Assembly: GCA_950295325.1 (NCBI GenBank)
Contig: OX485803.1
Span: 14,322,001-14,386,000 of the forward strand
Length of the DNA stretch: 64,000 nucleotides
From: Polytrichum commune
Lineage: Eukaryota; Streptophyta; Polytrichopsida; Polytrichales; Polytrichaceae
Direction: 5' to 3'
Part shown: piece after piece, positions 1-64,000 of the stretch
How the letters are laid out: every line of letters starts with the position of its first letter
Numbering within the stretch: the stretch's first letter is position 1
The notes under the pieces: model-generated
Database searches by the model: none
What the model saw: the letters and a program-made list of their open reading frames with translations, nothing else
Told to the model about the DNA's origin: nothing
Position numbers and translations under genes: made by a program

Positions 1-3000
1 AGTTTTTAGCTCATTGCCTGCATAGTTTCTCAAAACAGTAACAAATCAGCAAAGCCTCCTGTACATATGATGTGCATATCTCCTGACTGTGGCAATATAT
101 ACCTGAATTATGTCCAATGTTTTAGTGAAATTGGAGACCAGCACCACCCTGTCTCTTGACACAGTTGATGTATTTGCATATACTGTTCGAAGAAGCTGAT
201 ACAAACATGATAGTTTTCCAGAGAAGGTCCAGGTTTCTTCCTGCTTGTCTGCGCTGCTTTGATCAACCAGAATGAATGAGCTCAAAAGAACTGGCATGAA
301 TATGTAGAGCAAAGTCCTAATGCTCTGTACAGGTAAATCCAGTAAATATCACGTAGAGGAAAAGAAAATAAAAAGGTGCAATTCCAGGAGTTTCTATAAG
401 CCCTTTACCTTTCTTGAAAGAGCTGATCAATATCACTGTTCCTACTAGCAGCAACACTGTGTAAATAATCTGAAGCTGGTTCCAGGTTTGTTTCATTCAC
501 AAAGTTATTGCGAATAAGCTGTGGGTGACTACACAACTTTCTCAGAGTAGTGATTGAGGATAAGATTGTGGCTGATGTGTTGTCACAGATGTATAGTGAC
601 CGAAGTGCCTGCAAAACCAAGAGTAATGGCCTGAGAAATAGAGCCAGCAGAAGTAAATCAGATCAAATTTATATCCACACATATGCAATCGAGTCCATTG
701 CCAATCTAAGAAAACGATCTAGTACAGAAGGAAGTGATAACTGACATTGTTTACGATAATTTTGTATATGGAAATCTGAAGAGGTTGTAATCTGCAAAAT
801 ACAAAAAGCCTGTCCACATTCCCTGTTAGAAATCGCAAGGCTACTACACCTGTGACAATTTTCTAAATAATGATTTACAGGTCTAGAGAGGGGCCAGAAC
901 TTCCAAATATCTTGTATACAGCCAACTCAAAATATTGAAATAGATCTTCCTACAAGCATCTGAGGCCAAAATATCTCCAAATCTCCACACTTACTCAGAG
1001 AGTATAAAAAGGTGAAAGGGAAAACTTGCGGTCACCTACTCTGTCTTAGTTGGTAGATAAGATTTGTTTATTTCAGCTGTCCTTCGCAGGATGCAAAAGT
1101 TTGTTCTTGTCTGCAGCTCCCGAGACCTAGCCGTTCCGATTTCTTGCTCTTCTAGACTGCGTCATTAATCAATAGCTTCAAGATGTTGCGATTTGTTATA
1201 AGCTCTGAAAAGGACTTTTACTGGAGACGATCAACCATTGCCCTTTCTATTATATCCACAATAAGAGGAGACACAAACACCGCCACCGAGCCAAACATTG
1301 AAGTGGATAGGAATTCAGATAAGTCTAGTTTACCTTGCTGTTCGATCCTGACTAAGCTGGATAGGTTCTGCAAATATACGCTTAAATGCAGAGAGTGAAC
1401 CTAAAAGACCCGGGTTTGCAAAGTCCATCATGGCATAGAACTCATTCAGATCATTCTGCACAGGTGTTCCTGTCTGCAACAAAACGCCCAGTGAGATTTC
1501 ATGCTATTGCATAACATTTTTCCTTCTGACATATGGTTGGTCAAGCTAGACAGATCCTCAAGGATTTTGAGGGATACAATGTCAGATAACAAACATCTGA
1601 GTAATACCTACCAAGAGAATCTTGCGAGGACACTGGAGGCCAACCAGAGCATCTATCGTCTTGTTGCCAGCACTGTACACACAGTGGAGAGGTCCTCAAG
1701 AATTAGCACGTGAACCATTTCCCTGCGATGATAAACAGTGACTGGAATAGAAGGATGGAAGTCACTGCTATATAAAACTTGTCCATAAGAATTTTGTTGA
1801 TGTTTCAAAAAAAACAGGAGTAAAAACATTTATTATGTTGTCTGGTTTGTTTCCATGTCAATCAAAAAAATCTACATACAGGAGAAATACATTTGGCTGT
1901 TTGTAGTACCAATTTTTGAGGCGGTGAGCCTCGTCACAAATCAACAGTCCTGACTCGGCAGATGCAATTTTGTCCATGTGCTTGCGTAGAAGCTCATAGG
2001 AAGTGATTAAAAGGGGTAAGACTTGTCCAGCCTTAAAATCTGAGAACTTCTGCAAAGCCTGGAATCAACAAGGTCAAAATCTTCAACCAACAAATAATTT
2101 AATTGAATAAGCAACCGTCATAAGAAAAAGCACTCCTGGGAATGGCGCTGTGGCCGTTTGAAAACTATACCAGGACGTTGAATCCGTTCTCTCACCTCTC
2201 TGTTGGTGGTGCCCGCATGCACAGCCATAAATTTCAGTCTCTCCCTTCCCAGCCATTTTTGCACCTGCAACAATTTTAATTATCACTCAAGGCAATCCCT
2301 TGGAACAGAGGAGCAATTAATTATTCCAGAAGAGTGGTGTAAAGAATTACGAGAACCTGGATACGAAAAACTTACTTCATTCGACCAGTTTTGGACCAGA
2401 GAGGATGGGCAAACCACCAAGATGCGTTTTACAGCCGGGCATCCTGTTGGACCCTGAGCACTCAGAGAGCCACCCCAGCAGTTAAGAGGAAAACACTCAC
2501 CTCTTACAACCAATCTGAACATGCATCTTACATACACAAAAACTGCCAAAATTGAATCCAACAAGTACCTGTTTTACAAGTGTCCATATCAAGGTGATCA
2601 CTTGCAGGGTCTTTCCAAGGCCTGCAATATTGAAATTTCAATATTAAATAGCCGAGAAGTGTTACATGGCAAAATGGATGAGAAGATGGCAGTCGGAGAG
2701 TCGAATTTCATCGAATCTCAGCTAAGATTGATCAACTCAATACCATCATAGAGGTGCTACTAAGATGTAGATGGAATATGCTCAATTGAGGTATGAATTT
2801 GGAGTCAGTACCCATTTCATCAGCTAGCAAACAGCCCAAAAAGGACTTTGATCGCATCCCCATGACACACTCGTACATGAATTTGACACCATCCTTCTGA
2901 TGTGGCCTCAATTTTGACGCAATATACTGCCAACATTTTAGCAGTCACATGAATGCGCAATCTTCAGAGAAAGTTTTAACCCCTCATTAATCTCTAGAAT

Positions 3001-5936
3001 CAGATTACTCGAGCCCCCCTAGGTACTTCTTGCATATGGTTTATCAGTCATGAACAACCTTTCCTGCCCCACAGTACTTCCATGACGTTTTACATAATTA
3101 AGCACTTGCAAATTTTATTTTTAGGATACATTTGATGGAAATAAGAACAACACACAAACGCTGACGCCTACCTACTCAACACAGAAGCCAGAATTTCCTT
3201 GCTCATATCCCTTACAATATTTCATATCTATCAGCCTAGCAGAGTCAAAAATTATATCCATATTTCATTTAAAGCACTGCTTTGCTGCCACTCAAGAAGC
3301 ATATATAGAGGAGCCAAATATCAAAGAAACAAGCACGTACAGGATCCACGACAACGGGAACCTCTGTAGGCACGCCTTCATTCAGTACACAAGAGTCCTT
3401 CACACACAAACATTCACATCATTTAGACCGTTATGCTGACGTGCAGATAATACAGGTCAAAACAGATAACAGTCCTTGGTCCGTCCGCAACAATGCACAG
3501 AAGTAACAGTGTTGCTATATGTCAGTAGCACAACTTATTGGTTATGAGCCAGCATGAATGCCAGTAATTGAAAGTTATCCTTTAATTCAAAGAGAATTTT
3601 CGTCAGGAGTGGGTTGTTTTGCACCCAGCACCTTCCACCTTCAGTAAGTTATTGGTGCATGCTTGGAGGTAGTGTGGAGGTTTGAACAAGATCATTCTAT
3701 ATTGCTTCATTGAGAAGCAAACTCATTTTGGCATGCCAAAAGGTGTTAAAATGAGTTTGGCCCTCAATAAACCAAAATAGGTTACTACTCATCCAAATTC
3801 AAATTTACCTCCAAGCAATCACTAAAACTAGAAAGAAATTAATGTTATTGTATTAATATATATATAATAGAATTAAAATCATAAAGGACCAACTACTCAA
3901 GAAGAGACTCCATTGAATTAAAGGATAACTCTATTGTATGGACCTAGTGTCGGTAATGAATAGCAAAACATCGATAAATTGGAGTAGCTCTAAGGCTATG
4001 AAATTACCATGCTTGGAATGTATAGCCCTTTATCCCTACACTCAAATCACACAAATTGCTTATAGTGTTAGAAGATTCGATGGCCTTCACTCAAGAATTC
4101 AATGACAACGTTTGTTAAATATTCTCACAAGCGCTGATAATTTTTTTTAAGGGAAGATGTAGACATGCATAAATTGAGAACTTTGATTGAGAGCAAAGGA
4201 CATAACAAAAAGGAATATAGGAGTGGAGGACAAGACAAACCTTGGTTGGGGTGATCCGACGGATTTAAACCCGTGAAGAGGAAGCCTTTTGATGGTACGA
4301 GCCACAGGTTTTAATGCAACAAACTGAGGGGCACTAGGCAATAGATACAATGAACCAACAAGAACCTCCTCTTTACTAACTCTTCTCATTATCTCAACCT
4401 CGAATTTACCAATCTACATGAAATCAAAACACAAGTTTCTCAATGTACCCAGGTCAACAAAATAAGGCATCAAAATTAAGCAAATGGAAAAGTCTCAACT
4501 ATATCAGAAGAAATTCTACACTGCAGTATAAATTTGTATAGGACAACTTTACATCTATTCCAAGTGTCTATTGTTATATGCATATGAAAAAATTAATTAA
4601 TTAAAAAAATCTATGAAACTTGAGCATTCTTGAAAACATTGTGAAATAGTATTCATGCACATACAAACTAAGCATTATGAATTCTATTCTAATAGGTGAA
4701 TATGTGTATGAAAAAATACTTGTTCTAATAGACTTACACATTCTTGAAAACATGATGAAATAACATTCTTGCACAAAGTAGACTATGCATTGTGAAATGT
4801 ATTCTAATAGGTGCATTTGTGTTAGACAAGACAAATTGCACTATGAATTGCATTCTAATTGGTGAAGATAACTTATGAGAGACAAACTAGTGGACATATA
4901 CGAAAACATTAATATGCTTCACCTCAAGAGAAGCTCCTTCCGGCAAATCCTTGAGACCCTGCACGGTCCCCTTGGAAACACTCTTTCCCTCCAGGTCCTG
5001 AAGGTTGCACGATCGGCCTTGACAGACAATAATACCATCGGACCATGGACCTTTACGCTTTGCGTTCATCTTTCTTACACAATACATGACTGAGTAATAC
5101 TCCGATGGTAACTCCTGCTGTTCTCCATGTCCTCTTGCACCGGATGCGTTGCTCCTATAAAGTGGCGAGACATGAAGTTGTGAATTATGCTGAAGATTGA
5201 CGGACGTACCGTTCTTTGAGAGGCTCGTGACCTGGCCAGAACTACTTTCCACCTCTGAAACATCACTTTCGCATAAAGCATCTTCTGCCTCCACTTTAAC
5301 ACTCTGGGGGAGAACTTCTTTATTCGGAAGGCCACAAGTAATCGTCTGCGAGAGATGGCATTTGGCCTGTTTCTTCACATCAGAGCCTGCACTTTTTATA
5401 TCTTCGTCGACAGGGAAGCTCCGTTTGGTTCTGGAAGGCAACGAAACTTCGGAACTCCGAGGATGTTCATCGCAACCTTCAAGATTGGAGATAGGAGTCT
5501 CGTCAATGTCGTTCTTGGCCGCTTCTTCGTCTCTTCCCTCTACAATTGAAGGCGAGGAAGCGGTTGCAGATGGAGTTGGAATTTTCTTTTCACGGATATT
5601 GTAATCTACTGGCTTCGATTGCCCTGGCTGCAACAGCTTAATGACCTGAGACGCATTTCTACCGCTTGGTGCTCTAGGTTTCTCCACAATTAGGTCCGCT
5701 GGAATTATAATTTCTTGTGCAGAAGGGTTACGTCTCACTTCTTCCAGAGGTGACCTCGACAGGTTTGCCGAAGGAGTGTCTATCGGTTTAGAAACAGGCG
5801 ATCTAAATTCTCGTCTAAAGACCTTGGACTTCGTGAGGTAATTAACAGCTTTCTCTACTGGATCGGCATTGACGTTCTCCTTCCCTGGAGGATTGAGCTT
5901 CCTTGCAAGCACACTTGGAGCTCCAGACCTCCTCAT
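1..5936 (-). CDS. RAD54B: RAD54B-like SNF2-family recombination ATPase, 3' end cut by window
   Basis: Swi2/Snf2 DNA translocase that works with RAD51 in homologous recombination in the nucleus. Exons seen: 5936-4923, 4413-4241, 3397-3341, 2926-2812, 2621-2569, 2453-2376, 2264-2196, 2058-1910, 1672-1612, 1473-1334, 1156-1040, 809-746, 608-409, 316-103, 28-<1. From 2926 downstream all phases agree. The protein starts MRRSGAPS, as RAD54B proteins do; an upstream in-frame TTG was ignored. The N-terminal exon ends in the RAD54B-type domain ([17 protein letters not shown]). Helicase motifs follow: [20 protein letters not shown] (Walker A split by an intron), DEAHRLKN (motif II), [20 protein letters not shown] (III), FCILRRT, and SGKLS with [15 protein letters not shown] at the start of the second RecA lobe. 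The 4241 and 3397 junction is out of phase, so a small exon between them is probably missed. An in-frame TGA at 11-13 falls where Arg is expected. Family call firm; functional state uncertain. Confidence 0.88.
3650..3822. repeat. Hairpin MITE-like repeat in a RAD54B intron
   Basis: Inverted ends share GCTTGGAGGTA: GTGCATGCTTGGAGGTAGTG on the left, and the complement of TTACCTCCAAGCAATCAC on the right. A nested palindrome around CAAACTCATTTTGGCATGCC sits in the middle. The left arm closely matches an arm of the hairpin at 46539-46650, so this is a dispersed family. No coding capacity. Confidence 0.6.
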
Positions 5937-6811
5937 GTCGACGAACACTCGAGCAATCCTGTGCAAAGATGAGATTCATAAATTTCTTAGAAGAAAATCT
6001 TAAAATCTGACGAAATAAAAATAAATTATTTGACGACTCTGCCTCTCCGCCACATCCCTAAGTTTTTTCCTTCCTCGTCACCATTTGGAAAATCACGTAT
6101 CTCTCTGCCCTGCGAAGTCCGACCTAGTCTTGCAGCATTTAATTCAGCACAACTTCTGGATTATCGCACCTCGAGTGTTACTATATCGTTAATATCAGAA
6201 AGATGAAGCAGCAGAAGATTCAAAGAACTCGAAACAATCGACAAATCAAACAAACAAATCAAAATCTGCCATAGTTGTATAAAACTTACTGCTACATTTC
6301 AAGGAAGATGTGAAACCTTGCGACCTATTCCCGTGCGTTGGCGCAGGCATGAGGATTCGGTGAGGGCAGCGGTAGCACAAGCATGCCAATTTGTAGTGAA
6401 TGGTGGAGGCTTGAGAGCCACGCACCAACAGCGACAGGGAAGCAAGAAATTCGAACACAAAGGGCGCGGGAAGGAGGTAGATCGCAGGATGAATGGACGG
6501 ACGGATGCACAAGCTTTGGTTTGTAATTTCACCGCCTCGAGACTTTCTTTCAACAGACCATAACCGGTGTCTGGCGACATTGCCGTCGTGGCAGCTTTTG
6601 GTTGGTTGAGAACAGGGGGATTCTATCCCACAACAACAAGTGCCCCACCCACGTCTCCGGCCATACTTGGTTTTTGGAACCGCGTTGCTGACATGTCATC
6701 TTTTTAGTGGTCCATCTGGACAGAAATTTCAAGCTATATATATTTATTGTCTTTCTTAACTTGTTGAACCAGTCGTCATATAAGCAATAAGATTTCAAAA
6801 ACCAACTATTA
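5937..6811 (-). promoter_or_regulatory. 5' leader and promoter region of the RAD54B-like gene
   Basis: The start ATG at 5936-5934 is preceded by an acceptor-like tract (TTTGCACAG at about 5960), so the leader may be spliced. A minus-strand ATG ORF (6580-6299) could be leader sequence with an upstream ORF; I see no conserved domain in it. No clear TATA box was assigned. Confidence 0.35.
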
Positions 6812-7175
6812 GCTCTGTCACACCAGAGTTGGCTAGGCCAGCAAGCCGATGGCCCTGGCCAAGGAGGCAGTTGGTTAGGCCGGCTCGGTGTGTTAGGGCA
6901 CTAGCCAAAGCTCTAGCAATTGTCTGACCGGAGCCAAGGGCAGGTGCTCACTAATCACTAGTAAATTTCAATTATTTTGTGCATCATGGAGTTGTCCAAC
7001 TGGAGGTAGCATGCAAGTGCTCTGGCTAGTTGGTTGCAAGGGGTGCCTTGCAACCAACCAACTCGAGCACCTACGGGGCTATGTCCCCAACACCTTGGTT
7101 GGTTGTTGCCTCCCTTGTTGGTCTCCGAAATGGAGGGACCGGCTAGTTGGGACCTTCATCCCCTTGGTGTGGTAG
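6812..7175. repeat. MITE-like repeat, copy 1
   Basis: The stretch around GTTGGCTAGGCCAGCAAGCC, with GCCAAGGAGGCAGTTGGTTA, is closely matched at about 21982-22100. The right side holds a reverse-complement-like end (CCTTGGTGTGGTAG) and an internal palindrome GGTTGCAAGG/CCTTGCAACC. Terminal repeats are imperfect and no target-site duplication was confirmed. Confidence 0.5.
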
Positions 7176-8793
7176 GTGTATATGCTAAGTGATCAGTGTT
7201 TTTAGTTACCAATTGTAATGTAAGACCGGTCTCCTATCTCCTGTCTCGTCACTATGTGGCTTGGTAGGAACTGGCCCCATATTGTAGCCAGTAATGAGGC
7301 CCCAACCATGAACTACTAATACTTACATAGCGTTCTTGTTGAACACGGTTGTCTTGTTCATAGAAATTGGCCGCACCGGTTCAACTAGCTTCGTAGTTTT
7401 TAGGCATAATATTTTATTTTTATTTTTATCTCGGCATATAAAATTGTTGATGCACTTGAATTGAACACACACGTGTGCAATACACAACATGCTGGATACA
7501 CTTGAATTACAATGAGTGGCATACATTTGATTGGCTCCAACATTGGCAGTTCAACTTCACCGGAACACTGGTTGTGTTGGCTAACCGCTTTCAAGAGCAT
7601 GATCAACCACATTTAGGGCTATATCTTGAATTTGCATGGTCCCAATGTGGAACACTTCAACTCGTTCCTAGTGGAGATGGTGGAAAACGGGTTTTGCCAC
7701 TGCATAAGATTGGGTCACCCAACACATTATTGTCGCCTTTGTATGGGTTTTTGGGCATGTGCCATGTTCATCTCAATTCTTAAATTTCAAATTTGACATT
7801 GAATTTGGTGTTGGGAACATCCACAAAGACCTATGTTGGCACAAACACTTTCAATATTCATGGGGCCACTAACCTTCATGTAGCGTTTGAATGATGTTAT
7901 GATGGGTCATCGATTTAGTTCACCCCTAACCGTCGTGGGAGCCCAATTTGGACTTTCACACATATGGCATTTTGATATCATACAATGTGAAGTTAGAGTT
8001 TGCTATGGTTTTTGGGTAGATACTAATAACTTGATGTTGTGCAAGGTTAATTATGTATCGGCATTTGGACACAAAGTAACTTGAAAAGGATTTGATTAAT
8101 ATCTCATATCATCCATTTTAAAGACACAAAGAGGAAGTGCCACTTGCATGTGAACTTGATCCCACATGTAAGTAGTTGCCTCTAGTGAGTACGGAATCGA
8201 CTCCAAAAGGAAGCTATTAGTCACCACAAAGCTTAATTTTCATATATTGCCAATGATATACAAAGAACTAATATAGGTAGCTGAAATATCAATTTTGTGT
8301 TTTTTCTTTTTTTTTCCTACTAGTTTCCTAAATAGTAGACATTTCAACCTTGTAGATATTAGGCATTGGTTTATGAATGTATGTTAAACCCACATTCACA
8401 CTGCGGTGAATTCCAAGCTTTTTGGGATATATGAGGTGGTTTTGCATCATACATGAGGTACCAAGGGTGAGCCCAGACAACACCATATTATTATTTGTGC
8501 AGCAAGCATTTATGTAGCAAGATTAGAAATGGTTGCAAGTGTTTTTCACTAGACATAAGTATGAAAGAAAAACAAAGAAGGACACCTTCAATGTTGCCAC
8601 CGGCATGAATCATGGTGTTGCTTCATTTTCGAATTGGTCTAAGTTTATATGTAATTGTGAAACATGTATTATGAGAGTTAGAGAGTCCTTGATGACGATT
8701 GCCTCCCTTCAAAGATGAACGCAGACAAGCCGGCTGGCACCTCTCTCCTCAAAGGGCAGGCTCCTAGATTTCCCACGCAATTGATTGAAGATC
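7176..8793. other. Gene-free AT-rich intergenic DNA
   Basis: Only short ORFs without domain signals occur (for example 7475-7783 and 7887-8084 plus). I see no RNA gene or intact element. Wording such as ATGTGGAACACTTCAAC suggests old transposon debris, but nothing can be assigned. Confidence 0.4.
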
Positions 8794-9173
8794 ACTACAC
8801 TAAATATGACATATAGTGTTACCAATTCTAATTGTCTTGCTCAATACTAATTGTAAACCGTAGTATAGTGTCACCAACACTAAATGTTAACCCAACATTA
8901 TGTGTCATTCCTTGTAAATTATTTTGGGGGTTAATGATTTACAGTGTTGCAATTACTGTCACTTACCAAGTGATTTTTCATCCAACTTTCAATAATCCAT
9001 GACAAGAGTTCATCACAAGTTGTTGGCAAGAGAAGGTAGGGTTTGGGCCAATGGATGAACTCATCCATCAACCATGACAATATTTGTTCACTTATTCATA
9101 AGAAGTGTCATCCAAAAAGTTACCATAGTGACATAAAATACCATATAACACTAAATATGATATTTAGTGTAGT
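8794..9173. mobile_element. MITE with ACTACACTAAATA terminal repeats, copy 1
   Basis: About 380 bp. The left end reads ACTACACTAAATATGACATA and the right end is the reverse complement of ACTACACTAAATATCATATT. Interior words such as GTGTCATCCAAAAAGTTACC recur in the copy at 35305-35660, and CATTCCTTGTAAA in the copy at 17620-18010. Noncoding and presumably non-autonomous. The target-site duplication is not clear. Confidence 0.75.
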
Positions 9174-9194
9174 CCAACTACAAACCCTTACTAT

Positions 9195-9470
9195 GACTGG
9201 ATTTGGATGATGGACAACTATCCCTATCTCTAGAGATACTACTATGCCACTTTTGCTCCTATAACGCAATTAAAGATGATGCACATTTCATGTTGGAATG
9301 TCCCCTATATTTCCCCATTAGAGATAAGTTTTCATCACTATTTGAGCATGTACTTCAAGGGAGCCTCAAGTCTTTCTTTCAAGTCGACCATCAAGTCCAC
9401 ATTAACCTCTACCTCACAAAGGCTATTGCACTCCACCACTCTAGACAATTAGTTGGTTTAAAACCTTCCT
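9195..9470 (+). pseudogene. Non-LTR retrotransposon 3' remnant (zinc-binding tail after the RT domain)
   Basis: The plus-frame translation contains LLCHFCSYNAIKDDAHFMLE and then CPLYFPIRDKF. This is the Cys/His pattern (CxxC...H....C with P-Y and IR) found C-terminal to the reverse transcriptase in plant LINEs (zf-RVT-like). Only this tail remains: no RT catalytic motif or endonuclease is readable upstream, and the MITE ending at 9173 abuts it. Frames decay after about 9470. Family assignment is from pattern only. Confidence 0.55.
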
Positions 9471-9729
9471 CATGTACTTTCAGTCCCATTAGCCTTTTCG
9501 GCTTCTTGGTCTTTGAGATCAATTTCATTTCATTGAGTGTGATCATAGGTGGTAGAGTGGATTGGAAATTAGGCACTAGAAAGGTCATTCATTTGACTAC
9601 TAGTATGGTCTTAGGCTGCTTAACCTCATAGTTCCCATGGAACATAGCTCATGGATTGAAGACAAACAATGCACAATATCCACTTTAAGAGGGCCTATGT
9701 AGTAGTAAAATACAATGATTTTTCATTCA

Positions 9730-9905
9730 TCAATCATCGCATGTAAGGTAAGCAGACCTCATCTGGCCACTCATGTTAATTGGATGCCTATATATGAGTG
9801 ATATGTGGCATGGTTCGAAATGGACACCCAAATACACATGGTACGATGAGATTGGACTATTTGCTCAAAATATAAACACCATTCTTAAGCTCAACAAATA
9901 ACACA
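9730..9905 (+). repeat. Dispersed repeat family D (copy)
   Basis: Shares words with other copies in the window: TTAATTGGATGCCTATATAT and TACGATGAGATTGGACTAT. Related copies lie near 17245, 19735, 23600, 26700, 28020 (reverse), 49435, 57125 and 61065 (reverse). Highly diverged and noncoding; the parent element is unknown. Confidence 0.5.
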
Positions 9906-11589
9906 TATGGGATGAATCTCAAGAGTCGGGGAATCTTCACTTTGACATCTTATAACACGTACATCTCGACTCAATTTCTAAACTTGAAATAAAAATCTTC
10001 ATGATTTACAAGTGCTAAACGAATGAGACACTTACCAATCTGATCCAAGAACCATAACTGCCTATGGAGTTGGGAAACGCCCTTGACATAGCCACGTACT
10101 TTAAATCACACAAATGTCAAATTTTCACACACTTAATTTCACTACAACTGAATATACCAATTAGTGAGGGCAATATTAATTCAAACCACATGTACAATCT
10201 AGCCAAATCTCAAAGTTACCAAGGGCTGAAGTTGCTATTGAGTGACACTAAAATTCATGACTACGGTGAACTTTATGCTCGTTTCCATAGATTTCAAGAA
10301 AATTAATGTATACTTGTGATTAGTGCGTGCCACATGCTTGTCAATAAAAACTACCAAGTGCCAATGCTTCTAGTGATCAGTGCCAAGCATCGATATTCTA
10401 ATGAATAGTATACTACCAAGTGTCGGGATGTCAATGAATACCACAGTGCCAAGTGTCGGTACTTTAATGAATAGTACAATACCAAGTACCAAGATGAACA
10501 ATGCTTCTTGGATCTTTTGGTGGCACCAATTCATAGCATGAATGAATTTAGTATCACCTTCACCCTCACTAATTGGCACATTTAGTGTAGCCTCCTTATG
10601 AATTTGCTGTTATATTGAAATAGATTGTCAAATTTATCAAGCACGACATGCTCAATCTGCATGTTAAGTGCTCAAGTCTCAACTGTGTGTTCATAGGCTT
10701 CAACCTTCCTGCCATTTGAGTTGAGACACTAGGAGTGTATTCAAATGACAATTATATTTCCATAGGTGGCTCTTCCAGAACATATATGGCCCAAGACAAG
10801 ATCAGGGTTGGGATTTGCTCTTACAGTGAGTAAAAGCTAGAGGCTATGGCTTGTCATCGGCATTGAAGCACAACATCCGCTAATTGTTCACACCTTCCAC
10901 TCCAATTACGAAACAATCCTCACGGACTACTCCTCACCATTACGACTGATAGAAGATCAAATTCAGAGGGTCTCTTTGTACCATTCAAGAAAATGCACCC
11001 ACCTTGTGAAAATCAAGCCTTGCAAGGTTCCTGTAGATTCAACAGTTCAGCATCATACGATGGGGACATGGTTTGAACCTTCTTCCAAGACACAGGTGTC
11101 AGTTGTTCAAAGCAGCTCCTAGTTGCAGTCTCTAAATGCTGAGAGAGCTTTTACAATATAGTGCATAAGCATCAAAGGCATGTCTATGCCAAGGAAATAA
11201 ACTCTAGTATTTAAGTGGTGCCAACGTGAGCTCCTGCACACCTCTGCTGAAAGTACCTGTACTGTGAGCAGAGATTAAAAATGCAGGGAGGGTGGGTCTG
11301 AGAGTCTGCACAGTGTGCCGATCCCCCAACATCAGTCAACTCTAGGAGGGACTTTGAAAAGCTAGCAAAAACTCCCCATCATTCAGAGTTCTCTATCAGG
11401 TTCACCATTTTCTGAAGAGTTTGATGATAAGTTAAGAGATGTGTATCCTACAAAATTGCAAGAATCGGCCCACCATTCCAGAGCCAGACAGACGGAACTC
11501 AAAAGGGAGCTTCTGTTTAGAAGCAGCCACAAAGTTCTTTACAAGCTAAGCAGATCCCAAACCCATGAGGTTCTCAGCAGCAGCAGCAA
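9906..11589. other. Intergenic DNA downstream of the PRPP synthetase gene
   Basis: No supported gene. It holds a short tandem-like array at 10339-10500. The part nearest 11590 presumably carries the 3' UTR and poly(A) site of the minus-strand PRPP synthetase gene, but I could not fix the site. Confidence 0.4.
10339..10500. repeat. Degenerate ~30-bp tandem repeat
   Basis: Variants of ACCAAGTGTCGGTACTTTAA followed by TGAATAGTAC recur about four times with substitutions. A related reverse-sense mixture (ATTCATTGAAAATAC, ATTCACAAC) appears near 30190-30260. Probably a decayed minisatellite. Confidence 0.5.
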
Positions 11590-14500
11590 CTACCGGAAGA
11601 TACTGCTCACAGAGCAGTCGTCATGCACCCGCCAGATGGTTTCTCCCAAAAGGTTGGCCACTGACAACACAGTCAGTTGGGGGAAGTAATTTTGCTCCTT
11701 GACCGGGATCGTGTTGGTGATGATCACTTCTTGAAATAGCCCTCCTGATAGTCTCTCAATTGCAGGTGGACTGCAGGAAAAAAAACACACATGTTGTTTG
11801 ACATTAATAAAACTTTCACAGGTTGGAGTCACAGATCAGATCAATGTCTTATCCTCCAAAGAGAAGGAAGATGATAAAAACATAAGACTAAAATTTACCT
11901 CACATAGGTATGAGCCATTTCCTGTTCTGGGTTTCTATCTCACATACGTCGTTGACAATGCTTTAAACTATAGTTACCCTGCATTTGATCGAATTTCTTG
12001 AACTATCTGACCACAAGTTTGTTCAAATTTGACACCATTGACACCATTGACCCTCTTGAGATAATTTACCTGAAAACAGCATGGGTGCAGCAGGCATACA
12101 CTTCTCGTGCACCTTCCTGATGTAGGAGAGCAGCACTGTTTGCAATTGTACCTAATCAAATAAACAAAGGAATACGTGAACTTGGTGGCAAACAAGGCAT
12201 ACTCATAAGAGCCTCCTACCTGACAAGACCTGGAAAATTTTCAAAATGTTCTACCTAATGAGACATCTCACAGACGGTGGAACATCCAAAATATTTTTCC
12301 AGCTCAGAACAATTTCCAAATAACATTTACTGACAGAAGTCATCTCAGTACCTGCAGTGTCGATCATGTCATCCACCATCACTGCAACTTTTCCTTTTAC
12401 ATCTCCGATCAGATTCATGACCTGCACATAGTTTTGCAGTTAGCACAGCAAGTAGGTCACAACCTCACATGATTCCTTAACAAACTCTACTGTGTTGTCC
12501 TTATCACAATCAGCAGACTATAAGGTGGGGTGTAAACATTGCTCGATGTTTATTTATGCTGACGCAACTCAAATAAAACTACAAGTGGAAAACTCTCAAC
12601 CTATATACCAAAACTATGCACCACAACATTACTGGCCAGGATACAAACATGTCATTACAAAATTATTTATCAGGTAAAAGGATTCAGGGAAGATGAAAAT
12701 TGTTGTAAAAATGAAAAGAAGGCACACCTCAGAGACATTATGACCATGTCGCCTCTTGTCTACAATGGCTAGAGGGGCATCTGACAACTTCTTGGCAAAC
12801 GCTCTAGCCCGAGCAACTCCTCCCACATCAGGGGATACCACAACAAGGTCTTCTGATGAAATCATCTTGCTGGCTAGGTAGTCAAGAATCACAGGCTGCA
12901 AGGAGTGACATGTTAGTGAAGTCCACAATCAGTATATTCATAATGATCCAAATCGAGCTAGTGAGATGTCTCTAAACTTAGAACCTCCTAATCTCCTGAC
13001 CTAATGATGTGCATAACAACTTGAGATAAGGTCTTAATTAAAGAAAACATCCTTTTTGGTACAAAACAGAACCATGGTACAAATGACGAAGGATGTAGTG
13101 AATGAAACTCAAGATATATTTAAATCTGAGAGAAGATAATCCCAACAGTAACAGCAAATCATATACAAGAAATGAGAGTCATTGCCAATTACCTGACCAT
13201 ACACATGATCGACAGGAATATCAAAGTACCCCATTGATTGGCCAGAGTGCAGGTCACATGCAAGGACACGGTTTGCCCCAGCTTCTGTGATCAAATTGGC
13301 AACCAGTTTGGCTGCAATGGATTCTCGACCTTGAGTCTACAAGAAGAAAAATAGGAAAAGTTTGTTAGTCCTACTTAATGAGAAAACAATGAAGTCAGAC
13401 CAGTGACACGTGTGACATTTAATTTTACTGTATCCGAGTCTACATTATCCTTACCTTACGATCAGCTCTGGCGTAGCCAAAGTAGGGGATCACAGCAGTT
13501 ATAGTTTTTGCCGAAGCTCGTCGACATGCGTCGATCATAATTAAAAGCTCCATCAGATTTTCATTGGCAGGGGGGCATGTGGGTTGCACCAGAAACACAT
13601 CACACCCTCGCACACTTTCTTCCAACTGGACATAGATCTCACCATCCGCAAATCGCTTGATCTTGACTTTGCCTAAATCAAGGCCCATGTAGCAAGCGAT
13701 CTCCTGCAGATTCCATGAACAAGTCAGATAGAGTTCCGTTAATACTGCAGTGAGATAAATATTCCCAAAGACTCTATAGACAAACACATCAAATATCCAT
13801 TGGAGAATTCAGTCCACAACTTGAACAACTGCTGCTGTGAAGAAATCTGTTCATAAAATAAACAAGATACAAATACACACAGATGTTTACATAGGACACT
13901 GCACACTGTGGGGTGTTCTAAGTGGCTGATTTCCACTAGAAACAAGAAACATCTTCACTATATCCTAATACTGTCCTTGGCACAATTAGGTGAGGGCAAG
14001 AATACACAAACAAGAGATTACACATAACAAAGTACAACCATATGAAGGAGATACAGCACTGGAAATTTCAGAAAGCCTGCTACAATCGATAAGCGAGTTC
14101 AGCATCCTTTACACTTGTAGCTTTCAAACATATCATACCTGGGAAAGCTGGGGATTAGCGCTGCCCGAGAAAATCTTTAGTCGGCTACTGTCATTTCTCA
14201 TCTCACGGACTCGCACATCTGTCAAGGTCCTGGATCCAAGAGACCCGCTATTCCAATTGTCCTGGTGCATCGGAGGTACAACAGGCCGTCCATTATAAGC
14301 AACAGAGGAGTTTGTTGAAGTATTCGCCACAGCACATCTCTGCAAACAAGAATAGGCCTTGTTAAGCTCTTCGTTTGTAATCACATAAGAGGAGACCTTG
14401 TGGTATGCTGCTTCTTCAGCCAAAAAAAAAGAGGGTCCTATACCTCTACTATATCATTAAAAACATCTGAAAAGTGTTGTGATGAGCTAAACTATGACAA

Positions 14501-16202
14501 TCAACTCAGAATTAGAACCTGCATCAAGATTAAAACACCACTTTCAAGCTCAAGTCTATCCATCAACTTCCTTGATACGAAATAACATAGTTAATGGTGG
14601 AATCACACTAAAGCGTCACTTAAATTCGCTAAAAATGCACACTTACAAGACAAGATAGGGCTACAAATCATGGTACACATTGAGCACGCCGTTTAGAGAC
14701 CTTGACGCTGCAGTTGACCATTTAGAGCAGCTACTAAACTAAAAAAAAGAGACACAAAACCTTGACGCCACAAAGATGAGACAAGAAACATCACAAGACA
14801 GACAACCCTCGTTATCTAACCACCTCCCGTACTCTCTGATCTCTCTCCGCCACGTGCAAAGGAGACCGGGTGCACAGGACATCTGAAAAGCAGGGCATGC
14901 ATCCACCAACGGCCGTCGCTTTCTCACAATCCGTCTTCCATGACGTGTCAATAAAGCTGGCCACGACAGTATATTCTGGCCACATTGAAAGATAAAGAAA
15001 AAGCAATCCCGTTGAATTTCTCTTGTAAACAGGAGACATCACCAACTTTCGCTCTGCCTTCCTCTTCGATTAGGAAGGACAAAATGCAGGTGAGGGGCGT
15101 TGTCAAAGCAAAGTCCATGTGAAGACAAAGAGCTCCGCAACGACTATTATAGGTATCACCTCAACGTGTCAGAGAAATGTGCTACCAGCTTTTACAAGCT
15201 ACTGAGAACTCCAGTTGAAGACGTGTAAGGAACTAACTAGGGCACATGTGAAGAGAAACGGAGCTGAAAAACCTACAAGCAGGTTCACAAGGTGACCTCA
15301 CCCTCTGCACGAATCGTAGAAAATTCGATGCAACATAGAGAAAAAGAAGAAACAAAGAAGAAAGAGCGCCATATCTATCAATCTCTGAAAATCAGGGCAA
15401 TTCGAACCACCGCACATGAATGTGTCGTTAGCCATCTAGTCAATAACCTACTTATCCGACACCACAGAGCGCACGTAAGAATCAGAATTCAGATATCGCA
15501 AGACGGCTCGTATCCTTTCACCAACACTATAAAAGCACACCGCCGCAAAAGATAAAGAGAGAAAAAACAAAAACCAAAAAACAGAAAAATCTCCAATGGC
15601 GGCTGCAACAGCAGCGAAGAAGAAGAAAACCTACCGATTCACACAAAAACCCCCGCGTGAATTCCACTGCGAAAGTAGGAGGCCTACAAGTTGCGAAGAT
15701 CATGATGGTGATGATACGAATGTGTCATTATCCATCTAAGCAATAACCTACTTATCCGACACCGCAGAGCAGACGTAAGAATCAGAATTCAGCTATAGCG
15801 ATACGGCTCGTATCCTTTCACCAACGCTACAAAGCCAAGCCTCCGAAGAAGAAGCACAGAAAGATATATAAAAAACAGAGTGAGCTCCCAGTGCCGGCTG
15901 CAGCAGCGAAGAAGTAGAGGAAGAAGAAGACCTATCGATACACACAACAACACACTCCCGCGCGAATTCCACTGCCACAGCAGAAGGCTTACAGGTTGCG
16001 AAGATAATGAGGATGATGAGGATGACGACGTTTTCTGAGACCACCGCACCGCACCGGAGCTCAAGCGCACCAGCGAGTCGCCGAATGCCGAGGAACTCGC
16101 GTTACCGAGCAGCGATGATGGAAGCTCCTGCTCGCTGCCGCCGTTGCGGCTGCAGGAGCATGCTGCTGGTGGGAGCAGAGCCCGCATGGACGCCACTGCC
16201 AT
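11590..16202 (-). CDS. PRS: Ribose-phosphate pyrophosphokinase (PRPP synthetase), plastid type
   Basis: Makes 5-phosphoribosyl 1-diphosphate from ribose 5-phosphate and ATP for nucleotide, His and Trp synthesis. Eight exons: 16202-15993, 14339-14139, 13703-13455, 13336-13193, 12895-12728, 12421-12352, 12151-12070, 11770-11590. All are phase-consistent and total 1305 nt, 434 aa plus stop, TAG at 11592-11590. The first ~75 residues are Ser/Ala/Arg-rich with few acidic residues, like a chloroplast transit peptide; GTG codons upstream of the chosen ATG were ignored. Family motifs in order: [96 protein letters not shown], and the PRPP-binding loop [15 protein letters not shown]. Length and motifs fit the class I plastid enzymes of plants. 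No damage is seen. Confidence 0.95.
15419..16018. repeat. 300-bp tandem duplication across the PRS exon 1 donor
   Basis: Unit 1 (15419-15718) and unit 2 (15719-16018) align along most of their length. Shared words: CAATAACCTACTTATCCGAC, GTAAGAATCAGAATTCAG, GGCTCGTATCCTTTCACCAA, GAATTCCACTGC, GTTGCGAAGAT. On the minus strand the unit covers the 3' end of exon 1, its splice donor and the start of intron 1, so a decayed second copy of the exon end lies inside intron 1. Confidence 0.85.
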
Positions 16203-16330
16203 AGCTGCTGCCACTGAGACGAAATGGAGAATGCAGACAAAGCCACGGACACAATCCACGGTAGTGTCACCTCACTCTCTATGACTTCTGTTGAGGGCGA
16301 GAGGAGACCACAACTAATCTTGACACTCTA
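16203..16330 (-). promoter_or_regulatory. PRS 5' leader and promoter-proximal region
   Basis: Short tract upstream of the PRS start. The frame stays open upstream (GTG codons) but has no in-frame ATG, so it is read as leader. No promoter element was assigned with confidence. Confidence 0.35.
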
Positions 16331-16636
16331 TTGAAGAAGCCAAGCCAAGGAGCGAAGGTCCCCCCCGCCGGACCCGCTTACGCCGCGAGCGGCCCGTTCT
16401 GCCCCACGGTTACCCGGCGCCTCGGGGGTCCTTCCTATCTACAGCGCTTCTCCACAGCACGGGTGTTATGGAGCACGGGTGCCGGAGCAGGGGTGCGGAG
16501 TTATGGGACGCAACTTGGTGGATGCCGAAGACCAAAACGCCAAGAGCAGGCTTGGCTTATGTATGAGTTTGGGAGTTGTTGGAACCTCGGGAGGTGGGAG
16601 TTGAAGCACCAATGGCGGTACAAGAAGGGCAGGTGA
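16331..16636 (+). other. GC-rich island with an unassigned ORF upstream of PRS
   Basis: This block is clearly richer in G+C than its surroundings (CCCCCCGCCGGACCCGC, CGCCGCGAGCGGCC) and holds a 101-codon plus ORF with no recognised domain. It may be a promoter CpG island, or a small fragment from elsewhere. Not supported as a gene. Confidence 0.3.
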
Positions 16637-16639
16637 ACA

Positions 16640-17244
16640 CTTCAAGGCATAAATTGTCTTTATTTATCTATCTATCTATCTTTGAAGCGATGCGCTTCAG
16701 ATTAGTTCTACCTTCTAAGGATATGTGCAATTAGGTTCCCCCACACTATTTTGTCGCCATTCCACATTATCTTGAATTTTTTTTTAAATTACAACAAATT
16801 GTTTTGTTATTGTGGTTGATTGATTGATGGATAGATAAATAGACATATAAATAGATAGATACTCCCTTGATCCCAAAATTATTGTTTTTGTTTCTAACTT
16901 TGGCGAGATTAAGGCCCACTGATCATTGGCCGAGTAGTTATAAGTATAACTCTTAAAATAAGTAAAAATAGCGACTACTTTGAGACGCCTCCAAAAGTTG
17001 CGGCGTCAAAAGACTTCTTGATATAGAAAGTTTGGCACAAAAATATTTGACTTTGAGCCTCAAATTTTTGGCTGGGTAGATGAACCGGACAATCATTTTG
17101 GGATTGTTGACTAGTGAGCCTAGAATGATTAAAAAAAAATTTAGTGTTTAGTCCAACCTCTTTTAAACATATGTTTTCCTTGTGTATGTTCTTCGATCCA
17201 TGCCCTAAACCACACATTACTCAATTATAGGTGTTTGTTTAAGA
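16640..17244. other. AT-rich intergenic DNA
   Basis: No gene seen. Short (ATCT)n at about 16665-16682 and ATAGATAGAT-like runs near 16830-16860. ACTCCCTTGATCCCAAAATT at 16861 looks like a MITE end, but no partner end was found. Confidence 0.35.
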
Positions 17245-17420
17245 TATGTGTGTGGACCTTATGTGGTCACTCTTCTTAATTGGACACCTACATTTAAGAG
17301 ACTTATGGCAAGGTTTATAGATGAGAATGACACCACAAAGACAATTGTTACGATGAGATTGGAATATGTATTTAAAATATGTTGGTCATTCTAGGTTCAA
17401 TAACTGATAATACAAACGGG
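17245..17420 (+). repeat. Dispersed repeat family D (copy)
   Basis: Contains TTATGTGGTCACTCTTCTTA, ATTGGACACCTACATTTAAG and TACGATGAGATTGGA, shared with the copies at 9730 and 49435. No coding capacity. Confidence 0.5.
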
Positions 17421-17619
17421 AGAGTCTATGTGATCACTTAGACTCGTGGTGATGAACCAATTTTGAGCTCATTTGAAGAGCCAAAGTGACTATGGTGGAG
17501 AATCATTTTGAGATCTTTGAGGAGCTCAAGTAAGCTCAACAATGGATCCCGTGGCAAGTGCTTCCTTTTCTATTCTATTCTTGTCACAATTAATGAGTTC
17601 CACACCAAACACGAGAAAA

Positions 17620-18010
17620 AAGTGTGCACTAAATAGTGTATTTAGTGTCACCAATTCTATTATTCTTGCTCCGTACTAATTGTAAATTGCTCGTGTAGTG
17701 TCACCAACACTAAATGTAAACCTAACATTGTTTGTCATTCCTTGTAAACAAAATTCGGGCATGATATATATATTTACCATGTTGCAATTGTTCCCACTTG
17801 CTAAGTGATTTTTCATTGAAATTTCAATCATCCATCACAACACTTCATTATAAAAGTGGTAGGATGCAGAACATACCAAACTTTGTTTCCAACGATTGGC
17901 ATTTGGATGAAACCGAAATTAATTTCGGATGCCAATATTTGTGAGCTCGTTCTTAAGAATTGTCAGTAGAAAAGCTACCAAAGTAGCATAAAAGTACTTT
18001 TAGTGTGTGA
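17620..18010. mobile_element. MITE, ACACTAAATA family, copy 2 (decayed)
   Basis: Shares ordered interior words with 8794-9173: CACCAATTCTA, TACTAATTGTAAA, GTGTCACCAACACTAAATGT, CATTCCTTGTAAA, AAGTGATTTTTCAT. Ends are eroded (GTGCACTAAATAGTGTATTT on the left, TTTTAGTGTG on the right). Noncoding. Confidence 0.65.
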
Positions 18011-18404
18011 GTCTCCCCCATGGTAGCCTTCTTCCGGCACATCAATGTATCTTTGACATTTGGGGAGCATGCCTAACCTCAAGGGATGGGGCATGATATG
18101 AGATTCATGAGGGAGCAAGGCACTTTTCTATTGCAACATATATCCACAATACCGCCACTCTTATCACAGAGAAGAAATTGTGACCTTAGTGGGATCAGCG
18201 TGATTGAAATGTCCGTTCAACCCACCCTTGGTATTATGTTCATTTGACATAATATCAGTGATGCAGGATTACTAACCCCCTCTTGGGGTGGGCACTATAG
18301 TAATCAGGGTGATCAAAGTGATCATGGGCATTGAGTGACTGAATGATCTTTATAGTGGTGGGGTTAGTGTGGTTGTGGTGTTGTAGGGGTATATAATCGT
18401 TTTT
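18011..18404. other. Intergenic DNA without a gene
   Basis: No ORF or RNA gene. The word GGGTGGGCACTATAG at about 18284 resembles the left end of the element at 63534, and a local palindrome TGATCAAAGTGATCA follows it. Confidence 0.3.
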
Positions 18405-18500
18405 CTTCGTGTGGTGGCAGCCAAGTCATAAGATTTCTCGGTGGTTCATTGTAGCATCACATGTTTAGTGGTCCGGGTTCGATCCCTCATGGCCTTGTAC
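18405..18500 (+). repeat. Possible tRNA-derived SINE head
   Basis: GGTCCGGGTTCGATCCCTCA at about 18470-18489 fits a Pol III B box (GGTTCGANTCC-like). TGGTGGCAGCCAAGTCA about 55 bp upstream could be a worn A box. No tRNA cloverleaf closes, so a tRNA gene is not called; a SINE head is the better reading, with low confidence. Confidence 0.3.
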
Positions 18501-19734
18501 GAGCATTGTATTGTGATGTGTGTGATTTGGCATTTGTTGTGTGAGTTACTTGGCGGGAAAGTTGTATCCTATAGCCACCAACCCCTACCGTAAGTTGTTC
18601 CTTTGCCAGTGTTGGCATTTATTCTTTTGTAATCCTATTTACTTATTGGTCGGTGGATATTGGGGTTGCTATGGTAGTTGTGTGTCTATTGGTAGTGGTT
18701 TGTTGTTTTTTTATCCTCCTTTTGTGTAGAATTATGGACATAGCATGTTGTATGGTGATGACGTTGATTGCCTCAAATGTGTATGTGATGCTTAGCTTAA
18801 GAATTTTGAATGTTGTTTGAATACTTTCCATAAAAGAAATGTGTGTGGTTGCCCTAGCACTTGTTGCGATGACTATTAGTGGATCTACCTTCCAGCCTCT
18901 GTTGATAACATTGCCTATTAGTGGTTTATATTTTTACGTTTTTCAAATTATAGTTTAATTTGGTATTCTATCATTACATTATGTAAATTTAATGAATTGT
19001 AGTGTTAGGTTATCATTAGGTTATGTTGGTGGTGGAGATTGGTATGATAGTCCCTCCGCACATAAAAGGTCTAGTTTGAATCTAGCATTGCAATGCCATC
19101 TTTGTTGGCCACACATGCAAGGTAATAGTCATGAAGGGGACAATGTTGTCTAGGGGGTCATTATTGAATGTGCCTGCATTCATGAGAACATAGCATCTTG
19201 ACTTTTTTGATGACATTATAAGTTTTCTTAATTCCCATATTGCTTTATTATGTATTATGGTTTGGAGGGCATGTATGTGGTGTTGTTTGCACTTTAAAAG
19301 TACATGTAGCCATGTATCATGGTTTGGGGAGTTACATATGGGGCATGTGATTGATGGAAAGGCTTCCTACCAAAGAATAGTTGTAACCTGGCATTCCCCA
19401 TGTATAGACTATGTCTCAGTTTTAGGAGACATGTTTTTTGAGAGTCAATTATGTTTTTGTTTGTCCAAAATTTATTTGATAGCTCATTATCTATTTTCTC
19501 ATTGGCTACCCATTCATCTATGTTGGGATATAGTACAGGGATCAATTTCATATTTATAATCTTATTGTATTTCGTGAGATGTTTTTCTAGGAATCTGATA
19601 GGTCCTTTGTCGGGGGTTGTTCCCATTGATGGCCATTCGTCTCTTTGGTAGTAGTACGGTGTTGAGTAGGCAAGTTCATGTGGTTGTGAGGCATTGCACT
19701 CTTACCACACTCTATCACAAGTCGCATGCCAAAG
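18501..19734. other. Intergenic DNA, short non-conserved ORFs only
   Basis: ORFs such as 19257-19559 plus show no domain and overlap opposite-strand ORFs of similar length, as expected by chance in AT-rich DNA. No RNA gene or intact transposon seen. Confidence 0.35.
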
Positions 19735-19935
19735 GTAGTATGTGGGTGTTATTCGGTTACTTTTCTTAATCAGTCACCCATATTGGATTGGTGTATGGTT
19801 CATTGAGGATCGAAGAACAAACACCATAAAGACACATGTGTCAAAAATCGTTGGACTGTGTCTGTAGATTTTATTGACTATTCCACGTTCAAAAGTGAAC
19901 ACATTCATGAGAACCTATGCGTTCAATGACAAATT
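19735..19935 (+). repeat. Dispersed repeat family D (copy)
   Basis: Shares GGTGTTATTCGGTTACTTTT-like text, ACCATAAAGACACATGTGT and the ordered pattern GTTCAAAAGTGAACA / GAGAACCTATG with the copy at 26700-26890. Noncoding and diverged. Confidence 0.45.
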
Positions 19936-21981
19936 AAGAAAAGAAGATGCAAATCTGATAACCATAACCCAAATCAAGGGAGGGTTAGGTTTAATGCAAT
20001 TTGCGTTGATGCTTCCTTATAGATTTGTGGTTTGAGGCAAGAATATACATGTTGCCTTTTAAAAGAGAATAGTTAGTTGTCATACATGGAATTGATGTGT
20101 GGTTGGGAAGTGGAGTAGTCATAGGAATAGAATTGCAATTCATTTTTGTCAAAAGAACACAGTATAAGTTTCCACACAATAGTGACATCCATGGTGCAAT
20201 TCGACTCAAATGTAAGAAAATTTGTGAAAGAGAATGACTCGACTTCCTTGTTTTTCCCACTAGAAAAGCGATTTCCTTCGGCCAAAGCAACTTCAACATA
20301 TTATTGTCGTAAATGGACATACATTAATATAAGGCTAAATCTAAAGTTGGTTTTGGACACACTTATATTCATCACTTTAAAGATTCACATTATATTCACA
20401 TGGTGTCCAGAAACTAGATGTTAAGGTGTATTGACTTCCTCCTTAGATTACCAACAAAAAACCAATAAATCTTCAACCTAAATAATAATAATAATAATAA
20501 TAGTGACTATGATTGTAATAGTTATGAAAGGATGATTATAGGTATAGTAAATGCCATATACTCAATTGATGATATTTCAATAGCATTGCTAGCCAGAGGA
20601 TTGAAGTGACAATGGTCACATACAAACATGACGATGTCGGATTAATTATCCAAGGGACATGAAAGGGCAAAAGACATTCGTTGCCTTTGAAACATCCACT
20701 CTACAATGAATCGTTGAAGCTCAAGTGAAAGAGTGCTTCACTGGATACTATGGTTACCTTATCAGTTTTCACATTGAAATTTTATTTTCTTGGACAAGAG
20801 ACTATGTCGCCACGTGTCATGCAATGGTTGGTTGGAACCAATTTGGGTCTAGTATATGTGCGGATGTGGTCCAAGATGACCCTAAACTACTGGGTGATAG
20901 TGGAGTGGTTGGCGGTTCGATTCCTACTATGAAATCTTTTCTCGACTTGGCAGAAAAAACTAGCTAGCTAGGTAGGAAGCCAAGAGCCCACCCACCTTGG
21001 GTAGGTAGTAAACCCCACCCTGCACCAAGAGGATTCTTGAGCAAGGTAGGGCCAACGGGCTCAAATTTACGTCGGATTGCCCGACTTTGGTTATTTTCTT
21101 TATTTATAGGTGAATGTGTGGTATCAATAATGAACTACAATAATTGGCACCAAAGAACCTAGCCATGGGGTATCAAATTCATAATACTCGTCAATTCTTG
21201 ATATTGGGTGTGTATGTCAAGGTGAAAGAGTTTTGATCATAACACACGAATTATTATTTTAGCCTGTACCATTCTAAACCATATTGATACAAGAAGATTG
21301 CTCAAGTGTGAAGATTTTTGCAAGGTAGATACACCCAAATGGTATCGGAAACAAAACCTTTTTTCTTATTAAGAAATAAAATAAAAATAAAAATAAGAAC
21401 GTGGTTAAGGTTTCATGGTGTCTACATAAACTCATTCATTGGGAAGGTGGAAATGCCAATGAGTTGTTTAAAAGCCTATAAATGGACATTTTAAGACAAT
21501 TTGGCTCCATAAATGACATTAAAATCCTTGAATTGATTTAGTGAAGATTTAGTTGGAATGAGTCAACCCCCAACTTGCGGGGGATTTGTTTCTACTAGTG
21601 CATCTCTCATCCACGGTGGGTAACTTTTAAATAGATGCCACGAACTCCAAACCCAAAAACATTGTCAAGTACCCACCCTCCTAGTTGTGAAATCCTCATT
21701 CTAGATACCCAAGTGTTATAGAAAACCAAACGGCCAATTGCAAGAGTGTTTTGCCCTGGTGTTATCTTGCGCATGAATGGGAACGTATTATGCTTGCTTA
21801 AAACCACAAGTTACATGACAAATTGCACGCAATCGTGAGCTCCCATGTGCTTAGTACATGTAACATTCAAGGTAATAAGATAATTTTTACTTCGACTATG
21901 GTTTTCACTTGAGCGAGTTGTACTTAACTCCTTAAAAACATAGGTCAAACTCTTGGCTCGCTTTAGATTCCATTACAAATA
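19936..21981. other. Intergenic DNA without a supported gene
   Basis: Contains (AAT)n at about 20484-20501 and scattered low-complexity tracts. Small ORFs (20725-20967, 19991-20320 reverse) carry no motif I recognise. Confidence 0.35.
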
Positions 21982-22150
21982 GCCCTACCACACCAAGGTT
22001 GGCTAGGCCAGCCAGCCAGTGGCCCCAGCCAAGGAGGCATTTGGTTGGGCTACCTCAGTGTGGCAAGGCACCGACCACTGCTCCAACAACTACTTGGATG
22101 GGGCAATGGCTGGGAGTCGGTTGCATGTCCACTTGCACAAATGCTCCCGT
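21982..22150. repeat. MITE-like repeat, copy 2 of the 6812 family (partial)
   Basis: ACCACACCAAGGTTGGCTAG, GGCCAGCCAGCCAGTGGCC and CAGCCAAGGAGGCATTTGGT match the left part of the element at 6812-7175. The right half is not preserved. Confidence 0.55.
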
Positions 22151-22274
22151 TACCTACAAGAGATTCAAACCAGTTTTAGTTATTTTGACTCCCGGGTACG
22201 CAACTCCCATATTATACGCAGGGGGCATCGTACTTAAAACGGCTTAGAGGACGGCTTTTGTAAAAATTACATCA

Positions 22275-22440
22275 AATTATATCAAATTAAAATAATCAAA
22301 AAGTTGGGTGAAGACCAAATTAAATAAAATGAGATGAAAAAAAGTTGGGTAAAGACCAAATTAAATAAAATGAGATGAAAAAAAAGTTGGGTGAAGACCA
22401 AATTAAATAAATGAGATGAAAAAAATTTTGGGTTGCATAT
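22275..22440. repeat. ~47-bp tandem repeat, three units
   Basis: Units of AAAGTTGGGTGAAGACCAAA followed by TTAAATAAAATGAGATGAAA repeat three times with a few changes. Just downstream, GCCTCCCATTAAAATTATAA occurs twice (about 22448 and 22483). Low-complexity AT DNA. Confidence 0.8.
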
Positions 22441-22505
22441 TTATTAAGCCTCCCATTAAAATTATAAGCCACAAATAGTTGCCTCCCATTAAAATTATAA
22501 TTCAT

Positions 22506-23599
22506 TCACAATGTTAAAATTTTATTAAAAAGTCCAAAAAGTTGGGTAGTTTGACCTATGGTACATGTATTAAAAAAAATCATATAATCAAGTTTTTAAT
22601 GCAATTATATGCTTCAAAATATATTCATTTCCTATATATAATTACATTTTTGGATTCCTTGTTAGAAGGGCTACAAGGGTTTCCTACATTAAAACAAATT
22701 GTATCACTCAATATTGGACTAAAACGCATTATAAGTGATTATAATCAGGACCATATAATACGGGAGTTGTGTACCCGGGTTTTGACTTTGACCAGAGCAC
22801 TTTTGGAACTTTGTCTCATGCTCCCTGGTCGCCTGCCACATGTTACGGGGGGGTCCCGAACCGGGCGAACTGGTTGGTTGGGATGCTGGTCCCCCCGATG
22901 TGACAACTGTATAAATCTCTTCCCCACAAGACAAAGCCCATAAATAAATAAAATAAATACCATACCAACATTGGTTGGAACATGCAAATAGGTGATGTGG
23001 CATGATAGTAATTAACTCGGTTTCGGCAAGCAAAGTGCCAATTCCTCAAAAGGTACTATGGTAATGTACCAAAGTGGATACCGCAATGTAAGGTAGGTTA
23101 GGTTAGGAAGTTTGTCGCACTCGGCTCACAACCAACTCTCAACACTTTTTTGTGCTTGCCATGTTGTGGTGTTCGCCGATTCTAGCTTAGCTTACTGTTT
23201 GCTTGAAACCCACAAAAGTGCTGCCGACTGCGCTCTTTATGGCCCCAATACAAATAACTTAGTGTATTTTGCCGACGGTTGCTCGGATTCACAACACCCA
23301 AAGTTGTTGCTTTTGCTTTAACTTAACTTTATGTTATGTGCGTTTGGGAGGTTTTCCCGACCACGTTTTGTTGGGCTTCCAAACGACTCATTGACCCCTT
23401 CTTTTGAGAACTATTGTACTACAATAATAATAATAATAAGAAGAAGAAGAAGAAGAAGAACTCCAATCTCCGAGGGGGATTGGAGTGAATAAAGTGTATG
23501 TTCGTAAAACATCTGATGTTGTGCACAATTTAGGTACTAGTGTACACATTGGTGTGCATGTGTAAGTAGGTAGACTTTGTCATGGCTCCTTTTGAATGT
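22506..23599. other. Intergenic DNA without a supported gene
   Basis: ORFs at 22542-22943 plus and 22719-23049 minus overlap each other and have no domain signal. A trinucleotide run (AAT)n(AAG)n spans 23422-23460. GAGTGAATAAAGTGTATGTT at about 23481 resembles text at 63440, a small shared repeat. Confidence 0.35.
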
Positions 23600-23735
23600 A
23601 TTATTTATCTTGATCCGACACTTATATTGAGTGGTGTGTGTGGTATGGTAGACCTAAGTACGGAACCCCAACAACAAGACATGTGTTCAAAAGAGATTGG
23701 TCTACATGCTCCAAATTTTGTTAAACACTCTAGAC
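23600..23735 (+). repeat. Dispersed repeat family D (copy)
   Basis: Contains ACATGTGTTCAAAAGAGATT and GGTCTACATGCTCCAAATTT, closely matched at 57150-57190. Fragment only. Confidence 0.5.
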
Positions 23736-23741
23736 TCGATA

Positions 23742-24100
23742 CCGTAACACCATAGCAGGTTCGTTCATAAATAATTCCCAAAAAAAACGTAAAAAAACAA
23801 AAATTACAGGCAAAGAGAAACGAATAACTCTCAAATTATACTGTGATAAAAACGAAAAGACAGAAAATCAGGATTAGGGTAATGAATTAGGTTAAAACAA
23901 GTTGGGCCGCCATAAATGGACGAAAAACGCAATTAGGATGAAATTTTTGCACATCTTTCTCACCCTAAACACGAATGATTTTTAATCCAATAAATGAGAA
24001 GACGAATTTCAAAAAAATCTATTTTTGGAACGCGAACCTTATTTTTTCAAAAAAATTAAATATTCGTGCGGCAGGTGGCGAACCTGCTATGGTGTTACGG
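23742..24100. mobile_element. 359-bp MITE with perfect 22-bp terminal repeats and TA flanks
   Basis: The left end CCGTAACACCATAGCAGGTT(CG) is exactly repeated in reverse complement on the right (CGAACCTGCTATGGTGTTAC(GG)). TA lies on both sides (23740-23741 and 24101-24102), as for Tc1/mariner-type insertion. The interior is AT-rich and noncoding. The perfect ends suggest a fairly young insertion. Confidence 0.85.
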
Positions 24101-24102
24101 TA

Positions 24103-25080
24103 GTCGATGTAATAAGGGGACCTAGGTACTCATTAGAGAATCAACGCACGTGCACTTTCGGTAACCATAACTAGTTTTTTTTTTAAGAGAGGTACACATT
24201 TCTATGATGTTTCATCATAGATTTGCTTATGCAATATGGTCTTTCATCGCGTCGATCGAACCAATAAGAGTTGGAGAACGTGAAAAATGAACCAAATAGC
24301 ACCCACATGCCTTACCACATGGTCATCATCTACCGGGAGGTGGGTTTGAATTCCACATGGATAGACTACATGTGAATGCTCACAATTTGGGTTGATATTC
24401 TAAGAATAAATAACCCCTAAGTCGGGATAAGAGATCTCAAATCAATCTAGTGAACTTCAACAGGGACAAATCATCAACCAACCTACAAGGGACATGTTTT
24501 TCTACTATCCCCTTACAACTAAATCCATAAGTTGTAACAAAAATTCTAGTGCCCTTTCTTCTAGGGCCAAGAATTTGTGGTAACCGTCACGTAAGTTGAA
24601 GGTGAGAACATTGGGAAATCCTTGTCTAGTTAAAAATTCTTTGTATAGGGGGAAAACAAAAACAAACAAAAAAACTCAAAAAAACTCACTCTTGATGCGA
24701 CATTTAGCATCAAAGGCCCCAAATTAATTTACATTGATATTTGCAATTAGGTTGAAACATGTTGGTTCATCAACATTCCACAAAATCTTTGAGTTTTTAT
24801 TATTATACATGAATCATGTTAATGTGGTTGTTATACAAATTAACAAACAAAGTTCTAAGTATTTGGGATCTAGTTTTGACCCAATGTAATTTGCATGGCA
24901 ACTTGTATTTGCAAAGGAAACCTAATTGCACATATAGATGCAGTGAGATCGAGGTGGAATGAATCAACCATAAACTTATAAAAAGCAAAATTTTCTTTGG
25001 AACCTCTAACATGGTTGTCACAAATCCCAAGCCTTCTTACATGGACACAACTCTTTACTAACCAATACCTTGGACATGTG
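24103..25080. other. Intergenic repeat debris
   Basis: About 24130-24320 matches 26880-27060 in ordered words (GCACGTGCACTTTC/CATGCACTTCC, AGTTGGAGAACGTGAAAAA, ACCAAATAGCACCCAC). No gene seen. Confidence 0.4.
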
Positions 25081-25288
25081 TAGTTGAAGTTTTTCTTTTT
25101 GTTTTGCCATACAAATCCTCGTTCAAGTACATAAATATCTTTGAATAATGAGGACCAAACCAATGGACGGGTAGTCCCAACTATTAGTTGAAGTTTTTCT
25201 TTTTGTTTTGCCATACAAATCCTCGTTCAAGTACACAAATATCTTTGAATAATGAGGACCAAACCAATGAACGGGTAGTCCCAACTAT
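25081..25288. repeat. 104-bp direct tandem duplication
   Basis: Units 25081-25184 and 25185-25288 differ at about two positions (ACATAAAT/ACACAAAT and ATGGACGG/ATGAACGG). Near identity points to a recent event. Noncoding. Confidence 0.9.
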
Positions 25289-26699
25289 TAGTTACAAGCT
25301 AGCTGGTTGATTTTGAGAATTTCCGAATGAAATAGAAATGCTTAGGAAGGGGTTTTGGAAGAAAATCAAGGTTTTCGAAAATGGGCTGATTAGTAAAAAA
25401 AATAAAAAATGCCAGCATTTAGGCCAGTTGCCTTAGGGTATCTATGGCAAATCACCGATTGAAAGGTATTTTTCACAGTGGGCAGCTAACAAAACATATA
25501 CTTTTTAGGAAATGTTTTAATACTATGCAGACTTGGAGACTTGGAGTTACCATTGCCTTGCTAGCTTGTGGTTTAGGGTGAGTTGCTTGCCGCCGCAGCT
25601 TCCACTCCGTAGCTTGCATTTTCAATTCTATTCCGAGTTTTTAAGTGCTTGACTTCTTGAATCGCTGAATCGTTAGATGATTGACTATGTGCCACTCCGA
25701 CATCTCTTGTTTCACATATGGAGCTCTCAATGCACGGAGCCACCGTCGGAAAATACTTGGACCCTTTGTGGTGCTTGTATTTTCTGAAGGCTAAATCCTT
25801 AGCCCTAAGTTGGCAGGGGCTTTGCCAGGTTCAACTCTTGCTAAGCATATTGTTTGAACAAAAAAATAAAGACTGAAGGCCAACATTCTTTAACCATGAA
25901 CACTTGGGAAGAAAAGGAAGAAATGACAATGAAACTTGAAGGAAAGAAATGTAGAGCGAAAAAAACATCCATCACCAAAATACAAAACCGGCCCCATTTT
26001 AAACATTTAAGAAATTGGATAAATGAAAAAAAATGTCAGCGAATTGCCTAAATACATCAGGAAATGGAGGATATCAACCAATAAAATTTGCACTCTCCAA
26101 GCCCACTTCTGGGTATACTTTGACATATCCGAGCCACCTCCTAGAAGCTAGGAAATTATCCTTTTTCTCTACAGAACTCTCCGGACTCTGGACCAAACTG
26201 ATGACAAGGAATACCTGACGCCCATCATGAGCAGCTTCGAATCCAAGATTTAGGGTTTATTCTGAAAAACTACCTTAAAAAAAACTAAAAATCACCGTAT
26301 TTTTAAAATGTTCCTTGTTGAAATTGTTTATCTTAAAAAGAAGTCTGGAATTTAAATGAAATAATATACTCTAAGCTGAATGCGTAGGACAATACTCACT
26401 TTGAAATTGGTGTGGTCCACACTAATTTGGCTTGTGGAAAATGGGTGTGCATCACTTCACTATTTTGACAATGAAAGTGTAAAGCGATTTAGTTGCTTTT
26501 GTAGAGTCAATTGAAGGAAAATAATAGTGATTGGAGCTATAATGTGACAACCATGCCACTTGCCTATTTAGAGGATTTGACACCATAATGTCATCCACAC
26601 TACTTTTGATGGATTTGGAAGAAGAAAACAATTGAAAATGAGCATTGGCATATTATTCACCAACATGAATATGAGCACGTTCGTGTTAAGGCAGATGGG
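25289..26699. other. Intergenic DNA without a supported gene
   Basis: ORFs 25854-26051 and 26033-26218 plus have biased AT-rich composition and no motif. No intact mobile element seen. Confidence 0.35.
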
Positions 26700-26890
26700 T
26701 CTTAAGTGGCTTGTTTCTTGAATCAAACCCTTACATTTAACTGGTATGTGGTCTGGTGAGCATCAAAGGGCAAACAATATAAAGATACATGTTTCAGAGA
26801 GATTGGACTAATCACTGAGTATTAATAACTACTCTACATTCAACAATGAACATGGTCGGGAGGACCTATGTATTCATGCAAGAAATCAAC
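26700..26890 (+). repeat. Dispersed repeat family D (copy)
   Basis: Ordered words shared with 19735-19935: AAAGATACATGTTTCAGAGA, GATTGGACTAATC, ACATTCAACAATGAACA, GGACCTATGTATTCATG. Noncoding. Confidence 0.45.
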
Positions 26891-28019
26891 AAACATGCAC
26901 TTCCGATTCAACCGTGAGTAAATCAAAATAGGTCCAAATTTCAGTATGAGTTTTGCAGATGTTTAGTCGTATATTTGCTAATGCAACACGAGTTTTGTTG
27001 TGTGAATATAATCGGTAGAAGTTGTAGAACATGAAAAACAAACCAAATAACACCCACGTTCCTTACATGGGGGAGCTAGGTAGCATTATAGGGTTTAGCG
27101 CTTCCATTGGAAGGTGGCCTCGAGTGAAGTATTTCTACCAAGTAAAATGTGAGCCATGCGTTTATGTGTCTCATCATTTTATTATACTATATTATGTGTT
27201 AAATTAATTTAAATAGCGGAGGTGGGATGTGGAGATCTTTGAATTGTTCATAGCTATATTGTGTGTGGCTTCTCTTAATCATGTAGTGATAACTATTGGC
27301 CCACTACAAGGGGATTGACTTCCACCCCTTATTTAGGATTTTGTATTTGTCATGGGAGAGAGTGAATTCAACTAGTTGTCTTGCAAGACTTGCATTGGGG
27401 AAGATGGGTTTGAGGCTCTTAATATGCACGTGTTGTTGGCTTCAAGTATGGTTAGGCATGTGCATCTTGGGAATGTTGTTACATGTACAATTTACCATCC
27501 ATGGTGGGATCTTATTATTAGGGTGTTTATTGTTATAGGTGCCCGCATATTTTAAGGTAAGGTATCTAGTGTGAGAGCATGTTTTGATGATGTTTGATGT
27601 TTGGTGAGTGGGTGTATTATGTCTTGCTATTCTTAGTCCTTTGGGTATTGGTTGTTACATGATGATGGGAGGTGTGGCCATGTGTCTCTTTCTCGGTTGA
27701 ACAATGTGTGTAATTGGGTTTCATGAAAAGTATTGGAGATTTTGTGGTGTGTTTGTTTCATTTGCAATAGTCACCATTAATTGGGGAGACTCATATGACC
27801 ATTTAATGAGCTTGAGAATCTTCCCTTTAGTAATGAATGTATCATTCGTATGAGCTCCAAGTTTATAAGGAAGATGGCAACAATCATGATTTGAATTTGT
27901 CAATCAATTTGCAGTAAATGCATGTTCCACATTCTACGAGAAAGTGGGTGCATAGCTAAAATGTCCATTTAGGGCCCACCTACATCATTTGGTATCCACA
28001 GTCAACTAGATCAATTGAG
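26891..28019. other. Intergenic DNA without a supported gene
   Basis: Short ORFs (27296-27538 plus, 27721-27903 minus) lack motifs. The first ~170 bp is a diverged match to 24130-24320. Confidence 0.35.
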
Positions 28020-28170
28020 ACCCACGATGAATGTCATTAGTAATGGTTATCATATTTTGAGCACGTAGTTTATTCTCTTTAAACACATCTCATTTTGATA
28101 TCCATTCTTGGAGCCACCTATAACCCCATACCATCCAAATATAGGTGCTTAACCAAGATAAGTAATTGAA
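28020..28170 (-). repeat. Dispersed repeat family D (reverse copy)
   Basis: ATCATATTTTGAGCA, CATCCAAATATAGGTG and ACCAAGATAAGTAATTG pair with text at 61065-61205 and, in reverse, with the plus-sense copies. Noncoding. Confidence 0.45.
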
Positions 28171-28584
28171 TTAAGCACGTTCAGATTAACTTTGTTTCCA
28201 AATAGAGGGTGGCAACCTGCACCTAACAAGCTTATAGATATCCAAACAAGAGAGAATGAATGTTGGGCCATCATTTGATGAACTTTTTGTGTTGTTTTTT
28301 TTCCTTTGCTTGGCTTGGGAAACAACGGAGTAAGAAACCACTTCACCATTTATGGTATTTAAGGTCACATGCGAAATAGTGTCACTTACCCTATTTTGTG
28401 GTGTATGCTAGGTTACATTGATAATTAACAACCTTGCCATAAGTATCACCTCACGACATTTGGTGTTCAAGTGCGCTTACTAATATCTTGGCATGAGTAT
28501 GTTCAATAATATTATGAAGTGCATGCCCATATTGGCTCAACGGGGTCCCAACAGGTACCCACACGGGTGCTTTACACAACCTAC

Positions 28585-29480
28585 AAACATACATCAATAA
28601 GGAGCACAATAACCAATAATTAAGATTGGTCCAATCCAAATTCGCATACATAGACAAATGGACATCCAACGACCAAATAAACCACAAGCTCTTCACCCAA
28701 TTTTGGAAAAACCCCGGGACCACTGATGCCCAAATTACACAAACTCTAAAATTTTGATATGCCCAATATATGGGTAACCACCGTAAAAATATCTTCTGGC
28801 GTAACTTATACCCAAACCCAAATTGTACACTATGCCCCAATAATGCCATAGACACATGGCCACACTTACTTTCTACATGCTCAAACCCACACATAAAGGG
28901 ATTGCGTATAGCACGCCATAATAAAGCAATCCACCAAATCGCACACACATTACAATCAAATTAACATACAAGTTACTATACACTTATAAATGCAGGCAAC
29001 CAACACTCTAGACCACAAGACAACACAATCCCACAATGGCTACTCCAATGCACATGCCCTACTATACCATGCACATGCCTAGCCAAACTTAGACTGGACA
29101 TACTATGTGTACTAGACGCCCCCACAGACAACCAACCTCACCAAATGTCATGCAATTCATTGAATTCACTTATTGCCACGACACATTCCCAAATACCGCA
29201 CACAACAAAAAAAATTGGCTAAATAAAACCCACTCATACATACACTTAGAACAACCGGTTGGCAAGTCAACCTTCTCATCACCATCACAACAGGTGTTAT
29301 GGGGGCTATTCACGGACAACCAATTAAAGACTTAGAAAAACTCAAAATACCCAAAAACAAAATCAAAACATTTATGAAACAACTACACCAAATTGCCATT
29401 AAATACCTCACATCTCTAATATTAAACAAAAGGAAGCTAGACAACAAGCAACCCCCCATAGATCCCCCCCCTAGATGTTA
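28585..29480 (+). pseudogene. Non-LTR retrotransposon 3' remnant (zinc knuckle and nuclease-like tail)
   Basis: Two broken frames give an ordered C-terminal pattern. First a CCHC-like stretch NCTLCPNNAIDTWPHLLSTC followed by ARHNKAIHQI (28770-28964). Then LRLDILCVLDAP (about 29090) and QFIEFTYCHDTF (about 29150), a D...EFT pattern like the PD-(D/E)xK endonuclease of restriction-like-endonuclease LINEs, then a basic tail NQPIKDLEKLKI near 29310. Frameshifts and stops separate the pieces and the RT domain is gone. Runs of C (29456-29470) lie near the end. Class call is from motif pattern only. Confidence 0.5.
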
Positions 29481-29644
29481 GGTATAGCGCTCTTCTTGAA
29501 AACCAAATGAGCCCACCTTCCGAGAGGGAGGAAGTACCCTTACGGTGACGCTTGGTCAAACATGAACACGGTATAGAGGAACAAGCTCCCATTCACGTCT
29601 GTGTATTTCCAAAGCCCGATGTTACTTTCATTTTATTTATGCAT

Positions 29645-29955
29645 GCATGCCTATACTATACAATGGTCTACAAGTTGACTAAAGTGTACACAAATGACAC
29701 TTGCCATTAGTATGCTCAAGAGTATCTTCCTCTTCATACTAAAAAGTAAACACATGACATTTGCCATTACTACGCTCAAAATGTATCTTCCCCTTGCATA
29801 CAAAAATACAAGACTGTCATCTAAACTATCCCAATGTGCCTCTCTAAATGTCATGATGTAGATATTTTTCACTTAAAGAAGTTACTTATGTTAACGAATG
29901 GAATCATATTGGTAATTAGCGGGCGTGGCACTTTGAGACCTCTAGGCATCTAGTT
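29645..29955 (-). repeat. Repeat E, reverse copy
   Basis: The reverse complement of 35663-35962. Shared words (plus strand here): CAATGGTCTACAAGTTGACT, AAAGTGTACACAAATGACAC, AGTATCTTCCTCTTCATACT and GACCTCTAGGCATCTAG. Each copy has an internal imperfect duplication of about 65 bp around the CTTGCATAC/CTTCATACT words. The two copies form a 6-kb-spaced inverted pair. Confidence 0.7.
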
Positions 29956-31176
29956 GAGGCCCTTCACAAGTAGTGTATGTGACACTAAACACCATAAACG
30001 GTGTAGTGGTTGTATCAAACCATTAGGGATCCTAGTAATGGCACCTAATGCCTCATGTAGATAAATGTTAACTTGATTATCTTAATTAATGAGGCATGGC
30101 TAACAGTGCGTGTGAGAAATTAGTGAAGGTGATACTAAATTTCTTTACACTACCGAAGGTCCCAAGAAGCATTGTCCATCCTTGCATTATTCATTGAAAA
30201 TACTATTCATTACAACGCTATCCACTGAAAGTACCAACACCATTCACAACATTCATATTATTCATACGGGTGTCAGTTTCTTCTTATTATTTGAGTTTCT
30301 TCCCACAAAAGTAAGATAGTGGAGGGCCCTATCATATTCTAAATATAGACACATGAACCCAACCGTAGGGATGAGAAATGTTATGCTAACAAGCACCTGT
30401 GTGCATATTTTGTAATCATTCTACAAACATGCACTAATTTTCTTGAATTATAGGGTGAATGAGCATTTATTTGTGAATTTAATATCACTCGGTAAATATG
30501 TTTAGCCTTCACTTGAGACTTGGACAGAACATTGTGTGTTTTGGAAATTAGTACCACATGCACTAATTGACATAAACAATGTAATATCTTGAGAAATCTC
30601 AAGTTGAAATCACATGTTAAGAAAAGTGGGGGGGGGGGGGGGTTAAAGTAAGACAAACGATGTTAACACCAACACCCATCTAAAACTGACACTTTCCAAT
30701 CTTGCATCATATTACCTAGATTTTAAGAATGTCCAACACCTTGACATCGTTACTCCATGTTGGTTTTGGACCATTTATCAATCAAACTTTGCATCTTTAT
30801 AACTTTCGAGTTACAAACCACTTTGATGAGTGGGAATCCCCTATCAGTTGCTAATGATAATCATTCTAAAACTTCTTAACCTAATGTTAATGTTACAAGT
30901 GCCACTCACCGCATGATTAAGAGCAGTTGAAAACTCAAGAGATCCGATGTTGGTCTAGAAATCCATCCTTGATAATTGGGAAGAGGAGGTTAGTAGGTGG
31001 GTCCGGATTTGAGAAGATGGGGAGTAGCTAGTTGGCACATATGGACCCTACCCCACCAGATTCCCTCTACATTTGGGCGGGCTTGTCCTTATCCACACTA
31101 GAATCTAGTGGGCGAGCAATCTACATGGAAACTCACTTGAAGAGTGACATGTATTGGATATGAACGTGGGATTAAC
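29956..31176. other. Intergenic DNA without a supported gene
   Basis: No gene. Worn pieces of the ACACTAAA MITE family occur near 29980 (GACACTAAACACCATAAACG). A run of 15 G lies at 30628-30642. Confidence 0.35.
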
Positions 31177-31179
31177 TTA

Positions 31180-31678
31180 GGGCCGCTTTACACACGAGAC
31201 TGAGAGCCCGTGACCATTACACTTCAAGCACTCTCATTGGTGGAAAAGGCAGAGCCGGTCCAAGTTCGCTTCACACTACGCTCAAGGGACCAACGGAGTA
31301 TGTGAATGCAAGATGGGCATAAAGTCTACATGGATTCCTACATGGCATCAAATGGATCATGTTTCGTGGTCACTTGGACTATTTCCAAAAACAACCTCTT
31401 GGAGGTAGGCCTAACAAAAAATTGGAAGACCATGACACTCCAATTGCTCCCAACCATTGAATTACTCTATTTTATCATGTTTGAGGACCCGCATGAATAG
31501 AAATTCATTGAAATAGCATTTAGTTGAGGGCTCAGTCACATATGACTTCACACTACACTTGAAGGTCCGTGACCACACTACATGATGTTGGAGGTGATGT
31601 GGGACGGCCTTTGGACACTTTCTTTCGGGCTCTCACAATTTCATGGTCACGGCTCTTGGCTCGTGTGTGAAGCGGCCC
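31180..31678 (+). mobile_element. Tourist/PIF-Harbinger-like MITE, copy 1 (499 bp)
   Basis: Terminal inverted repeats of about 37 bp start GGGCCGCTTTACACACGAG and end in the complement of GGGCCGCTTCACACACGAGC. Both sides carry TTA (31177-31179 and 31679-31681), the TWA target duplication of PIF/Harbinger elements. No transposase. A reverse-oriented relative is at 56652-57119. Confidence 0.85.
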
Positions 31679-31681
31679 TTA

Positions 31682-33310
31682 GGTTTTGGTATCACGAAGT
31701 AGAAAGACACCTCCCATGGTCTCAAGTGTGCTATTTTTAGGGTTATACAAGGGTCTATCTAGGGTAGTAATGTAATACTAGGTGTTGGACAAATTGCCTT
31801 TTTTGAGTGAAAGCCGAGACATGCCCAATAACGGGTAGTGCTCGCCACCAAAATCTCACCTTCAAGAATCAGTGGGTGGAATCTTCTTCAAGTTTTCCTT
31901 TCCTTTTCCCCCTGCGAACAAACACTCCATCTCATAGAGTTTCTTGAGGTCTTTTTATAGACACCAAACCTGCACTATACTCTTTACTTGTTAAGGTATA
32001 TTGACCATCACATGATTTGACAAATCTTGTTAGATTTTTTGATAAAATTTCCCTCGGTTCTTGAAGTTGGAAACTGAAATTATATTGTTTGGAATCACCT
32101 CCTCATGATTTTCAATTTGACATATTACATGTAGCTTGAAGTGGACAAAAGTGAACATAGCAAGTGATTGAATATTACGGTATGATGATGTTGTTAGAGT
32201 TGTTTGCCACCATAAGGTACTAGCACCTCAATTCCTTGTTTTGGGGTGGGGTAGGGGGGCTGAACAATGCGAGTGGAGGTAAATATCATCATGTCCAGGT
32301 GGTTGCGATGGAAATTATGTTTTCTCATAAATTATCAAATTTATATGATTTTATTTAAGCAAAACCTATAATTTAGCAAAGAAAGTTTTGGTAAACATCA
32401 ATTTTAAATTTGTCGCAATCTATTGTTGGGAAAAATATATACATTTGATTCTTAGATTTGGAATTGGGCAGTTAGGATGGTAGTTACCATACTACACTCT
32501 AATGAGAGTTGCGTCCAACATAGAAAAATGTCCATGCCAAGTGGGAGAGTTGGAAGGATGACATGAGACGATGGCATAGAGCACATAGTTCTAATAGAAA
32601 AAAATTTAGGCTTACTACTTGACCATGCGGGGATAAGTTGAAACTTGCATAACTTAGTTTCCCTATGCGTCTAATTTAGTTTCTCACGCACCTCTTACAT
32701 GTCAAGATGCACGAACTAAATGGCTAAGTACCAGTGTGTATCCTTGACAAATCTCATTTGATAGTTCAACTTCAAATCCACAAAGTGACATGTGATGTTT
32801 CCAATAACAAAAAACACATGTCATTCGACATCTACATTTAAGTATTCTAGAATGTGTTCTCAATTTTAAAATTACCCAACAATACATATCATTTTCAATT
32901 CCTAACATGTCTATCGACATGTGATTGTTTTTCTTCCTCTTCTTCACAATCCCCAAGTACATGTCGAATTCTAAATTGTGTGTAAATAGTGAAGTAGATT
33001 CTCCTCGGGCAACGGTCTCCTCAAAGCGTTTCCTTCATTTTTTAGAAGCGTTTCCTTTGTTTTTTAGCAGCGGCTTTCATGTGTCGGGTGCTCACAACGA
33101 GGCGGTTGTTGATGCTTTCAATTGCAGATACGTGGATGCCTCGTAAGCGCATTAGTTGTCATCGTTTCATTGGGCCAAGTGGCCGCCCAAATGCCAATTA
33201 GTTATGCACCGTTTGTGAAGTCCTTGTTGCAACTAAGGGTCTAGCCGCACATCTTGGTTAAGGCTCTGGTCAGAGTAAGAAACCACTCAAAATAGTTAGT
33301 TATATTGTGC
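31682..33310. other. Intergenic DNA without a supported gene
   Basis: ORFs at 32702-32962 minus and 32925-33146 plus show no domain. GGGGTGGGGTAGGGGGGC at about 32244 is a short G-rich tract. No intact element seen. Confidence 0.35.
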
Positions 33311-34205
33311 CCACACTGCTGCCTAGTTAAGAGACTTAGGCTAACATATGAGGTAGCTAACCTATGTGAAAGTTAATCTATCTCATGGCTGCACCGCCTA
33401 CTCAAAAATAAGGTTTACAAAAAAGTCATCAAAACAGAGGTTAGCTAAATTTTGGGACGTTGCTTTGTGAAGAAATCTTAACTCATCCATATCCCTAATG
33501 CTAACTAACATTTCTCAAACGAGTAGCCCAAGTTTCAGTCTTGAATGCCCACCTTTCATTTCCCCCATGTAGTCTTTGTTTTGCTACGAGGTGGACTACA
33601 CTCGTCCTAAATTAGTGTATGATATTTAACAAGATTTTTTTCAAGATATAATTGTTCAACATCCAAATTGAACTACATAAGATTGTTTGTTTATAATTAT
33701 ACTATTCAATTCTATATTAAAAATAATGAATCACAAATGGTGTGGGCCACAAAATTATAATGTATCATAATTAGTGTCATGTTCAAAACTTGGGCAAGTT
33801 GAACAAAGCTTTGGTCGGTCAACCTTAACTCCTTTCTTAAATTGGTCAACCTTTGGTTAGTGGTAAATGGGATGTGCGGCTATGCGATCAATTACCTCGC
33901 ATATGAGTTATTGTAGAGGGCTCCCTATCCCATCTTTACATGTGCTGGAATGTAGTGTCCACGTGGGATTGAAGTGGGTTGTGGCAAATGTGAGCATGAC
34001 ATGTGGCAAATTTAAGGGGAAAATAATTATCATGTGTTGGAATAGAGAGCCCCTATGGTAGTTGATTTCACTACCTCACATTGTTAGCTAATTCTCCTAG
34101 CTAGGTGGTGCGGCCATGCTTTTAGTTAGTTAGAATTTTGGTTAGCTAACCCTCACTAACTCGTAAGGTAGCTAATTCTCTTAACTAGGTGGTGTAGCCA
34201 GACCT
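33311..34205. repeat. Possible ~0.9-kb inverted-repeat element
   Basis: The left side CCTAGTTAAGAGACTTAGGC with GAGGTAGCTAACC is mirrored on the right by GGTAGCTAATTCTCTTAACT and AGGTGGTG. The arms also contain small palindromes (GTTAGCTAAC). Interior ORF 33867-34061 has no domain. Boundaries are approximate and no target duplication was found. Confidence 0.4.
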
Positions 34206-35304
34206 TAATTAAGCTTGTACCATGCCCACACTAGGGCCAATCGTTAGTTCTGGCAGTAGGAGGAGTCCCTATTGATAGGAAAGGTGCACTTCTTCCCGGA
34301 ATATTTTGCTACTAGTAAGGTTTTTTTTTGTCTTACTCGATAGTAACCTCACTGGATGTAATGTACTACAATTTTGCTGCTACATACAAGACAATAACTC
34401 CTATTAAGATGAAATCTCTCCCATTAGTGTGGGCCACTTGATGGTCGTAGAGTGGGCAAGATATTCGGCTTGAGTATGATGCCCTATCATCCTTAATGAA
34501 TGAAATCTATTTCAAAGTCCAGGAAGTCAAAAAAGTTAATGGGACGAATAAAAATACACAAGGACGATGTCAAACTGGCTAATTCCCTAGAGTGGCGGAG
34601 TGCAGTAGCCTCCATGAGACATAGGCTAATGCTAACTTGATGATGTAGTTAAAAGAAAGACTTCAAACTCGTTTATACTATATCATCAAATAATGATTAA
34701 AGCTTATGTCTAATGCAGTGCACAACATTACTAATCAGCGTGCGTTCGTTCTACATGCCCTGAGAATATAAATCATGGGATGCACAAACCATACACAAGG
34801 AAACTCGAATTCAGAGTGAGCTCCCAACATCCCATGGTTATATTCCCCAGGCCCACAACGGCTTGATAATAGTTTGTGGGGTTATATGGGCAACCAACCT
34901 TATTTTAATATAAAGGGTCCCACAATTTCAGTGTGGATAACTTAGAAGCCACATGATGACTATGGACAACATCTCCACGTGACTGTGTGAAGTGTCACAT
35001 GTACACGTGGCTTTGAAGACTATTATTATTATTATTATCGTAATAATAATAATAATAATATTCAAATACCACATCATCTGAGCCTTTTGGAATCTTAAAA
35101 TAATATATTATTACGGTTGTGTGACCTTACCATCTGATAAGGACTTATGGACATCTCCACTAACTGTTTGTATCCACACTAAACCGTAACAAGTTACACT
35201 ATTCGGTCTAATTAGTGTGGGTTTACCATTTGGAGTTACATGTTGCTATAACTTTTTGTTTTACCGACATTATGTTTTTTTATCAACTATTCTTTGGCGT
35301 GCAT
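34206..35304. other. Intergenic DNA with a trinucleotide palindrome
   Basis: No gene. ATTATTATTATTATTATCG then TAATAATAATAATAATA at about 35022-35061 can fold back on itself. At 35196-35255, AATTAGTGTGGGTTTACC and TTTGGAGTTACATGTTGC resemble the arms of the hairpin element at 60136. Confidence 0.45.
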
Positions 35305-35660
35305 ACTAACTACACTAAATACGGTATTCAATGTTACTTATTATTTGGAATTACACAATGCTATATATAGTTATTGTATATCTCATATTCTACCAACAAA
35401 TGTTGAATTGGTAGTCTGGACATTATTCAACATTATCGACTTTACTTGGTAAAAAACTGCATCAATAGTGAAAAGATGTAGCACTATGTAAATCCAAAGA
35501 GTAAGTGACACTAAACATTATTTTTAGTGTACTTGTGTTTCGTGAACTCATCCATCATCCATGACAATATTTGTTCACTCATTTGTAAGAAGTGTCATCC
35601 AAAAAGTTACCATAGTGACACAAAATACCATATGACATTACATGTACTATTTAGTGTAGA
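35305..35660. mobile_element. MITE, ACACTAAATA family, copy 3
   Basis: Left end AACTACACTAAATACGGTAT, right end TACTATTTAGTGTAGATG. Interior text GAACTCATCCATCATCCATG and AGTGTCATCCAAAAAGTTAC is nearly the same as in 8794-9173. Repeat E abuts it downstream, as a reverse piece does near 29980. Confidence 0.7.
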
Positions 35661-35662
35661 TG

Positions 35663-35962
35663 CCTAGAAGTCTCAAAGTGTCACGTCTGCTAATTGCCAA
35701 TATGTTACTAGTCGTCAACATGAGAAACCATTTTGAGTGAAAATTTATTTACATTATGACATTTAGCGTAGCACATTGATGTACTTGAGGTGATAGTGTT
35801 GCGTTTTAATATGCAAGGGGAAGATATTATTGAGCATATTAATGGCAAGTGCCATGTGTTTACATTTTAGTATGCAAGAGGAAGATATTCTTGAACTACT
35901 ATTGCCAAGTGTCATTTGTGTACACTTTAGTCAACTTGTAGACCATTGTATAGCATAGGAAT
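35663..35962 (+). repeat. Repeat E, forward copy
   Basis: Mirror copy of 29645-29955. Contains TATGCAAGGGGAAGATATTA and TATGCAAGAGGAAGATATTC, an internal imperfect duplication, then GTGTACACTTTAGTCAACTT and GTAGACCATTGTATAGCATA. Noncoding. Confidence 0.7.
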
Positions 35963-36009
35963 ACACCATATAACACTTTGAACATACTTGTAGTAAGTTT
36001 TTGCTATCA

Positions 36010-38079
36010 CTTAAAAACAACAAACCCAGGGATACAGATCACCAGGAAGACTGAGCTAGTGTCTATAAGGGTTAATGTCACATTGGATTAAGGTTCTTAA
36101 TAACATTCTTAGGTAATTCTCATTCTTTACTCTCTTCAATGTGGGTTTATCTTATCCATTCTCACTCTTATATTTCCTCTCACTGTTTATCAGTTAGTGG
36201 GGTATGTGTGTCAGTGAGCTGTAGTATCCATCTCGCCATGAGATTTGAGTAGAACTATTGTCAAGAGAGAACTATGATCTTTGAGTAACACAACTGTCTT
36301 TTGGTAACCATTTGGCCAATGCATCTTCAATTCAAAAGCAATTCCTTAATTATTTGGTCAAGGTTAATTCCGATGTAAAACAATGTGTTTATTCCTTAGT
36401 TCCACTTTAGTTATCACTTACAACTTATGCAATTATTTATCTTTTACGGTAAAGCTATAATCTTGGTTGCCCTGCAATCCTGCAAACAACAATAACCAGG
36501 GTAACACACAAGGTAATAGTTGATGGTATTAATTTTGCATTTCGTACTCAAAGATCTACCTCTTGATCAAGTAACAACTCATAATTCCATTAAAATTAGG
36601 TTAACTCATACCTAAATCGCCTTTATAATCCAAAGTTAATCCTATCCGACTTACTCTCAATATCTTAATCTCTTAACTTTCTCTAATCAACTGATCAGAA
36701 GTGATTTCTCATCACTTCAGTTGATTGAGATTTCTATCTTAAATTCCATTATTCTCAATTATAAAACCAACAGCCTATCTTAGACTTCAACTATAATCTC
36801 CTTACGGCTGAACTCCAATCATTTCCCCTCACAATGCCTCTCACAGGCTTCAACTATGTTAATGTATTCTTTCACAATGGTCTGACTCTTGACCTCTCGG
36901 CTTCCTATCACCCTAAGGTAACTCAGACTCTAGCCAATAGTTACCCTATAGGTAAATTAGCGCTCGGCTCTTACACTTGGCCTTCTGTCTTACCCTCTCG
37001 GTATCGGATTACTCTGTGTTCAACAATGCTCTGTTCCTTCTCTTCTCTCACTCAAGATAGCTAGGTTCTCTCCTGCTCAACACTGTCAGATTATAGTTAT
37101 ACCCTCTCCTTCCTCAATCGCTCAAGATTTCGTTCTGCGACCACAGCTGCTCATAGTTCGACTCCTCTCTCCAAACACTCACCAATCTCTCATCCCATAA
37201 CCTTCTTTCTTTTCGGTTATAATTCCAACCAGTTCAACTATGATCGAGGGTTAGTTCTTCGGCCACAATTGTTCCACTTCCAACCCTGACCGCTAATAGT
37301 TCTCCCTCGTTCTCTCTTTCTATTCTTCAACAGCCCGAGTCACTCATATTGTTGTTACTTCAGGCTTGGTCGATTGCAATCTCCACGTACAACAATAGTT
37401 TCACGCACTCTTTTTAGCAATATCTTGTCATGTTCAATTTCTCAATCACTCTTCACAGTTCCTTCTCACGGTCCCTCTTATTACACACACTCGCTCGTTG
37501 TTTACTCACATTCTTTATCACTCTCCCTTGATTCCAGAATCTCTCCTCTGTCTCAAGGTAATCCAATCTCTGTTCACATTGTTTCCTCATCTCTTGTTCA
37601 CTCACACTCTGTCTCACAATCTTCTTCTCAGTCGATCGTTATCACGTTCACAAGTGTAAGTATCCAATTTCACATTCAGGCATTCAAATTCATTCCCTCA
37701 TTCACAATTCTCACACAATCTCACTCGCAATTTCTCAATTTCTCACTGACACAATCATCGAAGATAGTTTTCCATACAGCCGATAGTTCGACCAGTTCTC
37801 ATCATACTTTATAACTCAAAATGAAAAATAACAATAAACTTCAGTAGCACCTAGTGTCTTGCAATCACTGCTCGGATCACTCAGTATGCTCGGAAGATAG
37901 TTTAACAATTTACCTCACCCAAATGCGGGCTGAGGGAGACAATTCTATAGTTTAACTATTCGCTCAAAGTTTATAAGAAAATGCCTGGTTTCTCCTTCCT
38001 CGGCCGCCCTCTTACGGAGGCGAGGAGAAGATAGTTTTCGTAACTACCTACTAGGGCCTCCTATGGCCGTAAGTCCATA
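36010..38079. other. Pyrimidine-rich low-complexity DNA, split by the CACTA insertion
   Basis: From about 36.6 to 37.9 kb the plus strand is strongly C+T-rich, with repeated CTCAC, TTCTC and ATAGTT words. The 146-codon ORF at 37374-37814 is Ser/His-rich low-complexity sequence and not a credible gene. The same ATAGTTCAACTA-type text resumes right after the CACTA element (55191-55290), so this is probably one older element or satellite-like block split by insertion. Identity unknown. Confidence 0.45.
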
Positions 38080-38103
38080 CACTACTACAGAACACGTCTT
38101 TTA
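38080..38103 (+). repeat. Left terminal inverted repeat of the CACTA element
   Basis: 24 bp beginning CACTACTACAGAACACG, a perfect inverted match to 55167-55190. Preceded by ATA at 38077-38079. Confidence 0.97.
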
Positions 38104-39416
38104 TTCCAACACCCACTTCACTACATGTCTTTTACTACTATGAAGAGTGATTGGGGGAATGCACGAAATTCAATCATGTTCATTCAATGTCCGAATTTAC
38201 TTTGAGGAGTCATGGTGGTGAAATGGGACAACAATTCAGTTGGGAACGCACGTGTGAACGTGTTTGGGAACGCCCAATGGAACGTGCATTACTGTGGGTA
38301 GTGAAGTGGTCGATTTGGAAAGATTATCAGGTCAGATTGTCATATGTTTCAAGGGTTTAGAGTGAGTACTCACCAAAAAGGGACGTCTATTTTTAGAATT
38401 TATAATAGAATGCACATATTTATATACAGTGAGGCATTTCTACATAACTAACAAAATCTAATTTAATCTATTTGAACATTTCTATCTGCTTCAATTCCAA
38501 AGTCATCCTCATCTTCAAAAGGAGATTCGTGTTCATTTGTGTTCAAAGCTACAACCACTTCGTTGCTGCTTAAAACCACAACCTCATCCAAAATTGGGTC
38601 AGTTGGTGTTGCATCGTTCTCTAAAGATGCGGACACCAATCCACAATGCTCTTCAACGTTGCCTAGAGATAGACAACCTATGTCCGGTATATAGTCTTTG
38701 TTGGAAACAACTCTTGCTCCCCTTGGCTCTTTCCGTATAACCACCTTCCACCCATGATTGGTCAAATCATCTGCAAAGAAAACTTGTTCAACATGGAGTG
38801 GAAATGCGAAAGATTCGGCAGATAATGGTACCAACCTATCAAAATTCACTAGACTAAACCCATACTCATCTCGCTTCATGGTGGCATTGTGCCCAACCAT
38901 ATTTGCCATCACCCAATTACAATACAACACAACCAATTCATATCGACCATAGTCTACGACCAATATTTCCTCCACCCATCCCACATACTCCAAGTTCGCC
39001 GCCTTCATGTTCTTGACACGTACACTTGATCGACAATTTTGGGAGAAGGTGGCGGCCACGCCACAGTCGCATGTTGTCAATGTCCCCTCTGCACTTCGCA
39101 CACGGATATGGTTTCCAAAAGCATACATGGAGCGGTAAGATGTTGCTTGGCTAGAGGGTGAAAGAGACAAGACCAATACATACTCATCAATCTCCTCTTC
39201 CGCCGCTTTGGCACGTGAAACCTCGGATTTGAACCAATTGTGAAAGGGCTCATCTTGGAGATTTTCGGGGTAGACAATCCTGCCATTACGTTTCTTCCTT
39301 CGATATTCCTCACGATCCAATTTGCGCTGTGTCATACTTGCGGTGTGACGCCTGCAGAAAAACACAATATTGTGTTGTCTTTCAAATTCCAAAGGTTTTT
39401 GTTAATATTATTTTAC

Positions 39417-39560
39417 ATAGTAAAGTAGATATCACGATGGAGAATAATAAATATATATCATTTCCATAATTATTCACTTTTTCGAGTCACAGATGCTTAC
39501 TACGTATAGTTATTGGCTAGTATGACTAGTGACATTATAATGTGCATGCCATTAACATAT
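39417..39560 (+). repeat. CACTA internal ~150-bp repeat, left copy
   Basis: Sits in the transposase intron 39352-39616. The order TAGTAAAGTAGATATCACGA, ATCATTTCCAT, TCACAGATGCTTACTACGTA, TATGACTAGTGACATTATAA, GTGCATGCCATTAACATATC is repeated with changes near 51370-51510, 53085-53170, 54282-54435 and 54600-54710. Confidence 0.7.
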
Positions 39561-42500
39561 CATTGTGCCTGGAATATAATGTCACCGCCAGGAACAATAG
39601 TCATAAAGTAACTTACTCTCTCCACGACTCCAAAGGGGCCACATTATTCACCACAAATTCATGGATCCAATCGTGTATCTTGGGGGTTAGTATCCTTAGG
39701 CGCCCAACACCTTCCAATATTTCGTCGTTCATTGTAGGATCCTCTTTGTCGTCCCATATCCTGCGACTTGTAATGGAATATGACGTCATGTATTCCATGC
39801 AAAAGCCAAACGCCTCATCTATTGCATATCCTTCGGCCATACTAGCTTCGGGTTTATTGCGATTTCAAACATAGCCCTTCAATGTCTTCAAATACCTTTC
39901 CATAGGATACATCCAACGGACATGTATAGGCCCACAAATATCTAATTCCTCAATCAAGTGCACCAAAAGGTGCGTCATGACATCAAAAAATGCCGGTGGA
40001 AACTCCTTTTCAAGCATGCACAAGGTGATGGCCGTATCCTCTCTCAAGTCACTCATTTCCAACGGATTGATGGTTTTAGCGCATATCCGTTTGAACATGC
40101 GGCTTAATCTTATTATGCATATACGCACGTCTTTTCTCATGATTGTGCGTATACAAAGGGGCAAAACTTGTTGCATAAGGACATGGTAATTGTAGGATTT
40201 CAATCCTTTCAATGTCCCATCAACGTTAACTCTTTTCCGCAATTGGCCCACATAGTGGGTTGGAGTTTTCAATTGCCGCACAACATCCACAAATACCTCC
40301 TTCTCGTTCTTTGTGAGCACATATGGGGCTTGTGGCAAAGTGAGGCTTCTTGGTTTTCTCCCCGGTATGGGCCACAAATGCGGCCGTATGTTGGCTTCCT
40401 GTAAATCCAATGGAACCTTTAGTGTATCCTTCTCCCCAAATATGGTTTTCATAAGACTTTCTGTTATGTTCTTCTCGCAGTGCATTACATCCAACGTATT
40501 GCGTATAAGAAGGCCCTGTTGGTGCACACAAAATTTGGGTAAGTGCACTGGTTATCAAATGCCATATAATAAACTGTTGCAAAGTGTTGAAACAATAGTT
40601 ATCCGATATGACTATACCATTACTTGTATAAGTATTGGAATATTAATGAAAATGCATTTATAAGTGAACCCTTATTTTCTACAGTCATTATGCATTACCG
40701 CTAACGGTAAAGTGTATTTATTGTTAATAGACATGCATTACTTCTGAAAGTAAAATAAAAGTCGCTAGTTTGTACCTTCCAATATGGTAATGCAAAGAGT
40801 GCATTCTTTCTCTTCACTCCATGCCCGTGGATTGGATCTAGTTTGTCTCCTTCTTTGTTTTCGGTCGAGCTTGCCAACCAATCTCCTCTTTGTTTTGCAA
40901 ACCACAATTGATCATGTGCAAACATTACCCGCGGGGGACCTCGGTGATCCTCTTCTCCATCAAAACTATTTTTTAATCGTCTATACGGATGGTGCATTGC
41001 CAAGTAACGACGATGACCGAGGTAAACGTTCTTCCCCAACGACTTGGACCTCCTCGTTGACACATGTGGCCCACATGGAGGACAACCCCTATACCCCTTC
41101 GTTACTTGTCCGGCAAGCAACCCATACGCCGGAAAGTCATGTATGCTCCACATAAGAATCGCACGAAGGTTGAAATTTGGGTTTGTGGAATAAATACTCC
41201 CCTCACTTGAACTCGCCTTCTCCAAAATAGATCCATCTGTTGCCATCACCCCTTTCCACAACCTTTGAAGCTCCTCTATAAGGGGTGCTAAATACACATG
41301 GATATTCTCCTCTTTCACACTTTCTTTTCCGGGAATGATTAGGGTTAACATCACAAAAAACCGTTTCGTAACTAGCCATGGTGGTAAATTGTAGTTTAAC
41401 AATACCACTGGCCATGTTGAATGACTTAAAGACTGGTTAGAAAATGGATTGACACCATCCAAAGCTAATGCCAAACGTAGGTTTCTTGGCTCCTTCGCAA
41501 AGTCCGGCCACCTTGCGTCCACGTGTTTCCATGCCTTTGAATCCACTATCGATCTCACTTTGTTGTCATTGCTTTTTCCCTCCACATGCCACGTCATAAG
41601 CTCGGCAAGGCGTTTGCAACGGTACATTCGGAGCAACCGAGGTATAAGAGGAAAATGTCGCAACACTTTCACTGGAATGCTCTCACTACCGGGAATATAT
41701 CGCGATTCTTTGCATTGGGGACACTCTTTCGCGTCCTTCAATTCATTCCTGAACAAGTAATGACCATTCTTGCACGCATGAATAGTGTTGTAGCTTAAAC
41801 CCAACTTCCTCACCAATTTCTTGGCCTCGTAATGTGAAGGAGGGCAAGTGTTCTCTTTGGGGAGTAGATCATGTTTAAGCAACTTGAGCAACTCGTCCAC
41901 GCATGCGTTTGGTACTCCAAAAATGTTGCATACATTGAGGAGCATTATGATAGCTTGCAAGCGGTTGGTGGGGCTATCATTGAAGAGCGGAGTTCTCGCT
42001 TCTTTCAATAATTCCTCCATACTATCGTCATTTTCTTCATTGCTCTCTTCAAGTAAAGGTACTTCCATGTTGGCCATCTCGTCCTCGTCTTGTTGTCTTC
42101 CTTCGTCTTCTTCCTCCATGCCCTCATTGCGTGATGTGGTGTTTGCGTGTCCGGGCAATCCATCATACCTCTTGAAACACTCGTTCACCATCCGAACTAC
42201 CTCCACTCCCTCCCTCATATCTTCCACTGCTTCTGTATTTGTTTCTTGTAATAAATCTCCATCTACATCTCTTTCCGTATCATTGTTTGCTTCTACCGTC
42301 ATGTAGCTCCCTTCTTGTGTCGCATTCCATATGTCACGATTAGCAGTGTAGATGTCGTTGTTGACCTCCTGTATGTGCATCAACAACAAGAAACAACTCA
42401 TTTACTCTTAGTAACTCAATGTGAGACATGTTGAATCTAGTGGGTTACATTTGGCGCACATGTTCTCTTCTATTCCTTTCACAAGCATTACTTTGATATT

Positions 42501-42988
42501 CACTACGACAAGTAATGTGTTACGCTACATCTTACTATCCAGCACAGGAAGCCTCCTGGTGTTGAACATGTAAATGCATCAGGAACAAGATTCCATTACC
42601 TCTCGTGATTCAAAAACCTTGTATGTTTACAACAAATCCACATGAACCATTACTTCCACATGTTCTCTTCTGACACTTTCAACTTCATTCAGTACTTGTT
42701 CACTGTGTCCAGTATTGCAAATTACTGCATCAAGTAAAGCACTCCAACACAACATGCCTTATTACTTTCAGCGGGTATGTGTGTCTACAATAAGATTGCA
42801 TTGCATGGGACGGCAAAGTAACCTTGTATAGTTATGAGGAATCCAGATGGTTAAATTGTCTTCACACGTTCTGTTCTGGTCCTTTGAAGTGTATTTAGTT
42901 GGGGTTCACTAGGTCAAGTAATGCAAGATGATATTCAAATATGCAATGAAGTGCGTGATCGACATATTTTAGAGAAAATAACACAACT

Positions 42989-43585
42989 TTAATTCACGGA
43001 GTAATATGCAAACAACTCTTCTCCTACTTCTATATCCCTTGATGCAATGGTCATAACAAAACCCCATTCGTCATTGTTCCAAGGCTTTGGAGCCAAACTA
43101 TGCTCCCACACTACATTGCCGATTTCCTCTCGCCCTATGGAGCTATTAATAAATCCTGCAACATTGCCCCTCTCCACTCTCCCGTCGATGTAAATGTCAT
43201 CCTCAGCTTTAAGGACATAGCTTTTGAAGCGGGGTACAAGACTGATCATCTTGCGGTATTCTGTCCGAGTGTATTGAGGCCCCACAAATGGCAAAAGGAT
43301 ATCGCCTGCTTTTGCGGGATCCATTGCAAATAAACCCCAGCCCATGAACAAAAACCCAAAAATTTTCACTTCCCACTTTCTATCATGAAAGTTGAAAGTA
43401 CTAAACTTTGGTATGGGAGCATCACACCACTGCCCATCGAATTTGTCAACCCTCCAATTCATCAATTTCAGCTCCTCATTAGTGTAAAGATTATTTTCAT
43501 GAAACGGTGTGGGGGTTGTCATCTCTTTAAAAAACTCTTCCATGGCCGCCTTAGCTGCTTCCTCAACAAAAGGTCTTCTTTGTGC
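42989..43585 (-). CDS. SET-domain coding exon carried inside the CACTA element
   Basis: 198 codons open from an acceptor (TTCGTGTAG/GC, exon start 43585) to a TAA at 42991-42989, lying in the transposase first intron. It has the ordered signature of a SET lysine-methyltransferase fold: GWGLFAMDPAKAGDILLPFV (G-x-G and cofactor-side strand), IDGRVERGNVAGFINSS (the usual GN.a.fiNHSC position, here NSSI) and WGFVMTIASRDIEVGEELFA then YYS (the A.rdI..GeEl..dY end). Joined to the preceding exon (43871-43674) the phase is 0, giving about 264 aa: finger plus SET. It could instead start at its own Met at 43543. The His of NHSC and the post-SET cysteines are absent, so activity is open. No stop or frameshift is seen, unlike the neighbouring transposon genes. 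Confidence 0.75.
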   Translation of the reverse strand, partial: AQRRPFVEEAAKAAMEEFFKEMTTPTPFHENNLYTNEELKLMNWRVDKFDGQWCDAPIPKFSTFNFHDRKWEVKIFGFLFMGWGLFAMDPAKAGDILLPFVGPQYTRTEYRKMISLVPRFKSYVLKAEDDIYIDGRVERGNVAGFINSSIGREEIGNVVWEHSLAPKPWNNDEWGFVMTIASRDIEVGEELFAYYSVN

Positions 43586-44439
43586 CTACACGAATGGAAT
43601 CGTTGCAACATCAAAATTAAAGTTATTGGACTACAAAACAATAGAATTCGATGAACGCAAATATAACACTTACCAATATGGATTTCGTGAATGCGGGATC
43701 TCGTTTGTATCGACGAAGATGTTTTCGTATGGTTGCCCTAGACAATACCTTTCCCCCTGCACACATACTACAAGGGCATCGATACTTAACCAATCTTTGT
43801 CTGTCTGCTTCTTTTTCCTCCAAGTTCCATAACTCCAGGTCCAACATTGCGCGCCTTGCTGATCCATCCATTTTGAATCTATATTTCAACAAATAAAATC
43901 TCGTTACTTAAAACGGACAGCGTTACTTGATGTAGTGATTATCATTACTTGACACAGTGAACAAGAACTGTAGTTAAGTAATAACTGTATGTACTTGAGT
44001 AATGACTGTATGTAGTTGACACAGTGAACAACAACTGTATGTAGTTATATGTAATTTAATAACCAAAATCATATAATTAGAGTAGTTCATCAATTAATTA
44101 GATACTTACCATTTTGCGATTTAATTTGTAGATATAAACTAGGAAGTCATTGCAAAACCTAGATATTAGGTAGATGTGCCCGCATAGATAAATGAGAGTT
44201 GGTGATAGAAAAATTAGGAATTTTAGATGAGAGAAGATGTTTCTCTTGCAGTACATATGTTTATTCATGTTCATTACGGGTAACAAATACATGTACCCCA
44301 CAATACTAGGACAACTTGGAGTACATTGTATTGTCGGCTTAGTGGGGGCTACTACTTGGAGTTACGTGTTGGTATAGCTTTTACGGGGAGCATCTTTTCT
44401 CACCCAAATAAATAAGCATACTTACCCGTATGATATAAT

Positions 44440-44705
44440 GGGAACCTACACTAATTCGAGAAAACAATGCACACTAAATATGTTAAATAGTGTCTGATTA
44501 TATTTAGTGTTTTTACCATCCTATTATGTCATGTCCATACTAACACCAAATTTGTGCATAACTTCCACATATTGCCATAGTTGATATTTAGGGTTTGATT
44601 GTACATTTAATGGGGCTTATTTCTTTTGGGGTTAGTGATATTTAGTGTTTAAGTTTGTATTTAGTGTATCAAACACTAAATACCATATTTGGGGTAGTTA
44701 CGGAT
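44440..44705. repeat. MITE fragment, ACACTAAATA family, inside the CACTA element
   Basis: CACACTAAATATGTTAAATA on the left and several TATTTAGTGTTT / ACACTAAATACCATATT words on the right resemble the elements at 8794 and 35305. It lies in the spacer upstream of the transposase start, so it is nested in the CACTA element. Boundaries are rough. Confidence 0.5.
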
Positions 44706-46538
44706 GGTGCAGAAAAGTCAAGTTGGCACATATCCACCTCATGAACTTCCTCTTCCGGCTGTATTTGACCTGACAAACAAGGGACCATAGTAACTATATG
44801 CAATGATTGAGTGTAAATACTTACGCATCCACAATTACCGAGCTACACCTATTCTGTGTGAGGAAACTACATGAGGATGGAGCAGATGTAACCTTTCTGA
44901 GGCCTTTCACTGGCTGGTTTAGGGTATCTCCCGAGTGCTGCTCTGCAGAAAAACTCCAATACGGGAAGGGCCTTGTCGACCACACCAGGGTGAAACGCCT
45001 GTGGGAATTCTATCCTTTCCCTCAACTACGCATGCTTCCACGCTCTGATTCGCCCTTAGCCTCCACGTTCATCCCTGGATGCTCTCGATGTTTGTCCTGA
45101 AGTGGTGCTTGAAGCTCGTGCAATCAGAACAAAACTGGTGGTTGTGGTGGCGTATATAGTAGTGAAGTATCTGGGAGGATGAATACGATTCCTCGTTCAT
45201 CCCATCCATATCGCACTTAGGGTTTCAGCAAACACAATTTTGCACTGCACTCCAGTCTTCTGCGCCTCGAGACCCATCTTTTCTCGCTTCTGAGTGCTGG
45301 GAGTGCTCAACCTTGCTAAGGTTAGTTATGTCTCCACCTGCTTGGATACTCCATCCTACTCACATGTTGGCTGTTGGTGGTTGAAAAGACATTGTGTTCT
45401 TGTGTTGAGGGAATTGTTTTTTTGTTAAAACTGTTGATTTGGGTGTTACTAGATGTTTGAAGGTTCATTGTGTACCGAAGTCGTTCAAATAACTGCAGCT
45501 ATTACTGCAAGTTGTGGGCTTCATCTGGTAGAGTCCGAAAAAGGCCGCATTTGTGGACTCGGGATGGACTCCATCCGGTCGCAAGTGGTCCACAATTCGG
45601 AGTGACATACTTCTGAGTGTTGTATGTTCTGCTTTTGGGCGCACTTAGGGTTTAGGGTCATCTACGGATCGTTGAGTTTAGAATTACCTTCATCTATCGT
45701 TCGATCTGTAGCCCGTGCCTCGTGTGTACATATCATTAACGGAATGCATGCGTTCTTTGAATCGGTCATGGCCAACACACCTGCGATGTGGATGACTCTT
45801 GCCAATTTTTTCGTTCCGATCGTTGAGTGTAGAATTACCTTAAGCCCTTGCTTCATGTGCACTCATCATTCATGGAATGTATGAGTACGAGGTACATACA
45901 TTATTTATGGATGCTATAATGACGTTGCCTAAAGTGCATCTGCTCGTGAGCCAACAACACGATTGTGAGATTCAATTGTGGTTCTTGGAATGCTTCATGT
46001 TAATGTGTGCCTACGCTCGTCTCGTGCTACGTATCCTGTCTACATTTTAGGTTGCCACCTTGAGTGGAAGTAGAGGTCATTCTCACTCCTTGGTTGTAAA
46101 TGCATCAAGTGCAAATCAGTGTGGCAATGGTAGGTGATCCTCAGTGCTTCCGAATTTGGTCAGTGATGTTTTTTGCTCTTTTGCAGTCTACATTTTTTTA
46201 TGTCACTCTGGTATTTCTTCTGCCATGTGGAAATTCAAGCCCTAACTCCTCCAACATTTCCAGCATTTTCCATATGGAATGCGGATTGGTCTGACATTAT
46301 TGTTCTCACTTGGGAAGTCTCTTAGATGACTTTGCCCTTGGTGTATCTGCTCTATGGAAAACTGGACGGTTGTAAGCTTCTTGCCTTCTCACCTGTAATG
46401 CTTTATCCATTGCGTCTGAATGTTCTTCCCATGCAATACACCATGTTGTACATGCTTGAACCAGTAGAGCATGTAGGTTAATCGAGAAATCTCAGACTGG
46501 TTGATTTGCATACAACAATATTAATTTATCTCCACTGT
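44706..46538. promoter_or_regulatory. Central spacer of the CACTA element
   Basis: No gene recognised. 44840-45110 is GC-richer, with an unassigned 97-codon plus ORF; it could be a captured exon or leader. An imperfect duplication GATCGTTGAGTTTAGAATTA / GATCGTTGAGTGTAGAATTA lies at about 45669-45750 and 45819-45890. The transposase start (43871) is about 1 kb to the left and the TNPA-like start (49664) several kb to the right, so promoters for both units may lie in this wider middle region. Confidence 0.35.
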
Positions 46539-46650
46539 TGATGCATGCGAGGAGGTGGTGTTCGAGTTTGAATGAAGAGCAACCTATTTTGGCACCTCTG
46601 AGCATAAAATGTTCTTCATTCAAACCTCCACACTACCTCCAAGGATGCAC
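46539..46650. repeat. Hairpin repeat related to 3650-3822
   Basis: GATGCATGCGAGGAGGTGGT with GAGTTTGAATGAAGAGCAAC is mirrored by GTTCTTCATTCAAACCTCCA and CACTACCTCCAAGGATGCAC. The right arm in reverse matches the left arm of the RAD54B-intron hairpin. It lies just upstream of the IFT20 exons. Confidence 0.65.
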
Positions 46651-46881
46651 TGCGAACTTAGCAAACATGGAAGGTGTTGTACGCAAAAACAACCAACTCC
46701 AACCAAAAGTCATGTTGAATGTCTACATTTTTGGACTGATTGCGTATGGCTTTGCCATAATTCAAACCCTCCTTAATGTCTTCCAAAGCAAATCTGCTTG
46801 TGTTGAACATTTTTGAGAGTCTGCACTTCAGTGACCTGAAGTTCCTTGACCTTTCTGTGGCCCTGTTTGGTATGGCGGCAG

Positions 46882-47623
46882 TTGGTTAAGCAATTGCTGG
46901 ATCAGGTGAGTGAAAAAGCGCAGCAGATAGAGACTGCTAAACTCTCTGCTGTTGGAATGCGCAACTTGGTGTCTGCAGAGATTGAAACAAGGTCTGCAAA
47001 GCTACGAGATCAAAGAATCTTGATTGCTTACAAAGAAGAGCAACTGGAGGTATAAATTCCTGAAGCTGCAACATATGAATTTTCTTCTCCGTGAATTGGG
47101 TTATTCTCTCTCGTGCCATCCATGTGTGCTCACTAATGTAGATGAACTTAGAAATTGTTGTGTGTTATATCCTCGTCAGCAATCCTCAATGCTCCTATTA
47201 TGTCATGTCCTTACTAACATCAACTAGGTTGTGGCAGTCAACCAAGTTGATCAAATACCGTGATGTCTTCTGCACCATGCTGTAATTGCTTTGGATTTTT
47301 AATATTTTGTCCAGAGATTCATGCATGCCCTGGGGTGGCGACTTTCCCCTGTAAATCAGTTGTTTCCCCTTTACACTCTTTTCAAAGTAATTCTCCTCAA
47401 GCAGGGGTGGTTATCCTCCTCTGATCAACTTTCAAGCATTGAGAAGTCCTTTGTTCCAAGGTTGGTGTTCTGCGACATAAGGACATGAACTGAAAAATCA
47501 CTCTCTTCGTTATTTTGTGTTTCGAGGCAGAGGCTAAATGCTGAGTACGAATCACTGCTGGTGGTGAAGCAAGAGCAAGAAATCACTATTGCTCGTCTGT
47601 CAAATTCAAGCCTGCAAGTTTGA
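46882..47623 (+). pseudogene. IFT20: IFT20 gene fragment (two C-terminal exons) captured in the CACTA element
   Basis: IFT20 is a small coiled-coil subunit of the intraflagellar transport B complex, needed to build cilia and flagella. Exon 46882-47049 (56 codons) reads DQVSEKAQQIETAKLSAVGM then RNL and ends IAYKEEQLE before GT; exon 47531-47623 continues in phase 0 with RLNAEYESLLVVKQEQEITI then ARLSNSS, ending at TGA. Together they give about 86 residues matching the C-terminal two-thirds of the ~130-aa family (AxGxRNL; QLER.xxEYESL). The 481-bp intron is kept, so capture was from genomic DNA, not cDNA. I could not find the N-terminal exons, so it is probably partial. It lies wholly within the CACTA ends. 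Confidence 0.8.
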
Positions 47624-49663
47624 GGTTTGTATATCTGGTCCTCCAAAGATTAAAAGGAACCAGCCAGTTGAAGACACTAAAGTCGCATTACTTGATGGAA
47701 CGCAGGCAAGCAGTCAAAACATTACTTTTCAACAGAGATTATGATAAAATTTTGATAGAAATAATCTGGCTGGAAGATAGTCAGCTCAGGTGGTTCTACT
47801 CTTACTTTGTCTTAAATATATTCCGCATTTTCAAGATTATGCATAAAGTGTACAGTGCATGGTTGATTTCCGAAACTTTTATGAAGCAAACTTGCTGACA
47901 CAAAATCACAGATCACATCCATACAGTTGAACTTTCTATTTCAGAGCATGAGCTACAAACAAGCATAGTAAGCATTTTGGAAGAATAGTTATCAATAAAA
48001 TCTTGTATATTGTATGTACATAAACACTCAGATCACTTTATCCATCACTTTTTTGTGATTCAAACATATTAATATGGATGACAGTAAGGAGTCCACCTTT
48101 CGAAAAGAAGTAACCTTACCTAGAAGCTTGGTAAAACATGATCAAGAAAAGGTAGAATGGGCTCCCACTCACGGTAGTGTATACGTACACCACTGTTAAT
48201 TTTATTTTGTTTTATGGGTGATAGAATACTGTAATTGAAAAACAAATGTGCTAAAGTCACAATATCTATTAATCATTAAAGTTGATTAATAAATGAAAAT
48301 CTTGTTGGGCACCTGAAGCGATTGCAAGTGTAATGTGTTGTTATGTTGAGTTTATCTTTTTGTGAGAATCCTCGTGCTGTGGAAAAAGTGGAAATGTTTG
48401 GTACCGTATTATTGCATTGCTTCCTGATCCGAAGAAATTTTGTTCGTAGCACTTGGTTGGTTGAGAGCTGACAACTACTAAGTTATACATTGCAGACTAG
48501 CTTCTCAATCAGCACAACATATCCTCTCTCTCGTGGTTCAAGTGGCAAGCTTGAGGTAAGGGAATCCTCAAACATGTACATCTCTTATGATGTCAATTGT
48601 CAGGTTGATGGATAAATAGATGCTCTGCTCTGTTTTGATTTATTTCAAATGAACCCCTATGCATCTGATTAAAAAGTACAAAGTTTCATGTGAGTCTTTT
48701 AACCATGTCTTTGTTGTAGATTTTTGGAATCCTCACATAAGAATGATGTTGTCTGGATCCCTCTTTTGATGTCATGTTCCTTTTTCGTGTGCGTGTTTGA
48801 TATGTGAAACAAATATTAAATATCATATCAAGCAAAATTCTATTAAAATCGTGTTGTTGACAAAAATGAATGTACCACCTTCTTATGTATATAATCAATT
48901 TATGGTTATCTTATGTACATAATCAGTTTCGATAGCATTTAAACCCGTCCTGGATGGGGCTTTGTGTCTTTAGGAAATGTGATTTTCTTTGTTGGTTCCA
49001 TAAGAGAAGGGGCTCTTTATGGGGAATGTTTGTGGCAACAAAGGTGAGTGGGTCCTTAATATGATGAAGCACAGTGGTACTTCTGTACACCTTTCAGTGT
49101 TCAAGCACTTGGGTTGTTGGAACCTGAAGATGACCTACTTTGACTCAATCACATTGCATCAAAGAACAATGCGACTTGAAGAATGTGTAGCAAATTAGAT
49201 TAAGTAAGTCATTGCATGTCGCAGATGGTGAGGAAATTCAAGGTGTGAATCGTTGTGGTTTATTTCCTGAATGAAATCTCTCATGGAAGCACAAGTTTAA
49301 GCTAGCACAAGTGACAGCAGAAGTCCCTACTTTCTTTCTGTTTGCTACTTTTTGGGGATTCTAGATTGCATTACTCACTTGGGTGTTGATATATGGCTTC
49401 AGTTCGGTGACATATCAGCCTTGCATGACTAAGGTATGTGGGCATTATATGGTCACTCTTCCTAACTGGACACCTATAATTGAGTGGTTTATAGAAAGAC
49501 TTGGGTTAGAATGTTGATCTTTAAGGGTCCAGTTACATTGGTCTCCAATATGTAATGTGGTGCATCTTTTGTGGTGAGTGCCAGGAGGTAGAGTTAGAAG
49601 CAATGAAGTTCGTGTGAAGTAGACTTCAATCTGGTCCTCCATCATATGTAGTGTGCTTATTTT
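47624..49663. other. CACTA interior without a recognised gene
   Basis: May include former IFT20 3' flank captured with the exons. ORFs are short and motif-free. A piece of dispersed repeat D (GGTCACTCTTCCTAACTGGA, CACCTATAATTGAGTGG) lies at 49435-49500. Confidence 0.4.
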
Positions 49664-52600
49664 ATGGAAGTGGAGTCCGAATACGAGCGACTAAGGCGTT
49701 CTAAGATTGAAGCGAACAGAAGGAAGTTGGAATCCTTGGGACTTCTTGCATTGGCGGCTTCGGTGCAACCGGCAGCTATTTTGAAGAGGTAAACTTCCAT
49801 CCTTGTTGGTATGCTTGAGATTGTAGTCTACTTTGAGAACTGTTTACACTTAAAATTTATAACCTTAAATTCGAACCCTCACCCTAGTTCATTTGTCGCA
49901 GCTATCCAACTGTCAACCAAATATTATGGAGATTAAGCTGAAAATTTTACTTAGAGAAATAACAACATTGAGCGATGAAGACATGAAGACTTTGTTTTTA
50001 GAGGTTCACAAATTTCCCGCAATCAATTCGTCTTTGCTAGCCAAAATGCAAGATCTCCTTGCTAATACTTTCGAGGATGCCAGGACTACGGTATCCGATT
50101 CCCTTTAGCCACCCAGGAGGAGTGCCAGGTTGTCATCTAAACCATTAGTATCAACGCATATAGAGGAAAGGGAGAGTAGCAAGGAAGATGGTGTATCTAG
50201 TGAGCATAAAATTGATAAGGACATAGACTATAGTGTAGAATCATCATCATCAGAAGAAGAAGAAGAAGAAAAAGAAGAAGAAGAAGACCACAGAAAACCC
50301 ATTGCAACCCAAGGCAAACCGGTAAGTAATCTAATTCGCTGGCTGAATATGTCACTTTAATTATTGCATGCTTGAAGATAGTCACTTTCGTGCATTGAAC
50401 GCATTCATAATCTTCATAAGTGTTGTGGGTGTTGTTGTAGTCAGTTGGAATTGAATATCACTGCGTCTAGTCGTACACATTACTTTGTCCAGTTGAACCT
50501 TACTACACATAGTTGAACTCTACTAAGCAAAGTTATATGCTAATTGACCCCTTAACTATGCACAGTAGGAAATTTCTATGTGCCCTTGGATGTGACAATG
50601 TATAGTCAATAAGAATATTGTTTGGGTGTTTTTGCAGAGGAGAGAACTTCCTAGAAGCTGGACTTTTAGGAAGAAGAAAATGGCCTCACCTCGCAGAGGG
50701 AAGAGGAAAGGACATGTTGAAGATTTGGAAGGTTGGGAGGATCGTCGTGAGGCTGAAGAGGATGAGGACGACGAAGAAGAAGATTTCGATTGGAGCAAGC
50801 CAATCTTGGTAGAGGACGGGAGAGACTATGTCCGGGTGCGAGGAAAGCAATCTCAGAGGGATGATCCAGAACCTTCCAAGGATAGTAGTGCAGCCAAGCT
50901 AGCCTTAGAGATAGAAAAAAAAGAATTGTTAATTATGAAACGGGAGTTGGCATTAACATCACGCCGCCACTCCGTGAGGGCGCACAGCAGCGACGAAGAA
51001 GAAGATGAAGTTGCAATGCGAAGGACTTCCAATCACAACTCGCAGATGAAGGCCAAGAGGAGGGCAGCGAATAAAGCATGCCGGGATGAATTCGATGAGA
51101 GAGCCCGGGAGGGAAAGCCAAGATTTGTTGTCGATCTTGACGATAACGGTAAACCATAGCCAACCCAGTATTTTATGCAAAGTTCCTTAGATGTTTGTCA
51201 TTGCATCCAAACATCAAGAACTATCGCTATAACCATACGACTAAGTTGAGTAATATGCATGTTACTCGTTACAGTAACCGAACTCCATTGCATTCTATAC
51301 ACTTAGTGAATTCGATATGTACCTCACTACTTGTAGTAATACCAGACCTTGTTGTCAACATTACTTGACATAGTAAGGTGTTTATCACTCCATGAAGTAA
51401 GAGATATACCCCATTACTAGATGTATTCACTCTTAGCAGTCGCAGATGATTACTACGTAGAGTTAGTTTTTACTACAACTTGTGACAATGTAATTTGTAT
51501 GCAGCATAACATATGAATATTGTTATACTTTGAAGGAGGTTTGTTGTTGATTCGTAATGTTTTTTGTAGGCAATCCCAGTGGAGTTTATAGGCCGCAGTG
51601 GCTGAATGCGCTGCGAGGCTACTCCAGCGATTTGGACTGGAACGTGGACAACGTGAACGATCAATCCGAAACAGCTCTCGATAACATATTCACACGGATG
51701 AAGGAGAATTGGGAGTATCGCGGCTCTCGTGGAGAAACGAGAGTATTGAGGTATGAAATTTTCAAATCTAACCTAGGTCAACAGCTGAAAAGTAAGAGAG
51801 CGCAGATGAAGATGCGCATATCAAAAGGTTTATGCAGGCTTGAGTCTATCCGCTTGGACCACTGGCTCAACATGGTTGAACTGACACGCGATCCTCGCAA
51901 AATTGAGCAAGCAAATGTGATGCGGGAGGCGAGGAAGTGCGTGAAAAAAATCTCTTCCTTTGGACGTAGCGAAGGGGAGGTCTGAGCCCGGCTGGTGAGT
52001 AGTCTTGAGTTAGTTTTGCAACTCACTGTAATATTTGAATTTCGTTGATTGTTCCCGGGTTTTTGACTTTGTGATTCAATTGTGCAGGCCTTGGAGTTGA
52101 ACAGGGACCCCCGCCAGGACGAGGTGGAGGTGGAGCTTGTCAAGGACAAGAACACCTCGCGATCGAGAGGTGGCCGGCCGATGTCTTCGAATTTGTCAAG
52201 GGGGGGGGGTTAGTGATGCCCAGTACGAAGGCGGATTTGGTATTTCCCCGCATATAAGCCGCACAAGCAACTCTGGAATAGAGGAAGTGAGGGCAGAGGT
52301 GAGGACAGAGGTGAGGGCATTAGATGAGAGATTAAACATAATGCAAATGAGAATGCAATCCTCGCTTGATGCCGTGATGGCCAAGCTTGGCATCATGGTG
52401 GAAGGAATGGCGAGTGGACCCTCACGTGGAGCCCCTTCCCCTCATGATGACAAAGGAAAGGAGAACTCCCGTAGGAGTGTGTCTCCTACTGCACGTTCTA
52501 TGTCCAAAGACCCTGTAAGCAAGGTTCTTGACTTTGGCAATGCTGGTGAGAAGCCTATTGTGTTGAATACAGAGATCCCTTGCGGATCTCAAAAAGCATC

Positions 52601-53854
52601 CTCAGGGCACGAGGAGCAAGACCAGGTATGAATTCAGTTTGCGAGCAATTTGAGAACTATGGCATTCCACAACCTATGTGTTCAATTCGCAAAGTGTATT
52701 GTAATATAATTTCAGAGCCTTGTTTGGTGTCCAATAATTGAGTTGTCTCTTAGGCATGTGTGTGGTTGAGTTATGCACAGGCACAAGAGGTATCTAGTGG
52801 GGCAGTTCAATCAATTGGAAGGCCAACATCTCACGATGGTGTGAAGACACACGAAGGGGATGTGAAAACTGAGAGGGGACCTAAACCAAAGCGCATACGA
52901 CTGAGCGAAGTGGAGAAGTTAACTTTGGAGGCCGGTCCAATGATTCAGAAAGGTCACTTTATCAAAACTTTACTTGATTATGTTGAGTCTTTATGCTAAC
53001 TTATATAGTTATGTAAACATAACTATACACAGTGAAATATCGCTGTAGCAAGTATGCAATAATGTCCTTAAAGTTTTATTTTATTACTACCCGTAGTCAT
53101 TGAAGCTTACTACGTACAGTTATTGGCCTACCACATAGTCGTCCTACATTACTAGATGCAGTAATGTGATATCAGCTAAGCCGTGGAGTGTTTAGATAAT
53201 AGAGGTGGATTTCAAGATATCTACATCTATGTAGGAAGTTGTGCAAACCAAGATGGAGCTGTAGAAATGTCCTAAACCAGGACTCAGCTACATTTGCTAA
53301 AACTAGGTCTGTGTTTGAATTTGATTCAGTTTGCCAATGCAATAATGGTTCAGTGTAAGGCTAAAATGGTTGAATAACATTGCAAACAAGTTGAGGTGTA
53401 GCCCATTAAAAAAGGGCTCGAAGAAAATTGAGAAAGAAGGAGACAAAGAAGTGGTGGATAAGCGTCGGGGTGATAAACCGCCCCTTGCCACGAAGGCTCC
53501 AAAGAAAAGTCAGCCCACTTATGAATTGGTAAGCACATGTTATGGACATTGCAATATTCAATGATTGGACCACTCGCAACCCAAAAAATATTATATTCTT
53601 AACACTAACTTGTGGTTGTCGCAATTGTGCAGACAATGGGGGATGTGGTATACTTGTGTGGCTATGAAGAGGAGGATTCGAAGGCCAAACATATTGCTAA
53701 GGGTGTTATTTAGAATGTAGCGGGTGGTATGTTGCACGGAAAGGTGATTGGCAAGATGTATGTTTCGTTGACAATTACGGAGTCATATCAAGACGACTAT
53801 CCCCTACTTGAACCTCTCAATGGAGACGATCCTCCTGTCACTACAATTAGCTAA
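49664..53854 (+). pseudogene. TNPA-like second CACTA protein (Transposase_24 type), multi-exon, decayed
   Basis: Likely the accessory DNA-binding protein of the element. Exon-like blocks: 49664-49788, 49902-50321, 50638-51148, 51570-51994, 52088-52625, from 52781, about 53370-53528, and 53633-53854. The start reads ESEYERLRRSKIEANRRKLE, typical of plant En/Spm second proteins. A basic stretch (PPRRSARLSSK) and acidic/Ser tracts follow. The 51570 exon is the best conserved (RPQWLNALRGY, then IFTRMKENWEY, a Transposase_24-like pattern), followed by a coiled-coil segment (VRALDERLNIMQMRMQSSLD). The end reads VAGGMLHGKVIGKMYVSL. Stops at 50106-50108 (TAG), 51983-51985 (TGA) and 53711-53713 (TAG) fit C-to-T change. 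A 10-G run at 52200-52209 shifts the frame by +1. The phase between the first two blocks does not fit. Confidence 0.7.
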
Positions 53855-55166
53855 GCGAAGGGCCATTTCATTCTTTGGTCAAGTGAGTGTGTAAGGTTGT
53901 GTGCGGCTACGTGAGCGTGAAGTGGATATGTAAACCTATGCTGATTTTTAGACATTTACTCCTATGGAGTTCAATGATTACCATTGTTAGTAGCAAGTTG
54001 TGAAACATTCATGATACACTATTATATGAACATGAGTTGGGTTTTTGAACATCATAACTCAGTTTGTGCATAACATTTGTGCATGTTCTCAACATATGAC
54101 TATGTTGAGTCATCCTTGGTTAGTAGATGCAGTAAACGAAATCATTTGCATCATAAACATGGCACTCTGCTAAGTGGACTTGAACTTCACTACTAGTAAT
54201 AAACCTTAAATACATAAGTAAACCATATGACCTCACAAAATAGGGAAAGCACCAAGGTTAGTTGTCCACAATACTTTCATAGTAAAGTATTTATGACTAC
54301 GCCAAGTAAGATATATACGCCATTTCCATATTCGTCCACTCTGGATAGTCACAGACGCTTACCACGTAGAGTAATTGCCTAGTATGACCATTGGCAATAT
54401 AATGTGCATTCCATAAGCGTATCACTGTGTGAAGTGAACCACTTGTTACTTGATACAGTAAAGATAGTAATTATCATTACAAAACATGTCACTTGGCAAA
54501 GTTATATGCACTTCATTACTAGTAATACATAATAATTACAAACGACAACTACAGGACCTCACAACGTAGGCCACAAATTACTTGGTTAATGTAAACATTA
54601 CTCAATTCAGTGAAATGGATATTACGATATGTAGTAAGAAAAATGAGCATTCATTGTATATATTTACTATTAGCAGTTACAGACGCTTACTACGCAACGT
54701 TAGTGAATCCCCGGTTTGTTGTCCGCGATAACGGGAGACAGTAATGTGTGAGAATTAATTGACCTAATTATCGCCACGTGAAAAGATATTTGTTGCAAGC
54801 ACGTTCTTAACGCTAAGGGCCAAAATGGAATGTATGTATTGGCATTTTACATATTCTCACTTTGTGTAGTGAAGTGCAATCACCATACATGACTGGTGCT
54901 AGTACCACTAGTCCACTGGACCTAGTAATATAAACTTGTGTCTTATTGTACTATTATTGACGAGGGGGAGTAAAGGAGGACATTTACTTTAAGTAGTAAA
55001 GCCTTGGAGCACCTCAAACTTCACTGCCATTGGGAACGATTCCATTGGGAACGCCCTGTCCGACATGACTATGACGACACTTTACTGCTTGTCTGAAGCG
55101 ACTGGTTGTTTTCCACGTTAGTAAAGTCCGAGTTTTCTCACTTGTGGAAGTTGAAAAACCCAGTTG
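53855..55166. repeat. Right subterminal region of the CACTA element with internal repeats
   Basis: Two copies of the ~150-bp internal repeat (54282-54435 and 54600-54710) contain CAGACGCTTACTACG/CAGACGCTTACCACG. TTGGGAACG occurs at about 55034 and 55050 and also near the left end. Such subterminal repeats are where TNPA-type proteins bind in En/Spm; that role is inferred here. Confidence 0.6.
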
Positions 55167-55190
55167 TAAAAGACGTGTTCTGTAGTAGTG
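55167..55190 (-). repeat. Right terminal inverted repeat of the CACTA element
   Basis: 24 bp ending GTGTTCTGTAGTAGTG, the perfect inverted match of 38080-38103. Followed by ATA at 55191-55193. Confidence 0.97.
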
Positions 55191-55660
55191 ATAGTTCTAA
55201 CTTCCTACTGAGACTATAGTTCAACTATTTTCGTTGATTGGGATGAACTTCATCCTAGTTCTTCCCTCTAGCCTATAGTTGAACTAATTTGCCAAAAAAT
55301 GTGGCTTACAATACTCATGCCAAGATGTTAGTAATTGCAGTTGAACGCCAATTTGTGATGAGGTGAAGCTAATGATGAAGTTGTTGATCATTAATGTAAC
55401 CTACTGTATGCCTCAAAACATGGTATGTGACACTATTATGCATGTGACACAAAATACCATAAATGGTGTAGCACAAAATAAAATAATCACCCATAATGTT
55501 TTTTTAGAAACACAACCAATGTGGCCCACCCTAATTTTTTTTTTGCTATAAATTTAACGTGGGTTGAAAATTAATGTGGCCCACATTGAATCTCATTATG
55601 AGATCAGTGTGGGTTCTAGGTGGCCCCCATTGTAATAGGATTATTTATTGTAGTTACAGA
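55191..55660. other. Right flank of the CACTA insertion and a hairpin tract
   Basis: The first ~100 bp continues the ATAGTTCAACTA-type text of 36-38 kb. GTGGCCCACATTGAATCTCA and ATGAGATCAGTGTGGGTT at about 55580-55620 are partly self-complementary. No gene. Confidence 0.4.
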
Positions 55661-55860
55661 TGAACCAGTTGAATTTGAGAAATAACTAGTTGAAGTTCAA
55701 GACTTTATAAAAATTATTGATCATTTACGAAAAATCTATGGCATATACCTCAAACTAATAAAGACAAACTGAACGATCACAACATGTAACCGGTTGGACT
55801 TGGAAACACTAGCATTTTGACCAATCATGTCCAAAATCTCCTTCACACTGCTGTTAGTGC
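55661..55860 (+). pseudogene. Decayed copy of part of the exon cluster at 57.9 kb
   Basis: Collinear with 57899-58090: GATGAACCAGTTGAATTTGA versus AATGAACCGGTTGAGGTTCA, CATACCTCAAA in both, ACCGGTTGGACTTGGAAACA versus ACCGGGTGGACTTGGAAACA, and CTCCTTCACACTGCTGTTAG versus CTCTCCCGCACACTGTTTGT. Most differences replace G/C by A/T, so no frame survives. Confidence 0.65.
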
Positions 55861-56651
55861 AGGCTTGCATTGAAGTAGCAACTTGACTTCAGTTTCAGCC
55901 TAAACACATATAAAAGAATAAAGTTGTATCTTGTGGAATATAGGGACTTCAATATGCGAATAAGTTGCATTACATATGTGGAATATAAGGAAGTCATTCC
56001 CATGAGCCCATGTAACCTTGAGGCTGTTTCTAGTCAAAAACATAGTGACCATGCTATTGCAGTTGCTCCAAGTGTAACTGGCATTCCACTAGAAAATGCG
56101 GTGTGATAAACTATAGGGTTTCATTTGAAGTTTCAAAGTGAAATGTTTATAACTATTAGAAAACTTAAGAGTACCGGAAAACCATTTCGAAAATATAATG
56201 TACATCTTTCAAAAATATTCAATATACATAATATCCCATGAATGTGGGCATTACTTCATAACCTCTTTGAAAATACCCCATTATCGCACGTGAGCTCTTA
56301 CATTACAAGGAAGTTACCCTCATGAGCTGCTCATACCTTAAGGCGTAATCTAGTTCAATAATCATCGTTCCATTTCCACTTCTCAATGAAAATGCACCTC
56401 AAATATTTATACACGCATAGACTGGCAGAGACCTGATGGTGAGTCTTGAAAAAGGGGCAAAGTTCTAGTTTTTCTCCGTCAATCATAGTAATGGACAAAC
56501 TTTCCACTCCTTCCACCATGTAATTAGATTGTCACAACATGGAAAGTTGAAAGTTCAACTAATAACCCCCTTAAAATACAAACTAAGGTGGACAAACCTA
56601 ATTCGGATATTGCAATGATTTTGACACCTATATTTCAGCGATACGTAGTTA
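55861..56651. other. Intergenic DNA without a supported gene
   Basis: Short ORF 55924-56106 has no motif. No intact repeat seen. Confidence 0.35.
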
Positions 56652-57119
56652 GGGCCACTTCACACACGAGCCAAGAGCCCAAAAGAACGTGTCCAAAGGC
56701 CGTCCCACATCACCTCCAAAATCATGTAGTGTGGTCACGGACCCTCAAGTGTAGTGTGAAGTCATATGTGATCAGACCCTCAACCAAATGCCATTTCAAT
56801 AAATTTCTATTCATGCAAGTCCTTACACATCATATAATATAATAAACCAATGGTCGTGAGCCTTCGGAGTGCCATGGTCTCTTGGTTTTGTGCTAGGCCT
56901 ACCTCCAAGAGGTGGTTTTGGAAAATTGTCCAAGTGACCATGAAACATGATCCATATGATGCCATGTAGGAATCCATGTAGACTATCTTGCATTCGCATG
57001 CTCCATTGGTCCCTCAAGCGTAGTGTGAAGCAAACTTGGACCGACTCTGCCTTTTCCACCAATGAGAGTGCTTGAAAGGTAATGGTCACGGGCTCTCAGT
57101 CTTGTGTGTGAAGTGGCCT
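56652..57119 (-). mobile_element. Tourist/PIF-Harbinger-like MITE, copy 2 (468 bp)
   Basis: Inverted relative of 31180-31678: ends GGGCCACTTCACACACGAGC and the complement of GGCCACTTCACACACAAG, flanked by TTA (56649-56651 and 57120-57122). Long interior matches (in reverse) include CACCAATGAGAGTGCTTGAA and AGGAATCCATGTAGACT. Non-autonomous. Confidence 0.85.
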
Positions 57120-57122
57120 TTA

Positions 57123-57190
57123 GGTGTGCATTTAAGAATTGACACCAAAAGAACATGTGTTCAAAAGAGATTGGACTATGTGTCCAAGTT
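57123..57190 (+). repeat. Dispersed repeat family D (fragment)
   Basis: ACATGTGTTCAAAAGAGATT and GGACTATGTGTCCAAGTTTG match 23680-23735. The Tourist-like MITE abuts it on the left. Confidence 0.45.
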
Positions 57191-57489
57191 TGTTAACCTT
57201 TCTTTTTTGGGTTGGGGGGGGCGAGCTATGTGAACGAGTTATGGCTCCTTGGCCGTCACCTTTGAAAATTCTTATCAATTCAAGGCATGCTCCAAATCTC
57301 TCAGCGATTGAACCCAACTTCTCCATTCATATGTGTGGATCAACCAATATATGAAGTTTGCAAATCTGAGTCGTGGCTTCTTGGCGGTCACCGTTGGAAA
57401 ATCATATCGATTCAAAGCAAGTTCCAAATTTCTCTGCGACTGAAACCAGACTTCTCCACTCACAAGCGCGGGTCGACCAAAGTCCATCG

Positions 57490-58463
57490 TAGAGTTTTTA
57501 TTCACGAATCGGAGCTGTATTCCCGCCACAATGAGCATGAAGAAGCAGGCATTCAATTAAGGCACGTCTACTTTGAAAGCCTCCTTGGAGAAGGCGATGA
57601 TGCCCAGGTGACATCATCGTCGCGTCGGCTTCCGCTTCCTCGATGGAATTGTACCCCCTCGGTAACTTAACTTTTCAGAAATCTGCCAAGACCTGCAGCA
57701 GTTGCGGATGGACTTCTTGCTGCAGCGGGCCGACGCTGATCTTCTACAGTACGGGCCCTTGAAAAAGGGCAGAGAGGTTGGTGGGTGCAGTGCTACTAGA
57801 CTACTGTGTCTGTGTGTGTGTCGATAGTTCATTGCACATGCCGAAAGATATTTTTTTCGTGTTTGTGAGCAAATGAACAGGGAGAGCCGGCCGCTAAAGT
57901 TACAAATGAACCGGTTGAGGTTCAAGACTTCAGAGAAGTTACCGAGCATTTCAGAGGAACTTAGAGAACATACCTCAAATCCCTGCAGGAAAAAACCGAA
58001 AGATGTCAACACGGAACCGGGTGGACTTGGAAACACCGGGATCGCAACCGATGATGCCCACGAAAAATCTCTCCCGCACACTGTTTGTGAGTCACCACCT
58101 ACTGTCTTTGTCTTACAAACCGGAAAGCATATCTAAATGCTTTGTCGACTCATATTCCTTATCGCCACACTATTCATTCAACTTTTGGAAGATGTTGAAA
58201 AGTTCAAGCTCCTGGGTCGTGTGCGTGATGAGTATAATCTAATAACCGTCACCAACCGACCCTGCATCCGTGGACGGAATTGGGAACTAGGGAGTTTGCG
58301 GTCTCATTATTGGCTGCATCCGATGGACCAGCCCCACTTGATAAGCTTCAACTCAAGACTTGATAAGCTCAGCCCAGGTCCTGCACATCCCATAGGCTTG
58401 GGGAGGATGAACTTTGTCCGTGCAATCGCGTCACAATTTTTACAATGTCAGATGCGCAAGTGA
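57490..58463 (+). CDS. Unidentified exon cluster (putative plant gene, model unresolved)
   Basis: Composition is more G+C-rich than the surroundings and several plus frames look coding. About 57680-57776 can be read as EICQDLQQLRMDFLLQRADA then DLLQYGPLKKGRE; 57873-58090 as MNRESRPLKLQMNRLRFKTS and onward; 58158-58463 as LLEDVEKFKLLGRVRDEYNL, NRPCIRGRNWELGSLRSHYW, and SRLDKLSPGPAHPIGLGRMN, ending CQMRK before TGA. I do not recognise the family. A 17-bp GT...AG gap at 57662-57678 is too short to be an intron, so the 5' structure is unresolved. A long opposite-strand ORF (58081-57614) overlaps, so the strand call is not secure. It may be a gene fragment; a decayed partial copy lies at 55661. 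Confidence 0.35.
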
Positions 58464-59009
58464 AGGTGCATGGACTGACGTGTTTTCGCACTCATAGCAT
58501 GGTGGTCTATTCCCGTGCACCTTGACACAAATTACCGATCGGTTCTGACACTGTATCGTCGTAAATAGGGTAATCTCTCGTTAAGTTGACATCTCATGCA
58601 TCTAATGGGATTGGAAATGGACGAGCACGGTCATTGGAAATTCAAGTGTGCATTAGTGTTTCTTTGTGGCGGCCGATTTGTGATCCATGGTGTGGTTGGT
58701 AAGGGTTGCTATGATATGTTGATTTGCATGGGCAACGTGGCCGATGTTTATTGAGATTCAAACACGGCATTGGCTTGAGTCCGATTTGGGCTCCAAGATG
58801 CACGAACTTCATCATCCACAAATTGAAAGTCTCCCTTAGAATAACTCGCCGATATGGCTCTGATTGGGAATCTAAATCCACTTAACTCTCATTTCTTTCT
58901 CTCTCTACATTCGCAGTTGTATTTCGTGGCTTGCTGGAAGCTTGTGAGTGAGAATGTGTATGTGATTCATTGTGTTTGGCCGATTTGGAGGGCACAGATA
59001 GCATCGATC
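58464..59009. other. Intergenic DNA without a supported gene
   Basis: Possibly the 3' flank of the exon cluster. The minus ORF 58881-58642 has no domain. No repeat recognised. Confidence 0.35.
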
Positions 59010-59570
59010 AAGTTAGAGATGAGTTAGAGATTTGTACTCTAGTTATAACCACCTTGGAATCTATTGATTTTTTTGAACCTTGTGCAGACACACGAGGGCA
59101 GTACAAATGTGTACTAGTTATTTTTTGAGTTTAAGAGAGTTCAAGATACATTTTCAGATGTGGATGCATCAATCTAGAGGATTTTGTGTATTGTTATTGA
59201 GTAGATAATGCATAGGGTGATTTCTTTTCTTGTACATGATTAGCTAGGTTGCGTAGAGAGAGTGGAGAGTCAGCAATGCAGTGAGAAAAATTTGATCGGT
59301 ACTCCTTATCATAACCACCTCTGAGTTATCTGCCAGTTCTTCCATCTTGTGCAAATTCACAAGGGATACGAAAATAACATTCTAGTGGATTTATGAAATA
59401 TGCAATATTAGTAGATAGATGGCATAGGTTGTTCCTAGTCTTGCATTTGATTAGGTTGCGTTGAGAGAGACTGGAGAGTATGTGACGCAAAGTGCAAAAT
59501 TTGATTCTTACTCTTAGTCATAACCACCTTTGAATTTTCTACCAGTTCATCAAGTTTTTGCAAACAAAAG
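59010..59570. repeat. Diverged ~210-265-bp tandem repeat
   Basis: ATAACCACCTTGGAATCTAT, ATAACCACCTCTGAGTTATC and ATAACCACCTTTGAATTTTC recur at about 59045, 59311 and 59522. GTTGCGTAGAGAGAGTGGAG and GTTGCGTTGAGAGAGACTGG mark the middle of the units. Noncoding. Confidence 0.7.
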
Positions 59571-60135
59571 GAAGGATTGGTCAATAGCGACCCTACTGCA
59601 AGGGTTAGTGTGCAACAACAAAATTAACCTCCTCACTAGGGTTTGGAGATGAGTGGTAATAGGGAGTTTTTGTTGCAAAAATGTGACAATGAACTAGTTG
59701 ATTTTTGCAAGCGGATATTTGAATTGAAGTTGCCTCATTTACATATCATCATCCTTGGGTAGCATTATAGTGTGAGGTGTAGATTGAAAGCATATTTAGA
59801 TGCCACACTTATTAATTACAGGAATCACGCATTATCAATTTTGTAAACATACCATTGGATGGAAATGAGGTAACTTATATGATGAGAATAAGAAAAACTA
59901 AATCTTCACTTCAAAAATTCATGGTAATTTAGTTTTTGAGGAAAAGGGTCTACAAAAATATGAATGGTTTCTAAACTCTTTCTCTACACAAGGGTTTTTT
60001 TCATCATCATACTCATATTGCAGATATGCTAAATTGCTTAACTGGATGGCAATGGGTCATTTACCTTAGATGGGTCTTAAATGGTTAATTTTTTCCTACT
60101 AGCCCACTTTGAACACCCAATTAGTATGAGATTAT
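59571..60135. other. Intergenic DNA without a supported gene
   Basis: No ORF with motifs, RNA gene or intact element seen. Confidence 0.35.
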
Positions 60136-60356
60136 TACATTGACTATCCCAATTAGTGCGTGTTACTATTTAGAATTGTGCAGTGCAATAATGTCTTACT
60201 CATGAGCTCAATTTTTACTAACCAAAGTTTAATAAGTTATTTGGACATTATAGAACATTAATGAGTTTTCTTGGTAAATTAACACATTCTAAACATATAG
60301 TTGAAGCATTGCGTAACTCCGAATAGTAACACACACTAATTGGGATAATCAATGTA
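60136..60356. mobile_element. ~220-bp fold-back MITE with ~50-bp arms
   Basis: The left arm TACATTGACTATCCCAATTA, GTGCGTGTTACTATTTAG is mirrored by the complement of TACATTGATTATCCCAATTA, GTGTGTGTTACTATTCGG. Related single arms (TTTGGAGTTACATGTTGC, CTTGGAGTTACGTGTTGG) lie near 35240 and 44357. Noncoding. Confidence 0.8.
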
Positions 60357-60629
60357 GAATACTCAAAACAAAGTTTTAGCCACTTCTCTCATAAATTTCA
60401 GAGTTCATATGAAGGATGAAAGCAACCTAGAGTGTTCATCTTTTGGGGAATTATGGAGTCCCTTTAAGTACTCCGATGGTTTAAGCATATTCTTATTGGA
60501 TGAACCCTATGCATGCCCAAAACCCTAACCACCGCATATTCAAGACCAAAACCCTACCCATTATGTATGTGTCCAAAACCAAACACGATATCCACCACAT
60601 ATGCCATAATGATGACATCATCATGATAT

Positions 60630-60632
<3 letters not shown>

Positions 60633-60697
<65 letters not shown>
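60633..60697. repeat. (AT)n(CT)n(AT)n microsatellite
   Basis: AT dinucleotides, then CT dinucleotides, then TA dinucleotides in an uninterrupted run. Short ORFs across it are artefacts of the repeat. Confidence 0.95.
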
Positions 60698-61064
60698 AAG
60701 GTGAGTCCTTGGAACTGTGCTTTGCATCACATAATATAACGTTAATGAAAAGAACATATGCAAAGACATATTTATGAAGGTATTTAGGACTTCATCATTG
60801 TATGTTTTTAGTGGGCGTTTGATTTGTCTTAAACCTTCAATTTTATATGATACAAAATAAATAGTTAATATGAAACTATTTTATATGATGTAAAGACCAT
60901 TGAACGTAGGATTTATTATAACGTATCAATGGGTTATGAAAATTGAATTGTGATATCAAAATAAGGACATTGTAGTTTGCTTACACCCTGAACATTTTAT
61001 TCATTATCAAAATTGTGAAGATTCTTGTGCTCATTGAATGGTCATATAAGTTTCCTAGTCGCTT

Positions 61065-61205
61065 TGACTATTGAGCCTAGAAGGGTAATCATATTTTGAG
61101 CAACTATCCAATCTCTTCTGAACACATGATGCCTTTTTTGTACATGTTTGTAGAGCCACACCTAACCACGTACCACTCAAATATAGAGGTGTCCAATAAA
61201 GATAA
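61065..61205 (-). repeat. Dispersed repeat family D (reverse copy)
   Basis: ATCATATTTTGAGCAACTAT, CTCAAATATAGAGGTGTCCA and ATAAAGATAAGCGATCG parallel 28020-28170 and, in reverse, the plus-sense copies. Confidence 0.45.
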
Positions 61206-61271
61206 GCGATCGAAATAGGTACGTCTACTTTAGTTGTTGGCTTGCTTCCTTCTACTCTACACCCGCGGCGC

Positions 61272-61283
61272 GGGGGGGGGGGG
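61272..61283. repeat. G homopolymer beside a GC-rich patch
   Basis: Twelve G residues follow ACCCGCGGCGC. Together with the G runs at 30628 and 52200 this is one of three long G tracts in the window. Confidence 0.9.
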
Positions 61284-61429
61284 AGGTGACTCATTAGGGG
61301 GTTTTGTTTGCCCTGTGTGCCCAAGGGTATTTTTTGGAGAATATTTTGATGTAGAGGAGATAATAAAGAAACAATTGCATTACCTAATTAAAAAAATAAT
61401 GGTGTTCTAGAATATCATACCATTACTTG

Positions 61430-61433
<4 letters not shown>

Positions 61434-61468
<35 letters not shown>
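61434..61468. repeat. (GA)n microsatellite
   Basis: Uninterrupted GA dinucleotide run of about 35 bp. Confidence 0.95.
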
Positions 61469-61471
<3 letters not shown>

Positions 61472-63533
61472 TTTATACCATTCCTTCATTATGATAAAAA
61501 TGACTTGTGTAAGGGATACATTAAAGAACACTAGTTGCACCAATCATCACAACTGACACATGTAACCCTACGTACCCAAATGAAAAGTGTCACGGAGCAA
61601 TGGATGCAAAACCAATATTTAAATAGTATCTATTTTTTTTGTCCATCCATACAGGTGCACTACTAGTTGCATAGTACATTATTTATTATGAGGCTTAAAT
61701 TAGATCTAAAAAAATAGAAATTTTCATATTATGCATAACACTTCATTTATTATAATTTGTAATCTCCTATATTTAAGAAAATAATTCACCTCTAGGAAAT
61801 TTCAATTTTTTGGGCTCAATGACTAAAGCACATAATACCTTTGGTCGCATGGTGTTTGATAATTCTTGATAATTCACCCCCCGGGCCACTCAATAAAGAT
61901 TTGTGGACCTATAGTGGAGACTTCCAGCTCCGGATACATTTTTGGCCGTTCTATGAGATTGGAAATTGTGTCATTTGGTTAGTAAATGCAAATCTTGAAG
62001 ATTGTTGTTTCAACTGTTAGATTCGAAGTTGAGATGCAAAAGTTACAAAAGGTCAAACCGAAGATTTTTCTCTCTCTTTAAACAATCACATAGACCCTCC
62101 CAATTATGTCAACTATTAAACTGAAAAGAATTTATATATTTTTGAGCACTTTAGTTCAATATCATCGTAGCACATGTCTTTGTAATGTCGGTTCTTAACC
62201 CATAACTTCCCAAGCAACCAAATTCTGGTTGATGGATGTTTTCTTCCCTACTCAATCATCCACAATCAAAACAACTATAAGCACCAAGCTAACATGAATA
62301 TCTATGCATCAACACATGAGCTGTGCAATTTATAGATGACTAGAATGTGTAGAATATGTGAGTCAAAGTGGGAAGTGGTCATGTTTTTGTTATGTTGTGT
62401 GCCCATGTGAGGGTCTTGACTCCAATCTATAGTCGCCACTTCAATGCAAACTTTGCACAAACATCGAAGATGTTCATTTTGATAAAATGATTTTTTGTTG
62501 ATGTTCATGTAGAAATGGCCTTTGTGCTCACATCGACCATTCAATTTGACATTTGGACACTCTAAAAATTATAAGGAATTCTTTGCATATACGTGGTTAA
62601 AAAACAAGGGACATTTTACATACTCCAAATGCAAGGTGGCTAGCTTATTGTGATTTGCACATTTTGGCATGAGAATTTGTGAAGATACCCAACTATTGAA
62701 TGGTATCCATTTAGTGGACCACACAAGCCTTCCGCTCATTTTCCATGTGAATTTGATTGGTCAAAGGTTTCTTTCGAGGGGGATAAAACATGACATTTTC
62801 TCATGCATCACTTCCTTCAATTGTTACAATCCAAAACTCCCAAGGGTTATTCGTGCACATTGTGAATCTCGTTATAGCTCATCTTCCATGTTTCAAGACC
62901 CTATAGACAAATCCCATTTTAATCTCCAAACTTATCCACGAACATTCCACAACCAACATTGAGTGAAATGCACTCAAAACAACCCTTTCACGGGCTTGGG
63001 AAGTTAAGGGTAAAATACATGCCTTGCCTTATACCATTTGGATCCAGGTGTGTTCAATTAAGAAGGGTGACCACATAAGAGACATGTCACCTTTATATAT
63101 GTTGGTGGGCAAACCCTAGTGAGAAAGAACTTGTTATTTTGGGAGTCAGGATGAATGTCTTTTGAAATTGTTGAAGTGCTTCTTAATCATAGATTTTCTT
63201 GAATGGTTTTCTTCCAAGTATGTAAATTTTTTCCAAGAGTTGAATTTGTACCTATATGCACGCTAGTAACCATTCAAGAACATTTTGTTTAAGGGGCTAA
63301 CCCATCTAATTACTTAGCAGCCAATTTTCTTCTCCTCGATTGTCGGAGCCTAATGGGCGGTGGCAATGGATTTCAAAGTAATCTTTGGGCAAACATATAG
63401 ATAGATAGAAACTCTGGTCCCTTTTTAGCAAGGGGCTGGCGTGAATAAAGTGTCCGTTCGTAATGTCAATGACCCGATGCCCACCGGACAAGGGGACATT
63501 GGGGCAATACTACTCTCCCCTTTCGAGGATGGG
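61469..63533. other. Intergenic DNA without a supported gene
   Basis: ORFs 62302-62544 minus and 62669-62962 plus have no domain I recognise. GTGTTCAATTAAGAAGGGTG then ACCACATAAG at about 63051 resembles repeat family D in reverse. CGTGAATAAAGTGTCCGTTC at about 63439 matches text at 23485. Confidence 0.35.
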
Positions 63534-63848
63534 CACTATAGCAGAGCCCAACACTTTCCTTTTTAATTGCACCCATACCCAGACCATGCCCATCAGCAGT
63601 GACCTATGCCCACCCATGCCCACCCATGCTATTCAAATTGCGCCCATGTATTCACAAATTGTGTAATGTGTATTGTGTAATTGTGTAATGTATCTTGTAT
63701 GATTGTGTAATTGTGCCCCACCCGTGCCCACCCATTATAATATCAAACCCATGCCCACCCATGAACAATAATATCGCAGCCATGCCCACCCAAAACCCAT
63801 GGGCATGGGTGGGTATGGGCACCCAATGTAGGGCTCTGCACTATAGTG
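63534..63848. mobile_element. ~315-bp MITE with CACTATAG ends and a CCCATGCCCAC minisatellite core
   Basis: Left end CACTATAGCAGAGCCCAAC; right end is the complement of CACTATAGTGCAGAGCCCTA. The interior repeats ACCCATGCCCACCCATG variants and an AT-rich GTGTAATTGTGTAATGT tract. No matching target duplication was seen beside the ends, so the class is not assigned. Confidence 0.6.
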
Positions 63849-64000
63849 ACACACTATACTAGTTCCTAGCAAACACTTTAAACATGAGGCTATGTTGATG
63901 AGCAATTTGCGGACCAACACAACTGATAGAAGATGTGGATAATCTCGAAGGTATATTATCGTCAGATGGACAGTGGAATAGAATGGTTAGTAATATATAG

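Follow-up and report, generated by a model that had tools for sequence, protein, structure and literature searches.

We identify a CACTA (En/Spm-type) DNA transposon of Polytrichum commune that carries a SET-domain exon inside its transposase gene. The element lies in the stretch of 64,000 nucleotides analysed here (the window), and terminal inverted repeats (TIRs) and target-site duplications (TSDs) bound the SET exon together with the transposase. Comparison of copies across the genome indicates that SET is almost certainly a selected part of the element, and conserved splice signals make it very probable that SET is spliced to the gene's first exon, a finger resembling Transpos_assoc.

The element and its copies

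The window element spans positions 38080-55190 in minus orientation (17,111 bp). Its 24-bp 5' TIR, CACTACTACAGAACACGTCTTTTA (55167-55190, minus strand), matches the other end at 24 of 24 positions, and the 24-bp 3' TIR, the inverse of CACTACTACAGAACACGTCTTTTA, occupies 38080-38103 on the plus strand, exactly where the alignment of copies stops: homology with copies L021-L024 runs to window position 38079/38080 and not beyond. Outside the TIRs lie the two copies of the target-site duplication, each reading TAT in element orientation, the upstream one at 55191-55193 flanking the 5' end and the downstream one at 38077-38079 flanking the 3' end. Allowing up to two mismatches, the TIR pattern occurs 97 times forward and 78 times in reverse in the genome, against zero for a reversed-control pattern. 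Among about 100 of these 175 TIR places listed, ends could be paired around 13 other SET copies of the window's own clade (clade A, below), and a matching 3-bp TSD flanks 13 of the 14 TIR-delimited SET copies with the window counted (12 of 13 without it; the exception is L007). End to end, the 13 paired copies measure 13.7 to 52.8 kb; three contain a further internal TIR, and the longer ones presumably hold nested insertions. The element thus combines CACTA-starting TIRs and a Transposase_21 domain (E=4e-68) with a 3-bp TSD, which the available text of one study gives as a mark of EnSpm (PMC12730594). Some TIR pairs stand about 5 kb apart (for example C1:20831562-20836495 and C2:3737369-3742771), with the same termini and none of the scored SET matches inside; these short elements are probably non-autonomous and derived from the longer ones, whose transposase would move them.

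The transposase gene reads along the minus strand (splice boundaries are marked here by a slash). It begins with an ATG-started finger exon of 66 codons (43674-43871) with the pattern CPC..C..H, ending in phase 0 at a conserved donor GT (ATATTG/GTAAGTGT). The match of this exon to Transpos_assoc (E=4.9e-4, 20.7 bits) is below the cut-off of 27.7, and over 56 residues the finger is 37.5% identical to the Transpos_assoc part of a relative, L031, whose own match of 33.8 bits is above it. A predicted 88-bp intron (43586-43673) leads to the SET exon (42989-43585), which opens in phase 0 behind the acceptor TGTAG/GCACAA and has 198 codons followed by TAA. A non-coding stretch of 620 bp (42369-42988), with low identity between sub-branches, separates this stop from the acceptor of the transposase. 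The transposase core exon, Transposase_21/tnp2 (40776-42368), then starts in phase 0 at the acceptor CAG/GAGGTC (CAG/GAGGTCAAC at 42368), and its 3' end, AAG/GTACAA, is a reading of the sequence by eye. An exon with DUF4218 (39865-40515, E=2e-25), its start set by eye at an acceptor-like site, and a C-terminal open frame with DUF4216 (38463-39401, E=2.3e-7) complete the gene.

An earlier sequence-only reading had described an intact 198-codon SET frame inside a transposase gene, and this is borne out by the open frame, by its stop and by a Pfam SET match over residues 82-195 (E=1.3e-9) that scores 38.8 bits against a cut-off of 22.4. Its claim that finger, SET (43585) and transposase core (42368) all join in phase 0 likewise agrees with our reading of the splice sites. 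It had also taken stops in the neighbouring frames, and none in SET, as a hint of selection or youth; this argument fails, as the window copy has an open transposase exon of 566 codons and its frames for DUF4218 and DUF4216 are likewise open.

A second gene lies in the opposite orientation (50596-52631, plus strand), with open frames at 50596-51159, 51551-51985 and 52101-52631. It is repeated in the genome, the segment 52101-52628 having 66 matches, pieces included, from 100% down to 37%, and a Pfam search of its three frames gave no match with E under 0.1. It may be a TnpA-like partner. A non-coding inverted repeat of 56 bp, 82% complementary (42690-42745 with 43915-43970), flanks the finger-SET unit, and the same pairing is visible in L021-L023. 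Elsewhere in the window, an open frame of 362 codons at 4890-5975 (minus strand) has no Pfam match.

Nearly all of the 408-Mb genome lies in seven contigs of 42-78 Mb, and a plastid-type rbcL, most like that of a bryophyte, marks its source as a green plant. Searching this genome with the SET protein gave 150 scored matches among 201 candidates, some loci being split in two pieces. By SET identity these fall into clade A (67-100%), clade B (about 51-61%) and clades C and D (mostly 43-54%), with weaker, shorter matches below. The sequence-only reading had proposed a search for other CACTA copies with the same exon; the 150 matches, in four subfamilies, and the TSDs around 13 of 14 delimited copies show that such copies exist. 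Finger, SET and transposase matches occur together at all 20 best-scoring SET loci, and for at least 67 of the top 90 SET matches a transposase lies 0.5-12 kb downstream on the same strand (at least 21/23, 30/40 and 16/27 by identity group). Conversely, SET lies upstream in at least 80 of 150 transposase matches: 25 of 28 where identity is at least 77%, 3 of 26 at 65-72%, 46 of 67 at 56-64% and 6 of 29 at 52-55%. These pairing counts are lower bounds, 150 of 646 transposase candidates having been scored. In the group at 65-72%, 23 of 26 transposases are without a detected SET and many copies are open, so SET is not needed for spread. The window finger exon has 34 DNA matches, of which 33 (148-201 bases) were kept after one of 39 bases was dropped; comparison by eye shows that 32 of the 33 are closely followed, in the same orientation, by a SET match, the exception being C4:49732735.

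The SET frame is open in 18 of the 20 best-scoring loci, which were not picked for open frames, and in 49 of 57 loci examined, most of the later ones having been picked for open frames. One copy 67% identical to the window SET (C3:18193766-18194299, minus strand) has a listed open frame of 336 codons and one TAG counted inside the match, and is possibly fused or altered. A chance insertion or single capture of SET is ruled out by the many copies, by their TIR and TSD bounds and by selection. A genome search with Pfam SET lists 119 matches, 90 at places found with the SET query and 29 elsewhere (by eye); this is no gene count, since host genes match exon by exon. Of the SET matches detected in this genome, roughly three quarters are copies of the element, a warning for annotation that transposon genes can account for the majority of SET-domain matches detected in a genome of this kind.

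The SET protein and its proposed action

Pfam SET is matched by all 27 aligned members of the family (E<=0.1), which were chosen for open frames and share at least 43% identity with the window SET. Four of the 27 also match Ntox17 (best E=8.3e-4), which we take as a side match. Residues invariant in all 27 include G82, W83, G84, Y123, D134, N141, I146, N147, N157, G188, E189, L191 and Y195. In an alignment of 23 rows that includes four host SET domains, which look to us like ATX, two SUVH and E(z) proteins, G82, G84, G102, Y123, D134, N147, I185, L191 and Y195 are the same throughout. Among them are both glycines of the SAM-binding GxG (G82 and G84), the Asn of the NHS motif (N147) and the catalytic Tyr (Y195). 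At the position of the INHS motif, 25 of the 27 members have INSS, one INNS and one INSF, against INHS in three host domains and ANHS in one; the His of NHSC is therefore Ser in 26 of 27 and Asn in the other. The Cys and PN that follow NHS are lost, leaving the full motif of canonical SET lysine methyltransferases (KMT2, EZH, SUVH type) incomplete, and post-SET cysteines are absent, the frame ending after YYSVN, right behind the catalytic Tyr. Given the altered His, the lost Cys and PN and the missing post-SET cysteines, activity may be weak or absent, and we rate catalytic activity of a finger-SET protein as less secure than the anatomy.

Profile matches in the PDB are to ASH1L (E=1.4e-5), yeast COMPASS, MLL1 and EZH2. 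An AlphaFold model built from the transposon sequences alone was too weak to use (pLDDT 40.1), and a second model, whose alignment also included the four host SET domains, reached pLDDT 57.7. Searched with Foldseek, the second model returned SET methyltransferases, or complexes holding one, in all 50 listed rows, and VIA-align gave MLL1 as its best match (Z 12.8, 119 residues at 2.8 A); the host rows in the alignment helped this result, which speaks to fold and not to activity. The window SET is 20-27% identical to the four host SET domains, so that no donor can be named. With a bacterial origin in mind, a collection of genome contigs was scanned with the SET alignment, which yielded 94 pattern matches and no confirmed relative in that collection. 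The NCBIfam search returned the Legionella effector model AnkI/LegAS4 alone, at 21.4 bits against a cut-off of 550, and we take this as a plain SET-domain match.

We propose that the element encodes a transposase gene with a mutually exclusive terminal exon. In one isoform, the finger (43674) would be spliced to SET (43585) and the protein would end at the SET stop, giving a finger-SET product of 264 residues; in the other, SET would be skipped and the finger spliced to the transposase core (42368). Because the finger is common to both proteins, finger-SET would go where the transposase goes, namely to element DNA, and there it would most likely act as a SAM-dependent lysine methyltransferase, most simply on histones. 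The resulting change of chromatin at element copies would ease host silencing or tune transposition. As a whole, this mechanism of two isoforms and a finger-guided methyltransferase that alters element chromatin seems to us moderately probable. It goes beyond the anatomy in supposing that the gene is transcribed and alternatively spliced, that the finger directs its product to DNA and that SET is active, and we likewise infer its substrate and the way in which chromatin would change. More tentative, and in our judgement somewhat doubtful, is the broader suggestion that a plant CACTA lineage may have turned mutually exclusive splicing into a self-targeted chromatin writer, a sequence-specific anti-silencing device kept across four subfamilies.

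An unlikely alternative, albeit one with real weight, is that finger-SET is made without being an enzyme. A degenerate SET would then be kept as a SAM-, histone- or protein-binding module, and the protein would regulate the transposase, or compete with it, at the binding sites of the transposase, much as repressor isoforms do in other transposons. The replacement of the NHSC His by Ser, the loss of Cys and PN and the missing post-SET cysteines are consistent with such a role, and through their common finger the two proteins would be rivals for one DNA target, but a binding module would not obviously need G82, W83, G84, Y123, N147 and Y195, every one of which is invariant in 27 of 27 members.

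We give distinctly less credence to an active enzyme that works on host chromatin or other proteins, or that silences its own element as a form of self-limitation, instead of protecting the element. Sequence fixes neither the substrate nor the direction of an effect, and the structure matches are to H3K4, H4K20, H3K27 and H3K36 enzymes alike. However, sharing the finger with the transposase argues for action at element DNA, and self-silencing is hard to square with long retention, though not impossible.

Splicing, selection and relatives without SET

Splice signals around the finger and SET are conserved across all four clades. A finger as well as a SET could be placed in 56 loci (L026, L050 and L061, with no finger match, were left out), and in all 56 a donor GT stands at the predicted end of the finger or one base away from it, as G/GT in 55 and as A/GT in L059. 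A TAG acceptor precedes SET in 54 of the 56, 53 found by script and one, L049, by eye, since an indel there had thrown the script off; in L052 and L065 a base of the acceptor is changed, and L026, outside the count, also has no SET acceptor. The finger-SET intron has a length of 88, 89 or 256 bp in clade A; in clades B, C and D it measures 92, 114-117 and 92-93 bp. Both frames are open although the intron varies by numbers of bases not divisible by three, so that only splicing can bring SET into the reading frame of the finger. Simple read-through from the finger into SET is ruled out by these lengths, which are not constant modulo 3. Among 20 clade A copies, the AG acceptor of the transposase exon is kept in 19 (L017 has lost it), and all 20 have an in-frame stop within 30 codons upstream of that exon, so that the frame of the transposase is no continuation of either SET or finger.

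These observations weigh against SET being a separate small gene in the intron, with its own start and no splicing to the finger, which we consider very unlikely. An in-frame ATG at SET residue 15 could provide such a start, but this Met is present in 6 of 27 members, the upstream residues R4 and P5 are kept in at least 90%, and an acceptor kept in 54 of 56 loci, behind an intron whose length varies freely, points to splicing.

Between sub-branches, the SET exon also evolves much as the transposase does. Between L001 and L016, from two sub-branches of clade A, the finger is 89%, SET 80% and the transposase 77% identical, all without gaps, against 46% for 600 bp upstream and the SET-transposase stretch. 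In four pairs across sub-branches that non-coding stretch is 45-51% identical, compared with 80-83% for SET and 76-77% for the transposase; in the closer pair L001/L012 it reaches 88%, against 92% and 94%. Differences between L001 and L016 number 26, 27 and 66 at the three codon positions of SET (66 of 119 at the third) and 45, 46 and 104 in the transposase. In the dN/dS test among copies that the sequence-only reading had proposed, five pairs across the clade A sub-branches give 0.21-0.23 for SET at dS 0.65-0.77, a sign of purifying selection. Pooled values are 0.29 in A (19 sequences), 0.44 in B (20), 0.48 in C (8) and 0.29 in D (2), with pairwise medians of 0.43 in B and 0.69 in C and single values up to 1.69. 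Close clade A copies give 0.41-0.83; near-neutral values of this kind are to be expected among recent copies if selection ceases once an element has inserted. Comparisons between clades mostly have saturated dS, with pN/pS at 0.36-0.54. Purifying selection on SET thus appears clear mainly between the clade A sub-branches. Taken together, the sequence-only reading loses its argument from stops, and comparison of copies supplies it with element membership, selection, splice signals and SET-less relatives.

The least probable account, and in our view a highly improbable one, makes SET a functionless passenger, a captured host gene fragment of the kind reported for gene-capturing CACTA elements in the available text of one study (PMC4158355), but purifying selection, the lack of indels, a single fixed position and phase in four deep clades and frames open in 49 of 57 examined loci (most later ones picked open) and in 18 of the 20 best-scoring ones all speak against it.

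Some relatives have the same gene without SET. In L028, L029 and L030, whose transposases (over the stretch compared) are 68-69% and fingers 62-63% identical to those of the window, the donor stands at the same place and the transposase follows, with no SET match between the two; in L031, finger and transposase form one open frame. A profile search for a SET remnant in L028-L031 found nothing better than E=0.7; this best match, ten residues of L028 resembling GWGL, is no more than chance would give. The SET-less relatives suggest that joining finger to transposase is the standard form of the gene. A tree of transposase cores places L028-L030 beside L026, a SET-bearing representative of clade D, with support 99/99, and puts L031 on a long branch outside the midpoint root. 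One old gain of SET, with later loss in the SET-less relatives, is the simplest reading; given four forks left open in the tree, and its long branches, that reading is no more than likely. With open transposase frames and a place next to clade D, L028-L030 are a natural comparison for the effect of SET.

Relation to known transposons

In maize Spm, as described in the available text, alternative splicing yields TnpA and TnpD, the tnpD frame lying within the region of intron 1 (PMC2613891), so a CACTA gene that makes two proteins is not strange in itself. The plant CACTA elements En/Spm, Tam1 and Tgmt* likewise have CACTA termini, a tnp2 transposase and two proteins made by alternative splicing. 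Their second product is TnpA, which binds subterminal repeats, and no SET is described there in the excerpts of that literature available to us.

SET in a transposon is already known. HarbingerS and the SET-bearing MuDR families of Phytophthora are DNA transposons with a gene for a SET histone methyltransferase, according to the accessible part of the source (PMC12730594). They carry SET as our element does, but belong to other superfamilies and other hosts, and the transposase here is Transposase_21, not of Harbinger type. The same text describes fungal transposons with TET/JBP enzymes, some of them EnSpm, in which the modifying enzyme is thought to counter silencing (PMC12730594). Transposons with chromatin- or DNA-modifying enzymes are thus known in fungi and oomycetes; the fungal ones likewise carry their own enzyme, though theirs is a dioxygenase and not a SET protein. 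For CACTA, the portions of the open-licence literature searched contained no report of a SET domain in the element, or of a SET exon that shares the first exon of a transposase.

What the CACTA arrangement would add is an enzyme-like exon that appears to borrow the DNA-binding end of the transposase by alternative splicing, which makes its targeting directly testable. In SETMAR a SET domain is also joined with a transposase. However, SETMAR is a host gene with one tamed mariner, whereas in our case SET is part of the transposons themselves and is present in many copies. The anti-silencing protein of plant Vandal elements, VANC, belongs to the MuDR superfamily, with no SET mentioned for it in the excerpts at hand, and offers a functional parallel; if our proposal holds, histone marking would join the ways in which plant transposons may resist silencing.
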